DNA of 64,000 nt from Acidobacteriota bacterium (GCA_014584705.1 JACTMJ010000010.1:1-64000); one strand, 5' to 3'; counted from the stretch's first letter, positions 1 through 64,000 are shown. Numbers and translations: made by a program. Notes: generated from the sequence alone by a model not told the origin.

Positions 1-1
1 G

Positions 2-169
2 GGAAGCTGCACGCTGCCGGAAGGCACGGAGATGGTGATGCCGGGCGATAACGTGTCGATGGTGGTGGAACTGATCACGCCGGTGGCCATGGACAAGGGG
101 CTGCGCTTCGCAATCCGCGAAGGCGGCCGCACGGTGGGTGCCGGTACGGTGACCGAAATTCTGGACTAG
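2..169 (+). CDS. tuf: Elongation factor Tu, C-terminal end (5' part outside window)
   Basis: Only the last 55 codons are present; the gene enters from the left edge. EF-Tu brings aminoacyl-tRNA to the ribosome as a GTP complex. The visible part is the end of beta-barrel domain 3: [18 protein letters not shown], followed by the very conserved [19 protein letters not shown] and a terminal EILD before TAG. These residues are diagnostic and the product name is secure. It heads the classical tuf-rpmG-trnW-secE-nusG-rpl-rpoBC order seen here, so this is probably the tuf copy linked to the ribosomal protein supercluster. Nothing unusual is visible. Confidence 0.96.
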
Positions 170-296
170 TTCCGGGCAGCAACCGGTCCGGAGCGTGCCT
201 CTCCGGATTGCACGAGTGTAAATGGGAAGCAAGGGTTAGCGAGGGTCGCCATTCCATGCGAATGGCGACCTTCCGGCCCGGAATAGGACGGGTGGA

Positions 297-449
297 ATGC
301 CGAGAGACATTATTACCTTGCAGTGTACGGAGACGAAGCTTCGCCTCTATACGACGACCAAGAACAAGAAGAAGACCACCGAGAAGCTGGAGTTGAAGAA
401 ATACAACCCGGTCTTGCGGCGGCACACGATCTTCCGCGAAGCGAAGTAG
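297..449 (+). CDS. rpmG: 50S ribosomal protein L33, cysteine-free form
   Basis: The 50-residue protein starts [20 protein letters not shown] and ends [10 protein letters not shown], matching L33 along its full length. L33 is a small protein of the large subunit near the E-site. The usual zinc-binding form has two CxxC pairs. Here the first pair is reduced to CTET (one Cys) and the second is replaced by NPVL, so this is a C-minus, zinc-independent form. It lies between tuf and tRNA-Trp, the expected position. Its GC-rich codon use matches the neighbours. Whether a second, zinc-binding L33 exists elsewhere in the genome cannot be seen. Confidence 0.93.
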
Positions 450-795
450 GCTGCATCGGGCATGCCGGGCGCGGGCGGCCGCGGGTGGCGAAATCCGCCG
501 GGGTCTTCCGATGCGCTACACTGGAAAGGCTGAGGCATACGCCTGAAGGTCGAAACAAGGCCCTTCCCGGCTGGGTCGAATGTAGCCGGATCGATCCCGG
601 CCGCATCCGTGCAGCCGGATTGGTTCGCACGAACCGCGCTTGGGCTGGTTCGCCCGGCTCGACACCGGGTGCGCTATCGTCCGCACTGTGGCACTTCGAG
701 CATAGGCGTAATCTAACCGGCACAGGCGGGATCAAACGGGCGCACAAGATCAAACAGGCGCACAGGATCAAACAGGCACAGGATCAAACAGGCAC
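450..795 (+). other. Gene-free spacer between rpmG and tRNA-Trp
   Basis: About 345 bases with no convincing gene. A long open frame runs through it and on into the tRNA, but has no family resemblance or convincing start and is explained by high GC. The only structure seen is the tandem repeat at its right end. Confidence 0.6.
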
Positions 796-797
796 AG
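730..797 (+). repeat. Four tandem copies of a GATCAAACAGGC(GC)ACAG unit
   Basis: Four head-to-tail units lie at 730-747, 748-765, 766-781 and 782-797. The first two are 18 bases (GATCAAACAGGCGCACAG type) and the last two 16 bases (GATCAAACAGGCACAG, identical to each other). The last unit runs into the first two bases of tRNA-Trp, so the array abuts the mature 5' end of the tRNA. The mixed unit length suggests replication slippage. No function is known to me. Confidence 0.85.
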
Positions 798-869
798 GGG
801 TGTAGTTCAACGGTAGAACAGCGGTCTCCAAAACCGTAAATGCGGGTTCGATTCCTGCCACCCCTGCCA
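796..869 (+). tRNA. trnW: tRNA-Trp (anticodon CCA)
   Basis: A full cloverleaf can be drawn. Acceptor stem AGGGGTG (796-802) pairs with CACCCCT (859-865), the D arm contains GTTCAACGGTAGAAC, and the anticodon stem GCGGT/ACCGT encloses loop CTCCAAA with anticodon CCA. The T arm is GCGGG-TTCGATT-CCTGC. Discriminator G866 and an encoded CCA (867-869) follow. Its position just upstream of secE-nusG is the common bacterial arrangement. Confidence 0.97.
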
Positions 870-1053
870 TCTCGTCCTCGCTGCTTCGTCGCGGTGATAT
901 CACGTTTCGTCGAGGTATTCCCCGGCGAACGTCGTTCACGAATCGCGGATGCACCGGGTCCGGGTACGGTGTCCAGAAAGGCCGGCTGGCGCTGTTGGTT
1001 TGGCAGGCATAGGCGCAGGCGGTCTGCGCAGGGACGAGGCACAACAAGAGATT

Positions 1054-1287
1054 ATGGGAACGAAAGCCGTGGCTGATGCGCAGCCAAACGTTATTCTGCG
1101 CGTTCGCAATTACGTGGAAGAGTTGCGACAGGAGATGCGCCGCGTAACCTGGCCCAACAAGAAACAGGTTCAGGCGACGACAGCGGTCGTCCTGGTCTGC
1201 GTTTTTCTGTTCGCCCTGTTCTTCGCGGCAGTGGATATGGCTTTAGGCCGGGGCATCAATTATCTGATTTCCGTGCTTACGAAGTAG
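1054..1287 (+). CDS. secE: Preprotein translocase subunit SecE
   Basis: SecE is the essential small membrane subunit that clamps SecY in the SecYEG translocon. The 77-residue product has the family pattern: an amphipathic cytoplasmic helix (YVEELRQEMRRVTWPNKKQV, with the hallmark RRVTWP at about residues 28-33), then one transmembrane helix (about 42-64) and a short tail. The ATG at 1054 is preceded by a purine-rich AACAAGAG. nusG follows six bases after the stop, so the two are co-transcribed. Confidence 0.96.
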   Translation: MGTKAVADAQPNVILRVRNYVEELRQEMRRVTWPNKKQVQATTAVVLVCVFLFALFFAAVDMALGRGINYLISVLTK

Positions 1288-1293
1288 GAAGCG

Positions 1294-2310
1294 ATGCCGC
1301 TGGCGGCACCCATCAGTACCATGAATCCATTTGACGATAACCCCGAACAGCAAGACGCTCCGCTGTCTTCCGGCGCGGAGGAGAATTCGGCCGCCGATTT
1401 CGCCGAGAGCGCGGATCTTCCCGAAGAGTCTGCCGCCGGGGTGGAAAGCGAAGATATCCCGGAACTGACTGCGCTCGATCCCGCGTTCGCCGACGCCGGC
1501 GCGGACGAAGATCCCGAGGAAGCATCCGAGGTTATTGAAGAACTGGTCACCATGGAAGCGGACGAACCGAGCTTGTCCGAAGCCGCCGTTGAGGAAGCCT
1601 CCGAGAACCAATTGGCCGTGGACGAAGCCGCGGCCGAATTCACGGAACCCGGCGAATCCTCCGTGCTCGCCGTTTCGACCGGGGGCGATGCGGATGCGGA
1701 AACCGAGCCGGCTGGAGAATCCGAGCAGCCGCCCGCCGCCCCGGATCCGAACAAGATTCCCGGCCAGGATGAGAACCCGTTGATGAACTGGTTCATCATT
1801 CATACCTATTCCGGTTTCGAAAACAAGGTTTCCGAGAGCCTGCGCACGCGCGCCCAGGCGTTTGGATTCGCGGAGCGTCTGGGGCAGATTCTCATTCCCA
1901 CCGAAGAAGTGGTGGAGATGCGCAACGGGAAGAAAGTCACCAGCAAGCGTCTGCTCTATCCGGGGTATGTCCTGGTGCAGATGGAGATGGATGACGACCT
2001 CTGGCACCAAGTGAAGAACACGCCCCGCGTGACCGGCTTTGTGGGGGGCGGCGGACAGCCCGTGCCGCTCACCGCCACGGAAGTGAATTCCATTCTCTAC
2101 CGTCAGACGGAAGCGGCGGAACGCCCGCGTCCGAAACTTACGTATGAGAAGAACGAGACCGTTCGTATCATTGACGGGCCGTTCGCCAACTTCCAGGGCA
2201 AGATCGACGAACTGAACGTCGAGCGCAATACGCTGCGCGTGATGGTGACGATTTTTGGCCGATCCACCCCCGTGGAGCTGGATTTCCTGCAAGTGGAGAA
2301 AATGGCCTGA
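1294..2310 (+). CDS. nusG: Transcription termination/antitermination protein NusG with a long acidic N-terminal extension
   Basis: NusG binds RNA polymerase, suppresses pausing and couples transcription to Rho or to ribosomes. The canonical protein begins at residue 164 (Met codon at 1783: MNWFIIHTYSGFENKV) and shows the NGN domain (about 164-270, with the LYPGYVLVQMEMDDDLWH stretch) and the C-terminal KOW domain (about 285-338, IDGPFANFQGKIDELN). The frame stays open for 163 residues upstream as a low-complexity Glu/Asp/Ala/Ser segment with almost no basic residues. Possible starts are 1294, 1321 and 1783. I chose 1294 because the acidic composition is uniform back to there and secE ends at 1287. 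A start at 1783 would give a normal 175-residue NusG. Confidence 0.9.
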   Translation: MPLAAPISTMNPFDDNPEQQDAPLSSGAEENSAADFAESADLPEESAAGVESEDIPELTALDPAFADAGADEDPEEASEVIEELVTMEADEPSLSEAAVEEASENQLAVDEAAAEFTEPGESSVLAVSTGGDADAETEPAGESEQPPAAPDPNKIPGQDENPLMNWFIIHTYSGFENKVSESLRTRAQAFGFAERLGQILIPTEEVVEMRNGKKVTSKRLLYPGYVLVQMEMDDDLWHQVKNTPRVTGFVGGGGQPVPLTATEVNSILYRQTEAAERPRPKLTYEKNETVRIIDGPFANFQGKIDELNVERNTLRVMVTIFGRSTPVELDFLQVEKMA

Positions 2311-2419
2311 CGCTGGCTGCCCGATGCGGCCCGGGCCCCTGGGAATGCGGGGCGGCGAGAGCGTTGATGCGGTGTCCGCCGACAATTTGAGACAAGAAGC
2401 GGTGAAGTGAGAGAAGAAG

Positions 2420-2851
2420 ATGGCGAAGAAAGTAACAGGTTCGGTAAAGCTTCAGATTCCGGCGGGCAAAGCGACGCCGGCTCCCCCCGTGGGTACGGCG
2501 CTTGGTCCTCAGGGCGTCAACATCATGGAGTTCTGCAAGGCATTTAATGCGAGGACTTCGGCGAAAGATCAGGAAGGGCTAATCATCCCCGTGGTGATTA
2601 CCATTTTCAGTGATCGCTCGTTCACCTTTATCACCAAGACGCCACCGGTTCCGGTGCTGATTAAGAAAGCCCTGGGCCTGGCCAAGGGGTCCGCGGAACC
2701 CAATAAGAGCAAGGTGGGCCAGATCACCGAAGCGCAGATCGATGAGATTGCCCGGATCAAGATGCCGGATCTCAACGGATTCGACGTGGAATCGGCCAAG
2801 AACAGCGTCCGCGGAACCGCTCGCAGCATGGGTGTGGACGTCATCGCCTAG
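2420..2851 (+). CDS. rplK: 50S ribosomal protein L11
   Basis: L11 forms the stalk base with the 1058-region of 23S rRNA and takes part in GTPase-factor activation and the stringent response. The 143-residue length is normal. The N-terminal domain carries [20 protein letters not shown] and [13 protein letters not shown], and the C-terminal rRNA-binding domain ends [10 protein letters not shown]. The start is the ATG followed by [11 protein letters not shown]. The 180-base spacer to rplA is longer than usual for this pair, and I see no gene in it. Confidence 0.97.
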
Positions 2852-3033
2852 GCGCGACACGTCCCGCGATCAAGCTGCTTGCGCCAGCGCGAGCGATCTG
2901 CTAACATTAGAAGGTTTGGCGATCGGCGGCTCTTCGGGAGTGGTCCCGGCCATTGCCGATGCGAATAAATCCCCAAGCTCCCAATGGGAGGCCAAGTCGC
3001 CCTGGACAAGGCCGCTCGAACCAGTGAGGAACG

Positions 3034-3741
3034 ATGGCAAAGAAACCCGGTAAGAAATATCAAGCTGCGGCTGCGCAGGTGGAAGATCGCGACTATCCTC
3101 TGGCCGATGCGATCGCGCTCGCCCAGAAGATTCGCTTCGCGAAATTTGATGAGTCGTTGGAAGTGCATCTCCGCCTTGGAGTTGACCCTCGGCACGCGGA
3201 CCAGATGGTTCGCGGCACGGTAGTCCTGCCGCACGGGCTTGGCAAGACCAAGCGGGTGCTGGTGATCGCCACCGGCGACAAGATCAAGGAAGCGCTCGAC
3301 GCGGGTGCCGAATTCGCCGGCGGAGAAGAGATGGTGACAAAGATTCAATCCGAGAACTGGGTTGATTACGATGCCATCGTCGCCACCCCGGACATGATGC
3401 GTTCGGTGGGAAAACTGGGCAAGATTCTCGGACCGCGCGGTCTGATGCCCAACCCCAAGACCGGCACCGTGACCCAGGACGTGGCATCCGCCGTGAATGA
3501 AATCAAGGCCGGAAAAGTGGAATTTCGCGTCGACAAGACCGGCATCATTCACGCGGCCGTCGGTCGGGCGAGCTTCGACCATGGCAAGTTGCTCGACAAC
3601 GCAAATACCCTGATCGGCGCGGTGCTGCGGGCAAAACCCGCCGCGGCCAAGGGGAAGTATGTCAAGAGCGCCGCGGTAGCCACTTCGATGGGCCCCGGCG
3701 TGATGCTCGAAGTGACGGCGTTCAACGCAAAGCAGGCATAA
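3034..3741 (+). CDS. rplA: 50S ribosomal protein L1
   Basis: L1 forms the mobile L1 stalk, helps release E-site tRNA and in many bacteria represses its own operon by binding mRNA. The 235-residue product shows the family signature [15 protein letters not shown], plus [20 protein letters not shown] and the [12 protein letters not shown] segment. It begins [20 protein letters not shown] with GAGG upstream. It is followed by rplJ after a 43-base gap. Confidence 0.97.
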
Positions 3742-3784
3742 ATCAGCGCGGAAGCGGCGGGCATTGGCCTGCGCGGAGAATCCC

Positions 3785-4315
3785 ATGAAACGCAAAGAAG
3801 AGAAAAGAAAAGATTTCGAGGAGTTGCGCAAGGAACTCGAGGCGTCGCCGGATGTGTTCATCGCCAGTTACGAGAAGATGAAAGTCCTGCAGGATTTTAA
3901 CCTGCGAAAAGCGGTGCGCGAGGCGGGCGGACGCTACAAGGTCGTCAAGAACAACGTGGCGGAACTTGCCGCCGAGGGCACGAGTGCGGAAGCGGGGTTC
4001 AAGGGCCTGAAGGGGATGACCTCCATCGCCTATACCCGCGAGGATCCGGTCGCTCTCGCTAAGGCGCTCGCGAAGTACGCGAAGGAGAATCCGGTATTCA
4101 CCTTCAAGGCCGGCGTTGTCGAGGGCCGGGTGGTGAATATCGATCAGATTAAGGCGTTCGCGGAAATGCCTTCGAAGGATGAGCTGTTCGCGAAGCTGCT
4201 CTACCTGATCAACGCCCCGGCGACCATGCTCGCTCGCGTTACGAACGGAGTCGGGCGCAACCTCGCCGTCGTGGTGGATCAAGGCGTCAAGGAAGACAAG
4301 TTCAAGTCGGCATAG
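3785..4315 (+). CDS. rplJ: 50S ribosomal protein L10
   Basis: L10 anchors the L7/L12 dimers to the ribosome. The start MKRKEEKRKDFEELRKELE at 3785 was preferred over an in-frame upstream start (3764) because it matches the family N-terminus; the upstream seven codons have no support. Seen features are YEKMKVLQDFNLRKAVREAG, YKVVKNN and the C-terminal helix NGVGRNLAVVVDQGV that binds L12. At 176 residues it is of normal size. The leader before rplJ is too short to show a recognisable L10 autoregulatory fold. Confidence 0.95.
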   Translation: MKRKEEKRKDFEELRKELEASPDVFIASYEKMKVLQDFNLRKAVREAGGRYKVVKNNVAELAAEGTSAEAGFKGLKGMTSIAYTREDPVALAKALAKYAKENPVFTFKAGVVEGRVVNIDQIKAFAEMPSKDELFAKLLYLINAPATMLARVTNGVGRNLAVVVDQGVKEDKFKSA

Positions 4316-4381
4316 GGCCCTCGATTCGGGTGTGGCCGTTGCTGTTCACAAGAGATTCGATTCGATAGGAGATAAAGGGAA

Positions 4382-4759
4382 ATGGCGGACATTCAAGCAA
4401 TCGCGGAACAAATCCAGGGCCTGACGCTGCTCGAGGCAGCCGAACTGGTAAAGATTCTCGAAGAGAAATTGGGCGTATCGGCAGCGGCGGCTTCCGTCGC
4501 GGTCGCCGCGGGCCCGGCCGTGGCAGCGCCTGCCGCGGAAGAGCAGACCGAGTTCACGGTGATCCTGAAGGACGGCGGCGCGAAGAAGATCGGCGTTATC
4601 AAGGTTGTGCGCGAGATCATCCCGTCCCTCGGCCTCAAGGAAGCGAAGGACCTGGTGGAAGCCGCTCCGAAGCCGGTTAAGGAAGGCGTGACGAAGCAGG
4701 AAGCGGAAGAACTCAAGAAGAAGCTTGAGGAAGCCGGTGCCGCGGTTGAAGTAAAGTAG
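4382..4759 (+). CDS. rplL: 50S ribosomal protein L7/L12
   Basis: L7/L12 is the multi-copy stalk protein that recruits translational GTPases. The 125-residue product has the N-terminal dimerisation helix ([20 protein letters not shown]), an Ala-rich hinge (about 38-55) and the C-terminal factor-binding domain with [11 protein letters not shown] and [21 protein letters not shown] strong AGGAG lies about ten bases before the ATG, fitting the high demand for this protein. Confidence 0.97.
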
Positions 4760-4805
4760 GCAGTTCTCGCTGGCGCGATTTTCCCATTTGCTTTTTGGTT
4801 GCGAC

Positions 4806-4833
4806 GGGTGGGTCCCCGCTGGGGGACCCACCC
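4806..4833 (+). terminator. Perfect 12-bp hairpin after rplL: likely attenuator or processing site
   Basis: GGGTGGGTCCCC (4806-4817), loop GCTG, then the exact complement GGGGACCCACCC (4822-4833). There is no U-run after it, so it is not a textbook intrinsic terminator. In other bacteria the rplL-rpoB spacer carries a partial attenuator or an RNase III site, and this position suggests the same role here. Confidence 0.7.
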
Positions 4834-4893
4834 GGATCGTCTCCGTTTCAGGCAAAGGACCTAGCATTCGGTCGCGCGAAGGTGAACTGGAAC

Positions 4894-4923
4894 TTGACTA
4901 CACCCCAAAAACCACGTTATTCT
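4894..4923 (+). promoter_or_regulatory. Candidate sigma-70 promoter for rpoBC
   Basis: TTGACT (4894-4899) and TATTCT (4918-4923) are separated by 18 bases inside the 493-base rplL-rpoB spacer, downstream of the hairpin. This would let rpoBC be transcribed independently of the ribosomal protein genes. It leaves a leader of about 320 bases before the rpoB start, in which no gene is seen. Confidence 0.45.
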
Positions 4924-5252
4924 GTTAGACGGTCTGTGCCCGGCAACAACATTCTTCCCCTTTGTTGTGTCCCAGCCGAAGTGTGCCTTGCGAAGCACCG
5001 CCCGCGCGCGAACCCCACTCGCGCTCGCTTCGCCCTTTTCCGGCAGAGATCGTTTGACGCATGCGCGTCGCCTTTTCATTCAGCGTTTTCGGCCTTATGC
5101 GCGGGCACGGGTTATTGTCCCGTGTCTTTTGCCGTTTGCACCGGTGACGTGCGCGATGTGCGCGTGTCCGTAGCGTAGCTTCATCCAACCGCCCCCGGAT
5201 TTCGATGTTCCGGCTGGCTGCCGATGCCTACGAGGCTCAAGAGGAGTGAAAG

Positions 5253-9587
<4,335 letters not shown>

Positions 9588-9615
9588 AACGTGATTTGCC
9601 GCGGCTGCGCGGCGT

Positions 9616-9649
9616 CCGGCTTCGCGCCCCGGCGGGCGCGAATGGCCGG
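9616..9649 (+). other. Stable hairpin in the rpoB-rpoC spacer
   Basis: A perfect 9-bp stem TTCGCGCCC/GGGCGCGAA (9621-9629 with 9634-9642) closes a CGGC loop. It is extended outward by CCGGC/GCCGG (9616-9620 with 9645-9649) across a two-base bulge. No U-tract follows immediately. It may be an mRNA stability or processing element tuning RpoC relative to RpoB. Confidence 0.55.
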
Positions 9650-9765
9650 CTGTTTTCAGGAACCGGAAAAGCGAAGTTCTCAAGGGTTCGCGCGGATTGA
9701 GATAAAGCCGGACCCGACGAACTTCGCGATCACCGTAACCACCAACCGAGCTTAGGAGGCACGCC

Positions 9766-13980
<4,215 letters not shown>

Positions 13981-14007
13981 TCTCCGCGCTGAAACAGAAA
14001 CCAATCC

Positions 14008-14042
14008 AAACGCCCCGCGGCCGAGAGGTTCGCGGGGCGTTT
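14008..14042 (+). terminator. Terminator of the rpoBC operon
   Basis: AAACGCCCCGCG (14008-14019) pairs perfectly with CGCGGGGCGTTT (14031-14042) across an 11-base loop, and the following bases are T-rich (GGCTGTTTG). It lies 28 bases after the rpoC stop. The convergent minus-strand gene ends at 14116, so the hairpin may serve both. Confidence 0.85.
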
Positions 14043-14115
14043 GGCTGTTTGCGGTGATGCAAGGGCGTGGGCGTCACTTTCGCCGCGCGGGAAACCCGCG
14101 AAAGGAAAAATCTCC

Positions 14116-15531
14116 CTACTCCAAGGGAGGCTTCTTATCCATCGGCAGCAGGGATCGGTACTCCTGTCCGCCCCGCGCTTTCTCCCACTCGCTCCGTGCC
14201 TGGGCCACCAGCGCCGGGTTCGCGAACAACTCGGTCGCGCTCAGTGCCAGGGTCTTCGCGGCCACTGCCATGCCCTCGCGCCCAAGCGAACTGCCGGCGG
14301 CGGCCGTGGACATCCATGTGTGCAGCGGTGTACCGGGCGGGAACGTCGCGGCCAGAAAGTGGCCCGTGGGTACCACCTGGCTGACGTCGCCCACATCCGT
14401 AGAGGCGGAGAGCAACTCCGTTCGCGGGGGCAGAATAGTGGATTCGCTTCCCAGCGCCAGAGCGGCCGAGGGGTCCGGCAGATGCCGCCGGATCGCTTCG
14501 GCGAAGCCGCGCTCTTCGGCCGTGTACCGCACCCCGCCCGCTTCCCGCAGATTGCGATCAAGCAGACTCACCAGCGCGGGTGTGTGCATGATATTCGAAT
14601 ACGCCGATTGAATGGAAAAGCGCATTGTCGTGCCGGTAGCCAGTGCCCCCGCCTGTGCGCAGTTGAGTACCCGTTCCCAAATAGATTCGAGCGTCTTCTG
14701 GCTCGGGTGGCGCACCAGCAGTTTCATCTCTGCCTGCGCGGGCACGATGTTGGCCGCCTGCCCCCCATTCGTGATGATGTAGTGCATCCGTGTTTCCTGC
14801 GGCACGTGCTCCCGCAGCATATTGATGGCGTGCGCGGTGAGTTCCACCGCGTCCAGTGCGGATCGGCCCGCATCGGGCGCGGCGGCGGCATGGGCGGCCA
14901 AACCTTCGAAATGGATATTCGCCGAGATGTTCGCGAGCCAAGGGTTGGCGTCGGCCTGATTGCGGTCAAACGGGTGCCACACCAGAACCGCATCTGCATC
15001 CTTGAATGCGCCGGCGCGGATCATATAGATCTTCCCTCCGCCACCTTCTTCCGCCGGTGTCCCATAGAAGCGCAGCGTCCCTTTCAGGCCTCGCTTCTCG
15101 ATCTGTTCCTTCACAACCACCGCCGCAAGCGCCGATGCGGAGCCGAACAGATTGTGTCCGCATCCGTGGCCCGGAGCCCCTTCAATCCGCGCCTTGCGCT
15201 CCGGCAGCACCTCCTGAGAAAGCCCGGGCAGGGCGTCGTACTCGCCGATGATCCCGATCACCGGCTTGCCGCTGCCCCACTCGGCGACGAACGCGGTGGG
15301 CAGCCCCGCCACATTCTCCGTGATCCGGAAGCCCGCCGCCTTGAGTTCGTCCCGCAGCAGAGCGCTGCTGCGCGTCTCATGAAATCCCAGTTCGGGATTC
15401 TCCCAAATCTGTCGCGAGACTTGGCCGAAATGTTCCGCCCGCGTCTCCACCGCCTCGATGACAGCGTTCTGCGCGGCGGCGGAAAGACAATGGAGCGCGG
15501 CCAGAATCAGACAAAGAGTGATCTTCTTCAT
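14116..15531 (-). CDS. Secreted M20D-family amidohydrolase (AbgB-like aminobenzoyl-glutamate hydrolase type)
   Basis: This is a zinc peptidase/amidase of the M20 fold. The first 21 residues (MKKITLCLILAALHCLSAAAQ) form a clean signal peptide. Family features seen are the IGEYDALPG segment, the metal-binding HGCGHN motif, GTPAEEGGGGK with the catalytic Glu pair, WHPFDRNQA, a dimerisation domain beginning at HFEGLAAHAAAAPDAGRSALDA, and a late STDVGDVSQVVPTGHF. The 471-residue length and these motifs fit the AbgB/IAA-amino-acid hydrolase-like group rather than classical carboxypeptidase G2. The true substrate cannot be told from sequence. It stands alone, convergent with rpoC and divergent from the kor operon. 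Confidence 0.85.
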   Translation of the reverse strand: MKKITLCLILAALHCLSAAAQNAVIEAVETRAEHFGQVSRQIWENPELGFHETRSSALLRDELKAAGFRITENVAGLPTAFVAEWGSGKPVIGIIGEYDALPGLSQEVLPERKARIEGAPGHGCGHNLFGSASALAAVVVKEQIEKRGLKGTLRFYGTPAEEGGGGKIYMIRAGAFKDADAVLVWHPFDRNQADANPWLANISANIHFEGLAAHAAAAPDAGRSALDAVELTAHAINMLREHVPQETRMHYIITNGGQAANIVPAQAEMKLLVRHPSQKTLESIWERVLNCAQAGALATGTTMRFSIQSAYSNIMHTPALVSLLDRNLREAGGVRYTAEERGFAEAIRRHLPDPSAALALGSESTILPPRTELLSASTDVGDVSQVVPTGHFLAATFPPGTPLHTWMSTAAAGSSLGREGMAVAAKTLALSATELFANPALVAQARSEWEKARGGQEYRSLLPMDKKPPLE

Positions 15532-15646
15532 AAGCGTTTCTTGAGTGTATCGCGAGCCTTATCCGCGCGCGCGTGGCCGGCCACACTCTTCCCGGAGCGC
15601 CCTGGCGGGAGCCCGGAATCGAATTCCACTTTCTTCTCTCGGTTTG

Positions 15647-15675
15647 TTGGATTTCAGAGCAAGAGATTCTATAAT
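15647..15675 (+). promoter_or_regulatory. Near-consensus sigma-70 promoter of the kor operon
   Basis: TTGGAT (15647-15652), a 17-base spacer, then a perfect TATAAT (15670-15675). It points to the korDABC genes, leaving a leader of about 90 bases. It lies in the divergent spacer with the amidohydrolase gene. Confidence 0.75.
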
Positions 15676-15773
15676 CGAGATATTACAAAAACAGATAAAT
15701 AAGTCTGGTTTATATCCATCAGGCGCAATCCGCGCAGCGGGCGTCCGGGTGGCCTGGACACAGGGAGGAGCCG

Positions 15774-16043
15774 ATGGCGAAGGGATCGGTTGTGGTCAGA
15801 TCGGAACGGTGCAAAGGCTGTGCCTTTTGCGTGGAGTTCTGCCCCCCACGCGTGCTTGGCCTGTCCGCGGCCTTCAATGCCAAGGGCTACCACGTGCCCG
15901 AACTGATCGACCCCGAGAAGTGTACCGGTTGCGACCTCTGCGGGATGTATTGCCCCGATTTCGCGATTCACGGCTATCGCTTCCCGAAGCCCTCCGTCGC
16001 CGCCCCGCCCCCGGAAGAAGTCACGGAGACCGCCGTCAGTTAG
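15774..16043 (+). CDS. korD: 2-oxoacid:ferredoxin oxidoreductase, ferredoxin-like delta subunit
   Basis: The 89-residue protein has two complete 4Fe-4S binding sets, CKGCAFCVEFCP (about residues 12-23) and CTGCDLCGMYCP (about 52-63), as in bacterial-type ferredoxin subunits. It passes electrons from the thiamine-diphosphate site to external ferredoxin. GGGAGGAG sits four bases before the ATG. It is first in a four-gene operon (korD, korA, korB, korC) with tight spacing. The acidic tail beyond the second cluster is unremarkable. Confidence 0.92.
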   Translation: MAKGSVVVRSERCKGCAFCVEFCPPRVLGLSAAFNAKGYHVPELIDPEKCTGCDLCGMYCPDFAIHGYRFPKPSVAAPPPEEVTETAVS

Positions 16044-16055
16044 GAGACATCCGCC

Positions 16056-17246
16056 ATGCATGCCGACCCCCGCGCCGTGCTTACCGGTGTTCACTTTCTC
16101 AACGGAGACCAAGCCTGCTGCGAAGGTGCGCTCGCCGCGGGTGCGCGCTTTGCCGCCGGGTACCCCATCACTCCGTCGACGGAAATCGTGGAGCGCTTTT
16201 CGAAGCGGATCCCGCTCATCGGCGGCATCTTCATCCAGATGGAGGACGAACTGGCCGCCTCCATCGCGATCCAGGGTGCGGTGTGGGCGGGCGCGAAAGC
16301 CTTCACCGTCACATCCGGCCCCGGCTTCTCGTTGATGATGGAGCACATTGGCCTTGCCGCCATGACGGAAACGCCGTGCGTCTTCGTCGACGTGCAGCGT
16401 GGCGGCCCCTCCACCGGTCTGCCAACGCTTCCCGCCCAGGCCGACATGATGCAGGCCCGCTTCGGCTCTCACGGGGACTATCCGTGCATCGCTCTCTCGC
16501 CTGATTCGCCCCAGGAGTGCTTTCGACTGATGATCCGGGCCATGAACCTTGCGGAGGAGTTTCGTACCCCCGTCTTCCTGATGATGGATGAGGTTGTGGG
16601 GCACATGACCGAGCGTGTCGAAATCCCTCCAGCGGAGTGTATTGAAGTCACACCCCGCCGCCTTACCTCGAAGCCGCCCGAAGAGTACCGCCCCTACGAA
16701 ACCAACGGCAGTCTGGTGCCTGAAATGGCGGTCGCGGGCGAGGGCTACAAGTTTCATGTCACCGGCCTCACGCACGACGAACGCGGGTATCCCTCCATGA
16801 CACCGGAAACCCAGAACAAACTGATCCATCGCCTATTCGCAAAGATCGAAACGGCCAAGGGCCACATTATCCAGATCGAAGAGGACCGCACGGACGACGC
16901 CGAAGTGGTGGTGATCTCCTACGGCATCACTATGCGCGTGGCGGAGCGCGCCATCCAACTTGCCAGAGCGGAGGGCATCCCGACCGGAAAGCTGCGGTTG
17001 GTCACGGTCTGGCCGATTGCCGAGGAGCGCATCCGCGAACTGGCGGGCCGTGTGAAGGCATTTGTGGTGCCGGAACTTAATATGGGTCAGGTGGTTCTTG
17101 AGGTGGAACGCGTCACGGCCGGCCGCACCCGCATCATTCCCGTGCCGCACGCCGGGGGCACCGTCCACAGACCGGAACAGATCCTCGATGCGATTCGCCT
17201 TGGAGCCGGGTGTTACGGAATCGCGGAGCAAGGAGCGCAGCGATGA
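16056..17246 (+). CDS. korA: 2-oxoacid:ferredoxin oxidoreductase subunit alpha (2-oxoglutarate type likely)
   Basis: The alpha subunit contributes the pyrimidine side of the thiamine diphosphate site and the transketolase C-terminal domain. Seen are GDQACCEGALAAGARF, GYPITPSTEIVE, VTSGPGFSLMMEHIGLA and VDVQRGGPSTGLPTL, all typical of KorA. The C-terminal part (about 250-390) contains VISYGITMRVAERAI and PELNMGQVVLEVERV. The 396-residue length is usual. Together the complex oxidises (or, with reduced ferredoxin, forms) 2-oxoglutarate in the TCA cycle. 2-Oxoglutarate rather than pyruvate specificity is inferred from the split subunit order and similarity to KorA. It overlaps korB by four bases (ATGA). 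Confidence 0.92.
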   Translation: MHADPRAVLTGVHFLNGDQACCEGALAAGARFAAGYPITPSTEIVERFSKRIPLIGGIFIQMEDELAASIAIQGAVWAGAKAFTVTSGPGFSLMMEHIGLAAMTETPCVFVDVQRGGPSTGLPTLPAQADMMQARFGSHGDYPCIALSPDSPQECFRLMIRAMNLAEEFRTPVFLMMDEVVGHMTERVEIPPAECIEVTPRRLTSKPPEEYRPYETNGSLVPEMAVAGEGYKFHVTGLTHDERGYPSMTPETQNKLIHRLFAKIETAKGHIIQIEEDRTDDAEVVVISYGITMRVAERAIQLARAEGIPTGKLRLVTVWPIAEERIRELAGRVKAFVVPELNMGQVVLEVERVTAGRTRIIPVPHAGGTVHRPEQILDAIRLGAGCYGIAEQGAQR

Positions 17247-18175
17247 GCGCAACCATTGATTCAGCGGCAGCCGCCGCCTTCCCCATCTGTGAGAACCCGG
17301 TCGAACAATTTCTGCGAACAGACCGCATGCCCCACATCTGGTGCCCTGGCTGCGGCATCGGAACCACCGTGAACTGCTTCGCCCGCGCGCTGCTCAGGAC
17401 GAAGATTGACCCGAAGAAGGTCGTCATCGTCAGCGGCATCGGCTGCACCGGCCGCGTCGCGGGCTACGTACATCTGGATTCGTTCCACACCACGCACGGC
17501 CGCGCCATTCCCTTCGCCACCGGTCTCAAGCTGGCGAATCCGGAACTCACCGTGGTCGTCTATTCCGGCGATGGAGACCTCGCCTCCATTGGCGGCAATC
17601 ACCTCATCCACGCCGCCCGCCGCAATATCGATCTCAAGGTGATCTGCGTCAACAACCTCACGTACTCCATGACCGGCGGGCAGGCGGCCGCCACCACGCC
17701 GCGCGATGCCATCACCGCTACCTCGCCCTACGGGGCCTATGAGCCTCCGCTCAATCTTCCGCATCTGGTGGCGGCCGCCGGAGCCAGCTTCGTCTCACGC
17801 TGGACCACTTACCACGTCGCGCAGACCATGAAGGCCATGGAGCGAATGCTCACGCGCCGGGGCTTCTCATTCCTCGAAGTCATCAGCCCCTGTCCCACGC
17901 TCTTCCAGCGGCGCAACCGCCTTGGCGATGGCCTGGACACGATGAAGTCCTACAAGGAACTTGGCGTCACTCGCCACAACGCCAATCTCGCGGACCTGCA
18001 AATCACCATGGCGGGTGAGATCGTCGTCGGCAACTTCCTTGAAACGGAGCGTCCGGACTATCTCGAAGCCATGCAAGCGCACCTGCGCGCGCAATTGCAG
18101 GAGCAGTATGCCGACCCCTACGAGCACCCCGACGCGGCATCCTCGATGGAGATGGGAGACCTCGCATGCGGTTAA
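17243..18175 (+). CDS. korB: 2-oxoacid:ferredoxin oxidoreductase subunit beta
   Basis: The beta subunit binds the diphosphate of thiamine diphosphate. The motif GDGDLASIGGNHLIHAARRN continuing to VNN matches the GDG-(X25-30)-NN TPP fold. IWCPGCGIGT and GIGCTGRVAGY are also hallmarks. The start at 17243 (MSATIDSAAAA) overlaps the korA stop as ATGA, and the in-frame upstream start was rejected because it lies inside korA. At 310 residues it is of normal size. Its stop overlaps korC by ten bases, so translation of the operon is coupled. Confidence 0.93.
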   Translation: MSATIDSAAAAAFPICENPVEQFLRTDRMPHIWCPGCGIGTTVNCFARALLRTKIDPKKVVIVSGIGCTGRVAGYVHLDSFHTTHGRAIPFATGLKLANPELTVVVYSGDGDLASIGGNHLIHAARRNIDLKVICVNNLTYSMTGGQAAATTPRDAITATSPYGAYEPPLNLPHLVAAAGASFVSRWTTYHVAQTMKAMERMLTRRGFSFLEVISPCPTLFQRRNRLGDGLDTMKSYKELGVTRHNANLADLQITMAGEIVVGNFLETERPDYLEAMQAHLRAQLQEQYADPYEHPDAASSMEMGDLACG

Positions 18176-18768
18176 CGGAAATTCGAATCGCCGGCTTCGG
18201 CGGCCAAGGGGTGATCCTGGCCACGCAGATCCTGGGGAAAGCCGCCTCGATCTTTGACGGCCTCCACGCAACCATGACGCAGAGCTTCGGTCCCGAGGCG
18301 CGCGGCGGAGCCTGCTCCGCGCAGTTGATCGTTTCCGACGAACCCGTGCTCTACCCCTATGTCACCCAGGCCGACGTTCTGGTGGCGATGTCCCAGGAAG
18401 CGTATTCGAAGTTCGCCCGCGAAGGAAAGCCCGGCGGAATTCTGATCGTGGAGCGAGACCTCGTACAAGTGGGGCAAGTGCCGGAAGGGGTTCGCGTCTA
18501 CCCGCTTGCCGCCACCGGCATCGCGGAGAAACTGGGCAAGCGCGTAGTGCAAAACGTGGTGATGCTAGGCTTCCTCAACGCGATCGCCGGGGTCGTGAGT
18601 GCAGAGGCTCTGGAGAAGGCTGTCCTGAGTTCCGTGCCCGGCCACTTGGCCGAACTGAACCAGCGCGCGCTTCAGGCGGGCGCACACGCGGGTGAAAACA
18701 TCCTCAGCGAATCCGCAGTGCCTATTGCAACGCCTTCTGTATGGCTGCCTCCGCCACCGGCGCCATGA
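18166..18768 (+). CDS. korC: 2-oxoacid:ferredoxin oxidoreductase subunit gamma
   Basis: The 200-residue protein begins MRLTEIRIAGFGGQGVILAT and contains TQSFGPEARGGACSAQLIVSDE, the standard gamma-subunit features. Its last 16 or so codons run into the 3' end of the convergent SGNH hydrolase gene (18722-18768), giving a 47-base tail-to-tail overlap. The C-terminal stretch (VPIATPSVWLPPPPAP) is proline-rich and does not look like the family. A stop may have been lost and the frame extended. Confidence 0.9.
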   Translation: MRLTEIRIAGFGGQGVILATQILGKAASIFDGLHATMTQSFGPEARGGACSAQLIVSDEPVLYPYVTQADVLVAMSQEAYSKFAREGKPGGILIVERDLVQVGQVPEGVRVYPLAATGIAEKLGKRVVQNVVMLGFLNAIAGVVSAEALEKAVLSSVPGHLAELNQRALQAGAHAGENILSESAVPIATPSVWLPPPPAP

Positions 18769-19543
18769 GCTTGTAGCCCGCGGCGTTGGGGTGGAGCCCG
18801 TCCTCGGAATAGCCGTCCTTCAGCCAGCCCTTCTCATCGACGAATGCGGAGTAGTAGTCGGCGTAGATGGCGCCCACTTTCCCCGCGTACTCCCGCAGCC
18901 ACGCGTTCAGCTTCAAGATGTCCGCGGGCGGGCGACGGTCCGTCATGCGTGACCGCGACGGTGGTCTTCCGTTGGCGGATGCTCCGGATCTCGCGGCCTC
19001 CCGCTGCTTGCGCTCGTAGGGGTAATTGCTCACCGGCATCACCGCGCACAACACCACTTTGATTCCGTGCTGCTGTGCCAATTCGGTCATTGCCATGAAA
19101 TTCTGCTCGATCATTTCCGCCGTCATCGGTCCCGTATTCCGCGCGATGTCGTTCGTGCCCGCAAGCAGAATCATCACCTTCGGCTTGAGCGCGATCACAT
19201 CCGCGTACATGCGCGCCAGCATCTGCGGCGTCGTCTGGCCGCCAATGCCCCGGTTCACGTAAGGCTTTCCGGGGAAGTATTCTTCCAGCTTCCAGCCGTC
19301 GGTGATCGAGTCGCCCAGAAACACTACCCGGTTCGGCTCGGCAGGCCGTTTCTTCAGTTCCTCATTCGCGGCGTGGTAGCGGCCAAGCTGGTTCCAATCC
19401 TGCAGTTGGTCAGTAAGCCGCTGGGCAGCGGAAGCCAGGCAGCAGCCAGCCACGGGCGGATCAAACTCATCCACAAGTTGGGCGTAGGCATGGCCGCCAA
19501 TCAAGAAAACACCAAGAACCGCACAGATCGCTTTGCGTAGCAT
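18722..19543 (-). CDS. Secreted SGNH/GDSL hydrolase
   Basis: This is a serine esterase/acetylhydrolase of the GDSL family. The start at 19543 gives MLRKAICAVLGVFLIGGHAYA, a signal peptide; a longer frame upstream was rejected. Block I is VVFLGDSITDGW with catalytic Ser79, block II GIGGQTTPQMLARM, block III LAGTNDIARN, and block V DGLHPNAAGY with the catalytic Asp-x-x-His. It resembles platelet-activating-factor acetylhydrolase-like members. The substrate is unknown, and an acetylated polysaccharide is a fair guess. It is 273 residues long and convergent with korC. Confidence 0.87.
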   Translation of the reverse strand: MLRKAICAVLGVFLIGGHAYAQLVDEFDPPVAGCCLASAAQRLTDQLQDWNQLGRYHAANEELKKRPAEPNRVVFLGDSITDGWKLEEYFPGKPYVNRGIGGQTTPQMLARMYADVIALKPKVMILLAGTNDIARNTGPMTAEMIEQNFMAMTELAQQHGIKVVLCAVMPVSNYPYERKQREAARSGASANGRPPSRSRMTDRRPPADILKLNAWLREYAGKVGAIYADYYSAFVDEKGWLKDGYSEDGLHPNAAGYKLMAPVAEAAIQKALQ

Positions 19544-19770
19544 GAAACCTCGGGATGACTGAAATCGCGGATCGGGTCCGCTCCGGCTCATACGCCCTAC
19601 TACCAGATATCAGATCCGGGGCCGCCGTCACAATCGCGCCCCTTCCGCTTCCTGGTACCGCTGTGCCCGTCAGCCTGTTGCATGGAGCCCGCATGCAGCG
19701 TCACCCGCGCGGCGTTGCGGGCCGCACCAATCTGATATTCTTGAAAACCGTTGAGAAAGGAGATGCGCGA

Positions 19771-20565
19771 ATGGGGATGGAGTCTCAGCGGCGGAAGAAC
19801 AGCGGTGGATCGGGAACTCCTCCCATAAACTCCCAAGCGTTCTCGCGCCGCGCGCTCGGAGGCTTGCTTGCGGGTGCGGCGGTCCCCGCGTCGATGGCAC
19901 GGCAGAACACGTCTCAACCCAAGAAGATCCTCGTTGCCGGCGGACATCCCGATGACCCGGAAACGGCTTGCGGCGGCACCATCCTCCGCTATGTCGATGC
20001 GGGTTATCAGGCCGTGATCGTCTACCTCACTCGCGGCGAAGCAGGCATCCCCGGTGTATCCCACGACGAGGCGGCGCGCATCCGCACGGCGGAAGCGGAG
20101 AAGGCCTGCAAGTTGATGAAGGCTCGCCCAGTATTCGCGGGGCAGATTGATGGATCGAGTGAGGTCACCCCGGCCCGCTATGCCCAAATGCGCACCATCC
20201 TCGAGAAGGAAGCACCGGACTTGATCTTCACCCATTGGCCCGTGGATACACACCCGGACCACCGGCACTGCGCCAACCTCATCCTCAACGCCTGGATCGA
20301 ACTCCAGCGCCCGCAGCCGCTTTTCTACTTCGAAGTGGCCACCGGCAGCCAAACCCAGATCTTCCATCCCACGGACTACGTCGATATCACGGCCACCGTG
20401 GAACGCAAGCACGAAGCCTGTTTTGTCCATGTAAGTCAGAAGATCCGTGAACACTACGGCCGGAATCATGGACCCATGGAGCGCTTCCGCGGCCTCGAAG
20501 CGCGCTGCAGTTCCGCGGAGGCTTTTGTACGGCACGCACAGGGACCGGACGCCGTACTAATCTAA
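19771..20565 (+). CDS. PIG-L family deacetylase with Tat-like leader
   Basis: Zinc-dependent N-acetylglucosamine deacetylases of the LmbE/PIG-L family carry a HPDD motif, seen here as GGHPDDPE (His59, Asp61, Asp62), and the later metal ligand in THPDHRH. The start at 19771 has GAAAGGAG eight bases upstream. Residues 22-45 (SQAFSRRALGGLLAGAAVPASMA) look like a twin-arginine leader, so the enzyme is probably exported. It is 264 residues long. Likely substrates are N-acetylated sugars; the exact one is not visible. It lies between two minus-strand genes and is probably monocistronic. Confidence 0.85.
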   Translation: MGMESQRRKNSGGSGTPPINSQAFSRRALGGLLAGAAVPASMARQNTSQPKKILVAGGHPDDPETACGGTILRYVDAGYQAVIVYLTRGEAGIPGVSHDEAARIRTAEAEKACKLMKARPVFAGQIDGSSEVTPARYAQMRTILEKEAPDLIFTHWPVDTHPDHRHCANLILNAWIELQRPQPLFYFEVATGSQTQIFHPTDYVDITATVERKHEACFVHVSQKIREHYGRNHGPMERFRGLEARCSSAEAFVRHAQGPDAVLI

Positions 20566-20646
20566 GCATGCCAGCCCGGAGTTCCGTCCTCGGCGGCATG
20601 ATTGCATCTCCTCCCGACTTTGCAAACGGCAGTGCAACGTGAGCTG

Positions 20647-21390
20647 TCACGCACGCGTGCGGTCCTTGCCCCGCTCGATCGTGACGGCCAATTCGCGGAG
20701 CAGAGCCGCACCGTTCCCACGATAGGCGCTGCCATGCTGGCACGCGAGCATCGACGGCTGAAGGCGCGCCAGCCGCTCCAGCGTTTCCGTTGTGCTCGTC
20801 GCGTGCGCGTAGTAGTCCATCGCTTCGCGCATCCCCTCGCTTGCCGTGAGAATCTCGGATTCCGTCACGGCCGGCATGTCCGCTCCCGGTTGCGTGAACA
20901 GGTCGCCGCAGAGCAGCGTCCCGGTGGAGATGTCAAGGAGGATGCCGCAATCCCAGCCGTGCGGCACGTGCGGCGTATAGAACCATTTCATTCGCCGGCT
21001 GCCGATGGAAAACTCCTCGCCATCCGCCATCGCGCGAGGCGGCCGAACGGAATAGTCGTTGAGCGAAGTCAGAACGCCGATCTCGGAGCCGAAGGCGGTC
21101 GCTTCGGGTGCGGCTTGGAGGAACTCGTTCAGCGCGCCGAACTCGTCCCCTTCAAAGTGAGACCCGCCGATCCAGCGCAGCCTTCCGGCGGGCATCGGCT
21201 TCCCGACGGCCTCAACCGTAACGGGGAACAGTTTGCGATACCCAGTATGAAACAGCAGCGGTTCGTCATCGGCGATGAGGTACGAATTGAAGGTGAATCC
21301 TCCGGGAACGACATCCATTGGAGTGCAGATCCGATAAATTCCTCTGGCAACCTCGTCGATTCGCGTCCCGGTTCCAGTGTTCGCGATCAT
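20647..21390 (-). CDS. Metallo-beta-lactamase-fold protein of the oxygen-binding diiron type
   Basis: The 247-residue protein (start 21390, MIANTGTGTRIDEVARGIYR) has the H-x-E-x-D ligand set seen in flavodiiron proteins and ODP domains (GSHFEGDE, His78/Glu80/Asp82). A later HVPHGWD and LLCGDLFTQPG supply the third His and bridging Asp. Flavodiiron proteins use this site to reduce O2 or NO, and stand-alone ODPs serve as oxygen sensors. No flavodoxin domain is attached. I infer a diiron redox or sensor protein rather than a hydrolase. A longer N-terminal frame exists but has no family match. Confidence 0.78.
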   Translation of the reverse strand: MIANTGTGTRIDEVARGIYRICTPMDVVPGGFTFNSYLIADDEPLLFHTGYRKLFPVTVEAVGKPMPAGRLRWIGGSHFEGDEFGALNEFLQAAPEATAFGSEIGVLTSLNDYSVRPPRAMADGEEFSIGSRRMKWFYTPHVPHGWDCGILLDISTGTLLCGDLFTQPGADMPAVTESEILTASEGMREAMDYYAHATSTTETLERLARLQPSMLACQHGSAYRGNGAALLRELAVTIERGKDRTRA

Positions 21391-22187
21391 GTTGGCCCAT
21401 CCCCATTTCTGTGTGATTTTCGGGCTGGCTTTCCACCGAAATTCCCCGCTTCGCCCGGCGTCGCGGCGGACGCCTGAAAATCGGGGATGACCATCGCGGA
21501 AACTCGAAATCGCCGGCCCCAAGACGGCGAGAGAGTAGGAACCACGATCGATGACGCTGTGAGTCTAAGCCACTGGAAGCGGGATCGCAAGCGCCCCGCC
21601 GATACTCGCTCGTTGGTCGCATTGGTCTGCCGCCGAGTTTTGATTCCCGTCTGCTAGCTCGAAAGTCTCCGACCGTCTGTTCGAGTCGCGGTGCCGTCGA
21701 GCCAGTTATCGCTGTGGAGTCGGACACACGAATACGGAGCCCAGCCAACTGGACGGCAGCCCTGTTTGGAGCGAATCGTCGTCCACCCGGACAATGGGAG
21801 TGAACGCCGCGACCCAGACATCCAGCTTCCGATTTGCACGGAAGATGCGCGGAATCCGTGTCCGCCGGGCGGCCGATGGGCTTAACCACCATGGTTGAGT
21901 TCGAACCTCAGATGCGCACGTCTCGAACTGGAGAACTGCGCCGAAACGCAAATACTGGCGAATGTGTGGGATATGGGTGCGAGGTCAGACAGGAAGGGTG
22001 TCAACGAGATCAGGCAGCGAAAAGTTCGCGTTTCGAAAGCTGGTTCCCCTCGGTCAACGGTGCTCGAATTTTCTCTCCGCGCACAGCTATTTCTTTTCAA
22101 CGACTTACGAAGGGTGAAATGGTACGCCTTCCGGCTGGAGACCCCTGTGCGAGTTTGTGCAGCTCTGTTGACACCTACGGGTGTTCG
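21391..22187. other. Spacer without a convincing gene
   Basis: About 800 bases between the MBL-fold gene and the AbiE-like pair. Several short open frames cross it on both strands, none with a family resemblance, good ribosome binding site or consistent codon use. Near its right end ACACC...GGTGT forms a small inverted repeat (about 22171-22184). It marks the left edge of the accessory island. Confidence 0.5.
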
Positions 22188-22241
22188 AACTATCATGGCC
22201 ATGTGAACTAACGTGGCCGTGTGAGTTATCATGGCCGTGAG
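22188..22241 (+). promoter_or_regulatory. Three 18-bp direct repeats upstream of the AbiE-like operon (putative operator)
   Basis: Units AACTATCATGGCCATGTG (22188-22205), AACTAACGTGGCCGTGTG (22206-22223) and AGTTATCATGGCCGTGAG (22224-22241) lie head to tail and end 14 bases before the start codon. The position suits autoregulation by the winged-helix protein encoded next, as known for AbiEi antitoxins. No clear -10/-35 was identified. Confidence 0.7.
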
Positions 22242-22255
22242 ATCACGAGGACACC

Positions 22256-23434
22256 ATGGCTCCTGTTGAGCAGGATATCTACCAGTGGGTGAGCGACGCC
22301 TTTCGCCAGGCATCCTGGCGCATCCAGCGGCCCCGTAGCGGAGGTCGACTGCAGCACGACTTGATTGTGGAAGGCGGCGGGCGAAAGTACGCTGTCCAGA
22401 TCAAGCGTTCGTCGGAAGGTCGCCGCGACCGTGTGATTCCACTGCTATCGCAAGCCATCCTCGAAGCACAAGCATTCGCGAGAGAAGTGGGTGAGCCTAC
22501 CATTCCGGTTGCCGTGGTGGGAGCCCCACGCATTGCCCCTGCCGTTGTGGATGCTGTTCAGCAGTTCCTTCAGTTGACCGCTCCGGATGTCGGCACTGGG
22601 ATCGTGGATGGAGACGGGATGCGGGCATTCTGGGGGCACGGACTTGAGGTTCTCAACAGGCAACCGTCGCCAAAGAGGCGCCGTGACATCCCGAAAGCGA
22701 TCGGACCACGACTGCCACGCCTGTTCTCTGACCTGAATCAGTGGATGCTGAAGCTGCTTCTGGCGGAGGCGATTCCGGAACAGTTTTTGTCAGCGCCCCG
22801 GGCACAGTACCGGAACGCAACCGAACTTGCCAGGGCAGCGGGCGTATCACTTATGAGCGCGTCCCGTCTATTGCAGCAGTTGGAGAAGGATGGTTTCGTC
22901 GATCTAAGCGAGGAACCACTGCAATTGGTGCGGATCCCCGAACTACTAAGCCGCTGGTCGGCTTGGCGAGATCGTTTCCAGGAGTTTCCCGTCAGGTGGT
23001 TGGTAAAGCAAGATCGGTCCGCGCTTGGTGCGGTGCTGAAGTCATACACTGCCGAAATCGCCTCGGCCGGCAGGTCTGCCACTGATCGTGGACGACAGCC
23101 TAGAGTATGCCTCGGGCTATTTGCGGCCGCCGATGCGCTAGGATTCGGCTTCGTATATGGTGTGCCGCCCCATGTTTATATGGACAGGTTTGATTTGGGG
23201 GTGCTCCAAAGACTCGGGCTTTCCGTAGAGGGAGCAGAGAACAGCCCGGACGCGATTATCCGCGTGCCTGGGAATCCGGAGTCGGTGTTCCGCGCCGCCG
23301 TCGTGAAGGACGGGGTGCCGTGCGCCGACATTTTGCAGGTGTGGCTCGATGTTTCTGATCACCCCTCCCGCGGTAGGGTCCAAGCAGATGAGATCGCGCG
23401 GCGCGCTCTCGGTCAGTTCCTGAGGAAGAAGTGA
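22256..23434 (+). CDS. AbiEi-like regulator/antitoxin candidate with a restriction-nuclease-like N-terminus
   Basis: The 392-residue protein has three visible parts. Residues 1-125 look like a PD-(D/E)xK-type fold: HDLIVEGGGRKYAVQIK with Asp35 and a Q-x-K (48-50) in the right spacing, then a helix. Residues 186-225 (NATELARAAGVSLMSASRLLQQLEKDGFV) form a winged helix-turn-helix. The rest (about 230-392) is a mixed domain resembling the C-terminal region of AbiEi-type proteins. The stop overlaps the next gene's start (TGATG), the usual layout of AbiEi antitoxin plus AbiEii toxin. Whether the N-terminal domain cuts DNA is unknown. An alternative reading is a defence-associated transcription factor. 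Confidence 0.6.
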   Translation: MAPVEQDIYQWVSDAFRQASWRIQRPRSGGRLQHDLIVEGGGRKYAVQIKRSSEGRRDRVIPLLSQAILEAQAFAREVGEPTIPVAVVGAPRIAPAVVDAVQQFLQLTAPDVGTGIVDGDGMRAFWGHGLEVLNRQPSPKRRRDIPKAIGPRLPRLFSDLNQWMLKLLLAEAIPEQFLSAPRAQYRNATELARAAGVSLMSASRLLQQLEKDGFVDLSEEPLQLVRIPELLSRWSAWRDRFQEFPVRWLVKQDRSALGAVLKSYTAEIASAGRSATDRGRQPRVCLGLFAAADALGFGFVYGVPPHVYMDRFDLGVLQRLGLSVEGAENSPDAIIRVPGNPESVFRAAVVKDGVPCADILQVWLDVSDHPSRGRVQADEIARRALGQFLRKK

Positions 23435-24255
23435 TGCAACTTGCACCCGATATCGCCGGCTTCTCCCGACTGGTTACCGCACTCGACCCGTGGCTGGATC
23501 AGGTGGTTATCATCGGCGGCTGGGCACATCGGTTGTACCACCAGCACTCCTCTGCGCAGCGGCTGGATTTCTCGCCGCTCATCACGTTTGATGCCGATGT
23601 CGCGCTGCCTCTGACCTTGCCAGCCCAGCCACCCACCATTCGAGAAGCTCTCGTCGCCCACGGATTCGAGGAGGAATTCCGAGGAGACGACATGCCTCCA
23701 GCGACTCATTACCACTTGGGCGAGGAAGACAGCGGTTTCTACGCGGAGTTCCTGACGCCGCTCACCGGAAGTGAGCGATCTAGATCCGGCAGACGAAAGG
23801 CGACCGCGCATGTTGGCGGTGTGAACTCTCAGCAATTACGATTCATCGAACTGCTTCTTGCGCATCCATGGATCGTTGAACTCCGGGCGGAGGAGTTTGG
23901 CTTGCCCGCCAGAAAATTGCTCCGGGTAGCAAACCCTGTCGCATTCCTTGCGCAAAAACTGCTGATTCACCAAAAGCGAAGCGCTGAAGACCAGGCAAAG
24001 GACATCCTCTATGTGCACGACACCCTGCAGGTGTTCGGTGCCCGCCTAGGCGATCTGCGGAACGAGTGGACCAGCCGGATACGTCCCGGCCTGCACCCTA
24101 AGGCTGCGAAAACCGTTGAGACCGCGCACACCTGGCTTTTCGGAGACGTGACAGATGCCATCCGGGAGGCGGCATCTATTCCTGCCGACAGACGGATGAC
24201 TCCGGAAGGTCTACGCGCCGCTTGCCAGTACGGGCTCCGGCTGATCGTGGCGTGA
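23434..24255 (+). CDS. Nucleotidyltransferase-fold protein, AbiEii-type toxin candidate
   Basis: AbiEii toxins of type IV-style systems are nucleotidyltransferases that disable tRNAs or other targets with GTP or CTP. The 273-residue protein shows the NTase pattern: VVIIGGWAHRLYHQH (GG at 28-29), then FDADVAL with the Asp-x-Asp metal pair (53/55). The C-terminal half is helical and contains KLLIHQKRSAEDQAKDILYVHDTL. The ATG at 23434 shares one base with the upstream stop and has TGAGGAAG before it. A GTG three bases earlier is possible. Confidence 0.65.
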   Translation: MQLAPDIAGFSRLVTALDPWLDQVVIIGGWAHRLYHQHSSAQRLDFSPLITFDADVALPLTLPAQPPTIREALVAHGFEEEFRGDDMPPATHYHLGEEDSGFYAEFLTPLTGSERSRSGRRKATAHVGGVNSQQLRFIELLLAHPWIVELRAEEFGLPARKLLRVANPVAFLAQKLLIHQKRSAEDQAKDILYVHDTLQVFGARLGDLRNEWTSRIRPGLHPKAAKTVETAHTWLFGDVTDAIREAASIPADRRMTPEGLRAACQYGLRLIVA

Positions 24256-24266
24256 CCAGATCGGGC

Positions 24267-24308
24267 AGTCATAGCACGATCGCGGCAAGTCATAACACAC
24301 CCCTGTCA
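24267..24308 (+). repeat. Two 21-bp direct repeats after the AbiE-like pair
   Basis: AGTCATAGCACGATCGCGGCA (24267-24287) and AGTCATAACACACCCCTGTCA (24288-24308) share AGTCATA(G/A)CAC at the same spacing. On the other strand they read GTG..TTATGACT, loosely like the GTGTGAGTTATCATG of the upstream operator repeats, so both may be sites for the same regulator. That link is weak. Confidence 0.4.
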
Positions 24309-24387
24309 ATCGAGAGAACCTGTCAAGCGAAACTCAGGCGAAGGCTTTTCGACTGTGGAAATCCTGTGGAAAACGCCGTTTTTGGCT

Positions 24388-24699
24388 TCAGTTGACAGCT
24401 TTTTCGAACTGGAGAATTTTCCGATGCGGATCTTGTATCTCATTGATTATAAAACGCATGCCAAAGATACGCTCCCTATGTTGATCGACATTAATATGTA
24501 TTAATGTAAAAATCCCCTCGGTCAACGCTTTTCGAAGTTTCTCCACAACTCTCTCTTTGGTCTCCCAAGTAGATGGTGCCGGTTTGCGGAGCTCCATTTG
24601 TGTGACATCGTGCGTAATCGGACAGCGCGCGTGTGGAGTGAATGCCACCGCCTCTTGCAGAGACTGTATTTCGGATGGCCGCCAACACTCAGGCAACAA
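24388..24699 (-). CDS. Small hypothetical protein
   Basis: An open frame of 103 residues beginning MLPECWRPSEIQSLQE in the otherwise empty stretch between the AbiE-like pair and the IS630 element. The C-terminal half (EGIFTLIHINVDQHRERIFG) looks protein-like and the region is more AT-rich than its surroundings, but I recognise no family and no strong ribosome binding site. It could be real, a fragment, or chance. Its left end lies close to the stop of the AbiEii-like gene and its right end about 90 bases from the IS630 inverted repeat. Confidence 0.3.
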   Translation of the reverse strand: MLPECWRPSEIQSLQEAVAFTPHARCPITHDVTQMELRKPAPSTWETKERVVEKLRKALTEGIFTLIHINVDQHRERIFGMRFIINEIQDPHRKILQFEKAVN

Positions 24700-24791
24700 G
24701 GTGGGGTGAGCAAGTCAACAAACGTCCACTTGGCCAGATGTCCGAAACAGCAAGGCGTTTGCGGGTCGGATGGGTTGGATGGATTCTGATC

Positions 24792-25937
24792 TAGTGTAGC
24801 GTCTCAGAAATAGCTTTACCGATAGCCGATCTGGGCGCATACTGTAGAAGCAATGCCATGTGCTCCTGCTAGCGCGCTTGGAATCAGTGACGAGGATCGG
24901 CGGGAATTGCAGCAGATACTTGCTCTGCGCAGTGTTCCGCAAAGCGTTGCTTTGCGTGCCCGGATCATTCTGGGTGCGGCCGAGGGAATCGCAAACAAAG
25001 TTCTGGCTCGACAACTCGGCACGAGTTTGCCGACGGTCTTGTTATGGCGTGGGCGGTTTCTGAGAGAGGGTCTGCCTGGGATCCTGGAGGATCGGCCGCG
25101 TTCCGGCCGGCCCAGGGAGATTACCCCTGAGCAAGAGGCCCTGGTGGTCGAGAAGACCCTGCGCACCACACCGAACAACGCCACGCATTGGAGCGTCCGC
25201 CTGATGGCGCGCGCGCAAGGCATCAGCCCGGCTACGGTGCAACGTATCTGGAGCAAGCATCACCTGCAGCCGCATCGGGTGGAGTCCTTCAAGTTCAGCA
25301 CCGACCCCGAGTTCGTCACCAAGGTGCGCGACATCGTTGGGCTTTACCTGAACCCACCCGACAAGGCGATTGTGCTGAGCGTGGATGAGAAGAGTCAGAT
25401 TCAGGCGCTGGACCGGACCCAGCCGATCCTGCCTCTGAGGCCCGGTGTGCCCGAACGGCAGACGCACGACTATGAGCGGCACGGAACGACCACGTTATTC
25501 GCCGCGCTGGACGTTGCAGCGGGCAAGATCATCGGCCAGTGCCAGCCGCGGCACCGGCACCAGGAGTTCCTCCGCTTTCTGGAAACGGTCGATGCGGCCA
25601 TGGCGCCCGATGTGCCGGTGCACCTGATTCTCGACAACTACTCCACACACAAGCACCCGGCAGTGAAGGCCTGGTTCGCTGACCATCCCCGATACCACGC
25701 TCACTTCACACCCACCAGCGCTTCCTGGCTGAACCAGGTCGAGCGCTGGTTCGCCGAGATCACCCGCAAACGAATCCGTCGCGGGAGCTTCCGCTCCCTG
25801 CGCGAACTGGAACGGGCGATTCGCGACTACATTCGAGCCAATAACAAGGCCCCACAGCCATTCCAGTGGGTGGCCACCGCCAACACGATCATCAAGAAGG
25901 TGCGCAAATATAAACGAACTTTAGAGACAGGACACTA
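24792..25937 (+). mobile_element. Intact IS630-family insertion sequence
   Basis: The left end TAGTGTAGCGTCTCAGAAAT and the right end, read on the opposite strand, TAGTGTCCTGTCTCTAAAGT form imperfect terminal inverted repeats. Both begin with the TA dinucleotide that IS630/Tc1 elements duplicate on insertion (24792-24793 and 25936-25937). The element carries one intact transposase gene and looks recent. Without the TAs it is about 1.14 kb, a normal size. Confidence 0.82.
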
Positions 25938-25938
25938 G
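24853..25938 (+). CDS. IS630-family transposase
   Basis: The 361-residue protein has an N-terminal helix-turn-helix region (ALRARIILGAAEG..VLARQLGTSLPTVLLWRGRF), a homeodomain-like segment (about 95-140), and a DDE domain: LSVDEKSQIQALDRTQP (first Asp), HLILDNYSTHKHP (second Asp) and HFTPTSASWLNQVERWFAEI (Glu). All three catalytic acids are present, so it is probably active. The TAG stop codon (25936-25938) is built from the TA target-site dinucleotide plus the first flanking base, so the reading frame is closed by the insertion site itself. Confidence 0.93.
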   Translation: MPCAPASALGISDEDRRELQQILALRSVPQSVALRARIILGAAEGIANKVLARQLGTSLPTVLLWRGRFLREGLPGILEDRPRSGRPREITPEQEALVVEKTLRTTPNNATHWSVRLMARAQGISPATVQRIWSKHHLQPHRVESFKFSTDPEFVTKVRDIVGLYLNPPDKAIVLSVDEKSQIQALDRTQPILPLRPGVPERQTHDYERHGTTTLFAALDVAAGKIIGQCQPRHRHQEFLRFLETVDAAMAPDVPVHLILDNYSTHKHPAVKAWFADHPRYHAHFTPTSASWLNQVERWFAEITRKRIRRGSFRSLRELERAIRDYIRANNKAPQPFQWVATANTIIKKVRKYKRTLETGH

Positions 25939-26051
25939 GTACTTCTCAAAGGCAGTCGCGGCCAACCGGTCAAGGTTTGGAGGCGTTCCAGAAAGTCCGC
26001 CGAGTGGCACCGTCGAGCCTACGACACAGTGCTGTAGAATGTGTAATACCC

Positions 26052-27332
26052 ATGGCCGTGAGAGTCCTGCTCGGACCCGAATTCGATCTTCATCGAGGTG
26101 TTCACTACTCGCTTGCAAGTGATCCTCCACCGGGGTTCGAGTACGATATCGTCGACGCGCGGCATTCGTTCCTATTTCCCGGTAAGCCGTCCTCTCCGTT
26201 CGAAGAGCCGCATTGGGGCGAGCTCGTAACGTTTGGACCGGGCCCAGAGCTGGCGCATACTTCGCGCTGGCCGGTGCTAGAGCGGCGGGCGTGGATCGCC
26301 GACACCGACGACTTTGGCTACCCGGTCTTCTCTGGGCGCCATGCTCTCGCGGTGGAGTTCCGTGATTGTTTTCGCCAGCCGTGGACTGCACGTTTCCGTC
26401 GGAATGTTCTTTGCAGGGCAATCAATATGCTTTCCGCGTATGCGCATCCAAGTTGCAAAGCCGTCTTTTTTCGCAGCGGTTTTGCCCTTGAGGGTGCGCG
26501 GAAATGGATGTCTGAGCTGGGGTTCTGCGGCGCACTGGCCGAAGCGTTCGTCGCCAAGACCGGCGTCCTATATCCAGCCCAACGGCCCTGTCCGCCCGAG
26601 ATCGTGCGAAAGAAATGGGAACTCACGGGACCCATGCGTGTGTTGTTCATCGGCCGTGAGTTTGATTCCAAGAACGGACGCATTGCACTTCAGGTGTTCG
26701 CGGCTGCTGCTCGCAGCTTGCCAATGACGGAGTTCACGTACGTAGGTAGCATTGCGCCTGAAGTAGCGGTTGGATACTCGTCTTTGCTGAGTAAGATCGA
26801 GTATCACTCGACGCTCGAGCGTTCAGAAACTCTCGCGCTGCTATCACGTGCGCACATACTCTTTCACCCCTCGAAATTCGAAGGCTTCGGGACAGTTTTC
26901 GTCGAAGCTGCCGCGATGGGGTTAGCCGTCATTGTGGCATCAGGAGGCGACATGGCTCATATCCGCGAGATCTTCGACGATAGCGGTGCTCTGATGGTCG
27001 ACCGCGATCACATTTCGGAAGCGGAGGAACCAGCCGTGTTTGAATCGCATTTGCGACGGCTTCTCAACGAACCGGAGTTGGCCCGATCTCTTGCGTTTCG
27101 AAACTACCAGTTGACAGTGAGCGGCTCGCTTTCGATGTTCAAACGGAACCAATCGCTGACGTCCGCATATGAACGAGCGCTGGCGGAACCGACAGCCGAA
27201 CCGCTCGCGATCAGAGACCTGCCCTACGGTCGCCTGTGCACGGAAACGTCTCTGACGACTCGCGAGGTAGAAGCGGCCGAGAAAACCTTCCGGGACCAAT
27301 ATCGCCTTACTCAGAGGCGTTTCCTTGTGTAG
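26052..27332 (+). CDS. Glycosyltransferase, GT-B fold (GT4-like)
   Basis: The 426-residue protein (start MAVRVLLGPEFDLHRG at 26052; the frame is open further up but without support) is a group-1 retaining glycosyltransferase. The C-terminal Rossmann domain has MRVLFIGREFDSKNGR and the nucleotide-sugar motif E-x7-E in FEGFGTVFVEAAAMG (about residues 276/284). The N-terminal acceptor domain is divergent. It transfers a hexose from a nucleotide sugar to an unknown acceptor. It lies beside the intact IS630 and faces a second glycosyltransferase convergently. It is probably part of surface glycan or glycopeptide synthesis. Confidence 0.78.
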   Translation: MAVRVLLGPEFDLHRGVHYSLASDPPPGFEYDIVDARHSFLFPGKPSSPFEEPHWGELVTFGPGPELAHTSRWPVLERRAWIADTDDFGYPVFSGRHALAVEFRDCFRQPWTARFRRNVLCRAINMLSAYAHPSCKAVFFRSGFALEGARKWMSELGFCGALAEAFVAKTGVLYPAQRPCPPEIVRKKWELTGPMRVLFIGREFDSKNGRIALQVFAAAARSLPMTEFTYVGSIAPEVAVGYSSLLSKIEYHSTLERSETLALLSRAHILFHPSKFEGFGTVFVEAAAMGLAVIVASGGDMAHIREIFDDSGALMVDRDHISEAEEPAVFESHLRRLLNEPELARSLAFRNYQLTVSGSLSMFKRNQSLTSAYERALAEPTAEPLAIRDLPYGRLCTETSLTTREVEAAEKTFRDQYRLTQRRFLV

Positions 27333-27372
27333 GCGTCCTGGTGTATGCTTAGCTATAAATCGCCAGTCCGCG

Positions 27373-29034
27373 CTAGTCATGGATTTCGTGCGAAAGTCCT
27401 TGAGGTGTGCTGGCGCGGCAAAGCACCAGTAGGCCGTTCTTGATTAGCCGACACACGTGCGAGACCAGCAGTAGCGGAGGCAGATCTGGACGCACCAGCC
27501 GTTCGACGATTTCGCCAACTTTGAGAGTGCCAGCCTGTACACATTGCTCAACGATTTGCTCATCGACTTCTGGGTAAAACGTCGGATCGGGCCTAAGGAA
27601 GAGACCGTTCCGCCGCAGCAGATCCATCAGACGACGGTAGTCTCGGCTGACTGTGACGTGGTCCTGGACCGAGATCGCATCCGTTGCGTAGTGCCGAAAC
27701 ACTGCGCTGTAGTCATACACCGCAGGATAGCTTAGATCGTCGGCAGACTGCATAGCAGCTGCGGCTTCCCGCAACTGTTCGTGCCATAGCTCTTCGTAGC
27801 GCCGCAGAACGCTCGGCCAGGCGAACTCCGACAGCGCCCGACGGCGGGCCGCTTCACCGTACTGCTTACGAAGGTCCGGCTTATTTGCCAGCACCCACAT
27901 CGCATGACTCAGCGCGTCCAAATCCAGGCACACGCGCTGTGTATAGTGATACTCACAGGCGAACAGCGAACTGATCGCGCTCAGTTCCAAGCCATCCCCG
28001 CAAATGTAAGTTGGGACGAGCCAGCCCTCGCGGGCATGCCGTACGAGGTGACGATAACCATCCCAGTCCGAGGCAATGACCGGCAAACTGGACATCATCG
28101 CCTCCACAACCGATATGCCGAATGTCTCCTCAATCGTATCACTGACGGCGATAAACACGTCTGAGGCACTTAAAAGCATGCGTTTTTGTTCAACCGTGAT
28201 ATCCGGCATCACGCTGACGGTTCGTGGAGATCCGAACTGACTGGCAAAGTCTAGTAACTCTGTCGCAAGGTGATGGCGGGTGTCGTCTCCGGCGACGATC
28301 AGGCGGCTGCCATCAGGAAGGCCGGGCGTCTCAATGAATATTCGGATAAGCGGGTGAAAATCGACCTTATTCGTTCGCGATAGTCGCCCGAGGAACAGAA
28401 AGACGATGTCGTCCTCTGCTATACCGAGGTGACGGCGCGCCACACCTTTAAGTCCGAGATCACCAACCATTGCCGGATCCACCCCGAGCGGAATGACGGG
28501 ATAGCGAATTGTCGGCAACGGTGGTGTGGGTTGCGTAACTGCGGTCGACTTTGCATGCTCGCACATCAGATGCTCAAGGGTTTGGCGCGCGCTAGGCGTA
28601 GTGCAGATCAGCGCGTCGAAGGCAAACAACCTTGATGAGCCAAACGAAACGCGCGGGTAAATCGTACTGAGGGTATGTGTGATGCCACAGATGGGCCAAT
28701 CGGGGTGTTTGCGTGCCAATCGGAACGAGGCATACTGCTGGAATAAGATGGAACTAGTGAAGAGCACCAAAGGACCACATTCATCTAGACGGTGCAGTGA
28801 AGATAGAGAAATTGGCTTGAGCCGGTCGGAATCGCGGTAGCATTCGGCGATGTCCGGGGGCGTGTCGGACTTGCGTACGTAGTAATAACCGTCGAACGTC
28901 CCGTGCGAAAGAAGAGCCTGCAGAAAACCGCTATCATTTACTGCCTCTCCGATTACGGAGTATCGAGCAGGCTCCTTCGATTTCAGGCGCTCGGCTGGGA
29001 AGGGAATGCGGTCTAGCAGAAGATGGGCCGACAT
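27373..29034 (-). CDS. Glycosyltransferase (GT4-like) with a C-terminal winged-helix-like extension
   Basis: The 553-residue protein starts at 29034 (MSAHLLLDRIPFPAERLK) with GGAGG five bases upstream; an upstream TTG was rejected. The GT-B core shows VFLFLGRLSRTNKVDFH and the E-x7-E motif in EETFGISVVEAMMSSLPVIAS (about 305). Beyond the usual end of the fold (about residue 430) there are some 120 extra residues. They contain two helical segments ending EQCVQAGTLKVGEIVERL and SHVCRLIKNGLLVLC, which look like a winged helix. The function of the extension is unknown; protein-protein or peptide recognition is possible. Confidence 0.75.
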   Translation of the reverse strand: MSAHLLLDRIPFPAERLKSKEPARYSVIGEAVNDSGFLQALLSHGTFDGYYYVRKSDTPPDIAECYRDSDRLKPISLSSLHRLDECGPLVLFTSSILFQQYASFRLARKHPDWPICGITHTLSTIYPRVSFGSSRLFAFDALICTTPSARQTLEHLMCEHAKSTAVTQPTPPLPTIRYPVIPLGVDPAMVGDLGLKGVARRHLGIAEDDIVFLFLGRLSRTNKVDFHPLIRIFIETPGLPDGSRLIVAGDDTRHHLATELLDFASQFGSPRTVSVMPDITVEQKRMLLSASDVFIAVSDTIEETFGISVVEAMMSSLPVIASDWDGYRHLVRHAREGWLVPTYICGDGLELSAISSLFACEYHYTQRVCLDLDALSHAMWVLANKPDLRKQYGEAARRRALSEFAWPSVLRRYEELWHEQLREAAAAMQSADDLSYPAVYDYSAVFRHYATDAISVQDHVTVSRDYRRLMDLLRRNGLFLRPDPTFYPEVDEQIVEQCVQAGTLKVGEIVERLVRPDLPPLLLVSHVCRLIKNGLLVLCRASTPQGLSHEIHD

Positions 29035-29699
29035 GGACTCCTCCGGGGCGTTCAATCAAGTGTGCGAACGAATATCAGATTGACTCGTGCTAGATGTATA
29101 GTGCCAGATCTGGTCACTTGGTATCCAGTCCGACCTTGGTAACGCTCGAACCAACCGCGACGGCCCAGGCATGCGGCGTAATCGGAACTGCAGATCCGCA
29201 CACGATCCAGCTGACCGAAGGTCTTGAAGCGAACATTCGAGCAAGTTGTCGGTCCTCAGCACCGAGACAGCGATACCTGCAGAGTGACCAGCGGGCCGGA
29301 ACCAGGGACGCTCAGAGTCTCCCTCATCGAACTGTTATCATCTGGAATGTGATCGAACTCTTCATTGTGAGCGAGAAGGTCGGATGTCTTGTCTCGGACG
29401 AGCGCTAAAGTGAGGTCCAGCAGTGTCGCCGACGAGTTCCTTCTGATATCGAGCGGCACGCACCGAACAGCCGTAGAGAATAGAAACTTACGAGGCAGTG
29501 CAAGACGGGTTCCAATGTTCGCGCGCCCCCGGTGATACTCAGATATGCCAACCGTTCGCCGACCCGTGGAGTTGCATCTATGTAAGCGCATACCGTGCGA
29601 AAACATATACGAGAAGTGCCATCGAGCGTCAGCGCGGGATAAACCTACTAGTGTGACGTACCTGAAATAGATTGCAATAACAGCGTCCGATCCATTTCA
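29035..29699. other. Spacer, probably degenerate sequence
   Basis: About 665 bases upstream of the minus-strand glycosyltransferase. Open frames of about 100 codons exist on both strands, none showing a family, a good start or sustained coding bias. It abuts a decayed IS630-like element and may be IS-associated debris. Confidence 0.4.
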
Positions 29700-30699
29700 G
29701 TTCTAGAACTAACTCCGGCGGAGAAGTCCGAACTGCGGCGTCGCGTGGCCTCGTCAACGGCGGCCCAGCGGGACGCGCAGCGCGCCCGGATCGTTTTGCT
29801 GCGAGTTCAAGGCAACAAGTAGGCCGACGTGGCCAAGGCCGTCGGCGTCAGCATCAACACGGTTTCCCTTTGGTCGAAGCGGTTCGACAGCTGCGGATTG
29901 GAGGGGTTAAATGACGAGAATGGCCGGGGCCGGAAGTCCTGGCTTCCACCCGAGAAGGTGCGGCAAGTAATTACGCGGGTGACACAGCCACCGAAGGGAC
30001 GCACGCGATGGAGCACGCGCCGGATGGCGGCTGAAGTCAGAATCTCGCACCATAGCGTGCATGAGATTTGGCGGCGCAATGATCTGAAGCCGCACTTGGT
30101 GCGCACATTCAAGGTCTCCGGCGATGCGAAATTCGAGGAGAAGTTCTGGGACGTGATCGGCTTGTACCTCAATCCGCCCGATCAGGCACTGGTGCTGTGC
30201 TGCGATGAGAAGAGCCAGTGTTAGGCCCTGGAGCGGACCCAACCCGGAGTGCCTCTCGGGATCGGCCACATTCGAACGCAGACCCATGACTACAATCGCC
30301 ACGGAACGATTACGCTGTTCGCCGCCTTGAATTATCTGGAGGGCAAGCTGATCACGCGAACCGAGCAACGCCATACGCATGTGGAATGGTTGAGGGTCCT
30401 GATCCCGGCTGAAGAAGCATCCGCGCTTCCACATGCACTTTACCCCAACCGGCAGTTCCTGGATGAATCTGGTGGAGCGGTTTTTCGCTGACCTGACCGA
30501 AGACTGCATCCGCGAGGGCAGTTTTCAAAGCGTTCGGGAACTGGTCGAAGCCATCGAAGCATACCTCGCCGACCGCAACGCCAGCCCGAAGCGCTACCTC
30601 TGGCGCGCCCAGGGAGAGGAAATCCTCAAAAAGATCGCTCGGGCCAAGGGGACTCTCGAAGCGCAATTACAACAAGCTAGTTATGGTACCGTACATTAG
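29700..30699 (+). pseudogene. Decayed IS630-family transposase
   Basis: Reading from 29700 gives LELTPAEKSELRRRV and RDAQRARIVLLRVQGNK, then a TAG (about 29820). It resumes with ADVAKAVGVSINTVSLWSKRF and continues to VLCCDEKSQ (first catalytic Asp). A second stop (TAG, about 30222) precedes ALERTQP. After THVEWL the frame shifts and a stretch including the second catalytic Asp (the DNYATH region) is missing. It picks up again at HFTPTGSSWMNLVERFFADL (catalytic Glu) to the end. Two stops, one frameshift and an internal deletion mean it is dead. It belongs to a different IS630 lineage from the intact element at 24.8 kb. Terminal repeats were not resolved. Confidence 0.85.
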
Positions 30700-30948
30700 T
30701 ACGGCAAGAATGCCCGGTCTCCGCAAATTGGGCATGGCGCGCCGTCGCTGGTAAGCATGCGCTTGAGTCACCCTCGAGAACACACATCGAAGCGCGAAAG
30801 CCCAGTGTCGAACGGGTACGTTCCCTCGGATCTGCCAGCTGGCTGAGCCAAAGGGGTATTCTTGCCTAGTCGCCGAGCCAGGAAACGCTTATGACAACTC
30901 GCCGCAGAATCGTATAAGGTCTTCCATTGCGAACTATGTGCATTACTG

Positions 30949-32754
30949 TCAGGCATCACTACCCTGGGGCATCTCCGTCGGAAATTGGGTGCATTGTTGG
31001 CGTGCCTGAGAACTACAGATCGCCGCCTCGACAGCAAGTTGGTCGTCGTAAAGATGCGCGTACAGCCCGCCGTTCGTATACAGATCCACGTGGGAACCTT
31101 GTTCGACGATACGGCCTGCATCGAGAACGTAGATGCGGTCCACCCAGGTGATAACTGAAGGACGGTGTGAGACAAAGAGCAACGTTGTATTGGGTAATGA
31201 CTCGTTGATCCGCCGCAAGACAGTACGTTCCGAAGTGGGATCGAGTGCGGCCGTCGATTCATCAAGCACGAGCGCGTCCGGTCTTGATATGACAGCTCGG
31301 GCGATGGCGACGCGCTGCCTCTCACCACCCGACAATAGGCGGCCGCCGGGCCCGACGGCCTCGTGCCAACCGTTGGAATGCTTCGTTAGTACGCGGTCGA
31401 GGTCGGACACGTAAGCCGCCATTTCCAGTTCTTGGCGGTTGGAGTCGGGCTTGCCGAGGCGAACATTCTCCTTGATGTCTCCATCGAACAATACCGGATA
31501 CTGCGGAACGTAGACCAAATGGGAGCGGAGGCTCGAAAGAGCTATGGAGCGCACATCCTGGTTGTTGATATACACTGTACCGGCCTGGGGATCGTACTGA
31601 CGCACGAGCAGTTTCGCGGCTGTACTCTTGCCTGCGCCGTTGGGGCCGACGAAAGCAACGCGAGCACCACGTCCTATCACAAGATGGAATTGCGATAAGA
31701 CCGTTGTGTGCCGGTAGCCGAAGTAGACGTTATCGCAGCGCAACTCGGCGGCCCCCGAATTGGAGAGCAACGTAGCATCCGGGCCGCTGCTAATGGTAGG
31801 AACCGCCGCGAGCGCCCCCATTATGCTGCGAACGTTCGACCGGACGCGCTGAAAACGAGAGCTTAGTTCCATTGCACCGTAAAGCGGCTCGAACAATCGC
31901 ACAAGGTAGCTGTAGAAGGCGACCAGCGCGCCTGTGGACATGTGGCCATCGAGCACGGCGTTCCCCCCCATGGCGATCATAACCGTGATGCCGAACACCA
32001 CCATCAGGCTCGACAGGACACTGCAGTAGATCTCAGCCAATTTGCGTCGGTACTCGGCCGATGCGACCCGGGCGGATTTATCGTGCATGCGCCGTGCCAT
32101 TCTGGCTTCGCAGCAGAGTAATTGGATTTGGAGGTTGGCCTCGCTGAACTCGTGCAACGCGGATCCGAACTTTTTCTGTTCTTCGAGCACGTGCTCCGAG
32201 CGTCCGCGGAGTCGGCGCCGGAGGTGTTGATTAAGGAGTGCCGCTGCAGGCAGAATAGGAATGATCGCAAGTGTTAGCGTCCAATTGAGCAGCAGCATCG
32301 CTATGAATGCGGCGACAAATAGCACCGAGATCCGGGTGATTGACGGGAGCACCTCACAGCCGAAAAGCTCGGTTTCGTGCAATGCGTCATGCAGCAGATG
32401 CACTTTCTCACCCGCTGGAGTTGTCGTGTGATAGTCTGCGGACATTCGGTTCTGGTGATCCACAAGAAGCATTCGTACGTGCTCGACCAGTTTTTGGCTG
32501 CCCGTGAAGCTCCAGAGGTTGCTCACGGCATTCGAGACAGATCGGCCCTGATAACTAAAAAACATCCCCACTGCCGCGAGAAGCAGCCCACCCGTATCTT
32601 GCTGCGGCAGAACCGAATCGATCAGCCATTTCATAATCAGCGGGTCGAGGAGCGTCAACAGACTTCCGGCGATGATTGCAGCAACACTCACACCGTACCA
32701 CTCTAAATGAGGCCGCATCTGGTTGACCAGCCAGCGCAATTCGGCAGATATCAT
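30949..32754 (-). CDS. ABC exporter, fused transmembrane and ATPase domains (MsbA/lipid- or peptide-type)
   Basis: The 601-residue half-transporter has about six transmembrane helices in residues 1-315. An ATPase domain follows with Walker A GPNGAGKSTAAK (about 368), signature LLSGGERQRVAIARA (about 471), Walker B DALVLDEST (about 492) and an H-loop in LFVSHRPS. There is no N-terminal C39 peptidase domain, so it is not a leader-cleaving peptide exporter. The start ATG overlaps the end of the epimerase gene by four bases, so the two are translated together. The pair suggests export of a glycolipid or glycosylated product. Confidence 0.85.
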   Translation of the reverse strand: MISAELRWLVNQMRPHLEWYGVSVAAIIAGSLLTLLDPLIMKWLIDSVLPQQDTGGLLLAAVGMFFSYQGRSVSNAVSNLWSFTGSQKLVEHVRMLLVDHQNRMSADYHTTTPAGEKVHLLHDALHETELFGCEVLPSITRISVLFVAAFIAMLLLNWTLTLAIIPILPAAALLNQHLRRRLRGRSEHVLEEQKKFGSALHEFSEANLQIQLLCCEARMARRMHDKSARVASAEYRRKLAEIYCSVLSSLMVVFGITVMIAMGGNAVLDGHMSTGALVAFYSYLVRLFEPLYGAMELSSRFQRVRSNVRSIMGALAAVPTISSGPDATLLSNSGAAELRCDNVYFGYRHTTVLSQFHLVIGRGARVAFVGPNGAGKSTAAKLLVRQYDPQAGTVYINNQDVRSIALSSLRSHLVYVPQYPVLFDGDIKENVRLGKPDSNRQELEMAAYVSDLDRVLTKHSNGWHEAVGPGGRLLSGGERQRVAIARAVISRPDALVLDESTAALDPTSERTVLRRINESLPNTTLLFVSHRPSVITWVDRIYVLDAGRIVEQGSHVDLYTNGGLYAHLYDDQLAVEAAICSSQARQQCTQFPTEMPQGSDA

Positions 32755-33707
32755 TGGAATGTCCTTTGGCCTTTTAACCAGCCATAGAAGCGCGCAACTC
32801 CATCCTCAAAGGCAACCGCTGGCTGGTAGTGGAGAAGCGCCTGAGCCTTCGCTATACAGGCGCGCGTCACCTCTGGATCCGCCGGATTCGGAGGGATGTG
32901 GATGATGCCTATACGCTTTTGTGTCACCTCTTCAATCGTACGAATGACCGTCATCAGGGAGAGCGGTCTAGAGCTTCCTACGTTGATAATTTCAAAGCGC
33001 GCATTCAACTCCAGTGCGGCACACATCGCCTGGATCGCGTCGTCGACGTAAGTGTAATCCCGCGCGCTCTCACCGTTTCCGAAGACCTGGATCGGTTCAC
33101 CGCGCTCGATTCGCTCGGTGAACAATCGAATCGCAAGATCGGGACGTTGGCGCGGTCCAAAAACGCTGAATAGCCGCAGGCAGACTACCCCGAAGTCGTA
33201 AAGATGCGCATAAGTTTCACACAGGAGCTCGGCTGCGAGTTTGGTCGCAGCGTAAGGTGATAACGGATGTAATTCCCGATCATCCTCGCGGAACGGGATG
33301 CGTTGCGACGCTCCGTACACCGAACTCGATGAAGCGAAAACCATCCGTTCCACGCCGCTAAGTCGGCAAGCTTCAAGTACATGAAGCGTGCCAGCAACGT
33401 TTGTGCGCTCATATAGAATCGCTTGGCCGATCGAGCCCCGAACTCCAGCCATCGCGGCGAGATGAATAACCGCCTCAGGTTTGAATGCTCTGAATTCATC
33501 GAGCAGTGGTTCGAACGTGCGGATGTCGATCTTCGACACTCGCACGCCCCCGAGGGAGCAAACCGCGCCGAGATTCGCCTGTTTCTCGTCTAATGAATAG
33601 ACTTCGTCTAAGTTGTCGATTATCGAAAGGCTGTGCCCAGCACGCAATAACGATTCCGAAAGGTGCGACCCAATGAACCCTGCCCCGCCGGTCACAAGCA
33701 CTCGCAT
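32751..33707 (-). CDS. NAD-dependent sugar-nucleotide epimerase/dehydratase
   Basis: An extended SDR enzyme of 318 residues: RVLVTGGAGFIGSHLSESL (Rossmann motif GxxGxxG at 7-13), the catalytic SSVYG segment, and SPYAATKLAAELL with Tyr-x3-Lys (about 149-153). The C-terminal part has FGPRQRPDLAIRLFTERI and VFGNGESARDYTYVDD, as in UDP-glucuronate or UDP-glucose 4-epimerases. GGAG lies six bases before the ATG. It provides an activated sugar, matching the nearby glycosyltransferases, and its stop overlaps the ABC exporter start. Confidence 0.88.
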   Translation of the reverse strand: MRVLVTGGAGFIGSHLSESLLRAGHSLSIIDNLDEVYSLDEKQANLGAVCSLGGVRVSKIDIRTFEPLLDEFRAFKPEAVIHLAAMAGVRGSIGQAILYERTNVAGTLHVLEACRLSGVERMVFASSSSVYGASQRIPFREDDRELHPLSPYAATKLAAELLCETYAHLYDFGVVCLRLFSVFGPRQRPDLAIRLFTERIERGEPIQVFGNGESARDYTYVDDAIQAMCAALELNARFEIINVGSSRPLSLMTVIRTIEEVTQKRIGIIHIPPNPADPEVTRACIAKAQALLHYQPAVAFEDGVARFYGWLKGQRTFQ

Positions 33708-34470
33708 GCGTTCTCCAGGGTCGTGATCTCTGTGATGCGAACCTCCGACAACAGCAGTCCTCTTAGCACTACAATAGTGGACTCGGCAGCATCAACGAGA
33801 CGCTACTGTATCATTCACCCTTGACGAAGGCAATAGTGATGGCAAGTTCTGCGACGGCAAATACGGCCAAGTTACGCCTCGCCGGAACCGTTGTCGGCCA
33901 GTGCGAACGCAGTTGAAAACAGCCTGCTAAGCAGAGGGTGTTGTCGGACCCGTCGGGATCATTGTCGAAATGATAAGCAATATCCAAACGAGATTCGGTG
34001 GAGACGGTGCGTCGGCAACAGTAGTCGACCGGTTGCAGGACTGGCGCTTTGCTGACACCGCAGATTCGAGTGCGCTGGACTGTTGTGGAACTTGGCAACT
34101 TCAGCCATCTGGGCCGGAGCGCCGTGATGGCGGATGACGCCGTAACGCTCTCGGCACAGATGCGCGAGCAAGGCGAACGCTTCGGGACGCCTTGTGTCGC
34201 TGGGATTGGTAATGAAATGAGATAGCGCATATCTCGGCGGCGACAAGGCGCACGCGACGGACGAGCGAACAGAATGGCCCAGTTTGCCGAAGTCATACAC
34301 ACAGTCGAGCCGGTGGAACTGCTCGATACGCCTTCAGTGGCGAGTGCGGTGTGCAGAAGAATTCTTGATCAAATTGATTCCGAACACAGGCACGCCGCTT
34401 GGCCGCCATTCTGTTCGGCGCCTTCACAATTGCGCATTCTGATCAGCTACAATGTGAAGCAGAGGATCAG
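33708..34470. other. Divergent spacer with no supported gene
   Basis: About 760 bases between the minus-strand epimerase and the plus-strand lipoprotein. Minus-strand frames up to 163 codons are open but change in character along their length, lack a plausible start and match nothing I know. This may be a promoter region plus degenerate sequence. Confidence 0.4.
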
Positions 34471-35646
34471 ATGCGCCGGTCGTTGTTTCCACCTTATCCC
34501 TCGCGTCGGAGGATCACTGCTGGAGCCATTATCCTCTTCGCGATCGTCGTGAGCAGTTGTGCCATGAAAAGGCTAGCTCCAGCCGCCCCTTATCGTTTCA
34601 CGCGTAGCGGCGATGTTGACTTGCTCACTCCGCCAGGAGGCCACGATGACACGACATCGCCCGGCTTGGCTGTTTATCTACCTAATGCCCGCGAGACCGG
34701 CACCCCCACTCGCCAATGCGACATCCAGGAGTACCCACTTACTCTACGTTGGTCCGGTTCGGCGGCTGAGGTCAGACTCAGCTCCCACATGCTCAACGCG
34801 GGTTCTCGCATCCCAGTAGACTTGCTTGATGGTATCAATCGCTTTCGCTGGTCTCTGAACAAGCTGGAGACCAACAGTTGCCTGGCGAGTGGCGAAGCAT
34901 CGAAGCTGATCGACCGAATCCTGGAAACTCAGCCTATGCCATCGGTCTTGTCGTTCTATCTCCGCTACGGTGCACCCGCCTCTGCCGGCTTCGTAGAACT
35001 TCAACCTCCTCTCAGCCTTAAGGTCGTTACGCCGGTGAAAAGCGACTACTCGTTACCGCACGGCGTTTCTGTACCTGTGGTTGGCTATCGCGTCACACGA
35101 TACTCTGTCGATCCGCGACCCGCCGCAAGTGGCTATTGGCTGCGCGTCTTGTGTAGCGAGACGGTGATTGATGGCAACCCCACCCCGAATCATGGCGCGC
35201 CAACGGTCGACATCCAGATCCCCGCTTCCGCGCGCTTCTTTAGGCTCGTTCTCACCCAAAGGCTCTCCTCGGACGACCACGACAGCGCACTGCTGTCCGC
35301 ACCAAGGCACGATAAATTGGACGACGCCACCCACATCTTTAAGGTCGGTTACCAACCGTCCTGCCAGTCGCTCCCAAATACAGTCGGCTGCATGGTGTTC
35401 TCGAACAATGTCGCCGCGTCTGTGGAACTCCCGGTTTCAGTGAATGGCCAGATCCGATACGTATACCTAGGGGCCACGCTCCGCGATGCCATCCTCGCCG
35501 CCGGTGAGAGCGAGCCGGAGCATGTGCTCCAGCGTTTGCGTGTCTACCGTCCCTTTGAGAACTCGGCCCGTCCAATCGCCTTTGATCGATGCAAACCGGA
35601 CATTTTGGGCCTCGTCTTGATCGGCGGCGAACAGATTGACTGGTAG
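34471..35646 (+). CDS. Hypothetical lipoprotein
   Basis: The 391-residue protein starts MRRSLFPPYPSRRRITAG with AGAGGA upstream. A hydrophobic stretch (about 17-29) ends in the lipobox VSSC (Cys30), so it is probably lipid-anchored. The rest is beta-rich and Pro/Ser-rich with no family I recognise. Six or so cysteines are scattered through the mature part. It precedes a glycosyltransferase by 22 bases, so the two likely form an operon. The frame is open for 24 codons upstream but that part lacks a signal. The role is unknown. Confidence 0.6.
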   Translation: MRRSLFPPYPSRRRITAGAIILFAIVVSSCAMKRLAPAAPYRFTRSGDVDLLTPPGGHDDTTSPGLAVYLPNARETGTPTRQCDIQEYPLTLRWSGSAAEVRLSSHMLNAGSRIPVDLLDGINRFRWSLNKLETNSCLASGEASKLIDRILETQPMPSVLSFYLRYGAPASAGFVELQPPLSLKVVTPVKSDYSLPHGVSVPVVGYRVTRYSVDPRPAASGYWLRVLCSETVIDGNPTPNHGAPTVDIQIPASARFFRLVLTQRLSSDDHDSALLSAPRHDKLDDATHIFKVGYQPSCQSLPNTVGCMVFSNNVAASVELPVSVNGQIRYVYLGATLRDAILAAGESEPEHVLQRLRVYRPFENSARPIAFDRCKPDILGLVLIGGEQIDW

Positions 35647-35667
35647 GTTTTTTGACGAGAGGTCTCG

Positions 35668-36453
35668 GTGCCGATTCTGTACGTGACTTCATTTTCGCGA
35701 GATATCTATGAAGCCAGTGGTTCCCGGTTGCTTGATTCATTCCTGAAATCCCAAACGAAAGATTGCATGGCCGTCTTCTACGAGGACATACCTGCTGCTC
35801 TCATCCGGCAGAGCCACCAGAACCTGGCCTTGCATGATCTAGGGGCATCATTGATGCTCGCGCATTGGCTGAAGACTAACCGCGATGTCATCCCTCAGCG
35901 GCTTGGAGGCGATTGGAACGGGTGCGAATGCCTCCAGGCGGAAGCCCCGCGAGAGACGCACCGGATTGGGTGCCCGGGAATCTGGTATAACCGGAACGCA
36001 TCACGGTGGTTCCGCAAGGTCGTTGCCCTTTGGGAGGCTATACATATTGCCCCAAATGCAACCGTTATTTGGCTCGACGCAGACTGCGTCGTCAAACGTG
36101 CAATCGACGAGTACACCATCGAGTCAGTCTTCGACCGTGCCGCTGTGTTCTACCTGAAGGGCTCCCATCGAGAGATCCTCGATTCCGGTATCCTTGGCCT
36201 GCACTTGGGCCGCGGCGGACGCGAGTTTGTGGAGGCGACGCTCGCTAGGTACATATCGGGCGAGTTTCGCCAGTACCCCCGCTGGGATGACGGTTATCAG
36301 TTCCAGGTCACTCTATCGAACAGGCAGGATATCCCAAGCGTCGATCTCGCCGCCGATACTTGCGGCGGTGACGTGGTGCGAAACAGCGTGCTAGGGACGT
36401 ACTTCGAACACGACCGGGGCACGCACCGCGTAGTTCACAGATTGATGCAATGA
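35668..36453 (+). CDS. Probable nucleotide-sugar glycosyltransferase (GT-A fold, DxD)
   Basis: The 261-residue protein starts at a GTG (35668) with GAGAGG upstream. A GT-A-type DxD motif is seen in TVIWLDADCVV (about residue 132), preceded by helix-rich WYNRNASRWFRKVVALWEAI and followed by DSGILGLHLG and DDGYQFQVTL. This is the arrangement of GT8 or related small glycosyltransferases. No transmembrane segment is seen. It sits directly after the lipoprotein gene. Donor and acceptor are unknown. Confidence 0.62.
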   Translation: MPILYVTSFSRDIYEASGSRLLDSFLKSQTKDCMAVFYEDIPAALIRQSHQNLALHDLGASLMLAHWLKTNRDVIPQRLGGDWNGCECLQAEAPRETHRIGCPGIWYNRNASRWFRKVVALWEAIHIAPNATVIWLDADCVVKRAIDEYTIESVFDRAAVFYLKGSHREILDSGILGLHLGRGGREFVEATLARYISGEFRQYPRWDDGYQFQVTLSNRQDIPSVDLAADTCGGDVVRNSVLGTYFEHDRGTHRVVHRLMQ

Positions 36454-36718
36454 GAATGAAAAACCCAGCAACGGTCCACTTCCGTATTCACAGATCCCAG
36501 TTCGATTGGGGTTCAAACGTGGTAGAGAAATAAGCGATGTACTTCTCTTCCCACGAAGCCCAACGCGATTTCGATTCGCCCGGCAGCCGACAGCAGTATC
36601 GAGCAGTTAGCCAACCGTCATCGACACCGCGTCTCGGAACTATGTTCGTCCGCTCACAATGCGTACCCGAGTCGTCGAGCTACCCGAGTCGGGTAGGATG
36701 CGCGACATGAAAGTGGAA

Positions 36719-37270
36719 GTCATGCTGCCCGGCGCTCCTCCCAATAGGTTTCGAAGGGGCCATTGAGGTGGCAGCATCGCAAGGGCGATGATGGCGTTGG
36801 CTCCGCAGACGGTCCAGAACATGCCGGATTGCTTGAGGCCCAGCATCGCGGCTGCTTCGCGCTCAACCTCGGCGTTGATCGCCGCGGTCGTTTCTTTCCT
36901 CCGGCGTCCCCGAGCCCTCGGCCGGGCGCAAGGCGCAGATCTTCTTGTTGACTTCGACGATCTCGCCGCTCAGTTTCTGAAACCGATGAAACTCAGCCAC
37001 CTCCCGCTGCGCCTTGCGCAGCGCCGCCGGAGAGGCAATGGACTCGGTGACGGTCTTGCCCGCGATCCGCCGCGTCAGGCGGAAACTGCGGCCATCACTG
37101 GGGTCGCCAGACTGGGTGCGCTGACAGTTGGGCTTGCCGCACTTGCCTGAAGTGGCGGTAATGGACCCCCGGCGGAGATCGCCGACTGCGGCAAGCTGGC
37201 GGAGCAGGTCGCTTCTTTGGGCTTCGAGCCCAGGCAGATCGCGGCAGGGTCTCCATCCTTGGCGTACAAA
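36719..37270 (-). pseudogene. Remnant of an IS transposase (ISKra4-like, with a DUF6788-like N-terminus)
   Basis: On the minus strand one frame reads LPGLEAQRSDLLRQLAAVGD, then GSITATSGKCGKPNCQR (a CG-KPNC motif) and AEFHRFQKLSGEIVEVNKK. It then jumps to EREAAAMLGLKQSGMFWTVC and, after a one-base shift, ALRCCHLNGPFETYWEERRA. That last part is the typical C-terminus of ISKra4-family transposases. The central catalytic portion is deleted, so only the two ends remain. A relative of its N-terminal half occurs at 45.0 kb. Confidence 0.7.
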
Positions 37271-37377
37271 AACGCTAAGGTAATCGTCAAAAAGAGGAAA
37301 ACTGCCGCCGCCGCACTTTGATGTCGCGCACCTTGTCGAGTAGCATTTCCAGCGGAATCGTTGTATTCCTAGTAGTT

Positions 37378-37941
37378 GTGAAGATTCATCTTGAGACCGA
37401 ACGGCTTATGCTTCGGGAATTCACTGACAACGACGCGGCACTACTGGGCGAGCTTGAACAGGATCCAGATGTGATGTTATACATAAACGGGGGTGCGGAT
37501 ACTCCGATGTCAGAAATCGTCACACACACCCTCCCGATATTCTTAGCGTACCATAAGATAGGGAGCGAGTACGGCTACTGGGCAGCAATCGATAAACGGG
37601 ATGGTGCATTCATTGGATGGTTTCAGTTTCGACTAGCGCCAGTTGGTGATGATATAGAAATCGGCTATTGCCTGAAGAAATCTGCGTGGGGAAAGGGGTA
37701 CGCTACTGAAGGGTGCCGTACTCTTATCAATCACGGATTCACTAGGTTGGGGGTCCGCCGTGTAGTTGCGACAGTCGTCGATGGTAATGTAGCCTCCATA
37801 AGAGTGCTCATTAAGTCAGGGTTGCGTTTTGACTCTTTCGTCCAGGAACCGAGATGCGGCGGCCTCAGTGCGCGTCGCTTTGTGATGGATGCATCTGATT
37901 TTGACCAGCTCTCGCATATAGCGCAGACTAACGATACATGA
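37378..37941 (+). CDS. GNAT-family N-acetyltransferase (RimJ/RimL-like)
   Basis: The protein (187 residues from the GTG at 37378, VKIHLETERLMLREF) has the standard N-terminal ETERLMLREF of RimJ/RimL-type acetyltransferases, EIGYCLKKSAWGKGYATEG for acetyl-CoA binding, and NVASIRVLIKSGLRF near the end. It transfers an acetyl group to an amine on a protein or small molecule. The gene is visibly more AT-rich in third positions than its neighbours and follows IS debris, which suggests separate acquisition. The start is uncertain: the frame is open to 37318. Confidence 0.75.
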   Translation: MKIHLETERLMLREFTDNDAALLGELEQDPDVMLYINGGADTPMSEIVTHTLPIFLAYHKIGSEYGYWAAIDKRDGAFIGWFQFRLAPVGDDIEIGYCLKKSAWGKGYATEGCRTLINHGFTRLGVRRVVATVVDGNVASIRVLIKSGLRFDSFVQEPRCGGLSARRFVMDASDFDQLSHIAQTNDT

Positions 37942-38156
37942 TTGTTCCATGTGTTCCAATCCCTCATCAATCGCAACGCTCGGACGATGCTAGTGTCCTG
38001 ATCCTTAGGTTCCTATACCATCGCGACGGTCAGCCGTTAAACTCTGGTTTGGGACGAGGCTCCTGGGAAACGATGGCCTCGGCACCCTTTCACAATACCG
38101 GTTGGAGCTTGCTGAAACAATCGGATAATCAGACAAAGGTGAACTGAGCGGTTCCG

Positions 38157-39122
38157 CTATCCGAGTTGCAGGATCTGTTGCCACGCTGCTGACACACTCT
38201 CTTTATGAGCGTCGGCATAATACTCTCGGGCTCTTGCTTGGCTCTTCGCGGCGATCAACCCGTACTCCTCGACCTGGTCGGGGAAAGACCGGACAATCTG
38301 CTCTATGCCCTTGGCTACGCCGATCAAATCCCCCCACTCAAACAGCATCTCGGGAGACAGAATCTCTTGGAGCGTGCCATTCCTAAACCCCATTACTATG
38401 CAGCCTGCCGACATCGCCTCTAGCACGATGCGCCCCAGCCCCTCTTCGGCACTTAAGAAGACAAAGAGAAGTGACTCCTGCAGGGTGATTGCAACTTCCC
38501 GCTCCGGCAAATCGACTAGCTCGAACCATTGCAGGTTCTTCAAATGCTCCTCGCCGCTCATCGCCCGTGCCGCAAGCATGTGATGCAGCGCCGCAACCGA
38601 CTTGGGCACCTTTGGCACATAGGCAATCCGTTTCTTCCGTCCGCAGAGTGGCTGAGGGCTAAAAAGGTCGCCGTCAATATGAGGTTTCACTATGAAGGTG
38701 GGGAGTCTGGGATAAGCGTATTCTAGATGGGCAGCATTGTGCCTGGACATGACCAGCGCCGCGATCACATCGGGGTGCCTGTACGGCGAAAGCTCCGTTC
38801 TCTGGCTCGTGATAGTGCTAAAGCCAGTCCAGATGCTTTTATTGAAGACCACTTTCTTCCTTCCCGGATACTGCAGAATCCGATCTCCGAGATCCTCGGG
38901 CAAAACCACGTAGTCGCGTTCAGGGTCAATAATTCGCAGGAATTCGTTTCGGCCTATGACCCTGGTTTCATGGTCGAACCAAGTCAATCGGTGCCCCGAC
39001 TGGTCGTGGAAGACGAAGGCATCGTATCCAAGTGCGTTCAACGCATCCACATGTCGATAGGTGTCCTTTTGGCCGCCTGAGGGCCGGTCTTCGAGGTAAC
39101 AATGAAAGAACATCGTAGGCAT
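38157..39122 (-). CDS. Glycosyltransferase at the end of the RiPP-like operon
   Basis: The 321-residue protein starts MPTMFFHCYLEDRPSGGQKD. The ATG at 39122 overlaps the stop of the upstream radical SAM gene (TGATG), so translation is coupled. A GT-B C-terminal half is seen, with FVFLSAEEGLGRIVLEAMSAG carrying a sugar-nucleotide E-x7-E motif, then GTLQEIL. The N-terminal half is short. This coupling is unusual and suggests it glycosylates the peptide product or a pathway partner. It is the last gene of the minus-strand set that begins with the precursor at 44838. Confidence 0.75.
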   Translation of the reverse strand: MPTMFFHCYLEDRPSGGQKDTYRHVDALNALGYDAFVFHDQSGHRLTWFDHETRVIGRNEFLRIIDPERDYVVLPEDLGDRILQYPGRKKVVFNKSIWTGFSTITSQRTELSPYRHPDVIAALVMSRHNAAHLEYAYPRLPTFIVKPHIDGDLFSPQPLCGRKKRIAYVPKVPKSVAALHHMLAARAMSGEEHLKNLQWFELVDLPEREVAITLQESLLFVFLSAEEGLGRIVLEAMSAGCIVMGFRNGTLQEILSPEMLFEWGDLIGVAKGIEQIVRSFPDQVEEYGLIAAKSQARAREYYADAHKESVSAAWQQILQLG

Positions 39123-40519
39123 CAAATGGTATCCAGCAGCTCTTCGTGTACCAACCGTCTATGATCCTGGCGAACGGGATTCTCTTCAGCATGCGGCCCT
39201 GTGATGCTGCCCTGATCGAAGAACTTGTCCTGGTCTTCCCATCTCCGCTTGTGGCTGCTTGGACGGTATCGCATTACCAAGTAGTCGCGAAACGTCCTCA
39301 AGTCCTCGGAGGACAAAGCGCTTGTACTTACCTCGTAGGCTGTATTGCCGCCAATGGTACCGTACGCACCTGTCACCTCACCATCGATGCCCGCTGGCCT
39401 AATGATAAGGTCGACCAGGCCGCCTTTCTCGATCGCGCTCCGGATCTGCGTACCCCTGAACGGCATGTAGACAGCACATTGGAAATCATCAAAGCCTGCA
39501 TTTCTAATAAACTCCTCGGTCTGGGCCAGCGTCTCCCAGGTCTCACCGGGGAGCCCAAGCAGTATGAACGCTTTAATGATCAAACCTTGCTTTTTCGCGT
39601 ACTGTACTGTTTTATAGTTTTGCTCCACAGTGCAGCGTTTCCTGACATTGTCAAGAATCTTCTGACTCCCAGATTCGGCTCCAAAGGCAACCTCGCAGCA
39701 GCCTGTGTCTGCGAGCAGTCTAGCCATTTCATCACCCCATTTAGTAAAGTAACGGGCCTGCGCGTTGCACCGGTATACAAGGTCTAGCCGATGCATCTCC
39801 TCACATATCGGTCGTATTTTCGACAGTGAGATAGCAAAGAGGTCATCGAAGATATAAACTCCCCCGTATCCGAGGCGGTAAATATCGTTGAGTTCATCCT
39901 TGATGTTGCCCAAACTGCTCCACCGGACCGAGGTCATCGCGTCCTCGCAAAATGAGCACTGCTCGGGACACCCACGCGCAGTCATCATGGTTGTGGCCGA
40001 CCGGCCAGCCAAGTGGTAGCTGTACCTTCGGAGGACCGAGACGGCATTAGCACTTTTCCGATCAGGCCTTGGTTGACTTAGGACTTCTGTGCGCGTCAGC
40101 ACGTCGGAGACTACCCGGCCGGTAGCCTTGCCAGCCACAATTCTGGTCAAAGACTTCTCCCCATCGAACGGAACGAGGTAGTCAAATACGCGCAACTGCA
40201 GCATCTCGTCACAATAGTGCTTGACGTGTGGGCCACCTGCGATCACGATCTTGTCGGGCCACCGCTCCTTGATTAATCCGGCAAGGGTCAATGCTTCAAA
40301 CCGTTGCGGAGTTGCTATGCTGATGCCAATGGCGTCAAACGGTTCCACTGATGCCAGTGTCAGGTCATAGTCATCATCACCAACTACAACGTGAACTCCA
40401 GGCAAGTGTTGGTTGACGTAGCTCTTTAGGTAAAGGTTTGCAAGCGGGCAGTACACTTTGCTGTCGTCCAGGAAGGGACTTCGGCAGCTAAGCAACAAAA
40501 GGTTCTTAATGGATTGCAT
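39122..40519 (-). CDS. Cobalamin-binding-domain radical SAM enzyme
   Basis: The start MQSIKNLLLLSCRSPFLDDS at 40519 has GAGAGG five to six bases upstream; a longer frame was rejected. Residues 25-130 form the Rossmann-like B12-binding domain (FDAIGISIATPQRFEALTLA, IVIAGGPHVKHYCDEM) without the DxHxxG base-off ligand motif. The radical SAM core starts with GCPEQCSFC (Cys184, 188, 191) and includes GVYIFDDLF and GAESGSQKIL. Such enzymes methylate unactivated carbons or rearrange peptides and natural products, and in peptide clusters they C-methylate residues. At 465 residues it is of normal size. It is co-oriented with the precursor, SPASM maturase and permease. Confidence 0.85.
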   Translation of the reverse strand: MQSIKNLLLLSCRSPFLDDSKVYCPLANLYLKSYVNQHLPGVHVVVGDDDYDLTLASVEPFDAIGISIATPQRFEALTLAGLIKERWPDKIVIAGGPHVKHYCDEMLQLRVFDYLVPFDGEKSLTRIVAGKATGRVVSDVLTRTEVLSQPRPDRKSANAVSVLRRYSYHLAGRSATTMMTARGCPEQCSFCEDAMTSVRWSSLGNIKDELNDIYRLGYGGVYIFDDLFAISLSKIRPICEEMHRLDLVYRCNAQARYFTKWGDEMARLLADTGCCEVAFGAESGSQKILDNVRKRCTVEQNYKTVQYAKKQGLIIKAFILLGLPGETWETLAQTEEFIRNAGFDDFQCAVYMPFRGTQIRSAIEKGGLVDLIIRPAGIDGEVTGAYGTIGGNTAYEVSTSALSSEDLRTFRDYLVMRYRPSSHKRRWEDQDKFFDQGSITGPHAEENPVRQDHRRLVHEELLDTI

Positions 40520-40652
40520 GCTCACCTCTCTCTGTGTTGGCTGTCGTTCCAACTCGATCCGGAAAGCTGAGGAGCGCCTCGCAGCAGCGACTCTCTACTC
40601 TGCTAGGCGGGATCTTGCCGTAAGGCTTCGATGGCCCGTTCTGCCTCATCGA

Positions 40653-43082
40653 TTACTCGCGGCGCAGTGCGCTCATGGGATTGATCCTGGAAGCTCGACG
40701 CGCCGGGACATAGCAGGCCAGTCCCACCACAGTCGCGACGAGGAGGATGTCGGCCACGAGGATGGCGGGATTCAAGGGCGTCACTTCGTACAGGAGGCTT
40801 GATGTTACGCGGTCCAGAGCGAAAGCGCCAAACAGTCCGATTGCTAGGCCGACGCTCGCTAGCTTTGCACCCTGCCGCAGGATTAGGCCGTTCAGGTCCG
40901 CGGCAGTCGCGCCCAGCGCCAGGCGGACTGCCATATCGCGAGTACGGAGCGAAACCGAAAACGAGATGACGCCGTACATCCCCGTGGCGGCCAATAACAG
41001 CGCAACCGCGGCAATTGCACCGAGAACTTCAGCGCTGTAACGATTGGCCACCACCGTCCGCGACAGAAGATCATCCATCCACTCGAGCGAAGATGGCGGC
41101 AGCCCCTTATCCACGCTCCAGATAGCACTCTTGACGTCCGCAGGAAGTCCGGGAGTCCTGGTTCGACTGCGAATGACGAACGTCATTTCACTCACGTTCG
41201 GGAATTGGAAGATCGGGAGGGCAACTTCTGGTGCGGCCTCTTCGGTCAACCGCATCTGCCGCACGTCATCAACGACACCAACCACCTGCATCCAAGGCGC
41301 GCCGGGAATTAGGCGATCGGGAAGCTGAACGCTCGCTCCCACGGGATCTGCGTTGGGCCAGTACCGCTTAGCCATGGTGACATTGATCACGCACACTGGT
41401 TGGCTCGCTCGGTTATCGTGGTCGCTGAAGACGCGACCTTTCTTGATCGCAATCCCCATTGTATGGAAATAGTCGGAGGTCACGAAGCGATACTGGACAG
41501 TGCTCGTCGACGGTACCGTAAGCCCCCGAATGGCGAAAGACACGTTGTGCGCCTGCCCGACGATGGGCAGACTGTTCGTGGCGCCGACTGCTTCGACTCC
41601 AGGGATCGCATTGATATGCTCAATGAGGCTGGCGAGGATGGGAGCCTGCGCGAAGGGCTCGGAATATCGCTCCACGGGCAACTTGATGCTGATTGTGGCA
41701 AGGTTCTCGAGGCGGAAGCCCGGATTGATCTGCTGAATGTTGAAGTAACTATTCACTAGAAGGCTTCCGCTTAACACCAGAATGAACGTGAGCGCCGTTT
41801 GAGCGATAACAAGAAAACCAAGGAGTCCGCGAAAGCTCGACCCAGCGGCCGTCGACCGTCCACTTTCCTTAAGAACGCTGCCGAGATCGACACGGTTGGA
41901 CCTGATCGCAGGCACAATGCTGCACAACAATACCGCCACCGCAGTCACGCATAAGCAGGCCAACAGAGTTGTGCCATCGACGTGGATCTCGGTCAAGCGG
42001 GGCAGGTCTATGGGGCTTCGTGCTACTAGACGGACGCCCCAAATCGAAAACAAGATCCCCAAGACACCGCCCACGAAAGCGATTACCGCACCCTCCGATA
42101 CGAGTTGCTGGATGATGCGCAACTGGTCTGCCCCCAAGCTCGCCCGAATCGCAACCTCCTTGCGGCGAGCCTCCGTGTTCGCCAGTTGAAGGCTCGCGAT
42201 GTTTCCGCAAACGATCAACAACAAGACCCCAGAGGCCGCCCAGAGGATCTCCAGGCTCTGGCGAACCTTGTAAACGAACCGCTCGCGAAGAGGCGTGATG
42301 ACGGTACCCGTGAACCCCCTATTTGTGTTAGGGTACGACTGCTCCATGCTGCGAGCCATTCCATCCATCTCTGCCCGGGCCTGCTCGATTGACACACCAT
42401 GTCGCAGCTTGGCGATCACGCCGACGGCTCGTCGGTCTCGGGTTTGGCGTGGGAGATTGACAAGTGTCCAAATGTCTGTGTTTGTGAAGAAATTGAAGCC
42501 CGCCGGAAGTATTCCCACAATCGTGAACGTTCCACCGTCGAGTGCCACGGAGGTTCCGACTACGTTTGGATTTGCGCCGAAGGCTCGGGACCAGAGACCG
42601 TGCGAGAGAATGGCCACTTGGTCGCCGCGCGTTTCCTCGTCGCCGCTGAAAGTCCTCCCCCACAGAGGCTGCACCCCAAGCACCGAGAAGAAAGAAGCCG
42701 TTGCTACTGTGCGACGCACCATCATCGCCTCGTCGCGGGCCAGCAAGGCCGGATGCGCGGATGCGAACGCTGCGATGTCCTCGAATACTCCGTTTTGTCG
42801 TTTCCAATCCCAGAATTCAGCCGGCGAAATCGGAAATGAGACATTCGACTCTGCCCGCTTAGCGCCGACGAGCACCAGTCTGTCGGAGTCGCTAAACGGC
42901 AGCGGACGCAGCAACACAGCGTTTACCAAGCTGAAAGCAGTAGTGTTCAGGCCGATGCCGACAGCAAGCAGCAGGCAAGCTAGAACCGAGAAACGCGGAT
43001 TCCGAAGCACTGACCTTATGCCATGCCGGATGTCTTCGGCCCAATGCAGCATGCTCATCCCATTGTCGCAGCGCGCAGCCAT
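40653..43082 (-). CDS. ADOP-type FtsX/MacB-like permease (no ATPase domain)
   Basis: The 809-residue protein has the duplicated layout of acidobacterial orphan permeases: a short cytoplasmic N-terminus (WAEDIRHGIRSVLRNPRFS), TM1 (about 32-55), a MacB periplasmic core domain, a first FtsX block of three TM helices (about 285-410, with EARRKEVAIRASLGADQLRI), and TM (about 425-445). A second periplasmic domain and a second FtsX block follow (about 690-800, with RTRDMAVRLALGATAADLNG). No nucleotide-binding domain is present. It lies 20 bases after the SPASM radical SAM gene, so it is likely the exporter or immunity component, using an ATPase encoded elsewhere. Confidence 0.9.
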   Translation of the reverse strand: MAARCDNGMSMLHWAEDIRHGIRSVLRNPRFSVLACLLLAVGIGLNTTAFSLVNAVLLRPLPFSDSDRLVLVGAKRAESNVSFPISPAEFWDWKRQNGVFEDIAAFASAHPALLARDEAMMVRRTVATASFFSVLGVQPLWGRTFSGDEETRGDQVAILSHGLWSRAFGANPNVVGTSVALDGGTFTIVGILPAGFNFFTNTDIWTLVNLPRQTRDRRAVGVIAKLRHGVSIEQARAEMDGMARSMEQSYPNTNRGFTGTVITPLRERFVYKVRQSLEILWAASGVLLLIVCGNIASLQLANTEARRKEVAIRASLGADQLRIIQQLVSEGAVIAFVGGVLGILFSIWGVRLVARSPIDLPRLTEIHVDGTTLLACLCVTAVAVLLCSIVPAIRSNRVDLGSVLKESGRSTAAGSSFRGLLGFLVIAQTALTFILVLSGSLLVNSYFNIQQINPGFRLENLATISIKLPVERYSEPFAQAPILASLIEHINAIPGVEAVGATNSLPIVGQAHNVSFAIRGLTVPSTSTVQYRFVTSDYFHTMGIAIKKGRVFSDHDNRASQPVCVINVTMAKRYWPNADPVGASVQLPDRLIPGAPWMQVVGVVDDVRQMRLTEEAAPEVALPIFQFPNVSEMTFVIRSRTRTPGLPADVKSAIWSVDKGLPPSSLEWMDDLLSRTVVANRYSAEVLGAIAAVALLLAATGMYGVISFSVSLRTRDMAVRLALGATAADLNGLILRQGAKLASVGLAIGLFGAFALDRVTSSLLYEVTPLNPAILVADILLVATVVGLACYVPARRASRINPMSALRRE

Positions 43083-43101
43083 TCATAGGTGCTGAGGGAG
43101 A

Positions 43102-44544
43102 TCACCCTTCCGTCTGACCAGCTATCGCACATGATTGAAGATCTCCAGGTGTATGCTCAACCGTCTTCCCGCTGTTCCCGTTCGACTTGACGTAAAGGCT
43201 ATTCCAGTATCGGCGCAAATTGTCGGATTCCGCAATCGAAGTTGCTATCCGTTGGAACGCGTTCATCGCTAGTCGGCACTGAGTATCATATACGCCGTGC
43301 AGCGAGCCAGCGTGCGCCAGGCAGGTGCCACCGCAAAGCGGTAGCCAAATGCATTCACCGCACATGCCGGTCTTGACTTCACGCGAGCGGATCATCTGAG
43401 CTTTCTCGCTCACCAGGGCGCGCTGCAGAGATGTTGAAGTGCCTATCTGCACCAATCCCAAGTTGCCGAGCGGCCCTTTGCGATCAATACAGTCGCACGC
43501 TTCAATCGAACCGTCGGAAGAAACGCTCAACAAGTCGCGTGCCGCCCCACAATTCTGTCTCATGCACATATTGCTGCCGGGTCCGAGGATAAAGTTGTGC
43601 AGGTAGTCTGTCAGGGGCTTAACCTGAAACCCCGCGAATTCGCCTCCTTCCACCGCGTCGAATAGTCGGTTCCACGAGCTAACCACTCGTTCGATCGAGA
43701 ACCCAAATCGGTCGCACTGTCCCCGGGCAGCACCTATCGCCTGGAACAGCGACCAGTCCCAGGTTGTGAAACCCAGATCGCGGAAGTGCCGCGCGATCAT
43801 GAGCAACTGGTCTTGGTTATTCGCCGTAACCGTCGTGAGAATGCCGCAATTCCGCACGAACTCAGGAAATTCCCGCAGCGCACGTTCGAAATCCCCGTAT
43901 GTACCATCGCCATCCGCGAGCACGCGAAAACGATCATTTATCGACGCCGGTCCGTCAATAGAGATGCCCCAGTTCAGACGATGCTCGGTGGAGAAGTCCA
44001 CCATGTCTTGGTTGATCCGGCTGGCGTTCGTCTGCCCCGCGAAGAGCACCTTTTTGCCCAAACTCGACGCCAGTTGTTCGGTTTCCAACACAAGCTTCTT
44101 GATGAATCCAAAAAAGAGCGTAGGCTCGCCGCCATGAAGGATGATAGCTAGGTCCGGCTTGTCAGGCCGCTCGGTTCGCCGCTCGACAATGCGGAGCGCT
44201 TCAGCGACGGCGCTGAGAGCGATTTCGTACGGCAGGTGAACCATCTTGTCATCAGGCTCCATATCGTAGCAATACTGACATCGATAATTGCAGACTTTTG
44301 TAATCTTCAAAATCAGTGTGGTTAAACTTCTTGGCGCTTCGTACGCCGCCCCACCTACGCCGGCTTCGAACAACCGCTCGGACAGTGCCTCTCGCCTCCC
44401 CCGTAGGTCTTCGGGAACCAGATGCTCTGGCATGGGGATCAGCTTCAGCATCGGCGAAACCGTAGAAGGCACCATTGCCCACTTGCCGTTTTCGCGATCC
44501 ATGATCAACGTCTTACGGCCTAAATCCAGGATGGAGAACTTCAT
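43102..44544 (-). CDS. Radical SAM/SPASM peptide maturase
   Basis: The 480-residue protein (start 44544, MKFSILDLGRKTLIMDRENG, with GGGAG seven bases upstream) carries the 4Fe-4S/SAM motif CNYRCQYC (Cys85, 89, 92) and HGGEP (137-141). The C-terminal SPASM domain has nine cysteines (327, 332, 350, 352, 395, 398, 404, 408, 423), including CGECIWLPLCGGTC, enough for two extra clusters. Residues 1-75 before the core may be a leader-recognition domain. Such enzymes form C-C or C-S crosslinks or epimerise residues in ribosomal peptides. The 49-residue Trp-rich peptide encoded just upstream is the obvious substrate. A longer start (44631) is possible. Confidence 0.88.
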   Translation of the reverse strand: MKFSILDLGRKTLIMDRENGKWAMVPSTVSPMLKLIPMPEHLVPEDLRGRREALSERLFEAGVGGAAYEAPRSLTTLILKITKVCNYRCQYCYDMEPDDKMVHLPYEIALSAVAEALRIVERRTERPDKPDLAIILHGGEPTLFFGFIKKLVLETEQLASSLGKKVLFAGQTNASRINQDMVDFSTEHRLNWGISIDGPASINDRFRVLADGDGTYGDFERALREFPEFVRNCGILTTVTANNQDQLLMIARHFRDLGFTTWDWSLFQAIGAARGQCDRFGFSIERVVSSWNRLFDAVEGGEFAGFQVKPLTDYLHNFILGPGSNMCMRQNCGAARDLLSVSSDGSIEACDCIDRKGPLGNLGLVQIGTSTSLQRALVSEKAQMIRSREVKTGMCGECIWLPLCGGTCLAHAGSLHGVYDTQCRLAMNAFQRIATSIAESDNLRRYWNSLYVKSNGNSGKTVEHTPGDLQSCAIAGQTEG

Positions 44545-44648
44545 TCCAGACTCCCACGCGCTGCTGCGCCTACGTCGATCCCGAACAAAGAATGGCGTGA
44601 ATGGTCCAGCGCCCGCTTCAATGATCTCCATCCATCAGCGAGTGCCAT
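44541..44648 (-). CDS. Possible 35-residue peptide between precursor and maturase
   Basis: A short open frame starts MALADGWRSLKRALDHSRH and ends with TGA overlapping the maturase ATG at 44544 by four bases (ATGA). Translational coupling could make it real. However, it has only a distant GAGG and overlaps a possible N-terminal extension of the maturase in another frame. No family is recognised. Confidence 0.25.
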   Translation of the reverse strand: MALADGWRSLKRALDHSRHSLFGIDVGAAARGSLE

Positions 44649-44688
44649 GGAACACCCACGCCTCTGGAATTACTGGTGTGGGTTTACG

Positions 44689-44838
44689 TCAATACCGAAT
44701 CCACGATTCGGCCCAATCCGTGCTCGGCGCAATCTCCGACTTTTCCCAGCTTTCGTGGCTGTCGAGGGTGTAGCTGTCGTCGACAGCCCGGGCTGCAGCG
44801 AACATCTGGATGAGGTATTCAGTTTCGGTCGCGTACAT
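44689..44838 (-). CDS. Putative RiPP precursor peptide, Trp-rich core
   Basis: A 49-residue open frame: start MYATETEYLIQMFAAARAV, then DDSYTLDSHE, SWEKSEIAP and STDWAESWIRY to the TGA stop. AAAGGAG (44848-44854) sits nine bases before the ATG at 44838 and is one of the best ribosome binding sites in the window. An ATG nine bases further up touches the Shine-Dalgarno and was rejected. The N-terminal half is helical and hydrophobic like a leader. The C-terminal half is charged and holds Trp31, Trp42 and Trp46 in W-x-x settings (W-E-K, W-A-E, W-I-R) and ends in Tyr. Position, size and strong translation signals point to the substrate of the SPASM enzyme. I recognise no known precursor family. 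Confidence 0.65.
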   Translation of the reverse strand: MYATETEYLIQMFAAARAVDDSYTLDSHESWEKSEIAPSTDWAESWIRY

Positions 44839-44867
44839 ACTAAACATCTCCTTTCATGAGATACGGT

Positions 44868-44896
44868 ATGGTAACGTGCGCGAAGTTCTTTGTCCA
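44868..44896 (-). promoter_or_regulatory. Candidate promoter of the precursor-maturase operon
   Basis: Read on the minus strand: TGGACA (44896-44891), 17 bases, TACCAT (44873-44868), about 30 bases before the precursor start. The leader would be roughly 20 bases and carry the AAAGGAG. Confidence 0.5.
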
Positions 44897-45006
44897 GATA
44901 AAAATCGTCCAGGTGCACGATACAGAAGTGGGAAGCTCGCTGGCTCGCTTTCCTTGGCCGCGTACTCGAACGTACACATCCCACGCTCGAGTCGTGGGAT
45001 ATCGCT

Positions 45007-45456
45007 ATGTCTGGATCCCTGCTCAAGTTCGAACAGCAGCACACCGCGTTGTTAGCGCAGACTTCCAGGTTAGCGGACTTCCGTGCGAATTTAATCACCG
45101 TAGCCGGAGGACGTTGCGGTACGCTGGGGCGCCACTGTCACCTTCCCGCTGACTCTGGCAACGCTCTCCACCCTCGATTGACTTACAAGCTCAATGAGAA
45201 GACTGTGACTGAGAATTTCCCGTCTCCTGCTGCCTAGCACAAGGCCGGACGCGAGATCGCTGAGTTCCGCCGCTTTCAGCAGTTCCCCAAGGAACTCGCT
45301 GCGGTGGACGAACCGAATCTGCCGCCTGCGTCCGGTGGAGGAAGCCCTCTCAGCGGCAGAAAATTTGCGGAGATCCTCCGCCAGGAAGTTGCGCGCGAAG
45401 TAGCTGCGACGCTCCGGGCCGTCTTCGCCGGCACGCAAGGAACGACGCTTTGATCT
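45007..45456 (+). pseudogene. Remnant of a second ISKra4-like/DUF6788-like transposase N-terminus
   Basis: The plus strand reads TYKLNEKTVTENFPSPAA, a TAG (45235-45237), then KAGREIAEFRRFQQFPKELA and AEILRQEVAREVAATLRAVF before TGA. The piece ...KTVTE..SPAA..KA.RE.AEF.RFQ is shared with the remnant at 36.9 kb, so both derive from related elements. Only the N-terminal part is left and it has an internal stop. Confidence 0.6.
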
Positions 45457-45556
45457 GGAGGCCATCCAGATGCCCCCCGACAGGCGATGCATCAGGCTCG
45501 TGCATCGATAATTGGGAATGGCGGATTCCGGCAGGACATTTTCAGGCGACTAAGGA

Positions 45557-46741
45557 TCGCGCCGCAGCGGTTGACGGCCTGCTCTTGAGACTGCATGACT
45601 CCACGGAGTTCAGCGTCTACGGGGAATCGCCGCAGGAGCTCGGCGCTGCGCAAGTGATTCCGAAAGGGAGGCACGGAACAGTATGCGGCCCGCGGGATTC
45701 TGATGCACTCCAGCCTGGCGGTTACCATCGAAGGCCGGGCGTTGGGGCTCTGCGCGACCAAATTCTGGACACTCGATCGCTTCAAAGGGACCATCGCGTT
45801 GAAACGAACCTCAATCCCACACGGGTTCCTATTGGAGAGAAGGAGTGCGTTCGCTGGCTTGAGAATTTGAGAACCTCTACGAAGCTTCTGGGCGAAGCCA
45901 GCAACTGTTTACATATATGGGACCGGGAAAGTGACATCTACGAGATATGTTGCAATGCCCAGGACGAGGGCACGAATTTTCTCATTCGCACTTGCGTGGA
46001 CCGTCTTTCCGTCGATGTCAAGCAAACGATCTCGGCAGCAATGAAGGACGCGAAAGCAAAGGCCATTCACCACGTCGAAGTCCGGGATGGCAAGGAACGC
46101 GTGTCGTGAGCCAGTCTGGAACTCAGATATCAGCGCTTGGACTTCTTCCCTCCTGTCGGCAATCAGAGGAAATATCATTCCCTCACACTGACCGTGATCC
46201 ACGCGCGCGAACGAAGCGCTCCATCAGGAAGACCTCCGATCGATTGGAGATTGATCACTAACCTGCCGGTACACTCGCGAGCGGAGGCCCTGGAGAAGCT
46301 CTCCTGGTACGCGATGCGGCGGAAGATGGAGACTTTCCACGAGATTCTGAGATCTGGCTGCCGGGCCGAGGAGACGAAGTTGGGGGCATCCGAACGGATC
46401 ATGAACCTGATGGCGGTGTTCTGCTTTCTCAGCTGGCGGATCTTCTGGATGACGAGATGAACCGTATTGCTCCGAGCTCCCCACCGTCAATCGCGCTCAC
46501 GGAGATACTGGCCAGTGTGCTGAACCGATTGATCCCGGATCGCACGGATGAACAGGGCGCGAACAAGCAGCGCCAATCCGGATCCCTCGCGAGCTACCTG
46601 ATCAAGATCGGACGCCTCGGAGGCTACTTGGCCAGAGCAAAGGATCCTCTACAAGGGGATATGGTGATGTCGCGAGGCATGTCGCGGCTCAATGGCATCG
46701 AACTGGGCGTCCTTTTCGGTGCCGGACTTGTGGGTAATTGA
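45557..46741 (+). pseudogene. Decayed IS4-family (Tn5-like) transposase
   Basis: Three consecutive frames together resemble an IS4-family DDE transposase: LLLRLHDSTEFSVYGESP (first Asp region), CLHIWDRESDIYE (second Asp), and SWYAMRRKMETFHEILRSGC, the YREK region, where the final Lys is replaced by Arg. The C-terminus is YLIKIGRLGGYLARAKDP followed by MVMSRGMSRLNGIELG. At least two frameshifts and an internal stop (about 46108) break it. The region to the left contains another IS remnant. Terminal repeats were not resolved. Confidence 0.8.
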
Positions 46742-46773
46742 AAACCGGCCACACTTTGACCAAGTGTGGCCGG
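46741..46773 (-). terminator. Intrinsic terminator of the phage tail operon
   Basis: CCGGCCACACTT (46745-46756), loop TGACC, and its perfect complement AAGTGTGGCCGG (46762-46773). On the minus strand the hairpin is followed by TTTT (46744-46741). It lies about 160 bases after the last tail gene and at the border with the IS4 remnant, so it likely ends the long minus-strand operon. Confidence 0.75.
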
Positions 46774-46933
46774 ACGCTTACTCACCGATGGCGCGATTGC
46801 TGTAGTTCTGCGAATCGGAAGTTTCGGTTCTTGGCCGACTATAGCGATTTGCCTGCGGCGATGATCTTCGCGAGTAACGAGGATCTCTTGGCGCAGGAAT
46901 TGTCCTTGGAGGTGCTGAATCAGAACCGATTGA

Positions 46934-49900
46934 TCAAGAGGTTCGCGAGCAACAGCACCAATGACCTGAAGGCTCAGACTCGGACAGTAGCTCATAGGCC
47001 AGCATGTTGTGTCTGCAGAGATCCCTTCCAAACAAGCAGAGATGGTCGTAGGCCCAGAGTTTAACGACGTGCACGCGTGCGCGCCGCGCGGCCAGGTAGT
47101 CCCGCTGCCACGGCCAGCCGGCATTGAAGTGGCCCATGAGGTAGCGGCAGTCGGTTCGTGGCCAGTTGAGGATCCCAAACGGGTAGGCGGCCATCGCGCG
47201 GACTTTGTCGAGGTTCCGTTCGAGGCCGGCGTACTGGAAGCCTTCGATCATGAACGTGTCGAAGCCGCTGGTCGCCTTCGATGTCCATTCCGTGGGCAGG
47301 TTGATGTAGCGGTTCAGTTGGCGTGCATCGGGATCGTTCACATCGAGCGGCCACAGGAGTTCGAACTTAGCGTTCGGGTGGCTCGCGAGGACGTTGGCTA
47401 GGATGGCGGCAACATGGTCGCGTAAGGTCTGACGCAGGAATTTGGCGTCGACGCTGCCGTTCACCGAAGGGTCGTCGTTCGGCGTTAGGAAGAGGTGGAG
47501 TGGGCGGTCGTGTGCGGACTGGAAGGCTGCCGTCGTATAGGCATCGTAGAACGCCATGCCGGACGTGTTGGGGAAGAACCACCAGAGAACTTCGCCGAAC
47601 TGGAGCCGGGCTTCCAGGCCGGCGGATTCCATGAGTTCTGCGACCTCGGCGTAGCCTTGCTGGATGTAGTTCCGGAACGGTGGCGCGAAGGCGCAGTGGG
47701 AGGAGAGTTTATTCGCGAAGCCGGTGGCGGTTTCGACGGGGTTGCCATCGGGGTAGCGCTGGACCCAGACTGCATCCGGCGGATTGTCGGGTGGCAGGAC
47801 CAGTTCCTGGCTGAAGGCGGAGACGCAAGTCATGCCGTGAGCGGCGAGTTCGGCGAAGTAATCTGCATGCCAGTCACGGGCGGCGCGGTTGAGCACCGGC
47901 ACGGCAATATCATCAATCACCCATTCGCCCATGACACCGTTCTGGAGGGAGCCGAATACCGGCGCGGTGCCGCCCACCGAGTTGTGGGATTCCGCGAACG
48001 TGAATGCGTAGGCTGGCGCCGGCGAGCGGGTGGTGATGGTCAGCGTTCCCCCGCTGGCCTGGGCCCACACGCCGACGAATGTCGCATTGATGTAGCAGGC
48101 GAAGTGGCGGGCAATGGTTTCGGGAGTGTCCGCTGGGAAGACTGACTTGCCGATGGTCGTGCCACCGATAGTCAGGAATGCGGCATCGCCATCGGCCCAG
48201 GTGCCACCGAAGGTGACTGCCATCGATGGGAACACACCACCCACGCGCTTGCGCTGATTCCACCAGAAGACAGAGAGGTAGTGATCGATCTCGCCGATGA
48301 GCCCCAGCTTGCGGATCGCCCAGACGAGCCGTTGCGGAGAGAGCTTGTAGGTGTGGTCGGTACCATAGTCGCAGGCGACACCCACATCGGAGCGCAGTTC
48401 TGGCGCTTCCGGCACGTCGGCCGGGACCGCGCATTCAAGGAAATCGAAGTAGTAGAAGAAGCCCTGGCTTGCCGGATTCTTCGTGCCGGTGAGACGGATC
48501 TCAACGGAGTGCTGTCCTGCGGGCACGTTGGCAAATACTTTACGGCGGACCTGGCGGGCCTTCGCGGTTTCCTCGTAGCAATCAACCTGCACGGGTACGC
48601 CGCCATCGAGGCGCACTTCGACGATGCCGCAATCAAAGTCCAGCCGAGTACCCAGGTAGATGTCGTGCGGTACGCCGCAATGGGTTTCGACAATCGCCCG
48701 GGCCACGGAGGAAGCGGCACGGCGTGCCCGGCCTTCACTGAAGAACTGTGGCGGGGACCACTCCCAGAAGCCGTCATACACCACCCAGGAATCGTTCTCC
48801 TCGATCCGCACGGACTGGGGTCCCGCCACCTTGAGCGTGCGCGTCCCCATGGGATCGGAAACAGTCCAGTTGGTGAAGGTCGCCTGCCATTCCTCGGCGA
48901 CATATTCCATGCCGTTGGCCGATCGTGGCGCGAAGGTCATCCAGACCTTCTGCAGGCTGGTGGCGCCGTGGGCGGAGAAGTCCACGGACACGCGCCAGAT
49001 AGCATCGGAGGAGCCACCTGGAAGAGCGCACACTTCGGGGGTGAAGTAGAGATTGCCGTTCTTGTGCAGTTCGTAGAGGCAGATCATGTTTCCGTCCTCG
49101 CCTTGGCGGGCAGCCGTAACGGTGAGTACGTTGCCGGAAGCTGATGCCTCAAGCGGGATGAGCACGCCGAGGGAATTCCAATCCGTTCCGTTGATCTGGT
49201 CACGGATCGCGCGGCAAATGGTCGTGTCCTTGATTTGGTGGAGGGTTTCGGCACCGCTGCCAGAGGCGGAGACTGTGAAGCTCGCGCCGGTATCGAGCTT
49301 CCGTACCAACCGGACGATGTGCGCCTGGCTGCCGATGGAGGCCTCTACGTTGGGATCGGGTGTGCCATTCAAGACGCTAGCGAGGGCGTTGGCGACGGAC
49401 GCACTGCCATCGCCCGGCTGCTCGGTGTAGGCATAGACAGTGCCCGCTACGGTAACCGAATGCGCGGTACCGGCACCCGCAGCGTAGAACGGGAATTCGG
49501 CCTCGAGCTTGCCCGGAACGATGTAATCGAAGGCGAGATTCTGATACCAGAGCGTCACCCGGTCGTAGGGCTGCATGCCGGCATCGATGAGGGTGAACGA
49601 ACCGCTGGCCGGGGTGTAGTCGCCGCCCACCTGGGTTGCGTGCGCGAACAGCGGGATCTGGATGAGCGTGCCATCCGTGCGCAGGCAGTTGAGGTAGGGC
49701 CAATCGATGGTGGCGTATTTCGGGGAGTCGATGGGCTGGAGATTCTCATAGTGAAGATCGAAGGTGAGGACGAGTCCCGAGAAATCGGGATCCGGCAGGT
49801 AGGAGAAGCGAGGATGGCCGTAGAAATCATCCCGGTCCCAGAGGATGAGGACACAGAAGTCGGCCGCGTCGCGGAAGACGCCCGATACCTTGAAGCTGGA

Positions 49901-49996
49901 TTCAGTGGTGGAGTGCAGGGCGGCGGCAGCGCCGAAATCGGAGAAGCCCTGCAGGTGGATGGTGCGGTTGGGTTGGAGCTTGTAGATGGTTTCCAT
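46934..49996 (-). CDS. Large tail-tip/receptor-binding-type phage protein
   Basis: The 1020-residue protein is last in the tail operon, five bases after the 1104-residue protein gene. The first part (1-350) is beta-rich with repeated-type domains (SVTVAGTVYAYTEQPGDGSA, FTVSASGSGAET). A similar domain recurs at about 620-660 (FLTIGGTTIGKSVFPADTPE, LTITTRSPAPAYAFTFAESH). The last 300 residues (ARDWHADYFAELAAHGMTCV, VLWWFFPNTSGMAFYDAYTT, FELLWPLDVNDPDARQLN) look like a glycosidase-type TIM barrel, as described in non-contractile tail sheath proteins. It probably forms the tail tip or fibre and may bind or cut surface glycan. The name is tentative. Confidence 0.6.
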   Translation of the reverse strand: METIYKLQPNRTIHLQGFSDFGAAAALHSTTESSFKVSGVFRDAADFCVLILWDRDDFYGHPRFSYLPDPDFSGLVLTFDLHYENLQPIDSPKYATIDWPYLNCLRTDGTLIQIPLFAHATQVGGDYTPASGSFTLIDAGMQPYDRVTLWYQNLAFDYIVPGKLEAEFPFYAAGAGTAHSVTVAGTVYAYTEQPGDGSASVANALASVLNGTPDPNVEASIGSQAHIVRLVRKLDTGASFTVSASGSGAETLHQIKDTTICRAIRDQINGTDWNSLGVLIPLEASASGNVLTVTAARQGEDGNMICLYELHKNGNLYFTPEVCALPGGSSDAIWRVSVDFSAHGATSLQKVWMTFAPRSANGMEYVAEEWQATFTNWTVSDPMGTRTLKVAGPQSVRIEENDSWVVYDGFWEWSPPQFFSEGRARRAASSVARAIVETHCGVPHDIYLGTRLDFDCGIVEVRLDGGVPVQVDCYEETAKARQVRRKVFANVPAGQHSVEIRLTGTKNPASQGFFYYFDFLECAVPADVPEAPELRSDVGVACDYGTDHTYKLSPQRLVWAIRKLGLIGEIDHYLSVFWWNQRKRVGGVFPSMAVTFGGTWADGDAAFLTIGGTTIGKSVFPADTPETIARHFACYINATFVGVWAQASGGTLTITTRSPAPAYAFTFAESHNSVGGTAPVFGSLQNGVMGEWVIDDIAVPVLNRAARDWHADYFAELAAHGMTCVSAFSQELVLPPDNPPDAVWVQRYPDGNPVETATGFANKLSSHCAFAPPFRNYIQQGYAEVAELMESAGLEARLQFGEVLWWFFPNTSGMAFYDAYTTAAFQSAHDRPLHLFLTPNDDPSVNGSVDAKFLRQTLRDHVAAILANVLASHPNAKFELLWPLDVNDPDARQLNRYINLPTEWTSKATSGFDTFMIEGFQYAGLERNLDKVRAMAAYPFGILNWPRTDCRYLMGHFNAGWPWQRDYLAARRARVHVVKLWAYDHLCLFGRDLCRHNMLAYELLSESEPSGHWCCCSRTS

Positions 49997-50000
49997 CGCG

Positions 50001-53000
50001 TTAGAAACGGATGGTCACCACCAGCCGCTCGCCAGGATAGGTGAGGCCCACACCCGTGACGTCCAGGGTGATGGGCTCGGTGGGGAGGATAGCGGGCAGG
50101 TCTTTGCCATCGACTGTGTTGGCCGGGAAGTTCTGGCCGTCGTTGATGGTGACCGTGGCGATCGGATTTCCCGCAACCTTCACGACAGCGGTGATGTTGC
50201 CATCCTGTGGCGCCGTGCGGCAGTAGGCGTAGAGGTCGCGGATGCTTGCCGACTGGCGCAGATAGACCGCGGGGACCGCATCGCTCTCGATGCCGATGAT
50301 TCCTTCGACAATCAGATCCACCTGCTCGCCGCTGAGGATGCGGAGCCGCCCGTCGATCAACGTCGAGGTGTAGTTATTCATCGTAACAGGTGAGTTGCCA
50401 TGGAAGTTTGTGGCATAGAGTTCGACTGCGCAGACGGCCATTGAGCGGAATGGCTCGCGCGCTTCCCACGATCCCGATTCCGGGGTGCCGTAGAAGTTCT
50501 TCGGAACGTTGTAGACAAACAGCCGCCGGTCGAGCCGGATGAGCTTCGCGCCAGCATCATGCACGGTGGCGGTCGATCCCTTCTGTGCTCGCTCGATCAC
50601 GGCAGTAGCTCCATCCACGGACACCAACTTCACGATCTCGCTGCCAAGCAACGCGAGATCTCCGTCACCGAAGGCGCCGAGGTCTGCGCCAGCGAGAGAG
50701 GTATCGGCATCTGCGATGGCTCCAGACAGGGGCGTCGCCAAGAACGCCGTTTCGTCGAAGTGCCAGACAGTAAACGTTAGCGCAGCGATGGTCTTCGTGT
50801 TCGTGAGATCCTCGAAACCCACGGCGCCGAATAGCAGGATGCCATCGAGCGAGGAGACCCCGAAGAGCGGGGCTGGGGGTGCAGCGAAGTCCCAACCGGG
50901 CTCGCCGGGGATGGGCGAGGCCGGCACGTCGGCGGGCTTGGGACCGCTGACCAGGTCGTATATCGAATCGGTGGTAGTACGCCCTTCGATGTCGATTGAG
51001 TAATCGGGGTTCAGCCGCCAGGAGGTGACGCGGAACTCGCCGGAACCGCCTGGCATGTCCGGATGCGTCATCGAGCAGATTATCCCCGGTTCGGTATTGA
51101 GGGCCAGCACCGTGGTCTTGAAGCTCAACCGCCACGCCCGCTTCCATTCTTCCTGGGTGATGCCGCCCAGCTCTTCGCGAAGGCGGCACGTTACGATCCG
51201 CGCTGCCTGGGATTTCGAAGACGTGCCCGCGAGGTTTACGGTCGACTTGAGGAACAACGGTCCACCCGCGCCACCGACCAGCGTCGAGTGATCCATGTCG
51301 TAGAGCGACACCGCATTGGCAACGTACTCGAATTCCTCGTCGGCAAAGTTGGCGGTGAGATGGTTGAAGGCAGGACGCAATGGGGCAAACTGCAGGCTGC
51401 GGAAGAGGATGTTACCTTCGGTGAACGCTTCGGCGGCCGAGGAGTTCACCCGCACGCCGAGCTTCAGCTTACCGTTGGCAAACGTGTAGTAGCCCAGGCA
51501 GTTCATCAGCACTTCCTGGAGCCAGTCGCGGAGCGGCTTCTCCTCCTGCAGCACGCCGCGGAACCGGAACTGGGTTTCCGTGCCTTCGCCCACGAGTTTG
51601 GCCACCGGAAGATCACAGACGGCTGCCGCAGCGGCCGCGGCGTTGACGTCGAACAGCGTCTCGGCGAAGTCGAGCTGTTGCGCGGTTGCCATCATCCCGA
51701 GGCGGATTCCTCGCGCGCGGAGCAACATGTTAATGGCGATCCAGATGGGGTTCGTGAGCGGGGATCCCCAGAACCGGAGAGCCGGCGCGGACCAGGTCCA
51801 CCCACCGAGGCCAAGTGCCACAACAACTTCCATGGTGTGCTCGGAGAGCCGAGTAAATTGCAGTCCCTTCGAATCCGCGCGCCGCAGCATCATGAACGCC
51901 GTTCCGGCCGCTCGCTCGATGGGCTCGTCGGTATCCATGCCGAATGACGTCGGGTTGGGATCCCCGCCGAGTGTCGCCATCAGTCCGAGGGAGCCGGGAT
52001 AGCCGTGGTGGTATTGCCCATCAAGCTTGTGCCCGGTGCCATAGCCGCCCAGCGGACCTTCACCCACGATGCCGAGTGCTGCATAGAAGTCGCTTTCGTC
52101 GCGGCCAGAGGCGATCTTGGCGTGCACCGGCACTGGCGAATCGGTGTAGATCTCGGGGAGCACCTGGTCATAGATCGAGTCCGCGATGAGCGAAACGGAG
52201 GTGAGTGTCGATCGCCCGAAGCCCCACACGCCGGTCGAGTTGTCTTTGATGCGTACGCCCTGCGGCCTGGCGACGATGCCGCCGTAGAAGTTGGCCATGC
52301 CGTGGGCCCGGCAGCCATTCGGCGTATCAAAGCCCTTGTCGCAGGAGGACGGGCTGGCCGACGGGAATTGCACCAAGTCGAGTGCTCCCTGGCTCGCGAA
52401 GGGGCAGGCTGTGCTGTCGAAGGCCTTCCAGCATGTGCGCGAGATGCGGCGCGTGGGGTAGGGCAGGTTCAGCTCGTAGAGGCCGTCGGCAGCGGTGACG
52501 CGGAACTCGGGTCCGGAATCCGCGGCCCAGTTGACGATGTTGCCCTTCCATAGATCGAGTTGGATTCCCGTGCCCACATGGAAGAGGCTGAAGGCGAGCT
52601 CCGCGCGGAAGAGATCGACGTCGTTCGCAAGGGCATGCATCACACGGTCGGCGTTGCCAAAGCGGAACTGAGCTTCGTCCGATTCGTTACCCATGCCCTG
52701 GGAGATTCCCTCAAATTCCAGGAGGCGGGCTTGGTAGAGTTGCGCGCCGATGACGCACCGGCGATCGGAAAGATGGATGGCTGGATAGCCAGGTTCGAGC
52801 GGCTGGATCCGCACGAGCGGGATGATCTCCTGGACCTGGGAGAGCAGTGCGGTCTGGAGGGACGCTGGCGGAAAGCGGTGGACGGTCTGGTTGAGTGGGC
52901 AGGTGGGTGTGGTGGTCGGGACCTCGATCAGGGTGACGCCAAGCGAGCACGCCCAATCGGACACCATCTCCCAGGACAGCGGCTCGTTCGCGAAGCGGCA

Positions 53001-53315
53001 GATAATCGGCGTGGTCCCGACTCCATCCGCGCTCGGTGCGTTGTAGGTGAAGGCACCGTAGGGTCCGTACTTCGTTTCCCAGAAGTTGCGCAGGGCGATC
53101 CGCTCGCTATCGCGCAGCCATGCCTTGCGGATGATGAACTGCCGGGTGCCGGTACCGAGCAGGAAGCGCTGCTCGATCTTGGCGTTACCTGAGCCGAATG
53201 CGTGGATAACTACTTCGGGCGCCCGGGCGACGCCGTAGGGATATTCGGGAACCAGCGGAAACGTGCCGCTGGGTGCGATTTCGGGAACCGGGACGTTGCC
53301 GATGTAGTCGGGCAT
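50001..53315 (-). CDS. Phage tail tip protein combining DUF2460-like and DUF2163/BR0599-like modules
   Basis: The 1104-residue protein has an N-terminal module (about 40-140, FIIRKAWLRDSERIALRNFW, YGPYGAFTYNAP) like DUF2460/distal tail proteins. A central module (about 180-370) has paired cysteines (CWKAFDSTACPF, CDKG, GCRAHGMANFYGGI), as in the phage BR0599 C-terminal domain. The long C-terminal part has further beta domains. In gene transfer agents these modules are separate genes (gp12 and gp13), so a fused arrangement is noteworthy. It forms part of the baseplate around the tail tip. It lies in a run of minus-strand genes with gaps of five bases or fewer. Confidence 0.68.
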   Translation of the reverse strand: MPDYIGNVPVPEIAPSGTFPLVPEYPYGVARAPEVVIHAFGSGNAKIEQRFLLGTGTRQFIIRKAWLRDSERIALRNFWETKYGPYGAFTYNAPSADGVGTTPIICRFANEPLSWEMVSDWACSLGVTLIEVPTTTPTCPLNQTVHRFPPASLQTALLSQVQEIIPLVRIQPLEPGYPAIHLSDRRCVIGAQLYQARLLEFEGISQGMGNESDEAQFRFGNADRVMHALANDVDLFRAELAFSLFHVGTGIQLDLWKGNIVNWAADSGPEFRVTAADGLYELNLPYPTRRISRTCWKAFDSTACPFASQGALDLVQFPSASPSSCDKGFDTPNGCRAHGMANFYGGIVARPQGVRIKDNSTGVWGFGRSTLTSVSLIADSIYDQVLPEIYTDSPVPVHAKIASGRDESDFYAALGIVGEGPLGGYGTGHKLDGQYHHGYPGSLGLMATLGGDPNPTSFGMDTDEPIERAAGTAFMMLRRADSKGLQFTRLSEHTMEVVVALGLGGWTWSAPALRFWGSPLTNPIWIAINMLLRARGIRLGMMATAQQLDFAETLFDVNAAAAAAAVCDLPVAKLVGEGTETQFRFRGVLQEEKPLRDWLQEVLMNCLGYYTFANGKLKLGVRVNSSAAEAFTEGNILFRSLQFAPLRPAFNHLTANFADEEFEYVANAVSLYDMDHSTLVGGAGGPLFLKSTVNLAGTSSKSQAARIVTCRLREELGGITQEEWKRAWRLSFKTTVLALNTEPGIICSMTHPDMPGGSGEFRVTSWRLNPDYSIDIEGRTTTDSIYDLVSGPKPADVPASPIPGEPGWDFAAPPAPLFGVSSLDGILLFGAVGFEDLTNTKTIAALTFTVWHFDETAFLATPLSGAIADADTSLAGADLGAFGDGDLALLGSEIVKLVSVDGATAVIERAQKGSTATVHDAGAKLIRLDRRLFVYNVPKNFYGTPESGSWEAREPFRSMAVCAVELYATNFHGNSPVTMNNYTSTLIDGRLRILSGEQVDLIVEGIIGIESDAVPAVYLRQSASIRDLYAYCRTAPQDGNITAVVKVAGNPIATVTINDGQNFPANTVDGKDLPAILPTEPITLDVTGVGLTYPGERLVVTIRF

Positions 53316-53318
53316 GGA

Positions 53319-53582
53319 TCAGCGTTCCTCGATGCGCACAGTGAAGGAGCGGTCCTCGGTGCGGCCGCCGTCGGTTGTGATGCGGTTGGTGACGGTGTAG
53401 CTATCGCCTGCCGTGCCACCCGAGAGCCAGACCGTGGTACAGGCGATTGTCTTCGTGTGCGCCGTAAGCGTTAGCTCGGCTGGCACCACCCATTCACTCG
53501 TGGCGATGGTGTCGCCGGCGAGCCAGCGGGTCCAGTCGATGGTGTAATCGAGGACCGCGTGGGGATCCTTGAGGAAAGTCAT
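53319..53582 (-). CDS. Small phage fibre-tail adaptor-like protein
   Basis: The 87-residue product begins MTFLKDPHAVLDYTIDWTRW and ends DRSFTVRIEER. It has an Ig-like beta pattern (WLAGDTIATSEWVVP, TAGDSYTVTNRITTDGGRT), the pattern of short tail adaptor/fiber-associated proteins of many siphoviruses. Its ATG overlaps the stop of the upstream gene (ATGA) and its stop lies three bases from the next start, so it is embedded in the operon. Confidence 0.68.
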   Translation of the reverse strand: MTFLKDPHAVLDYTIDWTRWLAGDTIATSEWVVPAELTLTAHTKTIACTTVWLSGGTAGDSYTVTNRITTDGGRTEDRSFTVRIEER

Positions 53583-54670
53583 GCGTCGATCCTGCGGGAT
53601 TCAGCGGGTACGCGAAGGATGCGTGGCTCGGCACCGAGAGCCAGGTTTCGCGCTTCCGCCCGGATGCTCAGGGTACGCTCGGGCGCGGCTGCCGGTCGGC
53701 GATAGGCAACGAGATGGGATTCTCCCGCGATCACTGCGCTGCGCGCCACGCCGCGGTAGGCTGCTGCGGCGACTTCCGAATCTCCGTAGATCGTAGCCTG
53801 GCGGTAGGCCACCAGGGGCAGATACCAGAAGCGACTGTTGCGCGCGAGCAAGCTCCACGGACCGAGAGCCAGTTCGCGGAACTCCTCCGGGTAGAGCGCC
53901 CGGGTCCAGGCACCGAATCCAAAGATCTCGACGAACATGCCAGGCGTCGAAGTGGAGAGCGCCCACACATCGAGATTGCCCGACACAGCGCTCGCATTTG
54001 AGAGAGTTCCCTGCACGGCAAGCACGCCGTTGTGATAGACAGACGCGGTCTTGCCCGCATCCATGGGCAAGGTGAAGCCGACGCAGTTCACCTTCCGGTA
54101 GTCAGCCGCGTAGGAGCCCCATTCGAAAGCGCCATAGGGCGACGAACTCGTGCGGAAGATGGCCTTGTATTTTCCGGTCGCGCCTCGCAAACCCAGCCAC
54201 CAGGTATTTGAGAAGCTGTTCGCGATCATCGTCGGCATGCCGGTCGAGTTCACGCGGTTAATCCGAAACCAGACGCACACCGAGATCACGTTGCCGGATC
54301 CGTCACCGGGGTAGATAGGGCAATAACCCAGCGATCCCACGGAGAGTCCGTTCTGCTCACTGCTGTAGGCGAAAGCCCGGCCAAATGGCGTGGCCACATT
54401 GCCACCAGAACCTGAGGGAACTTGGAGCGATGCGAGCGACGGACCAAACTGCAGGCGGCGCCGGTAATAGGCGGACGTGTACTCGCCGTTGATGTCCTCG
54501 CGCAGTGGGTTGAGGTGTGCTGCGTTGTAGCTGACGCGTGGATCCGCACCATGCGGCAACCACAGCGAATGGATACCTGTCGCAAGCGGGGATCCCCAAT
54601 CGAGGGTCTCCTCCATCTGGCCGCCGGGAAACAGCGACTGCGGTTCGGAACTGACCAGAAGTTGCCGCAT
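53579..54670 (-). CDS. LamG/concanavalin-like tail-associated protein
   Basis: The 363-residue protein has a central jelly-roll-type region (about 100-265): GNVISVCVWFRINRVNSTGM, NTWWLGLRGATG, MDAGKTASVYHNGVLAVQGT and MFVEIFGFGAWTRALYPEEF, as in LamG/concanavalin A-like domains of phage appendages. The region after it (RNSRFWYLPLVAYRQATI) leads to a repetitive Ala/Arg-rich tail. It likely binds carbohydrate on the target cell. Start and stop each overlap neighbouring genes (TGATG and ATGA). Confidence 0.62.
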   Translation of the reverse strand: MRQLLVSSEPQSLFPGGQMEETLDWGSPLATGIHSLWLPHGADPRVSYNAAHLNPLREDINGEYTSAYYRRRLQFGPSLASLQVPSGSGGNVATPFGRAFAYSSEQNGLSVGSLGYCPIYPGDGSGNVISVCVWFRINRVNSTGMPTMIANSFSNTWWLGLRGATGKYKAIFRTSSSPYGAFEWGSYAADYRKVNCVGFTLPMDAGKTASVYHNGVLAVQGTLSNASAVSGNLDVWALSTSTPGMFVEIFGFGAWTRALYPEEFRELALGPWSLLARNSRFWYLPLVAYRQATIYGDSEVAAAAYRGVARSAVIAGESHLVAYRRPAAAPERTLSIRAEARNLALGAEPRILRVPAESRRIDA

Positions 54671-55146
54671 CAGGAAACCTCAAACTCGACCCCACGCCAG
54701 ACGGCAGTGTTCTCCGCGGCATCGAGTGCGACGTTACAGCGGTTCACAACGAGAATGCCCCAGACGGGCGGGAGTACGTTGCCGAAGGCTGGGGCCACGG
54801 AGAGTGGTGGCGTGACCTGGGCGCCAGATCCCACGAGATACAGCGAACCAATCGGCCGCAGCGAGAGCGTTTCGAGGGCGACACTGACAGGCTGGTCCAC
54901 ACCAGTGATGCCGGCAGGAAAGACGGGCGCATTCTCGTCCGCGGCACCCCAGGCGAAGAAGAAGACCGCATAGCGATCGCCGAAGCTTCCGCCGACGGGC
55001 TTGATGGTGAACTGGCAGATGGCATCGAGGTAGCGCGACTCGTTGTTGGCGACCAGCGCCGAGCTTCTTCCGCTGCCGGGATTGAGTCCGTTGAGCGTGA
55101 TCTCGAAATTGCCCACTGGGCCGAATTGAGTACGGATGCGGGACAT
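54670..55146 (-). CDS. Phage tail-region protein of unknown function
   Basis: The 158-residue protein begins MSRIRTQFGPVGNFEITLNG and is rich in beta-forming stretches (YAVFFFAWGAADENAPVFPA, VSVALETLSLRPIGSLYLVG). I do not recognise a family. Its place between the LamG-like protein and a small tail protein, with one-base overlap downstream, makes a structural role in the baseplate or fibre likely. No signal peptide or membrane segment is seen. Confidence 0.6.
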   Translation of the reverse strand: MSRIRTQFGPVGNFEITLNGLNPGSGRSSALVANNESRYLDAICQFTIKPVGGSFGDRYAVFFFAWGAADENAPVFPAGITGVDQPVSVALETLSLRPIGSLYLVGSGAQVTPPLSVAPAFGNVLPPVWGILVVNRCNVALDAAENTAVWRGVEFEVS

Positions 55147-55155
55147 GGGAGTTGC

Positions 55156-55539
55156 TCAGTCTTGCAGGATGGCGAGGTCGTTCTCGCGAACGATCACGAA
55201 GTCGCCGTCGTTCACGGTGGCTGGTCCGGAGAGCAGGCCGCCACCTAGGAAGTTGCCGCCGGTGGGAGCGTCCCATAGGCCGACGTGCGTGTAGGTACCA
55301 GCCGGAACCTGAAAGAAGAGTGCGGCGATGTTGCGAACTCGTTGCGCGGTGCCTTCCGTGTCGGACTCGGTGAACTGGGGAACCTGCTTGCGCTCGTAGG
55401 GTGCACCAAACGCTTCATCTGTGCCTATCTTTCCGGGGTCTGCGGTGTGCACGCTGCACCAGTGACCGGCGATCTCAAAGTCCTGCCCGTGGAAGGCCTT
55501 GTCGAGCAGCTTCTGGTTCAGATAGTCAGAGAACGGCAT
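55156..55539 (-). CDS. Small phage tail protein (Gp80/tail-fibre-like)
   Basis: The 127-residue protein begins MPFSDYLNQKLLDKAFHG and contains HWCSVHTADPGKIGTDEAF, ITALFFQVPAG-like NIAALFFQVPAGTYTHVGLW and GGLLSGPATVNDGDFV. This is the pattern of small phage proteins often named putative tail fiber or Gp80-like, which have a short N-terminal helix followed by a beta sandwich. It is an expected member of the tail-tip gene block. Confidence 0.65.
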   Translation of the reverse strand: MPFSDYLNQKLLDKAFHGQDFEIAGHWCSVHTADPGKIGTDEAFGAPYERKQVPQFTESDTEGTAQRVRNIAALFFQVPAGTYTHVGLWDAPTGGNFLGGGLLSGPATVNDGDFVIVRENDLAILQD

Positions 55540-55553
55540 AGGGGGCGTGTGGT

Positions 55554-55955
55554 TCAGGCCAGCTCAATAAGTTCAATCGCAACGTCCGCGCGGCCGAGTG
55601 CGATGAATTCGCTCCATGGGTTGGCAAAGCGGACCGTGTACCGCCCGGCAGTCGCTTGCCCCGTGGGATCGTGTGCGAACTTGGGAGTCGTCTCGTAAGG
55701 GTCATAGAAGTAAAAGGGCTCAGTGGGTCCGCGGCGGGCATCGTAGAAATCGCGTAGCGTGGCCAATGCGGTGGGTGCCAGCCGTCTCGCCAGACGCCAG
55801 CGCTTGCGGCTGTTCGAGGCCTGGACAGATCGATGGGACTCGCCTTGACGGTATTCGCTGTCGAACACCGGGTACTCCCGCTCGTGGGCAAACGCGCGTG
55901 AGAGGCTCGCTGGCATCACGGTGAGTGGCGCCGCGTTCTGAACCGAGCCGGGCAT
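55554..55955 (-). CDS. Distal tail-like protein (DUF2460-type)
   Basis: The protein (133 residues if started at 55955, 120 from the Met at 55916) contains REYPVFDSEYRQGESHRSVQ, RKRWRLARRLAPTALATLRD, GPTEPFYFYDPYET and GRYTVRFANPWSEFI. Short proteins of this pattern connect the tail tube to the tip. Neither start has a strong Shine-Dalgarno. The next tail gene on the right is displaced by a plus-strand cargo gene, which may have removed the original leader. Confidence 0.65.
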   Translation of the reverse strand: MPGSVQNAAPLTVMPASLSRAFAHEREYPVFDSEYRQGESHRSVQASNSRKRWRLARRLAPTALATLRDFYDARRGPTEPFYFYDPYETTPKFAHDPTGQATAGRYTVRFANPWSEFIALGRADVAIELIELA

Positions 55956-56037
55956 GCGTCATGGAACAATCAAACTGTGGTCGGTGTCTGTGTCAGTCGA
56001 AAGGTGCCAAGCATCTCTCGACCGGTCACTTAGCAAC

Positions 56038-56463
56038 ATGCCGAAATTCCTGAAATACTGGCGCAATCCATTGGGAATCGGTCTAGCCGTGCTCCACGCG
56101 TTGCTCTTGCTCGGTGTGCTGCTTGCCAAGGAGCCTCTCCCAGCGCCGCGCTCCGATGATGACATCTGCCCGCCAGACGCCGTCTGCTTCGATAGTTGGG
56201 ACTTTGCTGGCCAGTCGGTTGTTGCCCGCCGACCATTTCACTTTCACTACGAGCCATTGATCGTCAAATGTCTCATGTTGGTGGACCTACCAGGACTGTT
56301 GGTCGCGGACTTGGTTCTCGGAGTGATGACGTTACTCGTCAAATCCCGCGAAACCCAATCCTACATTTCTGCATTCGGTTGGTTCATCTTTGCATCGCTG
56401 CAGTGGTGGGCAGTGGGAACGTATGTTCACATGAGACGAAGTCTTCGAAAATCCAATAGGTAG
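56038..56463 (+). CDS. Small integral membrane protein, cargo gene inserted in the tail operon
   Basis: The 141-residue protein starts MPKFLKYWRNPLGIG at 56038. Three hydrophobic segments are seen: LAVLHALLLLGVLLA (about 18-32), VKCLMLVDLPGLLVADLVLG (about 76-98) and AFGWFIFASLQWWAVGTYV (about 112-131), with a positively charged end. An extracytoplasmic loop carries two cysteines (CPPDAVC). It runs opposite to the tail genes and has no family I recognise. This is the behaviour of a moron: an autonomous cargo gene with its own expression. Its function is unknown. Confidence 0.6.
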   Translation: MPKFLKYWRNPLGIGLAVLHALLLLGVLLAKEPLPAPRSDDDICPPDAVCFDSWDFAGQSVVARRPFHFHYEPLIVKCLMLVDLPGLLVADLVLGVMTLLVKSRETQSYISAFGWFIFASLQWWAVGTYVHMRRSLRKSNR

Positions 56464-56505
56464 GCGTCTCCGCCCTTTCGGGATCTGGGTATAGCCAGCT
56501 CGCCA

Positions 56506-56976
56506 TTAAGTAGAAATCAGATCAATAGGTCGACTGCCTGGCTGTACTTCGAGTTGGTCGGCCACGGATTTCGCGTAGCCTTCGGGATCGTTCCCGTCTG
56601 CGCCAGGCGCGTAAACGCCGAACATCTCAGTGAGAGATGGCGGTTTCCCTTCGGTGTATCGGCCATCGATGTACTGACCAACGAGGACTTGGAGGACGCG
56701 CCAGCCTTCCTCGATCGCCTTTTGGTTCAGCGGCTCGCCGGCTAGGCCGGGATAGCGCGCTGATGCCCACGCGACGAAGTCGACGTAACCGCCGTCCGTC
56801 GGATATCGCTTCCCGCGCGCATCGCGCCAAGTCCGCACATTTCCCGGATTCGCGTTGCGCTGGGCACGGGATGGATAGCGGATCCGCCGCCTGCTGGCTT
56901 GGGCCCCGGTGAGGTAGAAGCCTTCCTTCTCGGCGATCGCTTGGGCGATGCGTTCGATGAGTTCTTGTCGGGTCAT
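56506..56976 (-). CDS. Tail-associated lysozyme/P5-like protein
   Basis: The 156-residue protein begins MTRQELIERIAQAIAEKEGF. It has the features of the small phage muramidase/P5-like group: a helix with Glu17-Gly (AEKEGFY), NANPGNVRTWRD, DGGYVDFVAWASARYPG and FGVYAPGADGNDPEGYAKSV. These proteins locally open peptidoglycan during DNA injection or serve as structural lysozymes. Its ATG overlaps the tape measure stop (ATGA), so it is coupled to it. Catalysis is inferred only. Confidence 0.66.
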   Translation of the reverse strand: MTRQELIERIAQAIAEKEGFYLTGAQASRRRIRYPSRAQRNANPGNVRTWRDARGKRYPTDGGYVDFVAWASARYPGLAGEPLNQKAIEEGWRVLQVLVGQYIDGRYTEGKPPSLTEMFGVYAPGADGNDPEGYAKSVADQLEVQPGSRPIDLIST

Positions 56977-59900
56977 GACACGATGAGTCCTGGGCTGAGT
57001 TGAAGGCCGGTCATCTCGCGGCGGCCTGCATTCGCGCGCGTCGCAGTCATCGCCGCGGACTGAACGACACGTGGGTTTTCGACGACAACGCGGACGGTTT
57101 CCTTCTCGAAGAACTCCTTGGCACCGGGCACGGTGATGTTGATCACCGTGGGGCCTGCGCTCGAGGGAGATCCCCCGCCGATGCGGTCCAGGGAGAATCC
57201 GCCAGGGCTCGCTTGGAAGAGACTGCCGCCTTGCTGGAGAAGCCCAACCGGGCGCATGGTGGCGGGCATTCCCGATGCCGATTGGCCGGTCGAGAGCGCG
57301 TAAAGTTCCACCAGGTCGCGAATCTGCGGGCTGCGGATGGCCATGTCGAGATTGCCGCCGAATCCCTGCTTGGCGATGTCTACGATCTGCTTCAGGACGT
57401 TCTTGTCGCGGATGTCGACGCCATAGGTGGCTTTGATCTTCTCGCGAGCTTTCTCCTGGGCGCCTTTGATAAAGAGGCGCACCAGTCCGGCGACCGCGCC
57501 AGCACTGGCGCCGATGGCCGCGCCGAGTGGTCCACCAAACTTGAAGCCGATCAACGCGCCGCCAGCGGTGGTCATCGCGAGCCCGGACACGCCGCCACGT
57601 TGCAGGCCCGCCATGGCGAGCATGGCACCACCCATTAGGGCTGCGTTGGATTTGCCAATCGCTGAAAGCTTCTGGGCAGCAGTTGTGGCTTCCCACGTTG
57701 TCGCCACCCCTGGCGCGAGTTGGACACTCCCACCGACGCCGAGGAAGGACTTCCAACCGGCGAGGCCTCCCGCCCAGCCTGCCTTCGAAAGCATCCCGCC
57801 ACTGCCGGCACTGCCGCCGGGAACGAAGGGAGGTGTGGCTCCGGGCAGGTTTCCGCCGAACACGGGTGTGGCGCCGATCCCTAACAAACCGCCGAGGCTG
57901 CCGAGAACGCCACCGCTGGCGCCCTGCGATCCCATTGATACTCTTTGGCCGCCGAAGATCTGCATCAGCGTAGCGGCGACGCGGGATGTAACCACATCCT
58001 TGATAGCCGTCAGCAACGCCGTCTTGAGGGAATTGCCGATCGCCGACCAGACGGACTGGGACTTCGTGAGCAGCGCGTCGAACACGCCCTCAGCTTGCCG
58101 CTTGAAGCTGTCGAAGATGCGCTGGTTGTGGTCACGGATGAGTTGCGCCTGGCGAACCGCTGCCGCCTTCTGTGCACCGGCAACGGAGGCGTCGGCCGCT
58201 TCCTGTTGGAACCGGCGGATCTCATCCCGCTGGGCAGCAAGTTCCGTGAGCCGGGCCCGGATCTCGTCCGTGCGGTAGCCAAGGCGCTTGAGGTTCGCTT
58301 CTTCCTCCATCAGCATGCGCGCGCTTTCGAGATCAAAGAGCCGCATCCGGATCTCGTGGACCCGCTGGATGTGCGCAATCTCGATCTCGGCCTTGCGCTG
58401 CTCGACGGCCACCTTCTGTTCGATGGACTGGGCATCCATGGCTTCGAGCGCGCGCAATTGCGCGTCGCGCGACGTGCCCGCCCGCTGCTCTTCGATCAGC
58501 AGCATCTGCTCCAGGTGGTCGAGGTTCTGCCGGGCGATCGCTTCGTTGTGGGCCAGCCGCTGCGCGAATGCGCGGGAATCCCACTCGAGGCGGCGTCGCG
58601 CGCCCTCTTCCTGCGCGGCGAGATACTCGGCCAGTTCCTTGCGGGTGGTCTCCTGCACTTCCTGCTGCCAAGCTTTCAGCCGTTCCCGCAACTGCGCGAT
58701 GGTGTTCTCCCAGGCGGTGCGCGTAAGAGCAATCCGCTGTTCGTTGCCACGCTCGTCGACGTAGGTCGTCCACTTGCGAAGCTGGTCCTCGACCTCGGCC
58801 ATGTCGCGGGCAAAGCCCGTTAAGTTGCGCCGGCGCGATTCCGCCAGTGCACGGGCGCTCTCCCGTTCCACTTCTACCTGCTGCTTGCGGATCGCTGCCA
58901 TCCGTTTCAGCGCTTCTAGATCTGGTTCATCTCCCGTCTTGATGTGGAGCTTTGGACCCTCGTAGGTGGGCGGCTCCCACTCGCCGGGCAACCAGCGCTT
59001 CTCACCCAACAAGCCGCGGATGTCGTCATCGGTCATCCCTTGCTTGCGCAGTTCCTCGGCGGTGGTCTTGCCGGAAAGAAGGGCGTCCCGCAGCGTCTTG
59101 CGGCGCATCTCCTCGAACTGCTTCTCCATCCGGTCCTGGCCGTCTTTCCACTGGGAGTAGACGGCGTATCCGGCACCGACAACACCCACCGCGAGCAGCG
59201 CATACGGATTGAGGCTCGCCAGATTCAGCGCGGCAATCGACTTGGCGAGCGCCATGATCTTTTCGGCGAGTGCATAGGTGGTGAGGACTCCGGCGGTCCA
59301 TAGGGCCACCTGGCCGAAGTTGGTCAGCAGGTCCGTGTTCTGCCGGAGCCAGCCCACGAGTTCGCGGAGGTTGCCGATCAGCGCCTTGAAGTCATCCTGA
59401 AACTGCGCGCCGATCTCTTCGCGGAGGTTGCCGAACTCTCGCCGCAAGCCTCCAAGTTGACCAGCGACGGTTTGGGAAGCCGCTGCATGTGCGCCCTGGA
59501 TCTTGGCACCCTCACCCATCACCGCGTTGTAGCGAATCTGCTTCTCTTCCGTTTCGGTGAGGGCCCGCCCCAGCTTCAGTTCCTGGATGGCGGCTTCCTT
59601 TTGGAAATCGACGAAAAGCCCGAGAGACCGCAGACTGCCAGCGGCACCAGACTCGATAGCGCGGACGATGGATTCGAGGGCTTCTCCGGCGGTCACACCC
59701 TGCACCGCAGCCGCGTCTTTGGCCAGTTTCGCGAGTCCTGGTGCCTTGGCGAGTTCAAGGTCAGCAATGATCAGCCGCTGCACGGCGTGCGCCGCTTCGG
59801 TGAACTCAAAGCCGAGGTCCTCGACCGCCGCCACGTGCCGCACTGCCGCCCCGGCACCCACACCGTGCGCCTGCGCCAGCGCCTTTAGCGAAGCCGCCGC

Positions 59901-60173
59901 TTTGGCATTTTCCGCGGCCATCATCACGGATCCGATGGTGAAGTCCTTCGCCCAGTTGAGGGCAGATTTGATGGCATCGGCGAACAGATTGCCCGCCGTG
60001 GCTCCTTTGGCCATCGAAGCCGTCATCCGGTCGATCCCGGTGGAAGCACCGCGCGCCGTCTTCACCGCCGTCGATTCGAGCGAGGAAAGATGCGCGTTGA
60101 CGCTCTTGATCGACGCATTGGCCCTGTTCGTGTCGACTTCGACAACGAGTTCGAGTTTGTTTCCAGGGGACAT
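56973..60173 (-). CDS. Tail tape measure protein
   Basis: The 1066-residue protein (start 60173, MSPGNKLELVVEVDTNRANA) fixes tail length. It has an N-terminal helix region (NAHLSSLESTAVKTARGAST), a long alpha-helical/coiled-coil middle with many Glu/Arg/Ala heptads (about 390-700), hydrophobic segments (about 305-360: ALWTAGVLTTYALAEKIMAL, LNPYALLAVGVVGAGYAV), and a Gly-rich region with GGAMLAMAGLQRG and GAAIGASAGAVAGLV (about 880-930). This is the usual layout. At about 0.15 nm per residue, the general rule for these proteins, a tail of the order of 150 nm would follow. The start lacks a clear Shine-Dalgarno, perhaps because cargo DNA was inserted just upstream. Confidence 0.88.
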   Translation of the reverse strand: MSPGNKLELVVEVDTNRANASIKSVNAHLSSLESTAVKTARGASTGIDRMTASMAKGATAGNLFADAIKSALNWAKDFTIGSVMMAAENAKAAASLKALAQAHGVGAGAAVRHVAAVEDLGFEFTEAAHAVQRLIIADLELAKAPGLAKLAKDAAAVQGVTAGEALESIVRAIESGAAGSLRSLGLFVDFQKEAAIQELKLGRALTETEEKQIRYNAVMGEGAKIQGAHAAASQTVAGQLGGLRREFGNLREEIGAQFQDDFKALIGNLRELVGWLRQNTDLLTNFGQVALWTAGVLTTYALAEKIMALAKSIAALNLASLNPYALLAVGVVGAGYAVYSQWKDGQDRMEKQFEEMRRKTLRDALLSGKTTAEELRKQGMTDDDIRGLLGEKRWLPGEWEPPTYEGPKLHIKTGDEPDLEALKRMAAIRKQQVEVERESARALAESRRRNLTGFARDMAEVEDQLRKWTTYVDERGNEQRIALTRTAWENTIAQLRERLKAWQQEVQETTRKELAEYLAAQEEGARRRLEWDSRAFAQRLAHNEAIARQNLDHLEQMLLIEEQRAGTSRDAQLRALEAMDAQSIEQKVAVEQRKAEIEIAHIQRVHEIRMRLFDLESARMLMEEEANLKRLGYRTDEIRARLTELAAQRDEIRRFQQEAADASVAGAQKAAAVRQAQLIRDHNQRIFDSFKRQAEGVFDALLTKSQSVWSAIGNSLKTALLTAIKDVVTSRVAATLMQIFGGQRVSMGSQGASGGVLGSLGGLLGIGATPVFGGNLPGATPPFVPGGSAGSGGMLSKAGWAGGLAGWKSFLGVGGSVQLAPGVATTWEATTAAQKLSAIGKSNAALMGGAMLAMAGLQRGGVSGLAMTTAGGALIGFKFGGPLGAAIGASAGAVAGLVRLFIKGAQEKAREKIKATYGVDIRDKNVLKQIVDIAKQGFGGNLDMAIRSPQIRDLVELYALSTGQSASGMPATMRPVGLLQQGGSLFQASPGGFSLDRIGGGSPSSAGPTVINITVPGAKEFFEKETVRVVVENPRVVQSAAMTATRANAGRREMTGLQLSPGLIVS

Positions 60174-60523
60174 GAGACAACGGGCAGTCTTCGAACGCTC
60201 TAGAAGTCCATGCGACGAACAAGTACACACCTAGCAGCTGACAGCGTGCATCGCGCTCTGCCCAGCCGACATCCCTTGCTTCACAGTGTTGCTCGACGCG
60301 ATCAGCTTCGATCGGATTCGGTCGGATTCATGATTCTGTCGGATTCAAGCAACTTAGCTTCTCGCTGTGATATGCTGCGCGCCATTGGGTTGAAAACTGA
60401 CTTAAACTAGGGCGATTCTGGGAATCGCTGCGGCGAGTGGTTGCGCTATAGGCGCTATCCGAAAGGAACTTTTCGTCGTCGCCGTGATACCCCGCCAATC
60501 TAATGTAGTCCGAGGGGATAGCA
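60174..60523. other. Spacer between the tape measure gene and the collagen-like gene
   Basis: About 350 bases with no gene. It must contain the promoter of the divergent plus-strand gene, and it separates the tape measure gene from the chaperone genes. It holds a short repeat (60312-60346) and GAGGGG seven bases before the 60524 start. Confidence 0.5.
60312..60346 (+). repeat. Three TCGGATTC repeats upstream of the collagen-like gene
   Basis: TCGGATTC occurs at 60312-60319, 60322-60329 and 60339-60346 (spacings 10 and 17). The first spacing is close to one helical turn. A binding site for a regulator of the cargo gene is possible. Confidence 0.4.
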
Positions 60524-61939
60524 ATGAACCCGCAGATCATACAGGTGCTCTCTGGTGTCTCTTCTTTGCTCGGGCTACTTGCCATCCTTGCCTATTTCTA
60601 CTCCGTCAGCCAGGAGCGCCGCGCGGAGCGATCCGTTCGAGAGATCGTCGAAGGTGAACCGTTATTCAACGCCAAACAAGTGATCCAAATCCTTAAACTC
60701 TTTCAGGACGACGAAAGACGACTCGAAGCTTTGCGTGAGTTTGCAGCCCACGAACGCGGCAAAGCAGATCAGTTGCTCAGAAAGATCAAGAAGAACGTCG
60801 ACCTCGGAAAGCTGCAGTCTGATGCCGCCAGGACAAGGCTTTTGGCGATGATCATAGGGGGAGCGGTGCTGCTTCTGTTCGGCGTCATAGGTTTTGTGTG
60901 GGCGCACAGATCGGAGCAGGGCGAAGTTCCGGTTGCGGTATCCGATCCAGTTGAGGTTCTCGGACCTCCCCCGACAGTTGAAGCCGAAGGCAAAAAGGCA
61001 ACACAAACATCGGAGGCCGCAAAGGAGACACCAGAACCGCTACCAACCGTCTTCGTGGGACGGGAAATCGACTACGATGCAATTCCAGCCGAAATACGAG
61101 CCCCGCTGAGTTTTGGAATGAACGACACTGAGCTGCGGAATGAGCTTTACCGTCGAAGATCCCTCACGCTAGATGGTGCAACGCTTCGTCTTGACCGGTC
61201 CGGGCGGCAAGAACATACATTGGCTGGGTATTCGCTAGAACTGAAGAACGGAGCGCGTATCATCACCGGAGGGGGCAACCTCGCGCTGACCTTTGTTCGG
61301 GTGATCGCAGAAAAGGGTGCGATCCGCTCGTTTTCTGATGATTTGCTAGTTCCACCGCCAGCGCAAGAGCAGAATTCCGGCACTCCTGGAAAAGACGGTG
61401 GTCGAGTTCTGCTAGCATCGCTGGAACGACCGACTGGCCAGCTAATCGTGGATTTGCGCGGACAGAGCGGAGGAAAGGGTGGCATCGGTCCGAGGGGTGC
61501 GCCCGGACCAGCTGGACGTCCCGGTGACAACGCGTCTCAAACGCTCTTCGGGTGCAGCCACGGTGCAGGGAATGGCCATCCTGGTGGTCAGGGCGGTAGA
61601 GGTTTGCAAGGCCTCCCGGGCGGTTCGGGGGGGCGCGGTGGGGTCTTGATCCTGTCATCTGCCTATTCAGCGGCAAGCGAGCTTATCGAGTTCACCGCGA
61701 AGGGTGGCACCGGTGGCCAAGGCGGCCCCGGTGGGCTTGGAGGACCGGGTGGCCAAGGCGGACCGGGCGGAAGGGAAGAAGGACCGTACTGCAGAGGAAA
61801 CGGGTTTCCTGGGCCGCCGGGACCAGAAGGAGAGCGTGGCGATGATGGCCCGTCCGGCACCGATGGTCACGACGGCCACTCGGGTGCTTACGAGGACCTC
61901 CAAACTGCTGCGGCTGCATTCTCGGAGAACCCCAAGTAG
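60524..61939 (+). CDS. Membrane-anchored collagen-like (Gly-X-Y) protein, cargo gene in the tail operon
   Basis: The 471-residue protein has a first hydrophobic segment (about 8-27, VLSGVSSLLGLLAILAYFY), a cytoplasmic helical part, a second transmembrane helix (about 107-126, LLAMIIGGAVLLLFGVIGFV) and an extracytoplasmic region. That region includes an SYSLELKNGA-type beta-helix-like part (about 205-280) and Gly-X-Y collagen-like stretches (GGKGGIGPRGAPGPAGRPGD; GGQGGPGGLGGPGGQGGPGG; GPPGPEGERGDDGPSGTDGH). The collagen-like repeats could trimerise as in phage fibre and bacterial surface proteins. GAGGGG lies seven bases before the ATG. It runs against the tail operon, between the tail chaperone and tape measure genes, as a moron does. 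Its role, for instance in adhesion or superinfection control, is unknown. Confidence 0.72.
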   Translation: MNPQIIQVLSGVSSLLGLLAILAYFYSVSQERRAERSVREIVEGEPLFNAKQVIQILKLFQDDERRLEALREFAAHERGKADQLLRKIKKNVDLGKLQSDAARTRLLAMIIGGAVLLLFGVIGFVWAHRSEQGEVPVAVSDPVEVLGPPPTVEAEGKKATQTSEAAKETPEPLPTVFVGREIDYDAIPAEIRAPLSFGMNDTELRNELYRRRSLTLDGATLRLDRSGRQEHTLAGYSLELKNGARIITGGGNLALTFVRVIAEKGAIRSFSDDLLVPPPAQEQNSGTPGKDGGRVLLASLERPTGQLIVDLRGQSGGKGGIGPRGAPGPAGRPGDNASQTLFGCSHGAGNGHPGGQGGRGLQGLPGGSGGRGGVLILSSAYSAASELIEFTAKGGTGGQGGPGGLGGPGGQGGPGGREEGPYCRGNGFPGPPGPEGERGDDGPSGTDGHDGHSGAYEDLQTAAAAFSENPK

Positions 61940-61991
61940 CCCTAAAAACAAGTTTGATGGTACCGAAGGCGAAGTGCACCTATTCTGCAAT

Positions 61992-62317
61992 TTACCGTCC
62001 TTGCGCATTGTGCTCTAGCCTTGAACGTGCTTCATCGAACGCTAACCACGCATAAAGTTCGTCCGCGGCGAGGTCATCCAAGCCAAGCTGAAGCCCCAGC
62101 CGATTAGCGTCTCGCAAATCTAGCGCGCGTCTTAGGAGCCAACCCGGCTGCGAGGACTGAGCCGCATCTAGCTTTTCCAGCGGACACCGCCCACACCGCC
62201 CACCATCATCCGGCGCATCCGGGCACAATCGCGGATTGCAGAGTTCGTCCCGTCGCAGGGCCCAGTGAATAAGGAATCGCAGCGAGGGGCGCTCGGGCCA
62301 CTCGCCGCTGGCTAGTT
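61992..62317 (-). CDS. Frameshift extension (GT-like T part) of the tail assembly chaperone
   Basis: This -1 frame begins at the slippery heptamer and runs LASGEWPERPSLRFLIHWAL, then CNPRLCPDAPDDGGRCGRCP to AQGR and TAA. If a ribosome slips at C CCA AAC, these roughly 107 residues are joined to the 198-residue chaperone. In lambda the corresponding fusion is gpGT, whose T part binds the tail tube protein. The paired cysteines (CNPRLCPDAPDDGGRCGRC) resemble a zinc-binding knuckle. The frame has no start codon with a good Shine-Dalgarno of its own. Confidence 0.75.
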
Positions 62318-62908
62318 TGGGTCGGTGGTCTCCTGGAAGGCAGCATCGAGGGCGTCGATAGCGGCTTTCACCGCCACCGCCTGGTGGATCACCGGAACGT
62401 CTCCGGCGTAACCTTCGGTGGATTCGGCGAGCTTCTTGTAGAGCGCTCCCGCCGCGCCGAGGTTGATGGTCAACTCCTGGCGGTTGTAGGGCAGGTCGAG
62501 CACGCGTGCGAAGCTGCGACGGTAATCGAAGACGTCTTTTGCGGAAGGCATCCGGATCTCGTGGGTCACCGTGCCACAAAGCACGCGGAGTGTGACGCGG
62601 AAGCGATCGCCTTCCTGGATGACGTCATCGACATCCGCCTGGCTCAGTTGATCAATCACACGGCTGGCTTCGAAGGAATCGACCTCCGGCTCGTCCTCCT
62701 CGCGGATCTTGGCCAGCAGCGCGGCATCAGCATCCTCGCCGCCGGAGACGATGGTTTCCGATACCCCTCGCCCGAGTTGCTTGATGAGCACCTTGCGGCG
62801 CTTCTGGCGTTCGATCCATTCCTCGTCAGTGGGGAAGCGCAGCCGGATGGCTTTCAATCCATCGGGCGTGCGCAAATTGACAGTGATCGGTTTCGATGCG
62901 TCAAACAT
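62312..62908 (-). CDS. Tail assembly chaperone (G-like)
   Basis: The 198-residue protein begins MFDASKPITVNLRTPDGLKA with AAGGAG six bases upstream (start 62908). It is helical and acidic (LLAKIREEDEPEVDSFEASR, VDDVIQEGDRFRVTLRVLCG). Its place between the tail tube gene and the tape measure gene, and the slippery site at its 3' end, identify it as the G-type chaperone that keeps the tape measure protein soluble. A longer frame overlapping the tail tube gene was rejected. Its TAG stop (62312-62314) follows the heptamer directly. Confidence 0.82.
   Translation of the reverse strand: MFDASKPITVNLRTPDGLKAIRLRFPTDEEWIERQKRRKVLIKQLGRGVSETIVSGGEDADAALLAKIREEDEPEVDSFEASRVIDQLSQADVDDVIQEGDRFRVTLRVLCGTVTHEIRMPSAKDVFDYRRSFARVLDLPYNRQELTINLGAAGALYKKLAESTEGYAGDVPVIHQAVAVKAAIDALDAAFQETTDPN
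62315..62321 (-). other. -1 programmed ribosomal frameshift site, C CCA AAC before the stop
   Basis: On the minus strand the chaperone frame reads ...GAC CCA AAC TAG. The heptamer CCCAAAC has the X-XXY-YYZ form (C CCA AAC), so both tRNAs can re-pair one base back as CCC AAA. The next codon after slippage is CTA (Leu) in a frame open for 107 codons. A GC-rich stretch with a possible hairpin (GCGAG.....CTCGC) starts a few bases downstream. The location matches the conserved G/GT recoding of tailed phages. Confidence 0.85.
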
Positions 62909-62918
62909 GGGGAACTCC

Positions 62919-63959
62919 TTACTGGCCGATGTTGTCGATGCCGCACTTGGCGACGGCGGAGACGATGCCGTTGGTCTCATGCCACATGGGCAGGCAATCG
63001 ACCGAGACGGTGACGATCCCGTCCGTCTCGCCCAGTTCCGCGGTGGCGAAGGAGACCTTCTGCCAGGTGATTTCGAGGGAAGTGTTGGCGTCGTAGCTGA
63101 GCCCGATGGTGGCGGTACCGGTGGTCTGGCTGCGTAGCTTCGTGAGTTCGCTCGATCCATTCTCAAAGCGTGCGACGAACTTGATGGTGCCTTGCCGGTT
63201 GCCGAACTCAAGGCGCCCGCGGATGGCGCCGCTGGTCGCGTCGCCCGGCGTTTGGAACCCGGAGCCGGGATAGAACCCGCCATCCGCGCGGACGTTGTTC
63301 TTCCATGCGGTTTCCAGCGAGACGATGTTCTTGTTGGTGACGTAATTGACGCCATTGATCGAGAGCGTGAGCGACGCCGAGGGCAGCAATTTCTCAAGCG
63401 TGGCAGAGGGAATCACGATGTTCGAGGGTTCGGCAAACTTCCCGGAGCCCACAAACTCGACCGTGATCTTCGAGTTCGCCCGGCCCGGTCCCGAGCCGAT
63501 CGAGATCGTCCAGCCTTCCACCACACAGCCGACAGCCATCCGGTCCAGCACGACGCCGGCGCCCGGACGGATCTGCTCAACGAAGCTGAAGTAGGGCAGT
63601 TCCGCGTCATCGCCCGCCGATGGGATCAGCGGCGTCGCGGTGTAGGTGAAGTTGGGTGCTGTGCCCGACTTCACCACCTTGCCCAGGCCGAAGGCCATCG
63701 CCCAGGCCGCAATCTCCGCGCTGAGGTATTTTTCGAGCGTGCCGTTGACGTCCCAGGAAGTCTGGAAGGATTGGACGGCAAACTCGTGGCCCTTGCCGAA
63801 CTCCTCGGCATCGTTCTCCGTGTTGAGCTTTGGGTTGGCAAGCTGCGCGTTGAGCTTGCGCAGTTGCCACATCTGGACGGCGGTGTTGGCCGTCTGAATG
63901 TCAGTCTGCTTCTGTTTGCCGAAGCAGATCTGCAGTTCCTGGAGTCGTGTCGTCGACAT
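62919..63959 (-). CDS. Phage tail tube (major tail) protein
   Basis: The 346-residue protein begins MSTTRLQELQICFGKQKQTD with AGAGG upstream. It contains EEFGKGHEFAVQSFQTSWDV and EKYLSAEIAAWAMAFGLGKV, then beta-rich repeats (ENGSSELTKLRSQTTGTATIG, LEITWQKVSFATAELGETDG). This is the layout of siphovirus tail tube proteins with a central beta-sandwich. It is the first tail gene in the window and would polymerise around the tape measure protein. Upstream (right edge) the sequence ends before any neighbour can be read. Confidence 0.75.
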   Translation of the reverse strand: MSTTRLQELQICFGKQKQTDIQTANTAVQMWQLRKLNAQLANPKLNTENDAEEFGKGHEFAVQSFQTSWDVNGTLEKYLSAEIAAWAMAFGLGKVVKSGTAPNFTYTATPLIPSAGDDAELPYFSFVEQIRPGAGVVLDRMAVGCVVEGWTISIGSGPGRANSKITVEFVGSGKFAEPSNIVIPSATLEKLLPSASLTLSINGVNYVTNKNIVSLETAWKNNVRADGGFYPGSGFQTPGDATSGAIRGRLEFGNRQGTIKFVARFENGSSELTKLRSQTTGTATIGLSYDANTSLEITWQKVSFATAELGETDGIVTVSVDCLPMWHETNGIVSAVAKCGIDNIGQ

Positions 63960-64000
63960 GGGTTTCCTCTTGCTGGGGCGGGCACTGGCTCCAGCCCGCA

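Follow-up and report, generated by a model that had tools for sequence, protein, structure and literature searches.

Within the window, i.e., the whole 64,000-nucleotide stretch of DNA that was analysed, a short run of genes raises the question of whether a small Trp-rich peptide, two radical SAM enzymes, a permease and a glycosyltransferase jointly make one modified peptide, as the initial annotation proposed in describing them as a RiPP biosynthetic operon. All five genes are indeed present on the minus strand in the order given there (38157-44838). The features discussed below are as follows.

44689..44838, minus strand: 49-aa candidate RiPP precursor, MYATETEYLIQMFAAARAVDDSYTLDSHESWEKSEIAPSTDWAESWIRY, with no Cys; its C-terminal end, WAESWIRY, is similar to WAQWTRAC, the core seen in orthologous precursors
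44848..44854, minus strand: ribosome binding site AAAGGAG of the peptide gene, in the upstream sequence
43102..44544, minus strand: radical SAM/SPASM RiPP maturase, 480 aa, with probable start at Met30 (the annotated ORF reaches 44631, 509 aa)
40653..43082, minus strand: ADOP family duplicated permease (MacB_PCD + FtsX, twice), matching TIGR03434
39122..40519, minus strand: B12-binding-domain radical SAM protein, CxxxCxxC at 184/188/191, in no curated subfamily
38157..39122, minus strand: GT4-like glycosyltransferase with a TGATG overlap with the B12 gene; a 53% orthologue lies behind the B12 orthologue in genome G437
27373..29055, minus strand: second GT4 glycosyltransferase, with a C-terminal extension; a 31% homologue lies beside the B12-glycosyltransferase pair in G437
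30949..32754, minus strand: ABC exporter (membrane and ATPase domains, no peptidase domain), possibly the exporter of the island; putative member
32751..33707, minus strand: NAD-dependent sugar epimerase/dehydratase overlapping the ABC exporter; putative member

Several details of the original description were confirmed. The peptide gene has the excellent ribosome binding site ascribed to it, with AAAGGAG nine bases ahead of the ATG, the ADOP gene follows closely behind the SPASM gene (the measured gap is 19 bases, 20 having been claimed), and the glycosyltransferase gene overlaps the B12 gene as TGATG at 39122. The SPASM, ADOP, B12, and glycosyltransferase genes are all intact and keep every catalytic cysteine. 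Two other details had to be revised. The SPASM gene had been taken to start at 44631, but a start at Met30 (44544, 480 aa) is more probable, because homology with most orthologues begins at about residue 31, residues 1-29 have a pLDDT under 50 in the predicted structure, and GGGAG, a good ribosome site, precedes Met30. This start places the gene 144 bases past the stop codon of the peptide. The promoter claimed ahead of the peptide (TGGACA-17-TACCAT, 44896-44868) is not above chance, with 2 matches found and 3.3 expected in shuffles, and it was dropped as evidence for an operon. The ADOP and B12 radical SAM genes are separated by a gap of 133 bases (40520-40652); an alternative 47-aa ORF in this gap (40506-40649) was rejected, as it overlaps the B12 start and has a weak ribosome site. 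No peptidase gene was seen at the locus.

The SPASM enzyme carries the radical SAM motif CxxxCxxC at C114/118/121 and, as claimed, nine cysteines in its C-terminal SPASM domain (Cys 356, 361, 379, 381, 424, 427, 433, 437, and 452). The SPASM pattern (GxxxxC at 374-379, CxxC-x5-C-xxx-C at 424-437, and C452) is invariant in seven aligned members. No curated model of NCBIfam or Pfam claims either of the two radical SAM enzymes, and the best named profile for the SPASM enzyme is that of the PapB ranthipeptide maturase (NF047865), at 149.9 bits versus a cut-off of 340. Among solved structures, the closest are those of CteB (thioether), anSME, TigE, and ChlB. Taken from residue 29 on, the structural model aligns over 404 residues with full-length CteB (Z 25.0, 5.8 A) and also with TigE (Z 21.1), both of them RiPP maturases. 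Residues 32-89 (in the 509-aa numbering) are modelled as three strands plus helices with a confidence of about 60-87, and since this RRE-like fold lies where CteB has its RRE, the enzyme likely carries a leader-binding domain of its own.

Phylogenetically, the enzyme falls inside a clade of eight members that are 40-50% identical to it, the next SPASM proteins reaching at most 31% (tree support 97/91; 0/500 shuffles). The hosts are spread over Myxococcota, Pseudomonadota, Desulfobacterales, Nitrospirota, and the window's own class. The member from this class (genome G411) is 50% identical to the window enzyme, and six further members (40-48%) were retrieved from a scan of 84,980 species genomes, namely from Archangium violaceum, a Hydrogenophaga MAG, two more proteobacterial MAGs, a Desulfobacterales MAG, and a Nitrospirae MAG. 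Because the scan required exact short motifs, more members may exist. No orthologue was found in the 60 nearest genomes (best match 31%), and the samples of Myxococcota (193) and of the class (399) yielded no members beyond Archangium and G411. Viral contigs held no orthologue of either radical SAM enzyme; 28 viral loci had generic radical SAM similarity (23-35%), none of them for the B12 enzyme. Among the plasmid matches listed, identity was at most about 27%. In the Nitrospirae MAG, the SPASM gene (L066, 2600-3952) is split by a frameshift, which is either real or a sequencing error. A second, separate SPASM clade (support 97/100), about 27-31% identical to the window enzyme, was observed in the window's phylum at loci L032, L033, L034, L037, L041, L003, L004, L006, L050, and L057.

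Upstream of the maturase gene, all seven orthologous loci have a precursor-like ORF of 77-138 aa, and this conserved peptide argues strongly, at the genomic level, that precursor and maturase form a pair. The two genes overlap by 4 bases in Archangium and are 11-64 bases apart in five loci, while in the Desulfobacterales MAG the precursor lies 643 bases from the maturase, with a transposase-like ORF between them (94 aa, L065 865-1149). Most of these precursors have in common a leader with an MS[DE]xE-like stretch. Their core, GVWAQW[TS]RAC in its full form, keeps W-[ST]-R-[AS]-C in all seven, with W-x-R-x-C invariant, and the four precursors that were checked have no Pfam or NCBIfam name. From these sequence comparisons we conclude with good confidence that the SPASM enzyme, already suspected to be a RiPP-type maturase, is one of an uncatalogued family; as far as enzyme and precursor are concerned, the existence of a new radical SAM/SPASM RiPP family is well supported.

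The next gene downstream is also conserved in the seven orthologous loci and encodes a protein of about 300 aa with an acyltransferase fold. Its model (pLDDT 82) matched PatA and LpxM in a fold search (E 5e-6 and 1e-5), and one member scored just under the cut-off of the Pfam lipid A acyltransferase model (21.3 versus 22.3 bits); a profile search of solved structures with this family gave no match. Acyl transfer is only a putative activity of these proteins because the usual catalytic His is seemingly missing, the canonical HX4D His appearing, as read by eye from the alignment, to be swapped for Thr or Ile (TxxxxD). We found no described rSAM RiPP with such a PatA- or LpxM-like partner. The gene is absent from the window locus, and the window genome has only a weak match to it (30.8 bits). 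A RiPP-type B12 C-methyltransferase gene of TIGR03975 comes next in Archangium (L061; 374 bits versus a cut-off of 282; two overlapping ORFs), and a gene of similar C-methyltransferase type, by sequence, is part of the operon in the Nitrospirae locus. An ADOP gene occurs in no orthologous SPASM locus.

How does the 49-aa peptide of the window compare with these precursors? It is shorter (49 versus 77-138 aa), also lacks their Cys, and ends in DWAESWIRY where the relatives have VWAQWTRAC. An hmmsearch profile of the seven orthologous precursors did not report it even at E 50, and 60 related genomes contained no homologue. The joint conservation of precursor and maturase that had been suggested as a test was therefore only partly borne out: related maturases do keep a peptide partner; the 49-aa peptide, for its part, shows no detectable homology to these partners and has the Trp-x-Arg core alone in common with them. 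Among shuffles of the window peptide, W-A-x(1,2)-W-x-R occurred in 0.16% and W-x(2,3)-W-x-R in 1.0%, both patterns having been picked after sight of the sequence. Nevertheless, a chance ORF is unlikely given the near-ideal ribosome site and the precursor-like ORF in the same position at every orthologous locus. The rest of the 167-kb contig holds no family-type precursor, and on the basis of this, of its position, and of its WAESWIRY end we take the peptide to be the probable substrate of the SPASM enzyme.

W-x-R is the sole core element common to all eight peptides, and XncB, also a SPASM enzyme, makes a bond from Trp C6 to Arg C-beta, i to i+2 (PMC11002830), so that a Trp-Arg three-residue cyclophane is the most economical guess for the product. 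The RRE-like domain would hold the N-terminal part of the precursor, and SAM radical chemistry on the Trp-rich end would most likely crosslink Trp to the Arg two residues on, at W46-I-R48 in the window and at W-[ST]-R in the relatives. We regard as possible, though not as the favoured outcome, that the enzyme instead links the Cys of W-[ST]-R-[AS]-C in a thioether, epimerises a residue, forms a cyclopropane, or changes the C-terminal Tyr in a mycofactocin-like manner. Its chemistry is unreadable from the nearest profile (PapB, 150 versus 340 bits) or from the nearest structures, i.e., CteB, anSME, TigE, and ChlB, and every one of the seven orthologous cores contains the Cys. The window peptide, however, is without any Cys, which excludes a thioether for this peptide although not for its orthologues, and W-x-R alone is common to the eight cores. 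Likewise, the mycofactocin precursor ends in Tyr, as does the window peptide, but Tyr is non-terminal in the orthologues and the best 25 of 51 NCBIfam matches of the SPASM enzyme include no mycofactocin model.

The permease matches the ADOP model TIGR03434 above its curated cut-off (798 versus 622.3 bits, residues 15-809), and with only two full ADOP genes in the 4.88 Mb genome and a start 19 bases past the SPASM gene it is unlikely to be there by accident; the reading of it as mere background was dropped in view of these two copies. As worded, the claim that all five genes form one system was not borne out, since the B12 enzyme and the glycosyltransferase recur without the SPASM enzyme and the B12 enzyme is absent from the other SPASM genomes. 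In a genome of the window's phylum (G437, locus L068), orthologues of the B12 enzyme (66-67% identity) and of the glycosyltransferase (53%) overlap in a similar way. This pair is adjoined by a homologue (31%) of the window glycosyltransferase at 27373-29055, which is thus probably a third member of the module. Its neighbourhood includes an asparagine synthase and a sigma-54 regulator, and the phylum sample gave no match to the SPASM enzyme in G437. Conversely, none of the seven other SPASM genomes has a window-type B12 enzyme (best match 132 versus 1020 bits). A single orthologue of the B12 enzyme was found among 396 genomes of the phylum, 193 of the class of G437, and 230 of the order, and the SPASM and B12-glycosyltransferase modules have so far been found together only in the window. 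The B12 enzyme scored 47.4 bits with TIGR03975 (cut-off 281.85), and the best curated subfamily, of PhpK type, gave 112 versus 600 bits. Judged by this distribution, the B12 enzyme and the glycosyltransferase are a module separate from the SPASM system. The G437 region (L068, 7453-17798), which contains the B12 enzyme, two glycosyltransferases, the asparagine synthase, and a 466-aa protein that matched no family, may be a biosynthetic cluster of its own.

Once crosslinked, the peptide would probably be methylated by the downstream B12 enzyme and glycosylated by the glycosyltransferases, and its export would fall to ADOP or to the ABC exporter close by. A B12 step alongside crosslinking has a precedent in the family, given the C-methyltransferase-type genes at L061 and L066. 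Counted against such a pathway are a peptide unlike those of the family, the missing acyltransferase gene, the recurrence of the B12 enzyme and glycosyltransferase elsewhere without SPASM, the gap of 133 bases, a B12 enzyme outside TIGR03975, and the lack of any visible peptidase gene. The rival possibility is that two neighbouring systems are present, the peptide and the SPASM enzyme (perhaps with ADOP) making a crosslinked RiPP while the B12 enzyme and the glycosyltransferases make or trim another product, e.g., a surface glycan or a small glycosylated metabolite. The gene set of G437, the seven SPASM genomes, and the 133-base gap all point in this direction, as do the further glycosyltransferases, the sugar epimerase, and the ABC exporter of the island. 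On the other hand, the B12 and glycosyltransferase genes lie on the same strand directly downstream, and the pairing of SPASM members with a B12 radical SAM gene at L061 and L066 makes a B12 step on the peptide plausible. Taken by itself, the arrangement in two systems strikes us as a lesser but serious possibility. That the five window genes yield one crosslinked, methylated, and glycosylated peptide is in our view a sensible hypothesis, with about the same likelihood as a pair of adjacent systems, and we give the whole pathway (precursor and maturase, Trp-x-Arg crosslink, then methylation, glycosylation, and export on one peptide) roughly even chances.

The locus lies in a stretch of lower GC content (22-46 kb; 54-59% versus mostly 58-64% outside). 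This stretch (22000-46000) is bordered at one end by rpoB/rpoC with ribosomal genes and at the opposite end by large ORFs of high GC content. It includes an IS630 element (24853-25938), a remnant of IS630 (29829-30699), and a fragment of an IS4 transposase (45450-46109), and it looks like an acquired island, in keeping with a mobile patchwork. More glycosyltransferase genes or candidates, the ABC exporter, and the sugar epimerase are found at 25977-36453; one product (35668-36453, 261 aa) has no family match and reads like a glycosyltransferase (WLDADC). The very large minus-strand ORFs at 46934-60230 (1020, 1104, and 1085 aa) are possibly, as a guess, a phage-tail-like or contractile system; the 1020-aa and 1104-aa ORFs and a 363-aa ORF (53579-54670) had no NCBIfam match. 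That the locus is a decayed or repurposed copy, whose true precursor and acyltransferase gene were lost and whose 49-aa ORF is no substrate, is improbable: IS fragments flank the region, the family profile misses the window peptide, and neither a family-type precursor on the contig nor more than the 30.8-bit acyltransferase match in the genome was found, but the four enzyme and permease genes are intact with all catalytic cysteines, and the peptide at the precursor position has its near-perfect ribosome site and W-x-R end.

Several known systems resemble parts of the locus. PapB-type maturases and CteB provide the best named profile and the best-matching full-length structure, and they have an N-terminal RRE, as the window enzyme seems to; they differ in the profile score (150 versus 340 bits) and in that the window peptide is free of Cys. 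The triceptide SPASM enzymes (XncB, OscB/GrrM, YhhB, and MscB) likewise have a small adjacent precursor with a conserved aromatic-x-x motif. However, their precursors are of a different family, the W-x-R crosslink of the window is a proposal read from a sequence motif, and the window enzyme scores far under their models (YhhB 87/445, XyeB 69/450, and GrrM 60/310 bits, score/cut-off; FxsB is far under too). Darobactin and dynobactin systems resemble the window in pairing a SPASM enzyme with a Trp-rich (in the window, candidate) precursor and in having a gene for a MacB-like permease close by, which in darobactin systems is DarB. The window enzyme nevertheless reaches only 114 of 450 bits for DynA and 57.5 of 650 for DarE, and the window ADOP is not DarB (19 versus 700 bits) and has no adjoining ABC ATPase partner. 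The TIGR03975 C-methyltransferases are B12 radical SAM enzymes of peptide loci alike, with true members at L061 and, by sequence, at L066, but the window B12 enzyme differs from them (47 versus 282 bits). In the mycofactocin locus a SPASM enzyme, a small peptide, and a glycosyltransferase occur together. The window peptide has no mycofactocin model match, and neither the SPASM enzyme (best 25 of 51) nor the glycosyltransferase has one among the matches listed. The initial statement that no described system has the full set agrees with our results, the five genes together being undescribed in anything we found; a claim limited to the pairing of SPASM enzyme and glycosyltransferase would pass over mycofactocin. 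Our literature searches found nothing on Trp-Arg cyclophane RiPPs, lipid A acyltransferase RiPPs, or Archangium RiPPs.

At its broadest, and only tentatively, the SPASM family might define a new RiPP class with a Trp-x-Arg crosslink, in which most members have the acyltransferase-fold partner (possible lipidation) and some a B12 methyltransferase, the lineage of the window having gained a different B12 enzyme and glycosyltransferases to make a crosslinked, C-methylated, glycosylated peptide; in this complete form we hold it to be rather unlikely. The analysis brings to light a small, phylogenetically scattered SPASM family with a conserved precursor motif, unnamed in NCBIfam, Pfam, and the literature searched. 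Testable loci are now listed for it (Archangium, Hydrogenophaga, and others), and W-x-R provides a rule for finding more. If the extra genes of the window do act on the same peptide, crosslinking, B12 methylation, and glycosylation would be combined there in a new way.
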